64,000 nt of DNA from Acarospora socialis (taxonomy: Eukaryota; Ascomycota; Lecanoromycetes; Acarosporales; Acarosporaceae): NCBI GenBank assembly GCA_025617375.2, contig JAMYGW020000010.1:186001-250000 (forward strand). Reading direction: 5' to 3'. The notes beneath the pieces are model-generated. The model ran no database searches. It saw nothing but the letters and a program-made list of their open reading frames with translations, and had not been told where the DNA came from. The position numbers and the translations under genes are program-made. This document shows, in pieces, positions 1 to 64,000 of this stretch (positions within the stretch are counted from its first letter, which is position 1; each line of letters opens with the position of its first letter).

Positions 1-3000
1 AGATCCTTGGTTTGTAGTTTGAATTCTTTGTATAGCTGCTTGATTGTCTGAAAAGATCCATATGTCTTTGATTCTTTGATATTTCATGATTTCTTTGAGA
101 CTTAACTTCAAAGACTGTGAAATTCCAAACAATTCAGCATCATAGACTTCCATGGTGGTTCCTAGATTCCAAGATTGTTGATGTATAATATCTTTATACA
201 TGTAGCAAAGACCTGCACCTAGATTCTCATCTAGTTTTGACCCATCTGTGTACAAAACAGCATTTTTAAACTTGGTTTCCTTAGAGAAAAGTGTTTCTAG
301 TCTCTTTAGATGTTCCAAAGTAGCTAGTTTTTTGTCAGATTTGCTGATTTGAATGTCTATGTTTGGTGAAACACTCCAAGGTGCACAGCATAACTCATTT
401 TGAGTTGAAACCTCCAAATTTAGTGTTTCTGGTAGATATTTGCAAATGCTATATAGCACTTTAATCAACTGAGTTGGGTGTTTCTTCTTAATGAGAGAGT
501 TTGGATGTTGATTTCAGTCAAGATAATGATTTTCATCAATATCACATCCAGTTCCAAGTCCTGGTGGGTAGGTGTATGGAGTTCTTTGTCTAATTGGATG
601 ATTTTCTGACAAAGTAGCTATTCTTAAAGCATATAGCTCTGTTTTTTGATCAAGTCTAAATCTGGGTGGTAATATAGCTGATTCTAGCTCCATAGCAGCT
701 GATGGTGAAGACCTAAATGCACCTAGAATTTTTCTAGTTGCTGAATTTTGAAGTTTTTGAAACAGCTTTTCAAAATTCTTTTGTTGTTTCCACCATACTG
801 GGCTTCCATAGTCACTTATAGATGTGATGCAGGCTGTGTACAGCTGTTTTCCAGCTGATGTTGATAAACCCCATTCAGAATTCATCAGTCTATGCAGTAA
901 ATGCAATGTTCTAGTTGCAGAAGCTATTTTCTTTTGCACATGTGTCTTAAAAGACATTTTAGTGTCAAACCAAACACCTAGCCAGTGTACAACTTTAGAA
1001 GGATGTATAACAGTGTTATTTGGTAGTTTTACTGTTGATATAGCTTGATTTCCTTTCTGAAAATGGATGAGTTCTGACTTGCTGTCATCAAATATAACTG
1101 CATTTTCTTCAGCCCATTGAAATGCAGTTTTTGTGACTGATTCTAGTGTTTTGCTGTTGTCTGCAGCTGTTTTTCCTTCCACAATAATAGCCACATCATC
1201 AATATAGCTTGGTAGCTTTAGTTGAGTGTGTTTATTGTTGATTTTTGTGAATAGAAATCGCATATAGATCAAAAATAGCATTGGTGATATAGGTGATCCT
1301 TGTGGAATTCCAGAATTGACACTTTGTGAGTGATTTTTTTCACCATCAAAAGCTAGAGCAATTGTTCTATTTGTAAGAAAGCATTGCACCCATTTTAGTA
1401 CAGTTTGTGGTAAATGTAGTCTTTTCATGACTTTTAGCAGTTGATTTAAAGACACATAGTTAAATGCACCCTTAACATCCAAGAATAAAGCTGTCAAGAC
1501 TTTGTTGTTGTTGATTGCTTGTTGAATGTCATGTGTTAAACACATAGCTGCATCCACAGCTGATCTTTGCTTTCTACCGCCCATTTGCTCATGATATAGC
1601 AAGTTTGTGGTTTCAGCCCAATAGGAAAGTCTTGTTGCCATTATCTTTTCAGATATTTTGCCCAAGCAATTTAGTAGAGTGATTGGCCTATATGCTTTGG
1701 GTATTGAATAGTCTGCTTTGCCTTCTTTTCTTAGAATTGCACCAGTTCCTTGACGCCAGCATACTGGATGATAACCTTGATTTATTAAAACTGAATAAAC
1801 AGTGTGAAATAACTCAGATATAGCTTGATATGCATGTTGAATTATCAAAAAGGACAATCCATCTGGCCCAGGTGCTTTTTTTGTTGATGAAGTCATAATA
1901 GCTTGTTTTATTTCCTTAGAAATGACTGAAAACCATGGTTTTGTGAGACTATTATCACATTCTAGCTCAACTGAACTTGTTTGAGGTGGTTTTGGAAACA
2001 TAGCTTCAAGAAACAAGTCACATTTGTCTTTAAATGTGAGTTCTACTTTGTTTTCATGCTTTATAGGAGGTGTTTTCTCTATTTTTCGTGGTTTAGTGTA
2101 ATGATATGCTGTGAAAACATCTTTTCCAGCTGCACCTTGCAGAAAAGTAGTCCATGAGGTATGTTTGGCTTTCTGAATTGCGTGAAAGTATCTATTTCTT
2201 GCATTTCTGAATTGATTCCAGTTTTCTTGTGATTTGTGATGTTTTCAGTATCTTCTAAAACCACTCATTTCAGTTCTAAGTACTGATAATGATTCAGACC
2301 ACCATACTTTGACTTTTGAACAAGGTTTTCTCTTTGGTATATGCTGATCTGCTGCATTTGCTATCAGATTTCTGAGAGAAATAGCCATTTCTTCTAGATT
2401 TTGATCTGATAGATGTTGCATTAAGCTTTGAATTTGAACACTGGTTTGTACTGAGTTTATTTGCAGAGTTTCTGCAAATTTAACCCAGTCTGCTTTGTCT
2501 ATATTGTATGATGCACTCAGTGGACTTTCAACCCATTCAGACTCATTTGCAGTTATTTGAAACTGAATAACTTCATGGTCTGATCCAGACTCCATGTCTT
2601 GATTTACTTGCCAATTTCTGATGAAATTGCAAAGTAAGGGTGTTGCAAAAGTCAAATCAATCACTGATGTGGCATTTCCTGAGTGATGTGTATAGGTGTT
2701 TATGTCTGGTGTATTTAATAGCTCACAGTTGTGAATTTTCAGCCAGTTTATCAAAGAAGTAGCTCTTATAGAGTTTTCTATTGATGAATTTCACCATGCA
2801 TGATGTGCATTAAAATCCCCACAGATAGTAGCTCTTTGTGGTAGTTGAATTGCTGTTAAACATCTGTCTATGGTCCATTGATCATTGTTGATTTGCTGTG
2901 ACTTTTCATTGTATATGTTAAGTAACAGTATACTAGAAATTCCATTTGCTGAAATACTGAGTATTTGCAAATCTGAGTCTTTTGACAAGTCAGGTCTTGG

Positions 3001-3261
3001 TATACACACTAAATCTTGTTTAGTTTTAGACACAAATGTCATAGTTCTAGGTCTAATATCTAGATTAGATGTGGGTATCAAACTAGTAAAAGATGAATGT
3101 GAAATAGTGGTTTTGTTGTCTCTTGCAATCCATGGTTCTTGAAGAAGAACTATGTCTGCAGTTTTTGTAGCTGAATTCAGACATGAGTACATGACATTCA
3201 TAGATCTTGCGCAGTTGTGTTGTAGAATGGTGATTTGTGATGAATTTGTTGTGTTATTCAT
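1..3261 (-). pseudogene. LINE ORF2 (endonuclease-RT-RNase H), copy 1, interrupted and cut by window start
   Basis: ORF2 begins at the ATG at 3261-3259, overlapping the ORF1 stop. The N-terminal apurinic-type endonuclease shows the LQEPW motif, GDFNAHH and the SDH box. The reverse transcriptase follows, with KAPGPDG, GIPQGSPISP and the catalytic YIDD. The RNase H begins with TDGS, and its acid residues in YDAELFG and SDNQAA lie close to the window start. The frame is interrupted by three TGA codons, near 2788, 2248 and 516, each at a Trp (TGG) position in at least one sister copy or in the family. The one near 2248 is shared by all three copies. As read here the copy would not make a full ORF2 protein. 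Confidence 0.9.
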
Positions 3262-4847
3262 GACATTTTCATAGATAGTGGATCTGCTGTTGAAGAAATA
3301 GGCTGTAGTGCTTTGAAAACACTGCATTCTGCACTATTTGCTTGATGTTTCTCACCACAATTGCTGCATTTATAGACTATATGTGCACAAGTGGTTCCTT
3401 TTGACTGTGTGGGACAAAGGAAACAGCCATGTTCTCTAGTATTGTGGTTTCCCGCACAGAATTGACATGTGTCTTGATTTTTGCATACTTTTTGAGTATG
3501 TTCAAACTTTTGACACTTTCTGCATTGATCTGTTGGTTTGCAAGTGTTGTAGACTGCAGTTCTAACTGATGTTCCAGCAATTATCAGTCTGTTTCTGAGT
3601 GCTTTTTGAGCTTCTTGTTCTGATTTGACTGTCAAAACAATAGATGCATGCTGTTTTTCCTGTCTGACTTCTTCTGAAGTAAGCCAGCGTGGTAAAATAG
3701 CTAGTTTGATATCTTTGTTGAAGATTTCTACTTCATCTTTGACTAGTTGCATGTCTTCTTTGCCGTTGAAAATAGCTGTGGGAATTCCATGTGCTACTAT
3801 TTTGTACCACTTTTCATCCTTTTTGATTTCTATGAATTCAGATGATGAATTCCAGATTTGTTGATGTTTTAGCAAGTCTTCTGCTGTGCCTTCACTGGTT
3901 GTGAGCACTATACTAGCTTTGGATTGTGAAATAGCAACTGTGGAAACCAGCAAATTGTCTATTTTTGCTGTTTTAAGTGTGTTGTTGATTTTGTTGCGCA
4001 TGTCTATGGCATTGATAGTAGTTGTGGGTGTTTTTGACTTTATAACTAGATGTCTTTCTCTGAAAGTAATGGGTTTATCCACTACTTTTGACTTTGGTGC
4101 TTTTTTTTGAACAGTTGTCCATGAGTTTTGAGCATTTTGATCTTTGCTGCTTGCAATTGATGCATATGTTGCTGATTTCACTGTTTTTGTTGATGTTGGC
4201 TGTCCAAAGCTGGTTTTGTTTGTCTGTACAAAGTTGATAGGGTTTGTTTTGTTTGTCTGAAAGACAAATGCTGGTTTCTCTGTGGTTTCTGACTTTGTCT
4301 TAGACATTGTGTGAAGAATTTTGTCTAGTTTGATGTTGACTTCATCTTTGAAGCTGTCTAGTTGTTGTTGAACATCTAGTTTCTGATGAAATGCTTCATC
4401 TGACTGTTTGAGTGAGTCTAGATTTGCATTTTGTCTTGCTTGATTCAGTGTCTTGATGCTAGTTTCTAGTTCTTGTTGAACTATGGGGTTTGTGAATTGC
4501 TGAATAGCTTGCTTGAGGTAGTTTCTGGCTTGTTGAAGTAGTTTGTCACCATTTTGACTTTTTGGGTGTAGGTTTGTGCAGTTTGCATGATGAGTTTCAT
4601 GCTGATTTGATTCTTCATCAGAAGAAATAGCTTCTAGCACTGGACTGACAATGGCTCTTCTCTTTTTAGACTTTAGAATAGTCTTTTGAGAAGGTTTCAT
4701 GGTGATTTGTGATCCCAACAGGTCTGGTGAACTCATAAAGAGTTGTGGAAGTGCTGTTTTTGGTGATTTTTGTTGTTTTGTAGGTGTTTTTGGGTTTTCT
4801 AGGTTGAAATCTTGCATGAAGTTGCTGGAATCCAGTGCAAAAGTCAT
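3258..4847 (-). CDS. LINE ORF1 protein (zinc-knuckle, RNA-binding), copy 1, intact
   Basis: Open frame of 529 codons. LINE ORF1 proteins bind the element RNA and form the ribonucleoprotein needed for retrotransposition. The N-terminal half is rich in Gln, Lys, Ser and Thr with a predicted helical stretch around residues 80-180. The C-terminal 110 residues carry three Cys/His clusters: C-x2-C-x4-H-x4-C (starting CRKCQKF), then C-x2-C-x4-H-x4-HGC, and a last C-x2-C-x4-H (CSNCGEKH). Its TGA stop overlaps the ORF2 ATG in the sequence ATGA. Unlike the copy 2 frame it has no internal stop. The second residue after the first knuckle Cys pair differs from the other copies (F-E-H instead of F-G-H). 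Confidence 0.9.
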   Translation of the reverse strand: MTFALDSSNFMQDFNLENPKTPTKQQKSPKTALPQLFMSSPDLLGSQITMKPSQKTILKSKKRRAIVSPVLEAISSDEESNQHETHHANCTNLHPKSQNGDKLLQQARNYLKQAIQQFTNPIVQQELETSIKTLNQARQNANLDSLKQSDEAFHQKLDVQQQLDSFKDEVNIKLDKILHTMSKTKSETTEKPAFVFQTNKTNPINFVQTNKTSFGQPTSTKTVKSATYASIASSKDQNAQNSWTTVQKKAPKSKVVDKPITFRERHLVIKSKTPTTTINAIDMRNKINNTLKTAKIDNLLVSTVAISQSKASIVLTTSEGTAEDLLKHQQIWNSSSEFIEIKKDEKWYKIVAHGIPTAIFNGKEDMQLVKDEVEIFNKDIKLAILPRWLTSEEVRQEKQHASIVLTVKSEQEAQKALRNRLIIAGTSVRTAVYNTCKPTDQCRKCQKFEHTQKVCKNQDTCQFCAGNHNTREHGCFLCPTQSKGTTCAHIVYKCSNCGEKHQANSAECSVFKALQPISSTADPLSMKMS

Positions 4848-6165
4848 GATATGAGGTGTTTTTGGGGTTCATCCTGTCCAAATCCAAAATCCTATTCAAA
4901 TCCAGGTCCAGAAGGTCTATGTCTAGCAGTAATTATCTAGTTTTTGAAGGTAAAAACTAGATTTTCCTGAGGTTCTAGATTATAGAAGCTTTGGATCCTT
5001 ATTTCATCTAGAATAGACTGTACCCAATTGCCTAATCCAGATGTTGCTTAATATCCCAATTCATCTAGAGTAGATAAACTCTACAATAGGCTTTTACCAG
5101 CTCTACTATAAGCAAGACTATACTATAAGTCACTCAACCACTAGGTCTTGGGGCAGATGCGTCTAGGGCAAGATTTTCACGTGGAGCCTCGTATTTATAT
5201 CCCAACTACTCAGACGACGTTGTTTGCCAGTCTGAGCTTTTACCAGCAGGTAGGGCTAGAAAATAGCTACCTGCTTATACCCTTCACTAGGTCTTTGTGA
5301 GATGCTTCTAGTGTAGGGTATGTCTTCACTGGTAGGTTCTTTCTGCATGCAAAACGCTAATCAATTGACAGAAGAAATGCTCAAATTCCAGCTAAATCCG
5401 TCAAGAAATGGCTATTTTGCGGCTAGTTTTTGCGGAAACTGCGTGCAGTTGCTGGAATTGAGCGATTTGGTGTAATTCAGCCTGTAACGCTTAGAAATTC
5501 GACCTGAAACGCTGGTTTTTGGGTGAAAATAGCTGAAAAGTAGTCGATTTTGTTGATAAAATAGCTTGTTTTGATGGTGGAGCTATGTAGGTATGTTGTA
5601 TAATGCGTGAATTGATGTGGCTTGGTGTGTATAGGCTGGAATTGCTGTGTAGTTGGCGTAAAAGTGGTGTTTTTGGTGTTTTCTTGGTTGTTTTGGTGTT
5701 TTTGGTGTTTTGGTGTGAGTGAGGCTTAGTTGAGGTATCTGGTGATGCTTGGTGCGCAGAAACTCTGTCAAGCAAGCTAGAAAAATTAAGCGAAAATTTG
5801 CGAACTTCAAAAACTAGATACTAAGGGGTACAACTAAACAGTCCAACAACTTTGTGAGCAGTAAAGATATCAAAAAGCAGTAATAGTATGAATTTTAGAA
5901 GAGATCAAGGTGAAGAAAACTGTTGATTCAGAATTTTCAAAGATGCGTTGATTGTGGCGATGTTGATGTCTGAGATGTTGTTTTGAGTTTTGGCTGGAGG
6001 TACGCGAAAAATTTTCACTGAATGATAATTGAGGTACCCCACCACCAGTATTGATGATGAAGATAAGCTGTTTTGAGGGTTTATAGAAGTGAATGAGACA
6101 AAGAATTTGCACTATTCAGAATTTTGATAGCTGCTTTAGTTGTGATTCTGTGGTTTTTTGGTTCT

Positions 6166-7150
6166 TAAGTGACAATGTAGTTTTCAGAGAAAATCTTACA
6201 ATCATAAAACTTTGAGTTAAGAAGAAGATCATTTTGCAGAAAATAGTTTGTCTATTCAGTTTTTGTTATTCTGATGTGAAGTAATTCAAAGAGATATTTT
6301 TGTACAATTATCTTTTTAAATCATTCTACTTGTAGAATGTTCATCTGTTTTTTAAGTTGTGAATTTTGCATATAAAGAGTCTTTATTGTCTTGACTTGAT
6401 TTTTGTTATTTATGAAGATGATTTAAATTTTATAAATTATAATGATGTACTTTTACTGCTTAATTCTGATGTTGAATTCAAAGATTTGTATGACTTTCTT
6501 TTTCTTTTTTCACATCATCTTGTTCTTTTTCTTCTCAAAAATGAAAATCATATCATCACTGAACAGACATCTTGCAGTCATTTTTATTTCTGAGATTTTT
6601 ATCTCTTTTTGTATTTCTTGTACACTGTTCTGTTCTGTTTTTATTCTTTGTATTTCTGTTTTTATTTTTAATTTGATCATTATTTTCTGATATTTTCTCT
6701 GAGACACTGATAGAACTTTTGTTTTAAGACTTTTGAGACTGACTACTGCTACTGAGTATGTTTGTGAGAATATAAAGATTTTAATGAGATTTTAAACAAT
6801 ACTTATAAGATTCTTAATTTGTTTCTTAATCTTCTGAAAATTAATGTTCAAAGTATTATTTTTTTTTTAACATCACAGTTCTAATCATTTCTCAGATCTC
6901 TTTTATTTTAACTGAATAATTACTAACTCATACAAAATAATCTAGAGAGCTGATTGTTTCTGAGAGACTTTGAGAGTAATGAGAAAAGTGAACTTTTTGC
7001 TTGAGTGAGATTTCACTGCAACACATTTTTTCTGATTCTTCATCATCTTTCATCATTGTATGATCTTTCTTATGAATTTGTATGATGCTTAAGTGATCAC
7101 TATGATGTGTAACAATGATTAAAAAGACTCAGTGATATATAATATGACTT
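6166..7150. other. AT-rich spacer without a recognisable gene
   Basis: About 1 kb of T-rich DNA almost free of CC, GG and CG, lying between LINE copy 1 and an older LINE relic. Small open frames here are low-complexity Phe/Ile/Leu strings with no domain. It contains several copies of the TYRTAYRA octamer found in large numbers at 27-43 kb (6300, 6486, 6928, 7056, 7078), so it may be a fragment of the same kind of sequence. No coding function can be supported. Confidence 0.6.
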
Positions 7151-7153
7151 AAT

Positions 7154-7690
7154 TGTATATATTAAGTAACAGTATACTAGAAATTTCATTTGCTGTGCTA
7201 CATATATAAAGACATTATATATTAATAATTCTGAAATCTAAAAATCATCATAAAAGTTTATAATGCTGAATTGTTTGAAATTTCACAGTCTTTGAAGTTA
7301 AGTCTTAAAGAAATTATGAAATATCAAAGAATCAAAGATATTTGAATCTTTTCAGACAATTAGACAACTATATAAAAAAATTCAAAACACAAATTAAAAA
7401 TCTGAACAACATTTAATTATTAAATGTTAAGAAACTCTTCAGAAACTCATAAAAAAATGAGATTACATCTTATATTTATTGAGCTTCTGAACATAAAGAC
7501 ATTAAAAATAATGAAATAGCAGATGTAGCTGCAAAATTAAATGCAAAATAGTTAATCTCATCAGATATTGAAAGATTTACATTTATTAACTATATTAAGT
7601 GCAAAATCAAGATCAAATCACTGAAAAACTGAATCACTCATTTAGAAAAGACAACTCAAGAAAGATATTATTCACAATTTAATTAAATAT
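7154..7690 (+). mobile_element. Old, hypermutated Tad1-like LINE relic (RNase H region)
   Basis: Positions about 7254-7690 align with the RNase H part of ORF2 in LINE copy 2 (about 15023-15480), on the plus strand and with very many C-to-T/G-to-A changes. The stretch around SLKEIMKYQRIKD and the downstream GNEIAD-like region are still readable. Directly upstream, 7154-7195 matches the endonuclease region of the same family but in opposite orientation. An inverted upstream piece joined to a downstream piece is the structure left by twin priming. The relic is far older than the three main copies. Confidence 0.8.
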
Positions 7691-7899
7691 TTAATTTTAA
7701 AATCTGTTAGATCAATTTATATGATTGATTTCTAAGTCTATAATAAAGTGTTGATTGCTTGAGAAAACTACCTAGAAAGTAGTGTTTTACTTAGATACAG
7801 ACTTCTTAAAAATTAGTGCTGAGTACTTTCACAGAGTCTCATCTTATTGCAGAGTTTTAATTTTGTTGAGCTCTATGAATTCATAATAACTGCTTATGA

Positions 7900-8770
7900 A
7901 AACATTGAAAGATGATGTTCTCATCACACATACTAGTCATACTAGTATGAAGCAAGATGACAGCAATGTTTTCTGCTAATCTTCTGCATCAAAATGTCTC
8001 TTGTAGTTTTGTTTATTATGTAGTTTCTTCATTAACTTCTTTTCTTCATGATTTGTCAAGTCAATAACAACAAAAACAAAAATAATGAAATGTAGCATGA
8101 TCAGAGATGTGAAGATGCTCATGAAGATTATTCAATGATAAAAAGATTTAATGACATGTGTAACATGTCTGAGAATGTGATTTTAAGATCATTGAATTGT
8201 TGTTTGAAATTGCTGAATTTTGTGTGTTTTTTGAGACTGTTTTGTTACATTGTTTTCATGAATTTGTGATAACATTGTGTAGACATTTTGATGATAATTT
8301 CATAGTGAAATGCAATGACTTGTATCTTCAAGTCATTCATTGTTTTTGAGAATCTAGTAAAGAAAGTCATAAATTCATGATGATTATTCATGATTAACTT
8401 GTCATTTCTGCAGTTCAAAATCATATTCTCAGTCTGCATGACATTTATGCTGATAAGAATGTCTGTGTTGAGTTTATTCATTACATGTGTCTTGTATTTC
8501 ATGTAGATCTTGTTCTTGCTGTTGTCATCATGAATATATAGATGTAAGTTGATGTGTTTAAAGAAGATAAATTTGTTAACAATACTGTCAATTTGTAAAG
8601 TTATTCTGCTAAATTGCAGAAGATTTTTGACAGCTAGTCTGTGATTAATGAGCATGTGAATGACATCAGTATCTAGACAAATGAACTGAGATTCAATGAT
8701 AAAACTATCAATACTGATCTTCATAATGATGTAACTAATAGAGATAACAATATCAGTGTGATATAACAAG
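7900..8770 (-). mobile_element. Fossil Ty3-like pol fragment (aspartic protease region)
   Basis: The minus strand between about 8245 and 8769 still reads as a retropepsin-like domain of the kind found in fungal Ty3/gypsy pol genes: a CLDTD stretch at the active-site position, a mid-domain segment with LHLYIHD, and an ILISINVMQ segment where related fungal elements have the ILIGMDIL box. Sequence to the left on the same strand (about 7920-8100) continues in a way that fits the downstream linker. No LTRs are visible, so this is an isolated internal piece. It is an old, AT-rich, heavily decayed fossil. Confidence 0.6.
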
Positions 8771-10318
8771 ACAAAATAGTTGTAGTGAGCATCTGTAACA
8801 TGATATTTAAGATGTGTGATTGAAGAAAAGATCTTTTTGCATGTTAGACATGAGTAGATATGTTGTACAATTGTTTAATTTGCATAGTTGTGATTTGCTG
8901 CATCATCTTGACTAGAATCTTGATTAAGATATTCATCATTTTGTTGATTTGCATAGTAAACTGCAAAATATACTTCAATGTCAGAACAAAAAAAGAAACT
9001 CTTTATGAAAATCACAGAACCACAATCAAACCAGCTATCAAAATTCTGAATAGAGCAAATTCTTCATTTCATTCACTTTCATAAATTCTCAAAACAGCTT
9101 ATCTTCATCATCAATACTGGTGGTGAGGGACCTCAATTACCATTCTTTCAAAATTTTTCACATATCTTCTCTCAAAAAACCAAAACAACATTTCAGACAT
9201 CAACATCATCACAATCAACACATCTTTGAAAATTCTGAATCAACAGTTTTCTTCATCTTGATCTCTTCTAAAATTCATACTATTACTGCTTTTTGATATC
9301 TTTATTGCTCACAAAGTTGTTGAACTGTTTAGTTGTACCCCTTAGTATCTAGTCTTTGAAGTTTGCAAATTTTCACTTAATTTTTCTAGCTTGCTTGACA
9401 GAATTTCTGCACACCAAGCATCATCAGATACCTCAACTAAGTCTCACTCACATCAAAACACCAAAAACATCAAAACAACCAAGAAAACACCAAAAACACC
9501 ACTTTTACGCCAACTACACAGCAATTCCAGCCTATACACACCAAGCCACATCAATTCACGCATTATACAACATACCTACATAGCTCCACCATCAAAACAA
9601 GCTATTTTATCAACAAAATCGACTACTTTTCAGCTATTTTCACCCAAAAACCAGCGTTTCAGGTCGAATTTCTAAGCGTTACAGGCTGAATTACACCAAA
9701 TCGCTCAATTCCAGCAACTGCACGCAGTTTCCGCAAAAACTAGCCGCAAAATAGCCATTTCTTGACGGATTTAGCTGGAATTTGAGCATTTCTTCTGTCA
9801 ATTGATTAGCGTTTTGCATGCAGAAAGAACCTACCAGTGAAGACATACCCTACACTAGAAGCATCTCACAAAGACCTAGTGAAGGGTATAAGCAGGTAGC
9901 TATTTTCTAGCCCTACCTGCTGGTAAAAGCTCAGACTGGCAAACAACGTCGTCTGAGTAGTTGGGATATAAATACGAGGCTCCACGTGAAAATCTTGCCC
10001 TAGACGCATCTGCCCCAAGACCTAGTGGTTGAGTGACTTATAGTATAGTCTTGCTTATAGTAGAGCTGGTAAAAGCCTATTGTAGAGTTTATCTACTCTA
10101 GATGAATTGGGATATTAAGCAACATCTGGATTAGGCAATTGGGTACAGTCTATTCTAGATGAAATAAGGATCCAAAGCTTCTATAATCTAGAACCTCAGG
10201 AAAATCTAGTTTTTACCTTCAAAAACTAGATAATTACTGCTAGACATAGACCTTCTGGACCTGGATTTGAATAGGATTTTGGATTTGGACAGGATGAACC
10301 CCAAAAACACCTCATATC

Positions 10319-11908
10319 ATGACTTTTGCACTGGATTCCAGCAACTTCATGCAAGATTTCAACCTAGAAAACCCAAAAACACCTACAAAACAACAAAAAT
10401 CACCAAAAACAGCACTTCCACAACTCTTTATGAGTTCACCAGACCTGTTGGGATCACAAATCACCATGAAACCTTCTCAAAAGACTATTCTAAAGTCTAA
10501 AAAGAGAAGAGCCATTGTCAGTCCAGTGCTAGAAGCTATTTCTTCTGATGAAGAATCAAATCAGCATGAAACTCATCATGCAAACTGCACAAACCTACAC
10601 CCAAAAAGTCAAAATGGTGACAAACTACTTCAACAAGCCAGAAACTACCTCAAGCAAGCTATTCAGCAATTCACAAACCCCATAGTTCAACAAGAACTAG
10701 AAACTAGCATCAAGACACTGAATCAAGCAAGACAAAATGCAAATCTAGACTCACTCAAACAGTCAGATGAAGCATTTCATCAGAAACTAGATGTTCAACA
10801 ACAACTAGACAGCTTCAAAGATGAAGTCAACATCAAACTAGACAAAATTCTTCACACAATGTCTAAAACAAAGTCAGAAACCACAGAGAAACCAGCATTT
10901 GTCTTTCAGACAAACAAAACAAACCCTATTAACTTTGTACAGACAAACAAAACCAGCTTTGGACAGCCAACATCAACAAAAACAGTGAAATCAGCAACAT
11001 ATGCATCAATTGCAAGCAGCAAAGATCAAAATGCTCAAAACTCATGGACAACTGTTCAAAAAAAAGCACCAAAGTCAAAAGTAGTGGATAAACCCATTAC
11101 TTTCAGAGAAAGACGTCTAGTTATAAAGTCAAAAACACCCACAACTACTATCAATGCCATAGACATGCGCAACAAAATCAACAACACACTTAAAACAGCA
11201 AAAATAGACAATTTGCTGGTTTCCACAGTTGCTATTTCACAATCCAAAGCTAGTATAGTGCTCACAACCAGTGAAGGCACAGCAGAAGACTTGCTAAAAC
11301 ATCAACAAATCTGGAATTCATCATCTGAATTCATAGAAATCAAAAAGGATGAAAAGTGATACAAAATAGTAGCACATGGAATTCCCACAGCTATTTTCAA
11401 CGGCAAAGAAGACATGCAACTAGTCAAAGATGAAGTAGAAATCTTCAACAAAGATATCAAACTAGCTATTTTACCACGCTGACTTACTTCAGAAGAAGCC
11501 AGACAGGAAAAACAGCATGCATCTATTGTTTTGACAGTCAAATCAGAACAAGAAGCTCAAAAAGCACTCAGAAACAGACTGATAATTGCTGGAACATCAG
11601 TTAGAACTGCAGTCTACAACACTTGCAAACCAACAGATCAATGCAGAAAGTGTCAAAAGTTTGGACATACTCAAAAAGTATGCAAAAATCAAGACACATG
11701 TCAATTCTGTGCGGGAAACCACAATACTAGAGAACATGGCTGTTTCCTTTGTCCCACACAGTCAAAAGGAACCACTTGTGCACATATAGTCTATAAATGC
11801 AGCAATTGTGGTGAGAAACATCAAGCAAATAGTGCAGAATGCAGTGTTTTCAAAGCACTACAGCCTATTTCTTCAACAGCAGATCCACTATCTATGAAAA
11901 TGTCATGA
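10319..11908 (+). pseudogene. LINE ORF1 (zinc-knuckle protein), copy 2, two internal TGA codons
   Basis: Same 529-codon frame as the intact ORF1 of copies 1 and 3, starting with ATG at 10319 and ending in the TGA that overlaps the ORF2 start. Two TGG (Trp) codons of the other copies are TGA here, at about 11357 and 11480, so the frame is cut before the three Cys/His clusters (about 11640-11850). Both changes fit the CCA-to-TCA mutation bias seen throughout the window. The downstream zinc-knuckle part is otherwise unchanged. Confidence 0.92.
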
Positions 11909-14900
11909 ATAACACAACAAATTCATCACAAATCACCATTCTACAACACAACTGCGCAAGATCTATGAATGTCATGTACTCATGTCTGAATTCAGCTACA
12001 AAAACTGCAGACATAGTTCTTCTTCAAGAACCATGGGTTGCAAGAGACAACAAAACCACTATTTCACATTCATCTTTTACTAGTTTGATACCCACATCTA
12101 ATCTAGATATTAGACCTAGAACTATGGCATTTGTGTCTAAAACTAAACAAGATTTAGTGTGTATACCAAGACCTGACTTGTCAAAAGACTCAGATTTGCA
12201 AATACTCAGTATTTCAGCAAATGGAATTTCTAGTATACTGTTACTTAACATATACAATGAAAAGTCACAGCAAATCAACAATGATCAATGGACCATAGAC
12301 AGATGTTTAACAGCAATTCAACTACCACAAAGAGCTACTATCTGTGGGGATTTTAATGCACATCATGCATGGTGGAATTCATCAATAGAAAACTCTATAA
12401 GAGCTACTTCTTTGATAAACTGGCTGAAAATTCACAACTGTGAGCTATTAAATACACCAGACATAAACACCTATACACATCACTCAGGAAATGCCACATC
12501 AGTGATTGATTTGACTTTTGCAACACCCTTACTTTGCAATTTCATCAGAAATTGGCAAGTAAATCAAGACATGGAGTCTGGATCAGATCATGAAGTTATT
12601 CAGTTTCAAATAACTGCAAATGAGTCTGAATGGGTTGAAAGTCCACTGAGTGCATCATACAATATAGACAAAGCAGACTGGGTTAAATTTGCAGAAACTC
12701 TGCAAATAAACTCAGTACAAACCAGTGTTCAAATTCAAAGCTTAATGCAACATCTATCAGATCAAAATCTAAAAGAAATGGCTATTTCTCTCAGAAATCT
12801 GATAGCAAATGCAGCAGATCAGCATATACCAAAGAGAAAACCTTGTTCAAAAGTCAAAGTATGGTGGTCTGAATCATTATCAGTACTTAGAACTGAAATG
12901 AGTGGTTTTAGAAGATACTGAAAACATCACAAATCACAAGAAAACTGGAATCAATTCAGAAATGCAAGAAATAGATACTTTCACGCAATTCAGAAAGCCA
13001 AACATACCTCATGGACTACTTTTCTGCAAGGTGCAGCTGGAAAAGATGTTTTCACAGCATATCATTACACTAAACCACGAAAAATAGAGAAAACACCTCC
13101 TATAAAGCATGAAAACAAAGTAGGACTCACATTTAAAGACAAATGTGACTTGTTTCTTGAAGCTATGTTTCCAAAACCACCTCAAACAAGTTCAGTTGAG
13201 CTAGAATGTGATAATAGTCTCACAAAACCATGGTTTTCAGTCATTTCTAAGGAAATAAAACAAGCTATTATGACTTCATCAACAAAAAAAGCACCTGGGC
13301 CAGATGGATTGTCCTTTTTGATAATTCAACATGCATATCAAGCTATATCTGAGTTATTTCACACTGTTTATTCAGTTTTAATAAATCAAGGTTATCATCC
13401 AGTATGCTGGCGTCAAGGAACTGGTGCAATTCTAAGAAAAGAAGGCAAAGCAGACTATTCAATACCCAAAGCATATAGGCCAATCACTCTACTAAATTGC
13501 TTGGGCAAAATATCTGAAAAGATAATGGCAACAAGACTTTCCTATTGGGCTGAAACCACAAACTTGCTATATCATGAGCAAATGGGCGATAGAAAGCAAA
13601 GATCAGCTGTGGATGCAGCTATGTGTTTAACACATGACATTCAACAAGCAATCAACAACAACAAAGTCTTGACAGCTTTATTCTTGGATGTTAAGGGTGC
13701 ATTTAACTATGTGTCTTTAAATCAACTGCTAAAAGTCATGAAAAGACTACATTTACCACAAACTGTACTAAAATGGGTGCAATGCTTTCTTACAAATAGA
13801 ACAATTGCTCTAGCTTTTGATGGTGAAAAAAATCACCCACAAAGTGTCAATTCTGGAATTCCACAAGGATCACCTATATCACCAATGCTATTTTTGATCT
13901 ATATGCGATTTCTATTCACAAAAATCAACAATAAACACACTCAACTAAAGCTACCAAGCTATATTGATGATGTGGCTATTATTGTGGAAGGAAAAACAGC
14001 TGCAGACAACAGCAAAACACTAGAATCAGTCACAAAAACTGCATTTCAATGGGCTGAAGAAAATGCAGTTATATTTGATGACAGCAAGTCAGAACTCATC
14101 CATTTTCAGAAAGGAAATCAAGCTATATCAACAGTAAAACTACCAAATAACACTGTTATACATCCTTCTAAAGTTGTACGCTGGCTAGGTGTTTGGTTTG
14201 ACACTAAAATGTCTTTTAAGACACATGTGCAAAAGAAAATAGCTTCTGCAACTAGAACATTGCATTTACTGCATAGACTGATGAATTCTGAATGGGGTTT
14301 ATCAACATCAGCTGGAAAACAGCTGTACACAGTCTGCATCACATCTATAAGTGACTATGGAAGCCCAGTATGGTGGAAACAACAAAAGAATTTTGAAAAG
14401 CTGTTTCAAAAACTTCAAAATTCAGCAACTAGAAAAATTCTAGGTGCATTTAGGTCTTCACCATCAGCTGCTATGGAGCTAGAATCAGCTATATTACCAC
14501 CCAGATTTAGACTTGATCAAAAAACAGAGCTATATGCTTTAAGAATAGCTACTTTGTCAGAAAATCATCCAATTAGACAAAGAACTCCATACACCTACCC
14601 ACCAGGACTTGGAACTGGATGTGATATTGATGAAAATCATTATCTTGACTGGAATCAACATCCAAACTCTCTCATTAAGAAGAAACACCCAACTCAGTTG
14701 ATTAAAGTGCTATATAGCATTTGCAAATATCTACCAGAAACACTAAATTTGGAGGTTTCAACTCAAAATGAGTTATGCTGTGCACCTTGGAGTGTTTCAC
14801 CAAACATAGACATTCAAATCAGCAAATCTGACAAAAAACTAGCTACTTTGGAACATCTAAAGAGACTAGAAACACTTTTCTCTAAGGAAACCAAGTTTAA

Positions 14901-15822
14901 AAATGCTGTTTTGTACACAGATGGGTCAAAACTAGATGAGAATCTAGGTGCAGGTCTTTGCTACATGTATAAAGATATTATACATCAACAATCTTGAAAT
15001 CTAGAAACCACCATGGAAGTCTATGATGCTGAATTGTTTGGAATTTCACAGTCTTTGAAGTTAAGTCTCAAAGAAATCATGAAATATCAAAGAATCAAAG
15101 ACATATGGATCTTTTCAGACAATCAAGCAGCTATACAAAGAATTCAAACTACAAACCAAGGATCTGGACAGCAGCTAGCTATTAAATGTCAAGAAACTCT
15201 TCAAAAACTCATAGATTATGAAGTTACACCTCATATTCATTGGGTTCCTGGACATGAGGACATTAAAGGCAATGAAATAGCAGATGAAGCTGCAAAATCA
15301 GGTGCAAAGCAGTCAATTTCACCAGATATTGATAGATTTACATCTATTAGCTATATCAAACACAAAATCAAGGCCAAAGCACTGGAAAACTGGACCACTC
15401 ACTGGAAAAAGACAACCCAAGGAAGATACTATGCTCAGTTTGATCAAACACCTAGTTTTCACATCAAAGAAGATCTGAAAAGTGCAGACAGACTTTCATT
15501 TGCTACTTTTACACAAATGAAACTAGGTCATGGCTATTTCAAAGCATATCTGCATAGATTACCAGACTATAATAGCAAGAAATGCAATGGTGCATGCAAC
15601 AAAGATCAAATCCCAGAGCATTTGTTGACAGCCTGTCAATATAACAAAAAGAAGCAAACTGAGCTGAAAAATCAGCTCAGAAACATCAATTTGCCATATA
15701 CAGCAAAGGTGCTGTTTACTACCAAGGAAGGAATCAAAGCTACTTTGCTGTTTTTGAAGAAAACCAAAGTAGCTACTAGAAAATGGTTATTAGAAGAAGT
15801 TGAGGATGAAGATGAGATTTAG
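11905..15822 (+). pseudogene. LINE ORF2 (endonuclease-RT-RNase H), copy 2, two internal TGA codons
   Basis: A frame of about 1305 codons. The endonuclease domain (residues about 10-230) shows LQEPW, GDFNAHHAWW and SDH. The reverse transcriptase (about 440-720) shows KAPGPDG, GIPQGSPISP and the catalytic YIDD. A middle region follows, then a C-terminal RNase H with TDGS, YDAELFG, SDNQAA and HWVPGHEDIKGNEIAD. It is interrupted by TGA at 12919 (between endonuclease and RT, shared with copies 1 and 3) and at 14995 (inside RNase H; TGG in copy 1). The frame ends in an acidic tail at TAG 15820-15822. Presence of RNase H with an apurinic-type endonuclease fits the Tad1 group. Confidence 0.92.
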
Positions 15823-16011
15823 AAAAGAAGAAAGATATTGATTGACAATCAGCATCAGGTTGACTGAACAGAAGTGATCAAAAAGTATTCAGATTGATTA
15901 TTCACATGTACAAGATTTTGAGTTTTGTTTTGTGTCTACATCTTTCACTATATGTCTATTAACTGCCATAGCTTTTATAGCTGCATGCATAGAATGAAGA
16001 ATAAATAAATA

Positions 16012-16480
16012 AAAGAAAATTTGGGGTTTGATGTCTAAATAATAGATAAATGATTGTGTATATAGTGTCTTTTATAGACAACTAAGATCTGTAGAATTTT
16101 TCATCACTTGTTTTTCTTATACAACTGAATGACCTGGTGGTTGATTTGGTGAGTGGTGTGGAATTTGAACTCATGATCTTTGAAATTAAGTGATATACTA
16201 GTGAGATCACTACTTCTCTAGTTTTTCACTTAATTTCTTAGATCACTCAAGCAGTATACATTCACTATATTGCTTGACCACCTGCTTGGTAGCTTTAGTT
16301 GAGTGTATGATGTGTAAGTGAGAGAGTTGTAAGAAAGATGAAGAATTGATGACAGTGACACTATTTATAATCATGAATCTTATTTGAAAAGTAAAGCACA
16401 AATGCAATTTAGCACAAGATTCAAACACAACAATCTCAGCAGCATGCTGTTGACTAATTCTCAAGTGTAAGAAGTCACTG
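16012..16480. other. AT-rich DNA, no supported gene
   Basis: Sequence between the LINE 3' end and the 54-bp tandem array. A tract on the minus strand near 16150-16225 resembles tRNA A and B boxes but is too short to fold as a tRNA. No open frame has a recognisable domain. Confidence 0.5.
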
Positions 16481-17060
16481 TTTCTTCAGAGAATGCTGTT
16501 TATACAGTTTGCAAGTTGCAGAAAGAAGCTGATCTTTCTTCAAAGAGTACTGTTTATACAGTTTGTAAGTTGCAGAAATGAGCTGCTCTTTTTTCAGAGA
16601 GTACTGAGCATGCTAGTATTAAATGAAGAGTAATATTTTCATTTCTTCAAACAGAATCAAGCATATCAGCAACAGAGATAGTATTTCTTCAAAGAGAGCA
16701 TCAAGAAAACTATTCAGTATATCAACAATAACTATCATTTCTTCAGAGAAAACACAGAAAAAACTGTCTAGAATGTTAAATAAAGCTACTCTTTCTTTAA
16801 AGAGAGCATAGAGAATATCATTAATGATAGCAACAATGACTAGCATTTCTTCAAAGAATACAAAAAAAATATCTAACAGATTCAAAAAGAATCTCTGATT
16901 TTTCAGAGAAAGCTAATGTGCTGTTGATCAACTATTAAAAGAAACAACATTTCTTCAAACTGAGTCAAGCAGAACAGTGATCAAAGCAATGTAGACAGTA
17001 AACATCTGAGAGAAAGCACTAGAAAAGAGTTGTGACTAAAAATAATGATATATTCTTCAA
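16481..17060. repeat. Decayed tandem repeat, 54-bp period, about 11 units
   Basis: Units begin with a TTTCTTCAGAGA / TTTCTTCAAAGAG core at 16481, 16535, 16589, 16642, 16684, 16738, 16792, 16846, about 16898, 16950 and about 17003. Most steps are 52-54 bp and one is 42 bp. The first two units are close copies through GCTGTTTATACAGTTTG; later ones keep mainly the core. A period of 54 and steps divisible by three suggest an 18-residue protein repeat (SSKRA-like in the plus frame) that has decayed, but a non-coding minisatellite is equally possible. Confidence 0.75.
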
Positions 17061-17522
17061 AAACATAGAATTGTTCTGAGTTCTTACATTTGATATCTTC
17101 AGCTGTCATTGAAGTTTTCTTTGAAAATGAAACTAAAGCAAAAATGATCTCATCTCATAAACTCATTTCATGTTTCTTCATTGTTCAGCAATCTCAACTT
17201 TTGAAGAAATTGCAACATGAAACATGATGAATAATGTTGATAGTGCAACAATGCAAAGTGCAAGTTTCTGAAAGTAAGCACAAGTCAAGAATCATCAGTG
17301 CAGACAATTCTCAAGAAGTCTCTCAAAAATCTATGTGTCATGCAAGAAATGACTCAGAGTCTTCTCAAAAACTGAAAAAAAAACACTACAATAATGAAGA
17401 GATCTGTTTCTAAAGCTACAGCATAGTTTTTTTCAAATCACATATGCTAATCTAATTTCTATGTTCAGAAGAGTGTCATCAATGAAGAATTAAAGATAGT
17501 GTTTTAACAATGAAATGATAAA

Positions 17523-17834
17523 GTGTATATTGATGAGAATGAGCTCATTGACAAAGATGAGCAAACTGAAGAATACTATGATGATGATGAGCAAGATGAA
17601 GAAGAATTTGAGTTAACAGTTAATTGTATCATAAATTCTTCATGTTGCATAAGTTCTCAATATATTACTAATTCTTCATGTTGTACTGATTCTCAACATT
17701 GCACTGATTCTTCATCTCATACTGAATCTCAATGTCATGTTTTTTCTCAATGTCACATCAGTTCTACAGAACACTCTGACTTCTTACATTATATTTACAG
17801 CAGCAGTAGTCAGCTGAAAAATCATGATATATAG
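17523..17834 (+). pseudogene. Unidentified relic frame: acidic stretch then Ser/Cys/His-rich repeats
   Basis: A 103-codon open frame. The first 35 residues are rich in Asp and Glu (a YYDDDEQDEEE segment). The rest is made of short, loosely repeated Ser-Ser-Cys-Cys / Ser-Gln-Cys-His groups. I do not recognise a family. In DNA where CpG has been lost, Arg codons (CGN) become TGN or CAN, so these Cys and His residues may descend from Arg and the original may have been an acidic then Ser/Arg-rich protein. It follows the 54-bp repeat array by about 460 bp and could belong to the same lost gene. Confidence 0.35.
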
Positions 17835-19338
17835 ACAAGTCAGTGTGTGCACAAATATCAGAAGACTATTCACAACAATGAATATGAGAAGAAGATAATC
17901 TCAAAATGAACTGCACTTTTGCTAAAGAGTCAGTTTTTTTTTTTGTGAATCTTTACAAATACATTCTCTGATACTCTCATTTGCAAGATTTTTGACTGAA
18001 ACATTCAGAAAACAAATTATATATATGATATTGTTTATTGAAGAATTCTTGAATATTGCAAAAACTGAAAGTCTGTGTTGTTGAATACAGCATTAATGAA
18101 TTTCATATATAGCAATTCTTCAAAAGAAACAGCAAGCAAAGATTAATAATTTATGCTAGAGTCACACAAAGAAAATCATCAAGCTTGATGTCACAAACAG
18201 TCAGACTCTCATTCACAGTTCTTTAGATGAGAGTTTTAACATCTACTTTATGAGTGTTTATTCTTCAGAAAACTTTATCATTATGTTTTTATGACTTCAC
18301 AAATATCTGAACATACATTGAAGCTCTGATTATGAAAAGTTATACTATAAGAGTAAGTGATACAATAAATTCTTGTGTTTGAAGAATTGAACTAAGTCTG
18401 ATATCACAGACTTATATGTAAATCTCATGACACAGACTGTGCAGCATATACACTGAATGAAGAATGACAAAGTTAAGAATGAGTATGATCAAGCAGCTTT
18501 ACAACAAATCTTCAACAATCTATTGACTCATGTAACCTGAGATAAACTATATCTCTTCAACTTCACTTAACTTCACTTACATTTCAATTCAAAGACTGCA
18601 AAGAAGCAGAAGTCTTCATCAGTGCAATTTTACTTTATTATATATGATTCATCTTCACATTCTCACCATGATGCTTCACAATAAATGCTCATCAATTCTA
18701 TCTACTTACAATGCTTACAATGTTCACAATGTTGCATAATAGCATAAATGTCAGCTTTCAGAGAATATAGAAGAGATTTTGCTATAAGAAGTTTGTCTAT
18801 ACTTTGCTTTGAAAGAATAAAGTATTTATGACATGATGAGAATGATGTTGCTTGCTTTAAGATATTCTGAAGCTTTTTTGCATGATATATATGAAGAAAA
18901 AAGCTCTCTTGTTTTTTCTTCTCACTATATATTAAATGTACTTTAACTATTAAATTTATCATGTTTTCTCTTCTTACTTCAATGAATCTGTCTATCTTAA
19001 AGTACATGACTTTGACACTGAAAGTTGATGTGAACCTACTATAATCATCTTTATTCTGAAGATGTCTTGCTTTTACTACAGTATTGAGAAAGTATTAAAT
19101 GAAAAATTAACATTCTTGAGAATATGTTTTCTTCAAATATCTGTAGCAGACAAGAAATCATATTCTTACAGTATCATATTGAATGTAAAAGTAATACAGT
19201 CACAATACAAGTTCAAGAATATATATCAGTATTATTATCAGATTCACATACCAGCAAAAGTTCATAAGATAGTTACACAAGATCTTGCAAGAGAGTTTTA
19301 GCTCTCTGCAAATCAAAGTGAGCTTATATTTTATGAAA
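17835..19338. other. AT-rich decayed DNA, no supported gene
   Basis: About 1.5 kb almost devoid of CC, GG and CG. A minus-strand frame at 18702-19007 ends in a His/Cys string (HCEHCKHCK), which hints at a lost zinc-binding domain but is too degraded to name. A plus-strand frame at 19062-19301 shows nothing recognisable. Confidence 0.5.
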
Positions 19339-20114
19339 TCTATATGGTAGCAGAACATGATGTTAACATATTTTTCAAGATAATTGCATTTCAACACAGT
19401 TTTGAAAATTTCAAAATAGTGTTAACTAATAATTGAAAACAAAACTGTTCAAATTGTCAAAATATATTGTTTTCAACATGCAATTATGATTCAACATGAT
19501 TTTATATATAAAACTATATAATATATCAATTACATGTTATAATTAACACAGTTTTAATAGTAAAATCATTTTCAAAATTTCTTATTAAGCAAAAACTTCA
19601 TATGTCTAAAATCTCACTAAAGATCTCATGTAATGAGTATCAACATCATACAAAAAATAATTTTAAAAATGAGATTTTTAGACAAAATTCATATAGAAAT
19701 CATCATATAATACACACATATGTGTCTTTAGACTTATAAATTTTTATTTTTTGAAAAAGTCACTCAATACACAATTCAAATCAACATAAAATTGTATTAA
19801 ATATAAGTTTATATACAACATAATGTCAACACTGTTTTGAGATTTTCAATTGTATGTTGACTATGTGTTAACATTATATTGTATACAATATGTCTTTATT
19901 TGAATTCAGTTTTTATGTGAATTATATATCAATATATGTGTTGATACTATTTTGAAATTATGATTTCAAATTGTGTTTTTAATTGTGTTTTCAGTTTAAA
20001 GCTGTTTTAAAAAGAACTGTGTTTTAGAACTGTTTTGAGATAAACATAGTTAGATTTTTCAAACTAGTTTCAACACATATATCAACATGCAATTGAGCTG
20101 CCATATAGTTCTCA
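19339..20114. repeat. 776-bp repeat, copy A, with imperfect terminal inverted repeats
   Basis: Direct repeat of 20632-21407. Both copies start with CTATATRGTAGCAG and end with the approximate inverse, CTGYCATATAG. The inverted similarity extends about 30 bp inward (ATGTTRAYATAT-like on both ends). No coding capacity. This fits a non-autonomous DNA element with imperfect terminal inverted repeats. A target-site duplication is not clear. Confidence 0.7.
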
Positions 20115-20631
20115 GTAGATACTGATAGATAGAATAGATTTTGACTCAAAGTAATAGTGTTAAAATCTACTGACAAATTTACTGATAAGTCTGTTGAAGA
20201 CTTCATCAGATTAATAACTCACAGTGTAATCATAAGAAAATTGTAACAAAGCAGTAATGTCATGCAAGTGAGATGAGATAGATATGAAAAAAAGTGAAAT
20301 AACATCAACAATGAATATAAAAAGTAAGACACAATGATATCATCTGATAAGATCATCATTGTTAAGTATGTTAAACAGATAAGATATAATTGATCAGATA
20401 AATAGTGAAAATAAGATCTTAATGAAATCAACAGACTATATATACAGAAGAATCTGATGATTTTAGTGAGATAGAAATTAAATTAATGATGTTGTATGAA
20501 GATGACTGATTTTGAAACACAAATCAGTGATTGTAGACTCAATGATTTAAAAAACAAGTTGATGCTATCAAATTATTAAAATCTATACAAGTTCATAAAA
20601 TATATAATTGCTAAAAAACTATCTTATAGAG
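20115..20631. other. 517-bp AT-rich segment between the two 776-bp repeats
   Basis: No gene or motif seen. It separates two direct repeats, so an LTR-pair reading with a 517-bp interior is possible, but the repeat ends look like inverted repeats rather than TG...CA LTR ends. Confidence 0.5.
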
Positions 20632-21407
20632 TCTATATAGTAGCAGAACATGATGTTAACATATTTTTCAAGATAATTGCATTTCAACACAGTTTTGAAA
20701 ATTTCAAAACAGTGTTAACTAATAATTGAAAACAAAACTGTTCAAATTGTCAAAATATGTTGTTTTTAACATGCAATTATGATTCAACATGATTTTATAT
20801 ATAAAACTATATAATATATCAATTACATGTTATAATCAACACAGTTTTAATAGTAAAATCATTTTCAGAATTTCTTACTAAGCAAAAACTTTATATGTCT
20901 AAAATCTCACTAGAGATCTCACTTAATGAGTATTAACATTATACAAAAAATAATTTTAAAAATGAGATTTTTAGACAAAATTCATATAGAAATCATCATA
21001 TAATACACACATATGTGTCTTTAAACTTATAAATTTTTATTATTTTGAAAAAGTCTTTCAACATACAATTCAAATCAATATAAAATTGCACTTAATATAG
21101 ATTTTCTTGAATATAATGTTAACACTGTTTTAAGATTTTCAATTGTATATTGACTATGTGTTAACATTATATTGTATATAATATATGTTTATTTGAATTT
21201 AGTTTTTATATGAATTATATATTGACATATGTGTTGACACTATTTTGAAATTATAATTTTAAATTGAGTTTTTAATTGTATTTTCAGTCTGAAGTCATTT
21301 TAAAATGAACTGTGTTTTAGAACTGTTTTGAGATAAACATAGTTAGATTTTTCAAACTAATCTCAACACATATATCAACATGCAATTGAGCTGTCATATA
21401 GTTCTCA
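20632..21407. repeat. 776-bp repeat, copy B, with imperfect terminal inverted repeats
   Basis: Second copy of the repeat at 19339-20114, same length and orientation, differing by scattered mostly C/T and G/A changes. Ends and interpretation as for copy A. Confidence 0.7.
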
Positions 21408-22073
21408 TAAGATATCTATGAAAAAACTCTGCATATATGTTTCTCATGAGTGTTTTTCATATCTAGCAATTTGTTCATTAAGCTCATAACAACAGCAAGA
21501 TTGCTAAGTAAGTCAGTGAGTCATGTTTGAAGATCAAAAGACCAAATCATGACTCTCTATTCATAATAACTAACTAGAAAAAAGAATATAAAAAGAGATC
21601 AAAACAACTAGAAAATGAAAGAGATAAGTTTTAAACAACAAGATAAGTCTGTAATATCTGTCTTTTAACTTGCTGATATAGAAAGATTAAAATTGTAAGT
21701 CTCAATATCTATTATCAAGAATAATTTACTAAAATAGATTTATAACAGTGTGAAATATGACAATACACAGATTATTTGATGATAAAACAACACAATATAT
21801 ATTTATTGATGTTAAGACTAATTTCTGAAGAATCTTCTGTGCAGAGAAGTTTTATACTTTTAGACTTTCACTTAGCTGTGCTTACTAACTGTCTATGTGG
21901 TGACTGCACTAGGTGTATTGTTTGTAATGCCCTGACCATATTACAACATCAGCATCAGAGTAAAGACTAAATGAATAAATAAAATACAACATCAGTATCT
22001 TGATTATGCTTAACAACAAAACATTGCAAAGCTTGCATTAGCCTCATATTCTTCCGAAAGGGTATCAGTTCAG
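21408..22073. other. Edge of AT-rich region before gene island A
   Basis: AT-rich DNA grading at about 21990-22040 into the higher-GC gene island. The stretch 21840-21985 is less mutated and ends in AATGAATAAATAAAAT, similar in style to the LINE 3' end, so it may be the tail of another LINE. No gene seen. Confidence 0.4.
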
Positions 22074-23970
22074 CTATCTGATATCGAGCTCATGCTTTCT
22101 ATTTACAACTTCATCTATCGCACTTTGCGGGTCTGTCTCGTTTGGGTGACGAAGTTGCCATACCATAATCATGTCGAGCGCACACTTGAGCCACGGACCA
22201 TCTTTTGCAGATAGACTCTCCGCAATCCGCTTACCACCCACTATCGGTTTGAGTAGATTAGCGTCCAGCAGATTCAGCTCCTTAAGTCGTGAAAGAAAAG
22301 CCGCGAATCCAGCAAGCACCCGTGCCCGATCTCCTTAATCGTCAGCAAGGGTATAGCTTTCTGAGAAGATGGCTGACAAACCATGTCTTGTGTCTGACAC
22401 GTCTCCAAGCTCAATCAGAAGAGCTAGCACTGCATGCGAACGCCAGTCCTGACCCCATCGCCGAACGGCCATCCCTAACACGTCTCGAGGTGGTCCCATC
22501 CTCGATTCGGCTCCCTCAGATTGAGCGTGCTTTATCTCCTCTTTTAGTAAAGAAATATCTCTTGCATGTGTTATAGCACCATGGACAACCCTCACAACCT
22601 TGTTGTCAGCCTTCAAGCCTTCCCGTACAATAGTGGCAGCTGCAGGAGGTGGAGATTTTGATCCTGCTGCCGATGGTGATTGCCCTTCATATCGCGCCCA
22701 TGGTACCAGTGCAGCCAACAGCCAACTAAGATACAACTCTTCTGGTGAACGGATTAGGATGCTACGCACGATAGCTTGGCATTTAACAGCTTCAGGACGA
22801 GCACTTGGATCAGATTCAATGAGATCCTGCAATCCAGTATACGATCTCTCCCAAAGGTCCGTATTCGCCAAACCACAGTCAGACTTATTCGGATTGGTAA
22901 AGATAGTATTGTACAGTTCCAGGCGATCGATAAGGCGAAGCGCCTCGCAAGGACCATCTCCTGCATTTGAAGGTTTAGCATAGTCAATGCTCTTTTAAAA
23001 GGGAAGCCTTACCGCGCAGCATCTTTTCGAGTTCCTTCCACACCCTCTCACGGGTGACTTTAGCTTTCAAAGCAGCTTTGATACTGCTATCTCTCATAGC
23101 CCGTTCCGCCTCTTGGTCGATTTCGTAGCCAAATCTACTCGCAAACCGAATAAGTCTCAGAACTCGAAGAGGATCATCTATAAATGTACGGTATGGAGAC
23201 AGGGGTGTGCGAATGATCTTGTGCTCGATATCATGTAACCCTAGACCCGTAAAATCTTCGATGGTTGATGTCTGCAAATTGTAAAATAGCGCATTGACGG
23301 TAGCATCCCGACGAAAAGCATCTTCCTGTGGACTGCCGAACTCCATTTGTGGATTTCTGCTCAGGTCCGTATAGGTCTCCTTTCGAAGGTTCACAAGATC
23401 AATATCGAGTCCGAGCATCTTGGTGGTTACAGTCTCGAGATGCTTTGATTTCTCCGGGTTTGCTGCAATCTTGTGAAGTCCACCTAAAACATCCTTTCTT
23501 TCAACTGCAACTCTGTCGTTGACAGCTTCATAGTTCGCGAGGACGCCGGGTTTATCAAGATAGTCTCTCATCTGAAGTGCGAACTCCTGACCAGTCATAG
23601 AGCTGATCGCAACGTCGATGTCTTTGCTGTCTTCTCCGCGTACCTTGTCTCGGACCCAGCCACCGGCGAATCGTAAATCTGGTTGCTTTTTAATAGAGAC
23701 TGCAACATCTAGCAAAATCCGCCGTAACGTGGCCTCAACTGATGTCAGTTCTATGTCCTTCTGCAGGGCCCCGGACCTTGGGCTTTTCCGATTCGATTTT
23801 GAGTTAGTCTTTCTCCGCTTCAGTCGCTGACTGTTCTGTGCATCCATGGGCGAGGGTTTGAATTGAAGGTTGTATGATAGCATTCTCGGATATTGAGAAA
23901 TCTGTGCCCTCCGAACTATAAGATAGTAGCTGCTGCTTTTCCGCAGACAAGTTTGGCCCCCTGCCTGCAT
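22074..23970 (-). CDS. CCA1: CCA-adding tRNA nucleotidyltransferase
   Basis: Adds or repairs the 3' CCA end of tRNAs in nucleus/cytosol and mitochondria. I read three exons: 23970-23013, 22960-22382 and 22333-22074, with introns 22961-23012 (52 bp, GTAAGG...GCAG) and 22334-22381 (48 bp, GTTTGT...CTGACGATTAAG), giving about 598 residues. Class II nucleotidyltransferase motifs are present: AGGWVRD and DIDVAI (metal-binding acids), RRDATVNALFYN, DPLRVLRLIRFASRFGYEID and VTRERVWKEL. The C-terminal helical region contains LLKPIVGGK. In-frame ATGs at 23970, 23883 and 23847 give alternative N termini. The first 41 residues are rich in Arg, Ser, Gln and Tyr with no acid residue, like a mitochondrial presequence, while 23847 would start the cytosolic/nuclear form, as known for yeast CCA1. 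Divergent from TRS85. Confidence 0.93.
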
Positions 23971-24319
23971 CCATGGGCGATAATTGAGGTTACGTTATGT
24001 TATGCAGTCTGGGTCCAAGACCTCTATATAGCAGTAAATCAGTGATGATTCCGCAGCGCTAATAGGGGTTGGCATGTTTGTACATATGGGTGAAGTATGA
24101 GTACTGTACATAAGTTGACGTCGCCGATCGACCAAAGCCGCTACATGATCCCTGACCACTCCATAACCTTGTAGCACAACAATACCTTACCTACATATAT
24201 CGCACTCAGTAATTCAGCTCCAGTCTAACTTGAGATATTGACCATCGGCCACCCATGGTACCACTAGGGTTCAGCCCAGCCTTGATACAGCGAAGACATC
24301 GAACCATATTGCGGCTTTC
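23971..24319. promoter_or_regulatory. Divergent intergenic region between CCA1 and TRS85
   Basis: The 349 bp between the outermost CCA1 ATG and the TRS85 ATG must hold both promoters. No clear TATA box or known activator site is visible. A 15-bp sequence around the outer CCA1 ATG (23966-23980) is exactly repeated at the inner ATG (23839-23853). The outer copy contains a further, out-of-frame ATG four bases upstream of the 23970 start. Confidence 0.5.
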
Positions 24320-26735
24320 ATGACCTCGCCAGACAAGGATGTTGCGGATCTTACTCTACACGAATCCTTTCCCTCCGAAGACACGGTCGTTTCTTTGAAG
24401 GGTTGGTCGTCAAATAAGTCCGATACCGCCAAGGCTACATATCTGCACACACCATACACACTGTCCAATGCATCTTTATCTTCTACTCTTAGACCTACTG
24501 CTTCTCCGTCTCCATCCAGGTCGGTTTCGCCCGATGGACGAGCACCTTGCGCTTCGGTGACAAGCAATCCGGGAGTCTCGCAGAGCGGAGAAAACAATTG
24601 GCAACTCTCAGCGGCGCAGGATGACTTCATCGATAACGCTAGAGACCTTATTCTGCGATCATTCGTCCCCCATGTCGCAGTTCATGCATCCGAAGATACC
24701 GAGGACTTAGCACTGCGAAAGGGGTTTAAGGGAGGCTTCCGGGAATTATTGAGACCATTCGGTGACTTGGTTCAGGGCAAGGTCGTCGTGAGGGATAGCG
24801 CCGGAGCGAGTAGAAGCTGGGATAACTACGGAGTTCGTTTTGTGGGCCTCGGGGATGTTATAGAGAACCCGCCGATCGTGAACCGGAAGGTGGCAGAGCC
24901 GAATGGAACTTTGTCTAATGGATCGTCTTTGACCTCTGATCAAATACCCGCAGGACGAACTCGATCTTCGACGAGTGGAGATCTCGCACGGCTTGAGGAC
25001 TTGGTCGAGCACCATCTGTCCATGGCAGATACACGGCTTGATATCGATGCCACCGAACACTGGCGACGTGATAGTATGCCTCGGGATTCCGCTTCAACAT
25101 CGCCATTCTACGCATTATACCTCCGAAGACTGCTCTCGGGCGTCCGTCTTACTCCGTACGAAACCTTCCCTCATCCCGTGGCCTGCATCATCACAATAAG
25201 TTCTCGTAACCCCTCACCAATAGAAGCGCTAAGGCGACTTTACAGCAGCACTAGCCAAGGGAATGGAAAGCTCCCAAGCTGGGTCGATAATGAGTTCTTA
25301 AGATACTATTTGCTGGTTCATGACGAGGACAGGGATGATATAACCAAATCAACAGCCCTTTTTGATCAGATGAAGCGGCATTTTGGACTTCACTGTCACA
25401 TGCTGAGGTTGAGGAGCAACGAATGTATATCTACCGACGACGATAGTGTTCATTTGCCGCAGGGCCTGTGGATTTCCGCAGAGGAGGAGCTCGCACAGAT
25501 CCACAACCGGGGTGAGTACCGTTTCCAGCCTTCGATCACATGTCTGACGCTAGACAGATGGCAACGGAGATACTGAACGGGATGGGCCATGCTTGTTTGA
25601 GTCGGATTTCGCAGCGATAAAGACCTTTGTCCGCGAAATGGTCACTCAATCCGTGGTCCCGTTTATGGAGGGTCGCGTGACCACTTGGAATGACCAAGTT
25701 GCATCGCGAAGACGTGGGATTAGCGGTCGTTTCATGTCCTTATCAAAGCGGTGGACCGGCTTTGGGTCAACGGCGAAAGGCCTCTCGAGCTCTGGCCTAT
25801 CCGGGACTGCCACTCAATCTGGCAACAATTATAATTCAATTCAAGGCTTCTATGGATCTGACACCGCTGAAGCCACAATGCGGAGATTGGCGGACTATGC
25901 CTTCATGCTCAGAGACTGGAAACTCGCACTGAGTACTTACGAGCTGCTACGCACAGACTTTGCCAGTGATAAAGCATGGAAGTACCTAGCGGGAGCAAAT
26001 GAGATGGCAGCCATTAGCTCCTTGCTGGGATCGTCAGTTATGCCGTCGAAATCAAGATCGGAAATGGTCGATCAGATGCTCGAGGCAGCGTCTTACTCTT
26101 ATGTCACTAGATGTTCTGATCCTTATGCAGCGCTACGGTGTCTCGCCCTTGGCGTTGAATTGCTGAAAAATCGAGGAGGGGTTGCCGCCGACGATGCTGC
26201 GAGATGGGCGACGAGAGTACTGGACCTGAACATTGTTGGCCCCGTTGGCCATGCGCTCTTCACCGAAAGAGTCGGCACCTGCTACCAATTATTGGTGAGT
26301 CCTGGCGCAGTCTCTAGGGGTTCTCGTCGACGCAAAGCCGCACTATGGAATGTTTTGGCTTCGGAAGTATGGCTTAGCCTGGGTAAAAATACGCAGTCGG
26401 AGCGATGTTTGAACGAAGCAGAAAGGCTCTATGATGACTCTGCTCAGGGGAACAGCGGCTTGGCATTCCGTGAAATGCGAGTATACCTGGACCTGCTGCA
26501 GCATGAATTGAGCACAAGAACGGCTAGAGCTAACAGCCAGACCGTGAGAAGTGGTGCGAAAAACGGAATCACGAGTCTCGTTGAGGAGCACAGTGAACGA
26601 TTAGGACAGCACGGCCGTCGCAAGACCTTGATCGTTGCTAACGCAAAGGCTTCACATATGGCGGATATAGGGCCACTAAGTCCTTCACGAGTTATACAAC
26701 ACAGTCTAGCACCCAGAGATAACAATTTCCAGTAG
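24320..26735 (+). CDS. TRS85: TRAPPIII complex subunit Trs85/TRAPPC8
   Basis: Trs85 directs the TRAPPIII complex, the exchange factor for the Rab GTPase Ypt1, to autophagy and Golgi membranes. Two exons, 24320-25511 and 25558-26735, separated by a 46-bp intron (GTGAGT, branch CTGAC, CAG), encode 789 residues. The N-terminal 120 residues are Ser/Thr/Pro-rich and probably disordered. Family-typical blocks follow: SFVPHVAVHASEDTEDLAL, SPFYALYLRRLLSGVRLTPYE with FPHPVACIITISS, then in exon 2 FESDFAAIKTFVREMVTQS with VVPFMEGRVTTWNDQVA, and a helical repeat region from about residue 500 (YAFMLRDWKLALSTYELLR). The length suits fungal homologues, though the extreme C terminus is poorly conserved. The ATG at 24320 is the first in frame. 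Confidence 0.92.
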
Positions 26736-27011
26736 CTTTTTATTGTTGTCAGCGATGGAGGTTTCCTTACGTTAGGATACAGGCATCAGCATGGCGTTCA
26801 GTACTGTGGACTATAGGTTTAAAGGGTAGCTATAAAAGAACTTATGCAGCTTCATATCTCTATAGTTCAGAGTATAGCCCGTGAGTGACTTTAAGCAACA
26901 TACCACGGTTGCGAATGGCTACCTTGTTGTGTAGAGGTTGTTTTATCTCACAACATACAATCTGTGACTGGCACCGATGGTCCTGCGAGCTCCGAATGTA
27001 TTGCGTGTTTA
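26736..27011. other. Intergenic tail of TRS85 up to the inverted repeat
   Basis: Normal-composition DNA with no gene, holding the presumed TRS85 3' end. It runs up to the inverted repeat at 27012, beyond which the DNA turns AT-rich. Confidence 0.5.
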
Positions 27012-27039
27012 CGGTGGACAATAACTAGGTTACCGACAC
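27012..27039 (+). repeat. Left 28-bp terminal inverted repeat of the AT-rich block
   Basis: Starts CGGTGGACAATAACTAGG and is preceded by TA (27010-27011). It matches the reverse complement of 48610-48637 with one mismatch in 28. TA next to the outer end on both sides fits the target duplication of Tc1/mariner/pogo-type DNA transposons. It lies exactly where the gene island turns AT-rich. Confidence 0.8.
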
Positions 27040-27242
27040 TACAGGCAACTAAGACTGACTTATGGACAATCAAAAATTAAAATAAGTGACAACTTCAATA
27101 TCTAGAAAGATGCAGTGGCCACTTGAAGCTGAATGAGAGATCAGTGCAACAATGTCTAATCTTATCTCACTAGTCATTGACAATTTTCATATTCAATGCA
27201 GCATCAACAAAATAAGTGTCATCAGTTTGACTTCTCTTCATG

Positions 27243-30200
27243 TTGTACAAAATAAGTATATTAAAAATTGTAGCTTCTTTCTCATACAACTCATTCAGAT
27301 CACTATACTCTAATAAATCAACATTCTGTCTTTAATTCTTAACTCTGTAAAAATTCTACAATAAACACTTCTCTATATGATATCTGAATAGTAGAAAGTC
27401 TTTTTATTTAGTTAAGATAAATAAATTATAAAAGTAAATAAGATCAGTGAATTAATTAACATTATACAACAGAAATGAATTGTCAGCAGAAGAATCATGT
27501 GACTACTGTGTAAGAACAACTCAGAAAATATATGTAAAGTGTTAACAGTTGAAGAGATAATTTCAGAAAATCTGTGAAAATTGTAAGAGAAATGATCATA
27601 GTGTTAAGTACATCATATAAATAAAAATACAGATAATATATCATCATCAGAAGTAGAAAAGATGATAAAGACTACTAAATTTAATTGCAAGATCAAAACT
27701 TCAGCAGTATATAACAAATAAATTACTATTTTTTTTGCATTTTTAAAATCTAAGTGTCTCATACAACAAAAACACTCTATTGTAAATTTTCAAAGTTCTT
27801 ATATACTTTATTGCAAAGCTTCAAGATACTATATATTGAATATTGTACTCTATAGAACTTAATTAAGAAATATTTTAGTTTAGTGTAGCTGACAATCTTG
27901 TATGATGTGCAAAAGATAAAAAATCTGCTGATGATAAATCTAAATTTGAATTTAGATCTGAATCAGAATTGTGAGATTTCATTGATGTACATAAAGACTA
28001 TATGAAAGTAATCAATATATATTATTAATGCAGTATTGTACAACTTACTGCAGCTGTCTCAGTCTTGACAGAAGATGAATTTATATTTAGCTTAATTTTT
28101 AGCTTGTTTTTTCTCTTAATTTTCTTAATGAATAATTTGAACAATCTTTTCTTCTTAATAGTTTCTTTCTTTATAGACTTCACATTGTACAACACAATGA
28201 TCTTCTTTTTGACTATTAAAAACATTAAATAGTCACTGAATATGAACTTAAAGTAAGTCAATAAATTCAGAGTTGTTGTGACATTCTCTGCACTATATTC
28301 AAGATAAATTGAATCTTCTTTGCTTCAGTTATTTGCAAGTGTGAGAAATATAACTTTTCATACAATATAATTTTATCAATGCATGTCAGATACAAGATTT
28401 ATGCAAATAAAGATCTTAAAATTGTCAAAGATATGATTATAAAGTTGAATACTGCATCTTTCTAAAAACAAGTACATGTAAACTGTTGTATGATCAAGAC
28501 TGAATGCAAAAAACAATAAATAAAACATTTCATATCAATATTTTCACATTCTACATACTTCTTGATCTTATGAAATCTATTATGATCACTTTTATAAATA
28601 TAAGTCTCTTGATATAGAGTCACTATCATACAATGCACTTTAAACACAACAATATCAATAGCAACAGTACTGCATAAGTCTAAAAAACTAATGTCTGCAT
28701 GTGAATATGAACAAGAAGTATTACAAATTTGTGTATTAGCTGTTTGTCATGCAGTTTCTGCTGTAATAGAAATGTGTGATAGTATTAATGATGTTGTTGT
28801 ATGATGTAATGAGATTGAAATAATATTGAGATCAATGATTACTTGTTGACTAAAAGTGTTTAAATTTTTGACATCACATCAACTGCAGTACTGCTTGATT
28901 TTTCATTCTGTATATGATTTATTTGAGCTTTAACATTATTCAGTGAATGTGAATTCAGATATTTTGATGTTATACAACACATGTACTTTGAAAGAAAGTT
29001 ACATAAAAGATATTTTAGTCAGATAAGTTCTTCTCAAGATTTTCTGACTGTATATTAAGATTTGATTTTTCTTTAAGAATGTTTATCTTATCATTATTTT
29101 GTATAATCTCTATATCTTGTTTCTGATCTATTAACTGAGCATTAAACTCATTTTTTACAGTCTGTTCAATTTTGATTAGAAACATTTTTCTGCATAATTT
29201 AATTAATTTAATCAGAATTAACACTAATTCTGATTGAATATGTTGTTGTATAATTGTGTGTAACTAAACATAAATCTCACAATAAGATCATAATTCATCT
29301 GCAAAAGTATTCTCTGCATAAATATCTAAAAGTTTTATACTCAAATTCTGCAGCTGTTCTGCACATTAATTAAGAATGATAGATGAAAGATATTCATCAA
29401 TATTTATAAATTAGTGTGTTATATGATACTAATAGATTAAGAATACATATCTCAACTTATATATGATGTCTGTAATTGATCAATGAAATTTATATTCACT
29501 GATATGTCATAATTCTTTGCTGCAACTGTTTCTGAATAATTATATAGCATATAAAGCTGATCAGTCACAATATTGAGATGATTGAATTGCATTGTACAAT
29601 GTGATTATTTCACAGTTGTGCAAATTCATAGATCTCTCATTACACAACTAACATATATATAGTCAGCATGATAATACAATCATCAGAAAATAAATGATTG
29701 TAAAATTTTTCTTTTGTGAGATAATGAAAGTAATTTTAAATATATTAGCATTGTATGAGCAATATCAAATGAAAAAATACTTACATGTCAGCAAAAGATC
29801 TGACTTTTTGTCAGTTGAGATCATCAAGTCTTGATGTGTTGATTTGCAGTGCTTGTATCATAGTAGTAACAGTCAGTCAAATCAATGTCTGACTGTGTTA
29901 TACAACACAGTGTTGTGTGCATCTCAGTATACAATGTTGTTTTCTTTTCACAATCAAATCATAAAATCTATGAAAGAAATTCAACTGTCTTAACTGTCTT
30001 CAGATACTAACATGCAACATTGACTTTTGTATAATTTGAGATGTCAACATAGATTTATAAAATATAACACAAAAATGCATCTATTTCAGCATAGATCTGA
30101 AAATTTCACATGCTCAACTTATTGTAATCATCAATTGATCAGATATAGTTGAAGTCTGAAATGATGTTGCAAATTATTTATATGATGTTGATGTTTTTCT

Positions 30201-33200
30201 GAGTTAAGCTCTTTGATTATGACAAAGAAACAATCTCTGTTACTATATTAGTTACTAGAAACAAATATATGTATATTGTATGACTTAAATATAGTATCTG
30301 ATAACAAGATGCTCTTTTGTATGAAAGTAAATATATAACATACTTTTTTCATAGTCATCAATAATCTCTGTATTTAATTCTTTAAGAACTATTTTTTTAA
30401 GATTTTCATTTGTCTCTGTCTGATTAAAAATAAAGACTCTTTGAATTAGTTTCAGTCTTTTGTGTAGTCATATGAGATCTATAGATTTTAAACTATACTT
30501 TTTTTGTCTCACAATATGTAGAATAGTTTTGTCATTAACACAAGAGTTAAAGAAAAAAAAAGTCACATGAAGAACAAGTTGAGAAAAGTCATCTGTCTTG
30601 ATTTTTTTAAATATCTGTTAATCTTTGAGTTATTGCTGAATTGTACAATCATTACACACAATATTGTGATATTTCACAAGTAGCTGAGATATTTTCTGTG
30701 TGATGCAATTTTTCTGAAAGTGCTCAATAATTTAGTTTTTATGAGAAGTAAGATCAATAGTATGTCTATCATTTTTCATCTTATTATCTTTGTATGACAG
30801 TACTGAATTATTGAATATAATGAATAATAATAAGTTGTGTGTGTGCATATATTAATGCAAGTTCATAAGCAACAGTTCAACATAAAATATAAAATTCTTA
30901 CTACAGACTCAGATTTTTCAAACTCTTACATCATACAACATACATTCATTACTAAGATATGCTCAGTGAAACTGTGTTGTACAATATCATTCACTTATAA
31001 AAACTATATATATTAATATATATCATACAATTCACATCAACAGATTTAGTGATGTAAGCAGTAACACATAAATCATGTAGTACTACATCTTTTAAAATTT
31101 GAGTTCAAATCTCAGCTGAATCATTCAAGAATATTGCATGCAAGTTTTACAAATGTAAAACATGCTCTTGATGTTCTTGAATTATCATTTTGTTGTACAT
31201 TACAAAATTCAGATAATTTTTCTTAATTGTCTGTAAGTCAGTCTTAGTTGTCTGTAGACACATCAAATTTTTTTCAAATTTTTGTAAACACATAAACATA
31301 GATTGTAGTAAAGAAATGATGATCTGTAAGTAAGTAATTAATATCATCATCATTGTATGAATGAATCAATCATTTACAAAAATGTTCACTTCTATCTCAG
31401 TAATCAATGATATAGTGTAGATATAGAACAACAAAGTAAATACTTTTCAATATAGAGATTGATTTGAGAAATCAATTATACAAAAATATATGACAATAAA
31501 TTCTAATTTGACATCACTTAAATGCAGATTCTGAAGAAGTAAGAAAATAAAAAGAAAATAAAACTATAACTGAAGAAGAATTAGATGATGATCTTAATAT
31601 TATAACAAATTTTTTATATTAAAGCTGTTATCATATAGTTCTGATTTATACAATCTACAGTAATATACTATATTAAACACTACTGACATCTTTTTAGTGA
31701 GAAAGAAAACAAGAAGAAATGTAATTTTTTAAATTATAATAGATCATTAAGTTAGTTCATAGATTCTACAAGCTGTACAGTTTTATTAAATGAATAATAA
31801 TGAAGTTCTTTGTACAACTGACACTCTGCTTTTTATTTAACTTTATTTTTACTTTTACTTTTAAATTCATTACTATCACAGTCTCAATCACAATCATCAT
31901 GTAAGTACACAGAAATAATTTTGATACATTGATGTTAACAGATTATACAATATAGAGTTTTTATTATATACAATGCAGTCATTACTGTTGCTGTTGTTCA
32001 GCAGAATCTTATTTTCTTAGTAAAACAGCAACAGTTCATCTTCTTTGTTTACAGTTCACAAAATAAAAGACTTCTGACTCTTTTTGAGCAATCTGTAAAG
32101 TTTGTATAAAATGTAATTATTTTACAGCAGATTTCAACACACTGTTTTTTGTACATTAATGATATTTTTATTCAGTTTTGTGAAAGAATTAAACAAATAT
32201 GCATGCAGTGCATGTCAATTTTAAGACTCTTTTCAGAATATTGTTATATTGCAGAGCATTTTGATGAAATATATGAAAACTACAAATAACATAATCATAC
32301 AGTTCACTGCTTCATACAAAATGACAATGAAAGTGTTGTTGATAAAAATGATAATAATATTGTGATAGTTAAAGAGCATCACTTAAGTTTAAATTCTGAG
32401 TCTGCTGAGTGTAAAGATAAATCATCATTGAAAAATGTTATTGTGTTGTGATAAATACATACAAATTTTTTTAATCTTCTTGTTGATTTTTGTTCTTTAT
32501 TTCTCATCTAATTATATGAGTTATTATGACATCTGAATAAGACTTGCACTTCTTTGCAGTGCTCAAAACTAATAATCATATCAATAATGAAATCAAGCAA
32601 GTCAGTAAATTAGATTTATAATCAATATAATTGTATTTAATTTGTACAATACTGTAGTTCATTAATATTATAAAAAATCTGCAGTCTCATCAGAAAAAGA
32701 ATCAAGCAAAAGTTTGTTAATTCATGAAAACTGTAATAGTCACTCATTTCTCAGTGAAACTGATGAAAAGAATCAGCTTGAAGAAGACTGTACAAAATGT
32801 ATAAACTTAAAGATAATATAATATTAATCAGAAAGAGAAGTTCAGAAAATGAAATCAAGTCATTGAATTACTTTTCAAAAAAGTTTTTTAACTTCATTAA
32901 AAACTGAGAAAGACTGAAAGTTCAGAATTGATTCAGTTTTGTATGAAATACATTGATTACAATTACTTTGTTCACAAGATCAAGATTCTCTGTCAACTAC
33001 TTGTGTAATAAGAGAGCAGAAACTTCACAATATATATTGTTGACATATGAAATCAAAAAGAATTTGCAACTGTTTATTATTCAGAAAGAAAGAAAAAGAA
33101 ACTTTATATAACTTCTATTTATCAAAGAACTGATTTATGAAACTGTTAAATGAATTGTGTATGACAGTTATTTAAGTCAATTTCAGTTTATAATCAGTGT

Positions 33201-35555
33201 TCTCTATGACTAAAAGTGAGATCATTCATTTTATGTCTTATTCACTTAACTTTTGCATCTAATCTACTTTCATACAAAGAACATTATGAGCTTAAATTTT
33301 CATTCTTATAAGATTTTCTAAGATATGAACAGAAGAGAAGTTCTGTGTAGCATAGCTAGTTCAGTGTAAGAATAATAATAATAATAATAATATTATAGAA
33401 AGAAAATCAATTTTCTTGCTTATGTGAGAATATACATGATTTTAATCACACAAGTTTCAATTTTTTACTTATGTAATAATATACACAGTTACAATTACAC
33501 AAATTTTAATTTCTAAATCATACAAATAAAGTTCATTATTCATAATATCAGTACAAGCTGTGAATCTTGACTTCTGTAAAGACTATGTCATATAGTTATT
33601 TTAAGAAAATTACTTCAGTCAAGATATTAGCAGAAAACTTCAAGATAAGTTGAACATTACTTGCAGTTATTGTATGATTGAGTAAAGATTGCAAGAATGA
33701 CAAATTTCAAAGAAAATCAAAATCATTGACACTTCTGAACTACAAATCAAGATTGTTGTTTTGTTTTATGAAGTATATCTCAATAATGTTTAAATACTAC
33801 ATGTATTGCAGAAAAAAGAACATGAAATTGAATTGCATGAAATTGTACAATTATGAAAAGAAATAAAAATGATTCATTGACATTCTCTGTTTAACATTGA
33901 AGAAATAAAAGAAGAGATGACACAGTTTATATTAAAAAAGTTAAATACTGATGTTATTGATGAATATAAATGAAAATTGCTTTATATTCACTTTCATACA
34001 AAAGAATTCAACATCTATCAGTATATCATTCTGATTCTATTTCTGATCACTTTCTGACATGCTATATTAAAGATTGTTTATTTAATATGATTAAACATTT
34101 AAATTTTCAAGATCACATTTGTTGTATGAAAGATCTTCAATGTTAATATGAAGAATATATTGTGTCAAAACTCAATTATCTATAATCTATTAATGATCAT
34201 GACAAACTATTCTGTTGAGACATTGAGATTTATGTTGAAATTAATGTTTATTTCAGATACTTATTATAAATTTATATTGATGTATTAAATTATACAACAG
34301 TCAATATACTCTGTCAGTATCTGAATGTTGTTTGTAATCTGAAAGCACATTCTCAAATTCTATGCAATCTGAAAGCATATTCTCAAATTTTGTACTCTAA
34401 TTAAGACAAGAAAATATTATTATGTGTGAAAGTTCATCATGCACTGAGTTATATAACTGCAAATAAACATATACAACTGTCAAAGATTTATTTCTTTGAC
34501 ATCAGCACTGTAAATCAACAAATTGAAGCTTGATGAAGTTAGTTGATCAAAAGTTAACTGTTTTGATGATGAATAAATTATTTTTATATTGATATTACTT
34601 CATACAATTTACTAAGTAACTTGTACAAACATTTTTCAAAGATCTTATGCAGCAAAATCTTAAAATAATATCAGTCTTGCAGACTGCATCACATTAATAA
34701 CACTGTATATGTTCATCATTTAATGAGAACTTTATAACTATGTAAAATTATAAGACATTTATCTCATACAAAAGCAAGTCAATTGATCAAATTCAATAGT
34801 GAATAGTTCATAAATATTATATCATTGTTCAGAAATTATCAATGCTGAGAATTATGTGTTGAGAGTGAATGAAGAAGTGATGATGATTATGTAAGCATTA
34901 CATAATGACTGAGATAAGTCTTCATCACAATTAATTATATGATAGATACTGACTAAAAAAATATTGATAAATATTTTTCTGTTGCAACTTTTAAGTAATT
35001 TACATCATAATTACAAGTATTGAGCATAGTTCTAAAAGATATAAAGCAGAAAATGTTCTTGCTGATGATTCATAATATTATGTTGAGATGTATAAACAAT
35101 TATGTACTATTATACAATTATATATTATCTTCAAAATACATTCATATCAGCAACAGAATCTGCTAAATCTTATAAAGATTATGTATATCAAAACAGAGAG
35201 TTAATTGAATATAATAAACATTATGAGTTAAGCAAGAATTTTGTATGAAACAGTGATGAAGTAAGTTTTGTTAGAAATGAAATATTCACTGATGTTAACT
35301 CAGAAAACATGTTGAATGTTTATTTTTAGAAATTGTGATTTTCTTACTTACAAATCTTCTTTCTTTTTAGATAATTCAGATTGTACAAAATGATTTCTTC
35401 ATCATCATAAAATTCATGTTACATTCTTAAAGATGTTGTGCATTCTACTGAATATTTCTTTGCTTAATACAAATACTGTTTTTATGATTGTGATGCTATT
35501 AATTTTCATTTTTCTATCATCATTGATTTGAATGTTTTTTCTCTCAGTTATACAA
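27243..35555. repeat. Quasi-periodic TYRTAYRA octamer array, left part
   Basis: No gene is supported in this 8.3-kb AT-rich stretch. Instead, octamers of the form TYRTAYRA recur every 123-173 bp, for example at 27243, 27462, 27613, 27759, 27898, 28036, 28185, 28358, 28486, 28626, 28797, 28969, 29099, 29246, 29419, 29592, 29751, 29898, 30027, 30178, 30317, 30468, 30641, 30789, 30931, 31353, 31476, 31646, 31809, 31943, 32102, 32312, 32642, 32939, 33670, 33843, 33994, 34122, 34290, 34449, 34600, 34764, 34935, 35110, 35241, 35381 and 35548. The commonest forms are TTGTATGA, its complement TCATACAA, and TTGTACAA. The DNA between them shows no mutual similarity by eye. Confidence 0.7.
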
Positions 35556-35629
35556 TTCAAAATTTTCTCTTCAGACATGAAAAAGATGTTTAATAAGTTG
35601 CAAATCACTGTGCACTTCAAGTAACTTAT

Positions 35630-35947
35630 TGTTACAGCCATACCCTAGAAAGAAACAGTGGGATGAGGGATACATCTGAGGTAGTGTAATCTCAAGCATG
35701 AAATGACAAAACACCAAGCATTTTCTTGTGAACATATGCCTGAGAGCACATCAGAACACTGAAATGCTGAGTGTGTCAGTGTGCTCAATTCTATATAGTA
35801 GAATTGATTCTCTTATGAAATCAATCATGTTCAACTCATCTAGTTATGCAATAGAAAGCTACTGTTTATCTAGAATCTTTGAATCTTTATATCATGAAGC
35901 ACAAAATCTTAGTTCTATAACTGAGGAATCTCAGTTGAAACATAACA
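35630..35947 (+). repeat. 5' LTR of the Ty3 fossil
   Basis: 318 bp, TGTTACAG...CATAACA, paired with 41350-41667. It is preceded by the target duplication CTTAT. Confidence 0.92.
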
Positions 35948-38900
35948 CTTTGAACACTCTCACAATATAAAGAATGTCATTCAAAGAATCAATCTCAGAC
36001 AGTGTGTCACAGAGCACTGAATCAACAAAGATAGTCAACATCAATCACAAAGTATTCAAAGTCAAGACTTCAGAGAACTTTACAGAAGATCAACAAAATC
36101 TGAGACAATTTCTTGCTCAAATCAACCTGTATGTTGACTTCAATCAGAAGAAATTTGAAAGTGATGTCAACAGAGTCTTGTTTGCAACATTCTACATGAA
36201 GAACACAACATTTGATTGAATTAAATCACAGCTCAACAAGTTCATGATCAAGAGCATCCTCAATCAAGAATGAAATACATCTTGCATAGAGAACTGAATG
36301 CAGTTCAAAGAAGAGCTAAGAAGAACCTTTAAGATAGTTAATGAGAAATGTGCAGCAGAATGAAAGATTCACACATTATGACAAGAAGAATTTGCAGTCA
36401 AGTATGCAGCAGAGTTTCAATGAATTGTGGTGCTTACACAATGAAACTCAAATCAATTAGCATCAACTTACTATTGAGGCTTGAAGAAGTCTATCAAGAA
36501 CAAAATTGCACAAAGTGACAGATCAGATGATCTGCAAGAACTTATTAACAAGACAATCATGATAGATGATCATCAATGGGAGCAACAGATGAAAAAAAGA
36601 GACTATTGACATCAGAGATGAATGAATTGAGCTGATAGAAGTAATCAAAGATGACATTACTCAAACTTCATGAATCTCAACACAATGAAGCAAGATCAAC
36701 CTTCAACATGAAGGTCAGAAGAAGCACTGCAAGAAAAGAAATGATTTTTAAGAGAAAAGTCTTCAAACTACTGAGAAATGTGAAAGTACTACAACTGTAA
36801 TATTACTGAACACCTTGCACAGAATTGCAAGAAACCCAGAAAAGAAAGAAAGAAAGCTGTGATTGTAACTAAGAAAGTAGTGCACAATGATCTCAGTTGA
36901 ATGACTTGCTATGATGACATGTGTTGAACTCACATGAGCAGCAAGAACAAAGTCAGATATTATTCAAAGAAGTCATGTCAGAAACAAGAAACTTACAATA
37001 TCACAGAACAGTCTAGATCAGACAACACTGTGAAAAAAGAACTATGTGTTCTAGAGATCAAGATCAAAGAAGTTGATACTCAAGATATTCAGATAGAAGA
37101 AAACTACAGTGATAGCATCTGAATTGTCTTGAATTTGAATGCAGATCAAGAAGAAGTTGATCAATGAAAAGTCAACATGAGACTGAAGACAGCATACCAG
37201 CACTCTGAGAATCAACAAAGAGCATTGAAAGAAGAAAAGCTTCAGTTCAAGAAAAAGAAACTTGAACAAGAGATGCAAGCTTGAAAACAGGAAGCACAAC
37301 ACAAGAGTGTGAAAGAACAAAAGACATGTGATCAGTTAGAAGAGCTGATGATAGCTGTTAAAGACAAATGTCTCAACAGTGACAACACAACATTGCTGAA
37401 ATTTCTTATATGAAAAACAAAGAGTCACAAAGTTGAGATACACTTACCTGAAGAATATATCATGCAGAATGAAGACAGATGAATCTTCAGTGAAGAATAT
37501 ATATCATCTGAATTTCTGCAAAGAATAAGAGTCTTTGAGAGTCAATTGCAGATGAAATATAATCAGTATGAATTCTGACTACACCTGAAAAGATGCATTG
37601 AGCAACACAGTCTAGAGTATGCAAATCTTATGATTGAAAGAAAACCCAGATGGTTTCAGAAACTTTGAAGATGAGCTGAATGATCAGATGAGTCAAAAAA
37701 TGAAGAGCTTTCTTGATGAGACTAGAGAAAAAGAAGCTAGTGGTGTCTCAAAAACAAGACAATGATCACAGAATATGAACCAAGATCATGATTAATGAAC
37801 ATCAGATCAATGCATTGATGAATTTTGGAGCAGATGATAATATTATAAATCAACAAATAGTTGACATGTTAGAATTAGTGACACAGTGAGCACACTGTTC
37901 ATTCAACATACACATGACAAATGAAATCACTGAAAAGATTAACAAAGAGATCTGTGTGAAGACCTCAATTCTTGAAAACTCACAAGAGATAACATTTGAT
38001 GTTATGAGATCAATCAGATATGATGCAGTACTAGGGATGTCCTGATTGTGTGAAAAGAATTCATGAATTGATTGAGTTACAAAAGAAATATGCACAATCA
38101 AAGACACATACAAGATTTCTGAACAGTCAGAAATGAGCTTATCAGAGCATAGGTCATGGAATCATGAGATATTGCTATTGAATGGAAAGCAACTCAAGTG
38201 AATGCCATTATACTCAATGAGCAAGAATCAACTCAAGAAAGTTAGAACTTACCTTGATGAGAATCTAAAGAGAGAATTCATCAAATCATCAAAATTGTCA
38301 GCAGAATATTCAATCTTATTCATACCAAAGAAAGATGACAGAAAACAACTATGTGTCAACTACAGACAACTCAATGAGATAACTCATCAAGATAGTTATT
38401 TTCTACCATTGATAGAAGAGTTGCAAGATCAGTTAGACAAAGTCAAGTAGTTCACAAGCTTAGATCTGAAGAACACCTACTACCAAGTCAGAATAAAAGA
38501 AGATGAAGAATGAAAAATAGCATTCTGAACAAGATACAGACATTATGAGTACATTATTATGTCATTCAAACTAAAAAATGTTCCAGTCATCTTTCAGAGA
38601 CTAATCAACAACATATTGAGAGAGTATCTCAATGATTTTGTGATCACATACCTCAATGATATCCTGATATATTCAGAAGACCTTGAAGAGCATTGAGAGC
38701 ACATGCACAAGATATTGGCAAAACTCAAAGAGAGAGCTCTGTACATGAAGAAATCAAAAAGCAGGTTTGAAATCAAGAAAGTTGAGTTTCTAGACTATGT
38801 GATTCAATCTGAACAGATCAAGAAGAATTCAAAGAAGACAGAAGCAGTCAGAAACTGACTTACATCAAAAAGAATCAAGGAAGTACAGGTCTTTCTAGGG

Positions 38901-40849
38901 TTGATGAACTATTATTGAAAGTTTGTACCAAATTATGCAAAGATTGCAAAACCACTAACACATTTAACACACAAGAGCAAAGAATGACATTGAAATAAGG
39001 AGCAGAAGGATGTGTTTCATGTATTAAAGGAAAGTTTTAGTGAAATGACACACCTGAGAATACTCAATTCAGCATGTGAAAAGACACTGAAAATCAACAC
39101 TTCAAACTTCACAGTAAACACATGCTTATACCAGATCAAGAAGAAACAGCAGAGACTCATAGCATACTGATTTAGGAAACTAACAGAATTCAAGGAAAGA
39201 TATGAGGTTCATGACAAGAAACTTCTTGCAATAGTGAAAGCACTGCAAGACTGAAGATCTTATCTTGCAGAAATCAACAAGTCAATTCAGATCTATACTG
39301 ATCACAAGAATCTGAGAAACTTCACAACAACAAAGCAACTCAATTAACAACAAGTTCATTGAGCAGAACAGTTGACAGATTATGAATTTCAAATTCATTA
39401 CAAGAAGAATAATGAAAACAGTGAAGCAGATGTCTTGAGCAGGTGACTCAATCATGAAGACATACAGATGATACACACTGAAATTCTGAGCAAAGACAAC
39501 AACAGAATTCTCATGAAGAGCTTAGCAGCAATGTACAAGATAGAGCAAGCTTTCTTAACAGACAAAGAACTCATCAGAATGTGTCACTACAGCTGAGTCA
39601 AAGAACATCTGAAAGTTAAATGCACTGAAGAGTTAGTGCAAAGAAGATGCAATATTGACAATCTTAGAAATTGAATCACCAAGATGATTGCTGTGTGTGA
39701 TTCATGTCAAAGAAATAAGATCAATTGAGAGAAACAATACAATGAAGTAACACAACTGAACACATCAAATGCACCATGAAAGTTGGTTACCATGAACTTC
39801 ATTACAAAGTTACCATCATCAAAAGACTCAGCATGAAAAATAAAATTCAACAGTATATTGACTATAGTGAACAGATTAACCAAGTACACAATGTTCATTT
39901 CATTTAAAGAAACTGTGACAGCACCAGTATTGATGTACACCATACTACAAGAATTAATCAGCAATCACAGACTATCAAAAGAGTTTATCATCAACAGAGA
40001 CAAGCTGTTTACAAGCAAGTTTTGAAAAATGCTTACAGCAGAACTCAGAATAAAACATAAGATGTCAATAGCATATTACTCACAGACAGATGAACAAAGC
40101 AAACAAATGAATCAGACAGTGAAAATGTACTTAAGACACTATGTCAACAAGAATCAGAATGACTGAGTACAGCTGTTGTCAATGACACAGTTTGTGTACA
40201 ACAACACAAGAAACAAAACCACAGAAGAAACACCTTTTTATGTGAACTATGACTACAATCTGAAGATATGACAAGATTCAAGAGAACACAGATCACAGAG
40301 TCAAAAAGCAATTCTGAATATTGCTCAAATAAAGAAACTGCATCAAGATCTGACAGAATGAATCAGACAGCAGACAGAACAAATGACAAAGATAAGATTA
40401 TTTGAGAAGAAAGAAAGAATATATCTAAGAACAAATAATATATGAACAAAAGAAAAGAGCAAGAAGCTGGGGAACAAGAGCATTGAATCATTTAAGATCA
40501 TATGAAACATCAAGGGGTTAAGCTATGAGCTAGACTTACTCAAAGAAATGAGAATACACTCAGTATTTCACACATTCATGCTACAGCCTTGCAACCAGTC
40601 CATACCACTTCAGATCACAGAAACACCTGTTGAACTCAATAAAGAATATGAAGTTGAGAACATTCTAGAAAAGAGAATGATTAGTGAGGAAACTCACTAT
40701 CTCATAAAATGAAAAGAATACAATACATTAAAGAACATCTGAGAACCCAGAGGAAACCTCAAGAACTGTGTGAGAACACTTCAATGTTTTAAAAAAAGAA
40801 GTCAAGATTAGTTCAGAAGGATGAAGACATTGTGTCAATGAGTTGTGAC

Positions 40850-41250
40850 AACAATTAAGAATTTTCATTCTCTGTTTCATCATTATCATCAGCAAGCTCT
40901 TCAGTGAGACACTTTGCTTTTGTATCAATTCAAGTTTCAGACTGTTTCAAGATTTTCTGCAATCTAGCAATTTTTGTTAAAAGTGCAGAAAGTTGCTCAT
41001 CAAGAGTCAGAAAAAGCTCATTTTCAGTTTTAGAGTGAACAGACTCAAGAAAGTCAAGAGAGAGACTGACACAGAAACAACCTCAACATACACACTCAGC
41101 ACACTTTGCAGACTTAAAGAAGTCAGACAACATCAACAGATCAAGAGACATCATGATACAAGAGAGATCAATGTCTAGACAACAATCACAGAAAACAAGT
41201 GCAGGATTTTCTTTACAGAATATGGTATCAGCAAGATGAAGTCAATTTTT
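40850..41250 (-). pseudogene. Antisense accessory ORF relic in the Ty3 fossil (Cys cluster plus coiled coil)
   Basis: Between the chromodomain and the 3' LTR, on the strand opposite to gag-pol, the DNA still reads as a small protein. It has a Cys-rich segment (KCAEC) followed by a helical, leucine-rich segment (ALLTKIARLQKILK) and an acidic end (DDNDETENE). The same gene in the same relative place and orientation occurs in the related fossil at 57520-57927. Proteins with paired Cys clusters followed by a coiled coil are common next to fungal retrotransposons, but their role is not known to me. Decayed copy. Confidence 0.6.
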
Positions 41251-41349
41251 GAATTTCAAATGCATCATCAGAATGTGATGAGCAGATGCTGATATATACT
41301 CTTGCTTAAATAGACTCTAGAGAACTAGTGCCTGAGAGAAAAGAAATGG

Positions 41350-41667
41350 TGTTACAGTCATACTCTAGAAAGAAACAGTGAGATGAGAAGTACATCTGAG
41401 ATAGTGTAATCTTGAGCATGAAATGACAGAACACCAGACATTTCCTCATGAACATGTGTCTGAAAACACATCAGAACACTGAAACACTGAATGTGTCAGT
41501 GTGCTCAATTCTATATAGTAGAATCAATTTTCTTATGAAATTGATCATGTTCAACTCATCTAGTTATGCAATAGAAAGCTACTGTTTATCTAGAATCTTT
41601 GAATCTTTATATCATGAAGCACAAAACCTTAGCTCTATAATTGAGGAATCTCAGTTGGGACATAACA
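41350..41667 (+). repeat. 3' LTR of the Ty3 fossil
   Basis: 318 bp, same ends as the 5' LTR and followed by the duplicated CTTAT at 41668-41672. Confidence 0.92.
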
Positions 41668-41719
41668 CTTATGCTGTTAAAAGTCAAAGAACTCATGCTG
41701 ATACAATAACTCTGAACAG

Positions 41720-43332
41720 TTATACAATTTCTTCATCAATAATCATCAACAGTTAAGCTTTTAAACATTACACAATCATCATTCTTGCATGACAAAAGTT
41801 CTTATAAACTTCTGATGATGAAAAGAAGTTAAGAAAGTTTAAATTATATAGTGATTTGAATTTTGATATCATTGCAATTCATGTAAACTTTTTTTAATTT
41901 AAAACTTTTGATATTGTACAGAACAACACTGTACATTTTTGTTGAACAATCATTTCATTGATGATCTGTTATCTTTCATACAAAGTAATATTCTTTCAGA
42001 TATTAAACATTCTTTAATTGTACAATATTTTCATGATCTTTTCTGTCTTACAGTTGCATAAAATATCAAGACAGATTCAGAACATATTGAAGACAAAGTA
42101 GTCATGAAGATTTTGAATGTCTTGACTTTATTGAAAGATTATTGCATTAAAACAAATTATACATACAAATTATGATTGATTGCTCTTGTAAAGAATGAGT
42201 TATATAATTTAAAGAAGATTAAAATGAAGAAAATTGATGAAAATACAAAGATAAAGATCAAAAAGAAAGAACAGAAAAAGAAGTCTTTTTAAAAAATTAA
42301 ATTGAATATTACTTAATCATTTAACTTATTATGAATAAGTCACACAATTTTATTTCTAAAATTCTACATTAATCTCTATATTAGAAAGATACATTATTTA
42401 AAGATTAATCAATAATTTTGAAAAATTTTACTGCTGTAGAATTTGATGTTTTTTCAGATGATAGTTCATTGATGCATTATATAAGAGTTGATGATCATAA
42501 AAAATGATTTGTGTATTTATATTAAGAAATATATAGAATACTTGTGTTAAAAATATACACTGTTGTCATCATTGACTGTATAGATTGATTAGTTAATCAA
42601 GTTAACTGCAGTTAACTTAATCTACTTGTATAATTCAGCACTTCTTGACAGCTTGTTATCTTGTTGTATTAATACATATTTATTTTTTATTTAAAATATT
42701 GATTAATGTCTAAATCATATAACTCAAATATATTTGAACTGTTTGCTTCTTCTGCTTCTTTTTCTTCTTTTTTTTTTGATTTTATTGATTTTAATATTTA
42801 CATTATGATTACATCTGATCATGTGATCATATCAGTGACAGTTGTCACAAACATTTTAAAAATTCTCAGTATAGAAATACATTTCTGTATATCATTAATA
42901 TTGTATGACTCAGATTTCAGAGAATAATACTTAAAATGAATTATTTTTTCTGCTGCATTCATCATATTTTTTTTGTTCTCTTTTTCACTAAAAAGATGTC
43001 AGTAATTTGTAATGTAATATATTACTGTAGATTGTATGAATCATAACTGTATAATAATTGCTTTAATATATGAAGTTTACTACAGCATATTGATCATTAT
43101 ATGATTTTTTTCTGATTATATTTTAATTGTCTTTTTATCTTTTCACTTCTTCAGAATCAGTGTCTGAATATTGTTGAATTGAAATTCACTATTATATATT
43201 TTTGTACAATCAGTTTTTCAAATCAGTCTCTATACTGAAAAGTATCTACTTTGTCTTTCTGTGTCTGCATCATATCATTGATGACTGAGATAAATGTGAT
43301 TATTGTTGTAGCTGATTGAGTAGTTCATACAA
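41720..43332. repeat. Quasi-periodic TYRTAYRA octamer array, right part
   Basis: Continuation of the left array after the Ty3 insertion. Clear sites are at 41720, 41976, 42018, 42200, 42477, 42626, 42715, 42901, 43032, 43097, 43202 and 43325. The step from the last left site (35548) to 41720, with the Ty3 element and one duplication removed, is 129 bp, within the normal range. Spacing is less even here than on the left. No gene is supported in this stretch. Confidence 0.6.
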
Positions 43333-43400
43333 TAATAATAAAAGTGATTATTTACTTACAGATCATGATTTCTCTTTTACAATCTATGTCTATATATTAT

Positions 43401-43575
43401 TATTGAAATTAGAAGACTCTTTAGAAGTTCAACTCTATTCAGTTTAGTGTTGAAATCTTTTGTGTCATGTGATATTGTTTAGTTATCATGCACAAAAGTT
43501 ATTCTTTGTGTATTCTAGTCTTCTAAATAATTAAGACATTTAATATTAAGCAATAAAAATGTTTCAATTTCAACA
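43401..43575 (+). repeat. 5' LTR of the copia fossil
   Basis: 175 bp, paired with 48380-48554; differences between the two are mostly transitions. Confidence 0.88.
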
Positions 43576-46500
43576 AATTATAAGTCTGACTTTTCATCTT
43601 ATCTAGAATGTTTTCTTATCTTCAATTAATCTTGCTGTTGTTGTTTTGACAGCATCTTTTCTCATTTCAATAATCTACACATTTTGATGTTCATTCTGCA
43701 GAAACAACTCACATAATTATGACTTTCTTGAATAACACTTTCAACTTTTCTCATCTTGCTGATGCTGATAATTATGTCTCATAAACTATTAATATCAAGT
43801 TTGTTCTTATGAACAAGAATCTATAAACTGTTGTTTTTAACACTTTCTTTAAACTCATCATTGCATCTGAAGTGATTAACAATCAGAACTTAAAGTTCTC
43901 ACTGAAATATATCATTTGAAGTAAAAAAAACAACAAAACATGTACTATTATAGTTCTTTCTTGTCAGAACAGCTCTAAAAACTTTATTCAAGATCTATCT
44001 GTTCATCAGATGTAATTAAAACTGAAGAAGTTGTATGAAATTTAAGAATTTAATGTCAGATATCTCACATTCATTATGCTTCTCAGTCATCATTATAACA
44101 CTTTTAAGTTCATTAAAAACTATATTGATCAGCTTAAGACTTCATCACAACATTTAAAAGAAATAAATTCTATCTTTTCAAACTGAATTATACTCATGAT
44201 TCTTCTTAACAATCTAAAATCTACTTTTAATGTCTTTGTCACAACTAAACATCAATCTATTTAAGTTGTTACTTTTATCTTTGATGCTCTTGTCATCAAA
44301 CTCATTGACAAGACTAAAATGAAAAATAACAAGATCTCAGTGATCATGATCTTTTGAAACAAGAACTTGAATTTGATTTTTAAATTGAACTTCAAATTGA
44401 TGTCATTACTTCTTTGCACTCACTGCAAGAAGACTGATCATGAAAAACATAATTGCTTTTTCAAATATTCTTATAAGAAGAAAAAATTTAATGTAGTTAA
44501 GTTTGCTAAGCAAAAGAGCAAAGACAAAGTGATTAAGTTATTCACTTCATTCAAGTTTAGTGATAACAATATCACAACTCTTAACTTTATGACTCACATC
44601 AATGAGCTTCATTTTAATGTTCATGTCATCAAGTTCTGTTTTAAAGCTCATGTTTTTGAGCTTCATTTTGAAGTTTATAATGTTGTTGAACTTCAATTTC
44701 ATGTTTATATCATTGAGTTTTATATCATAAACATATAAACTGTCAACACTGTGATCTCTGATTACTTGTGCTTAACATATAAATTTTTTATCATTTATGA
44801 ATCTATCAATAGATCTTTTCTTATAGCTAATGAAGTGACTAAGATCATAAGAAAAAATTAAGTTTCTCTATATTTAGTTCATTTTGATGAAGATATACAA
44901 GAAATCATTCTCAATAATGTTATACACTCTCTTATCATCTCTGCAAATCTTATTTTCAGTACTTGTATATGAGTCAGAGATATTATGTTCAACATGAAGA
45001 ATTGCATCTTACATTATAACAACAAAATCATTGAATATACATCTGAAGTTGATGACTTATTTTAATTACAACTCAACAATACATCTCAGTCTCATGTCTT
45101 TGCAATTAATAAAGAGTTCAAGATATCTTTTAAAATGTGACATCATTGATTTGATCACTTAAATCATGCTAATATTGAATGACTGATTAAGATCATCAAT
45201 AATATTGATCTCAAGAATCTTTCTAAACATTAAAACATCTATAAATTATGCATTAAGATCAGATAGATATGTTGTTTTTACAATGCTTTCATTGAGCAAG
45301 CAACTCAATCACTAAATGTTGTTCATTCAGACATTGTTGAATCTATTACACTCATTATTTATGATAATTCAAAGTGATTTGTTATCTTCATCAACAACTT
45401 CACTAGATTTACATGAATGTTTTTCATGAAGTTCAAGACTGAAACAGTCAAGTATATTAAGAACTTCATCATTTTAATGAAGACAGATCATTTTAACTAT
45501 TCTTTAAAATATCTTTATATTGATCTTAAGTGTGAATATTTTGTTCTGAAAAACTGATTCATCATTAATGACATTACATGAAAATTTACTACATCTTACT
45601 CATCTGAAGAAAACAATGTTTCTGAGTAACTAAATTACACTATTTGTGAACTCACTAAAACTATACTTAAAGACTTTAATTTAAAGTTTTATCTCTGATC
45701 AGAAGTTATTTGAACTGTAATTTATTTAAAGAATCAGTCTTTTACTCATGCACTTAATACAACATTCTATAAAGTATGAACAGACAATGTTTCTGATCTC
45801 TCAAATTTTTGTGTCTTTGATATTATTGTTTAAACACATATTTCTAAGAAATGATGTCAGCAAGAAGTCAAATTCAATGATTACAGTCTTAAATGTCATT
45901 ATTTAGACATAAATAATAGCTCTATTTATCATGTTTGAAACTTAGAATCAGAATGTGTTCTCATTACTTATAACTGTTTTGTGAAAGAAAATATTAATAT
46001 TTATGAAAACATGATTAATCTAGAGATCTACAGCAAGAGAAAAACATTTAATACTGTCAATCTTTTTTTTAATTTCTCATTCTTATTCACATCTTTGTCA
46101 TTACAATCTTCTTTCTTTTCAGAGAAAGTTTTCAGATTAATTACATCACTATTACAATCTTTGCTGTTATAGTGTTTTCAAGATCTTCAAGATGTCAATT
46201 CAAATGATTTTCATTCATTGAACACATCTCAATTTAACATGTTCAGCACAAAAAATCAAGACTCAACATCATTCATACAGTATTCAGTCATTGAAGCTCA
46301 CTCATTTTTCTCATCAACATCATTTAACATTACAGTTGACTATTCTTTTCTTCATTTCAAATTCTCATTTTTGTTCTTTTCATCTCAGAATTCTCAACTT
46401 TTTGAATTCTTTGATGACTTTAATGCACACTTTTTGTATATATATGTCACAATCTCTCTGAGTAACATTGTCAAATCTTTTATCTATAAACAAGTCATCA

Positions 46501-48379
46501 AGTTGTCACTGTGCAAGAAGTGAAAGCAAGTGATGAAGAATGAGATACATTTTTTGAAGAAAAACAACACATAAAAAATGATTTCTGCATCATTAAGTCA
46601 GCATGTTCTTTAAGAATGCTGAGTGTATAAGATTAAGCATGATGCTCATGATTAAGTTAGTTGTTATAAGACTCACTGAGTAGTCAAGAACTACAAACAG
46701 CAATTCAGTGTCAATTATGATTAAATCTTTGCATCTGTCATCAAGTCATAAATCTACAAAGCTCTTTTCACTTTGATCACTCATTTTGATCTAAAGACTG
46801 AGCAAATAAACATGACAATCACATTTCTTTATGATTCTATTGATCAAATCATTTATATGAAGCTTTTTCATGAATATGAGCTTTCTGACATGATTGTCTT
46901 GCTTAATAAAATCTTATATGATTTAAAGCAGACATCTCATCTTTAATATAAGACTCTATGTGATCATCTTATCTCATTTAATTTTCATCATCTTAATTCT
47001 GATCATAGTGTCTTCTTTTAAATTAATGATAATGTTATCATCACTGTCTACATTGACAATTTTCTTCTTATAAAAGAGAATAAATCAGTTATTTAAGACA
47101 TCAAAATACATCTTACTAACATCTTCAAGATGTCAGATCTCAACTCTGTGTTTTATTATTTAAATATAAAGATTGAGTGCAATCATTCTGAATACATTAT
47201 TTGTCTTATTTAAACAGTTTACATTAATAAGATTCTTAAGACATTTCAACAGTTATAGACAGTTTCTATCAACATATTTATGAATTTTGATGCAGTACTC
47301 ATGAAGAAGTTTATTACTCAGACTGACATCATCACTATTTGATGCTATCAAAAGACAGTAAAATTATTAATGTACATCATGTTACAAATGTGTCCTGACA
47401 TCATCTTCACTATCTTTACTGTCAGTCAGTTCAGTTAGAATCTGAATGTCTCACATTATAATGCTGTTAAGTGAGTCTTTAAATATCTCACTGACACTAC
47501 AAACTTAAATGTCATCTATGACATCATCAACACAGATCTCATTGACTATACTGATACTGATTAAAACAAATATTGCAATACTCAGAAGTTCACTGATGCT
47601 TATTTCTTTCTTTTTTTCAGAAATTTTATTAATTGATGTTTTAAATGTTAACAGACTGTCATTTTGTTGTTCACTGAGTCTGAATACATGACTGAAATGT
47701 AAGTGATGAAGAAAGTCATATGACTTCATCATTTTCTTATGAAAATTGACTTTCTTAATAATGATAATTTTATCATTATTTGTGCTGATAATTGTGATGC
47801 TATAAATTTAGCTTGAAATTCTGAGTTTCATGTCTGCATCAAGCACATTGATATTCAGTATCACTTTGTTTGTGAGACTGTCAATTGTGATCTCATCAAT
47901 CTTGAGTTTATTTCTATGTCTGAACAAGCAGTTAATGAACTCATTAAATCTTTACTCATCATTAAGTTTCATCACTTTCTTAATCAGCTAGATCTTCTAG
48001 CTGCAACAACTTTATAAATTAAATCAATGAGACAACAACTAGTTGCAATCTGAGTAATTGACTTACTTACTCATGAAGTATGACAGATCATAGTCTACAT
48101 CATAGTAATTAAGTCAGTTTCTCAAATTGTCAACTGATTTTTTAATTGCACATTTGAGTTCTGATCTCATTGTTGCTTCATTTTTTGTGTCTTTGCTATA
48201 TCTTTTCTTTTCATCTTGTTCTTGCTTTCTCATCTTGCTGTTATCTCAATTTTTTTTATGATTTCTTTGTCATCTTGCTGTTGAGTCTATCTTTTGATAG
48301 AATTGAAGAATCTATACTGACTAGTGAATGAGTATCTAGATCATCTAGAATGTCTAGATCAATTAGATTTGAAAGAGAG

Positions 48380-48554
48380 TGTTGAAATTAGAAGGCTCTT
48401 TAGAAGTTTAACTCTATTCAGTTTAGTGTTGAAATCTTCTGTGTCATGTGATATTGCTTAGTCATCATGCACAAAAGTTATTCTTTGTGTATTCTAGTCT
48501 TCTAGATAATTAAGACATCTAATATCAAGCAATAGAAATGTTCCAATTTCAACA
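48380..48554 (+). repeat. 3' LTR of the copia fossil
   Basis: 175 bp with perfect 10-bp inverted ends. Only 55 bp separates it from the right terminal inverted repeat at 48610. Confidence 0.88.
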
Positions 48555-48609
48555 GTTGTTAATGGTGAATATTCATTAACACTTTGCGAAAATTTGAAAA
48601 AAATTTGAT

Positions 48610-48637
48610 GTGTCGGTAACCTAGTTATCGTCCACCG
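48610..48637 (-). repeat. Right 28-bp terminal inverted repeat of the AT-rich block
   Basis: Begins GTGTCGGTAACCTAG and ends CCACCG, followed by TA (48638-48639). It is the reverse complement of 27012-27039 with one mismatch. Confidence 0.8.
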
Positions 48638-48733
48638 TAGTGTTACTTGGTGACCACCACATGACTTAGTACGCATAGTCGGCTGCGAAATCTCAGATTA
48701 CTTTGGTAGTAATCTCTCAACCACGGCCTTAGC

Positions 48734-50441
48734 ATGAGCGAGCTCCTAAACTTCATCCTCGATCATGAGAGACACTTCTGTCTGTAAGCTATAGTCGTGT
48801 CAATACTCCAAAGAAGACCGTGACGTCTTCGTGCCAACCATATCTGACAGCTATTGCTACAGAGCGAGATTACCATCTCTTTACTCCGACTTTCGATTGC
48901 AACGAATAACGAACCCAGACGGTTACGCGGCAAATGTCTCAGCGTGGCAGGCAGCTTTAGCAAAGGCCGCACGAGCAGGCCTTCTGCCTTGTCGAAGTAA
49001 CAGCAGGGATCTCCTCATACTGAACACTGGGCAAGAACTGCTACAAGCGCTGGAGACTAAGGAAACAGGACGACCGCTAGCTTTAGGGACTGTCGTTGTA
49101 GGTGCACGCCATCCCAGGCCTAAACTACAATATCGAGGTATCCAGAAAGACTGACTAAGGGCCTCGCTTCAACAGCATGAAGCGGTAGCTCAGAAACGCA
49201 TGATCCCTTTGCGTGACTTTCTTGCATCAAAGACGAGTATATACCACAAGAGCTGGGCAACCATAACATGGCAGGCTATCTCTTGGGGTCTTGCGCAGTT
49301 AGGGCTGGTGAACGGGGTATCCGGGCAGACAGACCTCTCTGAGGGTCAGTTCGTGCTGCTAGAAAATGTGGAGGCGAGTACTACCGAGTGCCAAAGTTCT
49401 CTCTGATAGTATGGTCTTGTGCTGATTTGCGCAGGAGGCTGGAAGACGGGTGTTCCAGCTGGTCTCTGCCCGGACGCACTGGGTTGATCGAGTATTTTCT
49501 AAGATTCTGTTTCGACAAGAATTTAGCCACACATTGAATGACCAGCAAGAGCTTACAGACATGGACATCAATATTCTACTCGTATACCTAGTCAGGGACA
49601 AACATCTAATAGCCTATGACGGCGAGGTACTCTTAGTTTGTCGGTAGGATTGTACTGGCTGCTAACTTGTTCATAGACGATCAGATTCATAACGTCCACT
49701 GCCCGAGCAACCACCATAACAGCCGAAGACACCACCATAGCGTCTTTAAAGATGCTCATTACCAACATAAACATGCAAGTAACCACCCTGACCGCACGCA
49801 CCGAGGACCTTGCACTTGCAGCTCGAAAAGCCGTAAAGAGCAAGAATCGTCCCGCGGCGCTAGCTGCCCTCCGTTCTAGAAAGTTGGCAGAGTCGACCCT
49901 CGCACGGCGCTCTGAGGTACTCGCGCAGCTTGAAGAAGTCTATTCGAAGATAGAGCAAGCTGCGGACCAGGTTGAGATCGTACGCGTGATGGAGGCGAGC
50001 ATGGGAGTTCTCAAGAGTCTCAATTCAAAACTCGGTGGCGTGGAGAAGGTGCAAGATGTAGTGGAGGAGCTCAGAGAAGAAATGGGCAAAGTCGATGAGA
50101 TTGGTGATGCTATGAATGCTGTTGGCCAGGGCGAAGCAAACATAGATGACGGAGAGGTAGACGAAGAATTGGAAGCCATGGAAAGAGAGCAGCGATCGGA
50201 AAGGGAGAAACCAGAAGCCCCAGAGACCATGTGGAGGCTTGCCGAGCTTACGAGTGTACCTGACACCAACAATTCCGAAAAGGTGGGCCTGGTCGATGAC
50301 CCGCGGCAGGCAGCTGCTCCGAGTGGGGTGGAGGAAAGCACAGCGGGGCTTGGCCGTATGTCTCTGGATGAACGCAGCCCTGACAACCACGGCAGAGCAA
50401 AGCACACCGAAACGGATTCCTTGGCAAACGAAATGGCTTAA
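48734..50441 (+). CDS. CHM7: ESCRT-III-related protein Chm7/CHMP7
   Basis: Chm7/CHMP7 works in nuclear-envelope sealing and surveillance, recruiting ESCRT-III through LEM-domain proteins. I read five exons: 48734-48783, 48863-49137, 49183 (or 49189)-49373, 49435-49626 and 49677-50441, giving about 490 residues. The N terminus reads MSELLNFILDHERHF then ARLPSLYSDFRLQR, typical of fungal CHMP7. A winged-helix-like middle region ends at LENVE-EAGRRVFQLVS, and the C-terminal Snf7-type region is highly charged and helical (TITAEDTTIASLKMLI, then ARKAVKSKNRPAALAALRSRK). The intron at 49374-49434 starts with GC instead of GT, because only GC-AG joins the frames. The 3' end of the intron starting at 49138 is ambiguous by two codons. 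The stop is 200 bp from the convergent RAD18. Confidence 0.9.
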
Positions 50442-50642
50442 ACCATAGGCCATACATAACGCGTTATATATCATTCAAAAATACAGTCAGCCAGTCACGC
50501 GAGGCGTTAAGCCAGGCGTCACGGCGATGGTTCGTTCCTCAACGAAGCGATGCTACGAACAGCTTAAGAGATAGAAGCCTATTATTAAAACAAGTCCCAT
50601 ATTTAATAATAATACCTAACCACCAGAACAGCTGCGCGCCTT

Positions 50643-52080
50643 CTACCGACTTAGACGTCGGATCCCAACTTCCGTCATGACTCTTGGGAGCGGCGTTGCC
50701 CGTTTATCAAAACTCAATATGAAGTCCACATTGTCAGGGGTTGTGGACAGGCTAAAATACTGCATATGACTTTGATTCCTAGTAAAATCAGACGACTGCT
50801 CTAGAAGTTGATTTTTCTCTGGTCCAGCAAGGTTCTGTCTTAATGAAGGCAGCTGATCACTTCCTAAGGATATCTCTGAGGCAGTGGGAGGCGATTCCCC
50901 TGTTGTGGCATGAGCTGCGCCATTGGGGCCTCCACGTGTTGCCCTTGCGCTCGAAATAAGCTGTTTGAAGTCATCATCGTGATTTGCTGCCCATCTAGCT
51001 CCATCGAAGTCTTTTCTCATCACGGAAGTTCCTCCACTTGGCGCACCTCCTTGACTCGGTGCGTGCCCTCCTTGACTTCTTTCCCACACATCTAACTCTT
51101 GAAGAAGGTCCCGCTTTGACCGAGGCCTCGAGGAGTCGCAATTGGCATTCCAAAGATCCACCCACTCTGTGTGGCGTCTGATCATCAGTGATTTGGGTCC
51201 CCAGCCCGGTATACCCAGCTCGGCAAATTTCTTTCTTAAGGCACTCTCCTTCAGTAAGGAGTAGTTAAGCTTGGGAAGGCGGTCTAGGGATTGGCGGGCA
51301 GGAACACGGAGCGGATCCCGTAACGGAGAGCTACGCCTTGATCAACATTAGCAGAAAATATCACAACTAGGTTGAAACGCCCTACTTCCGTCGTAAGAAC
51401 TCCAAAGACATAGCATCGCTACTTGCATCTCCCCCTTTGCAGACGTCGAGATGCGAGTATACGTCTTCCTCTTTCATCCGTCGCCCACAGATTGGACAGG
51501 CTGCAAGACCATCTTCTGTACACGATCAGTCAACATTGGCGGTGATGTAGGGTTCCTTATCCAAACCAGGCCTGTAGTCACTGTCGTCGGCCTCAATATC
51601 GATTGGCGTAGTACTTCGACCTTGAGGATGTGGAGACCTCCTATGATGAGAACGGGTGACCTTTCGCGTCGAAGGCCTTCCTGATCCTCCTTGCGCCTCC
51701 ATCTCTGTTTCGGCCAGTTTTCGCTTCGAGCCTCTCTCTCCGATGTCGACGCCTTCCAGCACTGCCTGCTGTGCCAGTTCTAACAAACTCGGTCTTGCAA
51801 CTTTGAAGGAATCCACGAGCTCCTGCACGGTCCAATTCCGGCGTAAGCGGAGCTCCTGTTCCTCTGCCCGGCAAGTAGGGCATTTTCCATCAGAAGTCAG
51901 ACACCGGCGAATGCAGATCGAGCAGAACGTATGACAGCAAGAGGTCATCATTGGTGTATCGAAGAGGTCTTTGCACACCTGGCAACGCATCGCTGCCTCA
52001 ACCGGCGCAAATGTAGGAAGCTGAGTTGGAAGCCAGTCCGTAGAGTCGGGGACATTGTACACGTGATCCATAACGCTCAT
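50643..52080 (-). CDS. RAD18: Postreplication repair E3 ubiquitin ligase Rad18
   Basis: Rad18, with Rad6, mono-ubiquitinates PCNA at stalled forks and opens translesion synthesis and template switching. Three exons, 52080-51567, 51515-51386 and 51336-50643 (introns of 51 and 49 bp), give 445 residues. The N-terminal C3HC4 RING (residues about 32-72) shows CQVCKDLF, CCHTFCSICI and CPTC. A UBZ-type zinc finger, CPICGRRM...HLDVC, spans the second exon. A SAP domain follows (LPKLNYSLLKESALRKK, ELGIPGWGPKSLMIRRH). An in-frame TGA that seems to end exon 1 disappears once the GTTTGG...TACAG intron is removed, joining DSDYRP to EDGLAACPIC. The gene diverges from POLD3, 194 bp away. Confidence 0.95.
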
Positions 52081-52274
52081 CCTTCGAATAGTCGTGAATA
52101 TCCTCTCACCAGCTGGCGTGAACCGTTCTGAATTGCGAAGAAAGGGATGTAGGTGGGTACTGTACCTTATGCAAGTGCTGGGTCTTACGCTACCACGCGT
52201 AAAGTGGCCAGACCAGTCGCGTCCCCACCTCCACTCACAAACTGAAGTTTACGCCTGGAGATCAGGTCAAAACA
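52081..52274. promoter_or_regulatory. Shared RAD18-POLD3 divergent promoter with an MluI cell-cycle box
   Basis: The 194 bp between the two start codons. It contains ACGCGT at 52195-52200, the palindromic core bound by the MBF complex at many G1/S DNA-replication genes in fungi. Both genes act at replication forks, which makes cell-cycle control plausible. Binding itself is inferred. Confidence 0.6.
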
Positions 52275-54178
52275 ATGGCTACAGATGCGAGGACGTATCT
52301 GGCCACCATGGTCCTGAACGAGCAGCGGGTTGTGAGTACTCCATTTCGGTACGTTTCCTGGAATTAACATTACGGTTAGGTTACTTATCGAGCATTGAGT
52401 CGTGCCCTGAAGATACACCACAACCTCGCAAAAAGGTACGCCCTTCGGATCGGGAGAGCGACACATTGAGTTGCTGATAGAGCGGCGCCAGGTTGATCTA
52501 TGAGTTTCACGCTCAACAAGCAACAAGGAAGAAAGGCTCTGTGCACGCTACATACCTTGTCGGAGGCACCACGAAACTATCTACACCCACTGAACACAAC
52601 GGTTTCCACACAGAAGATGTGGAGGACAATGGCATGCGGAGCAGTCCGTTTATGAACAGCGCGGTATCCCACCAAGCTGCTACAGATCAATCTGTTCCAA
52701 TACGGTCGATCATCCTTGTAGGGGAACAGGATCTTGGCAGTATGCTACCCTATGGCTCGAGCTGGGCTGGCAAATTAGTATCAGTAATTGTATCAATCGC
52801 TGATCGTTGTCTCAAACGAACGATTCAGGGACGAAATCGCAACTCGAAGGGATTGAGTTCATACACGTTTACAGTGTCGAGCCAAGTCCGCTGAAGGTAC
52901 TTCCTGGACAGCTCACTCTATCTCTGCCCTCAAACTGACTCGAGCCGTCCAGGATCTTCAAGCTCTGTCAGAAGGAAACCGCGAAATAGCTAACAAATAC
53001 GCAAAGGAAGACCCGCTCATATTCGGTAAGGAGTATGGTATCATCCAAAACAGTAGTGTCAAGGTAAGCTTTGTTGCAACTCTTAGGGAAATTCCCTAAC
53101 GCCTAGACTCCAGCGCCGGACAGGACCGCGGCCAGTGCTACCCACGAACCATACAGTGGCTACGTCCAAGAGCGCCTCGAAGGCGGTTGAAAAAGTACAG
53201 AGCGTGAAGTCACGGACGACAGATCAGCGTCCGGATGCCCGGGTCTCTGGTTCCGTCAATTCCAGCGAAAACTCTGACGCTCGCAAAGCAGCTGAAGTGC
53301 CTCCTGGAAACAGTCAAAAACGCGATAGAATCCCGAACGGGAGAAAAACATCCTTGCAGCGCAATCAATCGGATATCTTCAAATCATTCTCGAAGCCGAG
53401 AACCACACTCAAGAAAGAGAATACGGACAGCTCCTTCGCTGCATCCCCAACAACCTCTGTATTAGACTCAGTAAGGCTATCGTCCCCACCCGTAAGAACA
53501 GATCTACTAACGGCAGGACAGCCTGGCTTAAGTGCCAATGAGGATCGTGCGTTTTTCACCATAAAATTTGAACCTGCACTAACAGTGCGGGCAGAACCCA
53601 TGGAGGACCAGTCAGAAGACGAGCAGGTCGATGACTTCGCCATCAGGACAGAAAAGAAGGCCACCTCCAAGATGAACCTGAAAGCAGAGCGGGAAGAGAA
53701 CCTCCGTAAGATGATGGATGAAGATGGTGAATGACCTTGAATCGGCGGATGCTATGTCGCTCTTCCTGCTGATTATTCATAGATGAGCCGATGGTTGAAG
53801 CTGAAGACACGCCTCTCCGCAACGAAGATAACGAAGACCTACCCGATACTCAGGGAGGCCTGACAGAGGATGCCATAGAGCCTCAAGCCGTATCATCAGG
53901 AGTCCGGAGAAGAGGACGGCGGCGAGTAACAAGAAAGCAAACAGTTAAGGACGAGGAAGGATATTTAGGTTTGCTCAACCTTCCGCCTTTGCCTTGTGAA
54001 GCTCTGACTCCCCTTAGTGACGAGAGAAGAGCAAGTCTGGGAGTCGTTCTCCGAAGACGAGCCAGAGGCGTACAAAGGGAAGACACAACCGCCTTCGTCT
54101 TCTTCAGGGGCCCAAGGAAAGAAAAGCATGAACAAGCCTGGACAAGGAAACATTATGTCCTTCTTTTCGAAGAAGTGA
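52275..54178 (+). CDS. POLD3: DNA polymerase delta subunit 3 (Cdc27/Pol32 type)
   Basis: Non-catalytic subunit that ties polymerase delta to PCNA; also needed for translesion synthesis. I read eight exons: 52275-52331, 52380-52435, 52492-52739, 52829-52896, 52953-53063, 53114-53726, 53783-53968 and 54018-54178. All phases agree and give 499 residues. The N-terminal winged-helix part reads YLATMVLNEQRVVTYRALSR then LKIHHNLAKR-LIYEFHAQQ and KKGSVHATYLVGG. A second conserved block is IHVYSVEPSPLK-DLQALSEGNREIANKYAKEDP with YGIIQN. The middle is charged and disordered. The C terminus ends in the PCNA-interacting box QGNIMSFF just before the stop. An apparent frame break at 52938 is removed by the intron 52897-52952. 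Confidence 0.93.
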
Positions 54179-54858
54179 TATCACGAGTACTAATACAAAT
54201 ATGCACAATATCGTCCTACCAGAATCACACAATCTGGTAGCTCTTTCCGTGTAGCACATAAGGCCAGATCAAGCATGCGTGAATGAGATTCTCCAGCATT
54301 GAGTTTCAGTACCTTGAATCCAGGCAAACGATACGTTGTAGGATTACTAAGAAGGCGAAGACACTTCCAACACTTACCAGATTGAGGAGGAAACACATAC
54401 GAATCAGAGCTGTAATTTCTGTACGCAGTACCCAGGGGTTGGCCATCAGAAGTGATTCGTCGCTCGCACCGAATTGGCTGATCATTGCGTCGGATTTACA
54501 TTGATCCAGATGTTTCGCACCTTTCGCAGACCAATTCAGACCGTTGTGCATACCAAGTCGAGATACTGTCTAGAGTAGGTCCATGATATGTCAATGCTAC
54601 AGCATCACTGCTCAAAAGCACTACCACAGAATCATACCAGCTTCGGAGCACGCGCCGAACTTACGACCAAACTGCCACAACCAGGGCAAAACTCCAGACG
54701 GCGTTGCTCAGTCACCCATCCACGGAACAGATGTAACCGTTACCTGGTTCTAGTAGCAAGGAGGATCTCATCAGATAATCAAGGCAAGGTACGCCATCCA
54801 TCGCTCTGCGAGTAGTACGACCCAATTCCGAAAGGCTTCGCCAGGGTGTCTGCGAGAT
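54179..54858. other. Intergenic stretch with a possible, unidentified minus-strand gene
   Basis: 680 bp of normal composition between POLD3 and the mannosidase. On the minus strand, pieces in different frames carry paired cysteines: FCPGCGSLV (about 54670), LVCERC (about 54515) and KCWKCLRLL (about 54360), which could be exons of a small zinc-ribbon protein. I could not join them by plausible introns or name a family, so no gene is called. Confidence 0.3.
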
Positions 54859-56739
54859 ATGGTGCGGCTGGCAGCTATTGGTTCATACCTGAACGTTGCC
54901 TTCCTTTTCGCCACAAGTAACGGAGCGTCAGCGATCACCGACGGTGGGACGTACAGTGTGCCTGGCGAGTCCTTAGGCCATCAAAATGTTTTGATATCTG
55001 AAGCAGACCATGAAAAGTACAATGCTGCCTGTCCGGACTATAGGCACTACTCCGCCTTCCCACAGTATGTATGTCTGTGCAATATCCTGCAGTATGTCTG
55101 GCCTGGGAGTTTCTAATCCGTGACATAGTCGCCCGTACAGCGACGGTCCCATGGGCCTTCCCTTCCAAAGGCCATCTCAACCATGCCGTACGTTTTCGTC
55201 ACCTCTAGTGGAGAGAGTCATAACCGATATCACTTCTCGTATGCAGGATCAAGATTTGGCCCGCATATTTGAAAACGCCTTTCCGAACACTCTTGATACT
55301 ACTGTGAAATGGCACGTTGATGGATCAGACCAAACTACTGGGAAGGGTAAATACCGTCACAGTCACAAGAACGCTCGCGCTTGGGAGGGTGCACAATCGT
55401 TCATAGTAACTGGAGACATCAACGCGGAGTGGCTACGTGATTCGACTAATCAACTCGCCCAATATCAAGGGTTGGCGAACAAGGACAAGCAATTAGAAGT
55501 TCTTATCTTGGGAGCCATCAACACTCAGGCGGAGTTCATAATCGAGTCGCCCTACTGTAATGCCTTTCAACCTCCCCCTCCCAGTCGTCTGCCGCATACT
55601 GCCAACGGCCAAGAAGACTCGGTTCACCCTGTTTACGAGCCTTCATACGTTTTCGAATGCAAGTATGAATTAGATTCACTCGCTTCCTTTCTTGCGTTGG
55701 CGAATCAATTTCATCACAGTACGGGTTCGACCGCTTTCCTCCGTCCTCGCTGGTATCGTGCCTTAGACATCTTGATGGATGTCTTGAGGCAACAGACCGA
55801 ACCAACCTTCGACTCTAAAACTGGCAGGTATCAGAGGAACCAGTACACCTTCAGGCGAAGAACTGATGCAGGTACGGAGACTCTGAATTTGGCTGGTATT
55901 GGCAACCCCTTACGCGGCGGGACGGGACTCGTTCGGAGTGCTTTCCGGCCAAGCGACGATGCCACTATCTTAGGGTTCTTTATACCAGCAAACGCGATGA
56001 TCGCTGTAGAGCTAAAGCGGATGGCAGGAATACTGAAGGGAGCTGGAAAGGAGGATATCGCAAAGGCTCTGCTGGACAAGGCTGAAAACGTAGGGCAAGG
56101 GATCTGGAAGCACGGAGTGGTCAATCACAAGACTTACGGAGAAGTGTTTGCCTACGAAATTGATGGTTACGGATCTGCGATCATGATGGATGATGCCAAC
56201 TTGCCATCTCTGTTGTCTCTGCCGCTGACAGGCTTTCTTGACGCCTCGAACGCTGTTTATAGGAATACTCGGAGGATGATACTAGAAAAGGAGGGAAATC
56301 CATACTATCTTCAAGGAAGATCAATCCATGGGATTGGCGGACCACACAGCAAGTACCCTCTGACTTGCCCTTGTGCCATATGCTGATATAGTCCGCAGTT
56401 GGGGTACAGAATGTTTGGCCTATGAGCCTGTTGGTGCGGGCAATGACTTCCGACGATGATGTAGAGATCATGGAATCCCTTCACTTCGTCCGAAACTCCA
56501 GTCGTATGGGCTTAGTGCACGAAAGCATCAATGTCAACCGACTTACGGAGTATACGCGTAAGTCACATGGCGTGTGAGACTGTGACTGTTCACAGAGCTG
56601 ATTTGAACGTGCAGGAAGCTGGTTTGCTTGGGCCAATTCCGTCTTTGCACAGACAATCCTAGATCTTGCGGCTCGCAAGCCTCATCTACTCTTCAAAGAC
56701 ACAAGACCTTATGTTGTGAAGGATGTATCCACAACATGA
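54859..56739 (+). CDS. Secreted GH125 exo-alpha-1,6-mannosidase
   Basis: Glycoside hydrolase family 125 enzymes release alpha-1,6-linked mannose from the non-reducing end of mannans and N-glycans without a metal ion. Four exons, 54859-55064, 55129-56348, 56399-56557 and 56615-56739, give 569 residues. The first 25 residues (MVRLAAIGSYLNVAFLFATS then NGASA) look like a signal peptide. Family blocks follow: GLPFQRPSQPCRTFSSPLVE, FVTGDI-like FIVTGDINAEWLRDSTNQ, YVFECKYELDSLASFL, FRPSDDATILGFFIPANAM, YEIDGYGSAIMMDDANLPSL with LSLP, YYLQG, GIGGPHIGVQNVWPMSL and NSVFAQTILDL. Acids in RDST and MMDDAN lie where the family has its catalytic residues. The second intron (56349-56398) has a GC donor. Confidence 0.92.
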
Positions 56740-57087
56740 TGTATTTCACAGAAACTCAGCAAACAACATTTATACTTGCAATCCTTTAGCCATCATAATA
56801 GTGTTAACATCGGCAAGTTAAGAGCGTAGTGTAAGCCCACTTCGGGTTGCGGAGGGCTAGGACCCTGTCGCGCGACCTTGTGTAACTAGTATGCTTAGTA
56901 AGTCAGTCTTTGCAAGAAATAAAAGCATGCACTTTCTGCTTTTGCAAAGATCAACAACAGTTCTATTTATAATTTCAAATCATTAAAATTCATTATCACA
57001 TAAACTGTCAAGACTAATCTTACAATATTGTTACTTCAATTATTATAAGAGAAAATTTAATAATGATTTCAAAATCAAGACAACTGC
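56740..57087. other. Boundary of gene island B
   Basis: Normal-composition DNA up to about 56920, including a GC-rich stretch (56836-56880), then AT-rich sequence. No gene or RNA recognised. Confidence 0.5.
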
Positions 57088-58472
57088 TGTAACATCCTAA
57101 CCTGAGATTTCTTGGGTATGTAGGGCTAAGGGTTTGTGCTTATTGATATAACAGCTGGTCTGGAATGATTCTGGTCTTTAACTCTTAGATAGTTACTTAA
57201 GTTGAACATGATTGTTTTCATAAGGGAAATGATTCTACTATATAGTGAGTCCACTCACTAATCTTGTTGTTGAGCCCATCAAGATGACTTGTTCATGCAA
57301 TCTGTCAAGCTTGCTCATCAAGCTCATCATCAAGCATGTTAAGATGTCACATGACTGCTGTCTAGATATTCTCTGAATATACATCTTTCACATATATGCA
57401 TCAGTCTGCTCTAAGTTCATTCTGACTTGATCATAACACTATTCTTTTCTTCTCAGATGCTAGTTTTCTAGAACTTATATAAGCAAGAATATTCACATTG
57501 TTTGCTGTCAGTGATGATGCTTTCTAAAAATTCAAATTGTCTAAGAATTGCAAAGAAAATTCAGATTGATGATGTGTCTGCTTTGTTCTCTTGTGACTAT
57601 TGTGTCTGTTGTGACATCAATTGTTTTGTAATGAAATTTTGATCAAAGTGTGATAAATGTACTCACTGTGATCACTCATGTGTCAATGTATTGTAAGAGT
57701 CTCTCAATAGAACTCATCTTTCACTTCAAAAGAAAATAAGTAAAGCAAACAGCAAATTGACAGTCAAGCACATCAAACTTGCTGCACTTTCTTCAAAAGT
57801 CATACATCTTCAGAAAATACTGAATCAGACAAACTGTTGTGCTTCACAGAAGACTGACTGTCTTGCTGCTGAACTTAATAGTGATAATGATGAAACTGAG
57901 AATGAAGATTTTCAAACAATGTCATAACTTGTTAACTTGATGTCATCATTCTTCTGAGCTAATATTGATTTCTTTTCTCAAAATGTTGAAGTATTTTCAC
58001 ACAGTTCTTGAGATTTTCTTTGAATTTTCAGATATTCTCTGAGATATCATAATCTTTTCATTTTACAAGATAGTGAACTTTCTCACTAATCATTCTCTTC
58101 TCTAAAATGTTCTTAACTTCATATTTTTTGTTGAGTTCAACAGATGTTTCATTGATTTGAAGTGATATGAACTGATTGCAGTGCTGTAGCATGAATGCAT
58201 GAAATACTGAGTGTATTCTCATTTTCTTGAGTAAATCTAATTTGTAACTTAATTTCTTGATGTTTCATATGATCTTGAATGATTCAATGCTCTTGTTCTT
58301 TAACTTCTTGCTTTTTTTCTTTGTTCATATGTTATTCATTCTTAAATATATTTTCTCTTCTCTTTCAAATGATTTTACTTTTATCATTTATCTCATCTGC
58401 TGTTTAATTCATTTCATTAAATCTTGATGCAGTTTCTTCATCTGAGCAATATTTAAAATTGTAAACCAAGCT
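57088..58472 (-). mobile_element. 3' part of a second Ty3 chromovirus fossil, with LTR and antisense ORF
   Basis: Minus-strand fragment related to the element at 35630-41667. 57088-57438 is a 351-bp LTR (TGTAACATCC...CATAACA), less mutated than the rest. 57930-58472 corresponds, in reverse, to the integrase end and chromodomain (about 40313-40800 of the other element). Between them lies the antisense accessory ORF, on the plus strand. The left part of the element is absent beyond 58472, where LINE copy 3 begins, so the LINE probably inserted into it. Old and broken. Confidence 0.8.
57520..57927 (+). pseudogene. Antisense accessory ORF relic of the Ty3 fossil (two Cys clusters plus coiled coil)
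   Basis: Runs opposite to the host element's pol. The N-terminal half has two cysteine clusters of the form C-x2-C-x6-C (CDYCVCC... and KCDKCTHC...), reminiscent of a C6-type zinc finger. It is followed by a basic helical segment (LAALSSKVIHLQKIL) and an acidic end (DNDETENED). The coiled-coil and acidic end match the relic at 40850-41250 closely. Function unknown. Decayed copy. Confidence 0.6.
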
Positions 58473-59790
58473 AGAACCAAAAAACCACAGAACCACAACT
58501 AAAGCAGCTATCAAAATTCTGAATAGTGCAAATTCTTTGTCTCATTCACTTCTATAAACCCTCAAAACAGCTTATCTTCATCATCAATACTGGTGGTGGG
58601 GTACCTCAATTATCATTCAGTGAAAATTTTTCGCGTACCTCCAGCCAAAACTCAAAACAACATCTCAGACATCAACATCGCCACAATCAACGCATCTTTG
58701 AAAATTCTGAATCAACAGTTTTCTTCACCTTGATCTCTTCTAAAATTCATACTATTACTGCTTTTTGATATCTTTACTGCTCACAAAGTTGTTGGACTGT
58801 TTAGTTGTACCCCTTAGTATCTAGTTTTTGAAGTTCGCAAATTTTCACTTAATTTTTCTAGCTTGCTTGACAGAGTTTCTGCGCACCAAGCATCACCAGA
58901 TACCTCAACTAAGCCTCACTCACACCAAAACACCAAAAACACCAAAACAACCAAGAAAACACCAAAAACACCACTTTTACGCCAACTACACAGCAATTCC
59001 AGCCTATACACACCAAGCCACATCAATTCACGCATTATACAACATACCTACATAGCTCCACCATCAAAACAAGCTATTTTATCAACAAAATCGACTACTT
59101 TTCAGCTATTTTCGCCCAAAAACCAGCGTTTCAGGTCAAATTTTTAAGCGTTACAGGCTGAATTACACCAAATTGCTCAATTCCAGCAACTGCACGCAGT
59201 TTCCGCAAAAACTAGCCGCAAAATAGCCATTTCTTGACGGATTTAGCTGGAATTTGAGCATTTCTTCTGTCAATTGATTAGCGTTTTGCATGCAGAAAGA
59301 ACCTACCAGTGAAGACATACCCTACACTAGAAGCATCTCACAAAGACCTAGTGAAGGGTATAAGCAGGTAGCTATTTTCTAGCCCTACCTGCTGGTAAAA
59401 GCTCAGACTGGCAAACAACGTCGTCTGAGTAGTTGGGATATAAATACGAGGCTCCACGTGGAAATCTTGCCCTAGACGCATCTGCCCCAAGACCTAGTGG
59501 TTGAGTGACTTATAGTATAGTCTTGCTTATAGTAGAGCTGGTAAAAGTCTATTGTAGAGTTTATCTACTCTAGGTGAATTGGGATATTAAGCAACATCTG
59601 GATTAGGCAATTGGGTACAGTCTATTCTAGATGAAATAAGGATCCAAAGCTTCTATAATCTAGAACCTCAGGAAAATCTAGTTTTTACCTTTAAAAACTA
59701 GATAATTACTGCTAGACATAGACCTTCTGGACCTGGATTTGGATAGGATTTTGGATTTGGACAGGACGAACCCCAAAAACACCTCATATC

Positions 59791-61380
59791 ATGACTTTTG
59801 CACTGGATTCCAGCAACTTCATGCAAGATTTCAACCTAGAAAACCCAAAAACACCTACAAAACAACAAAAATCACCAAAAACAGCACTTCCACAACTCTT
59901 TATGAGTTCACCAGACCTGTTGGGATCACAAATCACCATGAAACCTTCTCAAAAGACTATTCTAAAGTCTAAAAAGAGAAGAGCCATTGCCAGTCCAGTG
60001 CTAGAAGCTATTTCTTCTGATGAAGAATCAAATCAGCATGAAACTCATCATGCAAACTGCACAAACCTACACCCAAAAAGTCAAAATGGTGACAAACTAC
60101 TTCAACAAGCCAGAAACTACCTCAAGCAAGCTATTCAGCAATTCACAAACCCCATAGTTCAACAAGAACTAGAAACTAGCATCAAGACACTGGATCAAGC
60201 AAGACAAAATGCAAATCTAGACTCACTCAAACAGTCAGATGAAGCATTTCATCAGAAACTAGATGTTCAACAACAACTAGACAGCTTCAAAGATGAAGTC
60301 AACATCAAACTAGACAAAATTCTTCACACAATGTCTAAAACAAAGTCAGAAACCACAGAGAAACCAGCATTTGTCTTTCAGACAAACAAAACAAACCCTA
60401 TCAACTTTGTACAGACAAACAAAACCAGCTTTGGACAGCCAACATCAACAAAAACAGTGAAATCAGCAACATATGCATCAATTGCAAGCAGCAAAGATCA
60501 AAATGCTCAAAACTCATGGACAACTGTTCAAAAAAAAGCACCAAAGTCAAAAGTAGTGGATAAACCCATTACTTTCAGAGAAAGACGTCTAGTTATAAAG
60601 TCAAAAACACCCACAACTACTATCAATGCCATAGACATGCGCAACAAAATCAACAACACACTTAAAACAGCAAAAATAGACAATTTGCTGGTTTCCACAG
60701 TTGCTATTTCACAATCCAAAGCTAGTATAGTGCTCACAACCAGTGAAGGCACAGCAGAAGACTTGCTAAAACATCAACAAATCTGGAATTCATCATCTGA
60801 ATTCATAGAAATCAAAAAGGATGAAAAGTGGTACAAAATAGTAGCACATGGAATTCCCACAGCTATTTTCAACGGCAAAGAAGACATGCAACTAGTCAAA
60901 GATGAAGTAGAAATCTTCAACAAAGATATCAAACTAGCTATTTTACCACGCTGGCTTACTTCAGAAGAAGCCAGACAGGAAAAACAGCATGCATCTATTG
61001 TTTTGACAGTCAAATCAGAACAAGAAGCTCAAAAAGCACTCAGAAACAGACTGATAATTGCTGGAACATCAGTTAGAACTGCAGTCTACAACACTTGCAA
61101 ACCAACAGATCAATGCAGAAAGTGTCAAAAGTTTGGACATACTCAAAAAGTATGCAAAAATCAAGACACATGTCAATTCTGTGCGGGAAACCACAATACT
61201 AGAGAACATGGCTGTTTCCTTTGTCCCACACAGTCAAAAGGAACCACTTGTGCACATATAGTCTATAAATGCAGCAATTGTGGTGAGAAACATCAAGCAA
61301 ATAGTGCAGAATGCAGTGTTTTCAAAGCACTACAGCCTATTTCTTCAACAGCAGATCCACTATCTATGAAAATGTCATGA
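59791..61380 (+). CDS. LINE ORF1 protein (zinc-knuckle, RNA-binding), copy 3, intact
   Basis: Uninterrupted 529-codon frame, same protein as in copy 1, including the three C-terminal Cys/His clusters (CRKCQKFGHTQKVC, CQFCAGNHN and CSNCGEKH). Differences from copy 1 are a handful of residues. It starts at ATG 59791 and its TGA stop overlaps the ORF2 ATG at 61377-61379. It is the best preserved ORF1 with the consensus first knuckle. Confidence 0.92.
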   Translation: MTFALDSSNFMQDFNLENPKTPTKQQKSPKTALPQLFMSSPDLLGSQITMKPSQKTILKSKKRRAIASPVLEAISSDEESNQHETHHANCTNLHPKSQNGDKLLQQARNYLKQAIQQFTNPIVQQELETSIKTLDQARQNANLDSLKQSDEAFHQKLDVQQQLDSFKDEVNIKLDKILHTMSKTKSETTEKPAFVFQTNKTNPINFVQTNKTSFGQPTSTKTVKSATYASIASSKDQNAQNSWTTVQKKAPKSKVVDKPITFRERRLVIKSKTPTTTINAIDMRNKINNTLKTAKIDNLLVSTVAISQSKASIVLTTSEGTAEDLLKHQQIWNSSSEFIEIKKDEKWYKIVAHGIPTAIFNGKEDMQLVKDEVEIFNKDIKLAILPRWLTSEEARQEKQHASIVLTVKSEQEAQKALRNRLIIAGTSVRTAVYNTCKPTDQCRKCQKFGHTQKVCKNQDTCQFCAGNHNTREHGCFLCPTQSKGTTCAHIVYKCSNCGEKHQANSAECSVFKALQPISSTADPLSMKMS

Positions 61381-64000
61381 ATAACACAACAAATTCATCA
61401 CAAATCACCATTCTACAACACAACTGCACAAGATCTATGAATGTCATGTACTCATGTCTGAATTCAGCTACAAAAACTGCAGACATAGTTCTTCTTCAAG
61501 AACCATGGGTTGCAAGAGACAACAAAACCACTATTTCACATTCATCTTTTACTAGTTTGATACCCACATCTAATCTAGATATTAGACCTAGAACTATGGC
61601 ATTTGTGTCTAAAACTAAACAAGATTTAGTGTGTATACCAAGACCTGACTTGTCAAAAGACTCAGATTTGCAAATACTCAGTATTTCAGCAAATGGAATT
61701 TCTAGTATACTGTTACTTAACATATACAATGAAAAGTCACAGCAAATCAACAATGATCAATGGACCATAGACAGATGTTTAACAGCAATTCAACTACCAC
61801 AAAGAGCTATTATCTGTGGAGATTTTAATGCACATCATGCATGATGAAATTCATCAATAGAAAACTCTATAAGAGCTACTTCTTTGATAAACTGACTGAA
61901 AATTCACAACTGTGAGCTATTAAATACATCAGACATAAATCTATGCACATCACTCAGACAATGCAACATCAGTGATTGATTTGACATTTGCAACATCTTT
62001 ACTTTGCAATTTCACAAGAAACTGACAAGTAAAGCAAGATATGAAGTCTGAATCAGATCATGAAGTTATTCAGTTTGAATTGACTGCAAATGAGTCTGAA
62101 TGAATTGAAAGTCCACTGAGTGCATCATACAACATAGACAAAGCAGACTGGGTTAAATTTGCAGAAACACTGCAAATAAACTCAACACAAGCTGGTACTC
62201 AAATTCAAAGCTTAATGCAAACACCATCAAACCAAAATCTAAAAGAAATAGCTATTTCTCTTAGAAATTTGATAGCAAATGCAGCAGATCTGCATATACC
62301 AAAGAGAAAACTCTGCTCAAAAGCTAAAGTATGATGATCTGAATCATTATCAGTACTTAGAACTGAAATGAGTGGTTTTAGAAGATACTGAAAACATCAC
62401 AAATCACAAGAAAACTGAAATCAATTCAGAAATGCAAGAAATAGATACTTTCATGCAATTCAGAAAGCCAAACATACCTCATGAACTACTTTTCTGCAAG
62501 GTGCAGCTGGAAAAGATGTTTTTACAGCATATCATTACACTAAATCACAAAAAATAGAGAAAACACCTTCTATAAAGCATGAAAACAAAGTGGAACTCAC
62601 ATTTAAAGATAAATGTGACTTGTTTCTTGAAGCTATGTTTCCAAAATCACCTCAAACAAGTTCAGTTGAGCTAGAATGTGATAATAGTCTCACAAAATCA
62701 TGATTTTCAGTCATTTCTAAGAAAATAAAACAAGCTATTATGACTTCATCAACAAAGAAAGCACCTGGGCCAGATGAATTGTTCTTTTTGATAATTCAAC
62801 ATGCATATCAAGCTATATCTGAGTTATTTCACACTGTTTATTCAGTTTTAATAAATCAAGACTATCATTCAATATGCTGGCGTCAAGAAACTGGTGCAAT
62901 TCTAAGAAAAGAAGGCAAAGCAGACTATTCAATACCCAAAGCATATAGACCAATCACTCTACTAAATTGCTTGGGCAAAATATCTGAAAAGATAATGGCA
63001 ACAAGACTTTCCTATTGGGCTGAAACCACAGACTTGCTATATCATGAGCAAATGAGTGGTAGAAAGCAAAGATCAGCTGTGGATGCAGCTATGTGTTTAA
63101 CACATGACATTCAACAAGCAATCAACAACAACAAAGTCTTGACAGCTTTATTCTTGGATGTTAAGGGTGCATTTAACTATGTGTCTTTAAATCAACTGCT
63201 AAAAGTCATGAAAAGACTACATTTATCACAAACTGTACTAAAATGGGTGCAATGCTTTCTTACAAATAGAACAATTGCTCTAGCTTTTGATGGTGAAAAA
63301 AATCACCCACAAAGTGTCAATTCTGGAATTCCACAAGGATCACCTATATCACCAATGCTATTTTTGATCTATATGCGATTTCTATTCACAAAAATCAACA
63401 ATAAACACACTCAACTAAAGCTATCGAGCTATATTGATGATGTGGCTATTATTGTGGAAGGAAAATCAGCTGCAGACAACAGCAAAACACTAGAATCAGT
63501 CACAAAAACTGCATTTCAATGGGCTGAAGAAAATGCAGTTATATTTGATGACAGCAAGTCAGAACTCATCCATTTTCAGAAAGGAAATCAAGCTATATCA
63601 ACAGTAAAACTACCAAATAACACTGTTATACATCCTTCTAAAGTTGTACGCTGGCTAGGTGTTTGGTTTGACACTAAAATGTCTTTTAAGACACATGTGC
63701 AAAAGAAAATAGCTTCTGCAACTAGAACATTGCATTTACTGCATAGACTGATGAATTCTGAATGGGGTTTATCAACATCAGCTGGAAAACAGCTGTACAC
63801 AGCCTGCATCACATCTATAAGTGACTATAGAAGCCCAGTATGGTGAAAACAACAAAAGAATTTTGAAAAGCTGTTTCAAAAACTTCAAAATTCAGCAACT
63901 AGAAAAATTCTAGATGCATTTAGATCTTTATCATCAGCTGCTATGAAGCTAGAATCAGCTATATTATCACTCAGATATAGACTTGATCAAAAAACAGAGC
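61377..64000 (+). pseudogene. LINE ORF2 (endonuclease-RT), copy 3, hypermutated and cut by window end
   Basis: Starts with the ATG overlapping the ORF1 stop. The endonuclease part (LQEPW, GDFNAHH) is followed by many TGG-to-TGA changes between 61842 and 62720, including the TGA at 62389 shared with copies 1 and 2. The RT core from 62740 to 63846 is an open frame with KAPGPDE (G in copies 1 and 2), GIPQGSPISP and YIDD. A further TGA follows at 63844. RNase H lies beyond the window. Not functional as read. Confidence 0.9.

Follow-up and report, generated by a model that had tools for sequence, protein, structure and literature searches.

In the prevailing view, DNA transposons are recognised through their termini. 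In En/Spm (through TnpA) and in Ac, subterminal transposase motifs keep to the outermost few hundred bp. Arrays of a short motif are described inside the VANDAL transposons of Arabidopsis; they are bound by VANC, which removes methylation, and a marking of the element as self has been proposed. In the sections of these reports that bear on the motifs, they are 9 bp long, same-oriented and dense, lie in noncoding tandem repeats, diverge fast and arise by tandem duplication (PMC5735166, PMC10398659). The pertinent parts of the IS3EU descriptions give tips of the form TA..TA, which read TAYGG..CCRTA in rust-fungus members, and a target duplication of usually 6 bp (PMC12730594, PMC10045372). They also mention fungal members, including Styx of Zymoseptoria (PMC12730594, PMC10045372, PMC10853768).

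Two transposon families as carriers of the array

The stretch analysed here, positions 186001-250000 of contig C10 (64,000 bp, hereafter the window), belongs to a genome of 31.1 Mb in 38 contigs. Two 2 kb pieces of an array of TYRTAYRA octamers were searched in this genome. The first was found at at least 19 other loci (40 of the 65 candidates were scored) and the second at 8 other loci that extend over 1 kb or more. Comparison of six fetched loci resolved two elements, A and B. The array is thus carried by two dispersed DNA transposons; it is not a satellite, nor is it unattributed AT-rich DNA. An earlier note on the window had listed an iterated palindrome of some element among its possible readings; this reading proved right, and the class of the element can now be given as IS3EU-like.

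Element A measures 5490 bp from tip to tip (in copy L028) and B 4.2 kb. In the window, B is inserted in the terminal repeat of A, which is further interrupted by a ~715 bp insert, a 6.0 kb LTR retroelement and a 5.2 kb element (Table 1). Copies were aligned from 7 of at least 20 loci for A, several of them partial, and from 4 of at least 9 loci for B, and both elements are known here from decayed copies alone. The tip patterns occur at 37 (A) and 24 (B) places in the genome, against none for the reversed controls. As element copies or tips are scattered over many contigs, a centromeric reading of the array is without support. Behind its tips, A has an extended but imperfect inverted repeat (in L028, 613-1305 with 5458-6104, 69% over 700 bp; in L030, 74% over 489 bp), and the one behind the tips of B extends over only about 40-50 bp.

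Table 1. Features of the window and of contig C10; positions refer to the window unless contig kb are given.
Feature	Position	Strand	Basis or remarks
Element A with nested inserts	27010..48639	+	TIR pattern for tips, L028 comparison for segments
Own segments of A	27010-27038, 31258-32676, 33390-35634, 41667-43406, 48555-48639		
Element B	27040..31256	- (strand of its transposase)	tips and copy comparison
Octamer array of B	27243..31023	none	27 conserved sites, 4-copy alignment
Octamer array of A, part 1	31353..35548	none	39 conserved sites over the whole 7-copy A alignment
Octamer array of A, part 2	41667..43406	none	12 class members, 41720-43325
Decayed transposase of B	29767..30731	-	tblastn with P0013, P0008; N-terminal part about 30731-30297, integrase core about 30150-29767
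Decayed transposase of A	33731..34563	+	tblastn of intact relatives
~715 bp repeat in A	32677..33389	+	ends in (AAT)n; flanked by ~9-10 bp repeated target sequence
LTR retroelement in A	35630..41670	+ (arbitrary)	321 bp terminal repeats, 90% identical
Further insert in A	43403..48554	none	173 bp direct terminal repeats, 94% identical
LINE-like element copies	514-4847, 10319-15822, 59791-63846		long open frames
796 bp repeat, two copies	19327-20121, 20620-21414	same orientation	92%
Octamer-dense blocks of C10	contig kb 213-222, 228-230, 336-338, 344-346		
Weaker octamer blocks of C10	contig kb 192-194, 328-330		

Both elements have the tips TACGG..CCGTA (TACGGTGGAC.. in A, TACGGGCGAC.. in B), which agree with those of IS3EU; beyond the tip, their TIRs diverge, whereas the octamer is identical. 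Target duplications were recognised in six cases. They are exact and 6 bp long for A in L028 and A in L022/L024, 6 bp long with one mismatch for A in L030, and 5 bp long in the other three (GTGTT for window A, GACAC for window B, and B in L025). A and B are homologous and lie on opposite strands of the window; their DNA is about 58-68% identical along as much as 3.4 kb. The transversions between them, counted in successive 250 bp intervals, show codon phase in the best block (18/11/27, 21/12/23, then 6/22/10, 13/23/13). This bias is mainly found in the transposase stretch; a search by codon phase for a second gene yielded single intervals with p about 0.01-0.04 among 36, uncorrected.

When the frames of A and B are aligned as protein, the best block has 48% identity over 192 residues. 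When ten decayed copies were aligned, with stops written as X, the alignment identified one protein, P0001, among 5299 candidates (E=1.4e-28). P0001 carries PF24764, an integrase core, and its group comprises 111 listed rows including itself, 14 of which have the Clr5 domain PF14420; the relatives that bear organism names (11 rows) we take to be fungal. In tblastn against the window and the fetched loci, six intact relatives of P0001 matched B on the minus strand and A on the plus strand of the window. Thus, a relative of a PF24764 protein, i.e., an IS3/IS481-like integrase-type DDD/E transposase as in IS3EU, is encoded in decayed form in both elements. Pfam scans of the decayed read-through frames (six of A in L028, five of the six of B in L025) gave no domain, and a genome search for PF24764 gave no match, with the controls silent too. 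Among viral_contigs, 31 pattern matches to the transposase relatives were obtained, of which 0 were confirmed. A TET/JBP, kinase, GATA or DUF3577 gene was not recognised in A or B, a weak negative because of their decay. By their tips and transposase relatives, and less clearly by their duplications, A and B look like IS3EU elements.

Density and spacing of the octamers

The octamers lie where the earlier note had placed them, including the imperfect one at 31193 (TTGTACAT, one letter outside the class); a second site that it considered imperfect, at 27613, reads TCATATAA and is a full TYRTAYRA member. Their unusual density withstood a shuffled control: 56 are found in 27101-35640 as compared to 9.0 in 300 dinucleotide shuffles (SD 2.9, maximum 19), i.e., about six times expectation. 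In the same interval, they are spaced far more evenly than by chance, with a coefficient of variation of 0.34 vs. 0.97 for random placement (minimum 0.64 in 5000). In an unbiased 8-mer count, TTGTACAA and TTGTATGA/TCATACAA had the top scores among the 8-mers counted more than twice. Per element, with expectations from an order-1 Markov model, A has 39 octamers vs. 5.6 expected in L028 and 40 vs. 6.5 in L030, and B has 29 vs. 4.1 in L025 and 29 vs. 4.4 in the window.

The array had been given as running to 43332, but it is not continuous to that position. The earlier walk from site to site passes from B into A at 31257, and the DNA at 35.63-41.67 kb is the inserted LTR retroelement, in which octamers are at background density (2 vs. 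2.0 expected). The other inserted elements of the window are not enriched either (4 vs. 3.7 in the element at 43.4-48.5 kb), with the exception of the ~715 bp insert (3 vs. 0.43), and the CpG-free DNA at 16-22 kb of the window has 7 octamers vs. 4.9 expected. Along 264 kb of C10, dense octamers are confined to some AT-rich blocks, and most of the remaining CpG-free DNA has 0-4 per 2 kb. The ~715 bp insert is SINE-like and is found at 21 other places in the genome. Its three octamers are spaced by 165 and 166 bp; in a second copy (L034), all three are class members, one with the TTG/TCA trace discussed below. Given the three sites of this insert, the motif may occur in elements other than IS3EU as well.

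Several other repeats were noted. LTR retroelement sequence of the same group as that in the window also interrupts A in L031, in L032 and at 328-346 kb of C10 (L022-L024), and the group also occurs in L026. With insertions in several A copies, this 6 kb group behaves as if it preferred A DNA or chromatin. Both window copies of the 796 bp repeat hold two class octamers, 57 bp apart, and this repeat is found again in L020 (215-1006, 92-97%). The LINE-like copies are, by eye, of the reverse transcriptase plus zinc-knuckle type and have a CpG o/e of about 0.02-0.3; they may be adapted to CpG-directed mutation or have escaped it recently.

The spacing of about 150 bp given in the earlier note was reproduced, with a mean of 152 bp in B (SD 15) and 149 bp in A (SD 18) when only steps of 115-190 bp are counted; steps of 10-98 bp and gaps of at least 200 bp exist as well. 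Of eight gaps >185 bp, two contain a one-mismatch site in their inner part. The bunching of the spacings by helical turns, also suggested earlier, holds for B, with a period of 11.0 bp (23 spacings, here and below those of 115-190 bp, p=0.00025 vs. jittered; unconserved site 27282 omitted, imperfect site 31193 included), but not for A (31 spacings, p=0.53); for A and B pooled, p=0.0045. The spacers are mostly without mutual homology, as had been stated, but they are parts of two homologous elements and partly code for transposase. In 552 comparisons among spacers, the 99th percentile score was 6.7 vs. 6.5 in shuffles, and a single inverted pair scored 19, above the shuffle maximum of 12. Head-to-tail homologous monomers were found neither in these comparisons nor with Tandem Repeats Finder, which gave no array matching the octamer block. 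Hence, the earlier suggestion of a satellite decayed to its core is not supported: the spacers do not align as monomers, and terminal inverted repeats, target duplications and a gene for a transposase are present in the carriers.

Ancestral form and conservation of the sites

The stretches of the window that hold genes (Trs85, poly(A)/CCA polymerase head, GH125, RING) have a GC content near 0.5 and normal CpG, whereas the repeat blocks have a GC content of 0.22-0.39 and lack CpG over long stretches. Taken with the transposase relatives, these genes indicate a fungus of the ascomycete type. This composition is the pattern expected from repeat-directed C-to-T mutation, with RIP as the putative agent. 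Copies of the elements differ almost solely by transitions. Among four copies of A, in columns where all four are present, 1009 variable columns are C/T-only or A/G-only vs. 43 others; in B, these numbers are 516 and 24. One and the same octamer site reads TTGTA, TCATA or TTATA depending on the copy, and this alternation of TTG, TCA and TTA at single sites implies the ancestral octamer TCGTACGA, in agreement with the CpG loss that the earlier note had proposed. Both TG and CA are found among copies at 33 of the 77 octamer CpGs in A and at 18 of the 54 in B; the remaining positions do not show both forms but are compatible with an ancestral CpG. The same trace is present at 99 (A) and 67 (B) places outside the octamers, so CpG loss was general and not octamer-specific. 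We regard the IS3EU-like identity of A and B, together with the ancestral motif TCGTACGA, as nearly certain. A candidate for a young copy with un-mutated TCGTACGA, the only such cluster inspected (L033, three sites in 2.9 kb), was rejected, as it has a GC content of 0.50, normal CpG and gene-like ORFs.

The positions of the sites are partly common to both families. In a block aligned between L030 (A) and L025 (B), at 61% identity, 10 of the 13 octamers of A have exactly the same place as octamers of B; in other pairs of copies, 7/12, 6/11 and 4/8 coincide, and the merged A-B alignment has 13 octamer columns common to both. Transversion-free octamers make up 15/31 in A and 14/25 in B, vs. 9.1% of background windows. 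Because an aligner may draw matching octamers together, all octamers were masked before realignment. The 27 B sites then fell on A sites exactly in 8 cases, within 3 columns in 11 and within 20 columns in 18, as compared to 0.2, 1.3 and 7.5 in shift nulls (maxima 3, 6 and 17 of 5000). The 16 B sites outside 3 columns lie 5-88 columns from A sites in the masked alignment; thus, either some sites are also lost and gained, or the alignment is at fault in these places.

Seven octamers in window B and eight in window A overlie codons of the transposase and occupy two or more reading frames. Before decay, most of them would have been read as Arg-Thr, and some as Val-Arg or in another frame. At several of them, the residue agrees with the transposase relatives; following a conserved Phe-Arg, where the octamer requires Thr, most relatives carry Gln. 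Octamers also lie outside the transposase gene. Since a constraint on the protein alone would not single out one 8-mer where synonymous codons are available, and would leave the extragenic sites unexplained, a constraint at the DNA level is implied. That masked sites coincide at only ~61% identity, and that sites lie on codons, further suggests that the motif was kept as DNA. Judged from these alignments, selection of the octamer sites as DNA across two diverged families is strongly supported, and the octamers probably constitute a selected binding-site array.

Possible readers of the array and known systems

The explanation favored here as a whole, to which we would give somewhat less than an even chance, is that a selected palindrome array was read as a self mark in IS3EU-like transposons, with anti-silencing as its likeliest use. 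As the comparison of copies shows, the living ancestors of A and B carried TCGTACGA about every 150 bp over their whole length, in noncoding as well as in transposase-coding DNA. Each palindrome would bind a putative dimeric protein serving both families, and with roughly one bound site per nucleosome the whole element would be marked as self. Possibly, the chromatin was thereby held open and the CpGs of the element were kept from silencing in a VANC-like manner, until protection failed and CpG-directed mutation converted the sites to their present TYRTAYRA forms. Several observations bear on these steps. A shared reader is favored by the octamer that A and B have in common in spite of their different TIRs; the better candidates for such a reader would be a host protein or a conserved domain distinct from the one that binds the TIRs. 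The ~150 bp spacing points to one bound site for roughly each nucleosome, although the short steps and long gaps break a strict one-per-nucleosome rule, and the C/G composition around the sites gave no clear nucleosome-typical profile. As the host attacks CpG in repeats, a shielding array would be of plausible benefit; that A and B were mutated despite their array counts against shielding. A second gene was not recognised in A or B. The anti-silencing use, proposed by analogy with VANC, is therefore put forward tentatively. More doubtful is the full combination of a palindromic address with one TCGTACGA per nucleosome, along an entire IS3EU element including its codons, and a single cross-family reader for which it would be the self mark.

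The octamers may instead be internal sites of the transposase itself, which would use them to coat the element, or to compact it so that its ends pair. If read as a pair of TACGA half-sites that face each other, the palindrome resembles the tips (TACGG) of both families placed head to head, and an N-terminal Clr5 domain recurs among intact relatives of the transposase (14 of the 111 rows). However, the TIRs differ past the tip whereas the octamer does not, and among the matches listed in literature searches there was no other transposon with transposase sites over its whole length, which makes this explanation unlikely. Still less probable is a host nucleosome-phasing factor of the general-regulatory-factor type, acting without any anti-silencing role. 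It would account for the spacing near 150 bp and for a motif common to two families and the unrelated 715 bp insert, but the genome has no excess of intact TCGTACGA (374 sites vs. 638 for the reversed control word).

The palindromes could also serve another recognition at the DNA level, either when copies pair or when a site-specific enzyme cuts or methylates the DNA. RIP pairing has been reported to use units of 11-12 bp, which the 11.0 bp quantisation in B recalls, and the palindrome contains two CpGs. As A lacks the quantisation and the scanned frames of A and B hold no enzyme domain, a weak test on decayed DNA, this is considered very improbable. A decayed satellite, or chance in AT-rich DNA, might be read from the even spacing, the one inverted spacer pair above the shuffles and a weak direct repeat in B. 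Yet the shuffles, the spacer comparisons and Tandem Repeats Finder, as well as the conservation between A and B and the background density in the LTR retroelement, refute it as the main explanation and leave it a negligible likelihood.

Among known systems, A and B resemble IS3EU/GingerRoot in their TA(C/T)GG..CC(A/G)TA tips, integrase-type transposase and fungal host and, less clearly, in target duplications of about 6 bp (5 bp in three of the six cases), but an internal palindrome array is absent from the pertinent parts of the IS3EU descriptions (PMC12730594, PMC10045372, PMC10853768). Among the matches listed in literature searches, none reported a whole-element palindrome array in a transposon. 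With En/Spm TnpA and Ac, A and B share repeated short internal motifs, but their sites span the full 4-5.5 kb. Some 30-40 copies of one palindrome tile the whole element, were retained despite divergence and were fitted onto transposase codons. Such constraint can still be read from repeat-mutated DNA because lost CpGs leave TG, CA or TA traces in different copies. The likeness to VANDAL/VANC, as far as the sections cited describe it, consists in a short motif repeated many times within a DNA transposon (PMC5735166, PMC10398659); in A and B, too, the copies are many in the element and rare elsewhere. Unlike the same-oriented, noncoding tandem repeats of VANDAL, the motif of A and B is a perfect palindrome, is set in ~150 bp steps over the whole element, codons included, between mostly non-homologous spacers, and is common to two diverged families. 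If a protein reads the array, its spacing rules can be tested, and A and B would represent a second kind of self-recognition by motif arrays, in a superfamily and a kingdom other than those of VANDAL and VANC.
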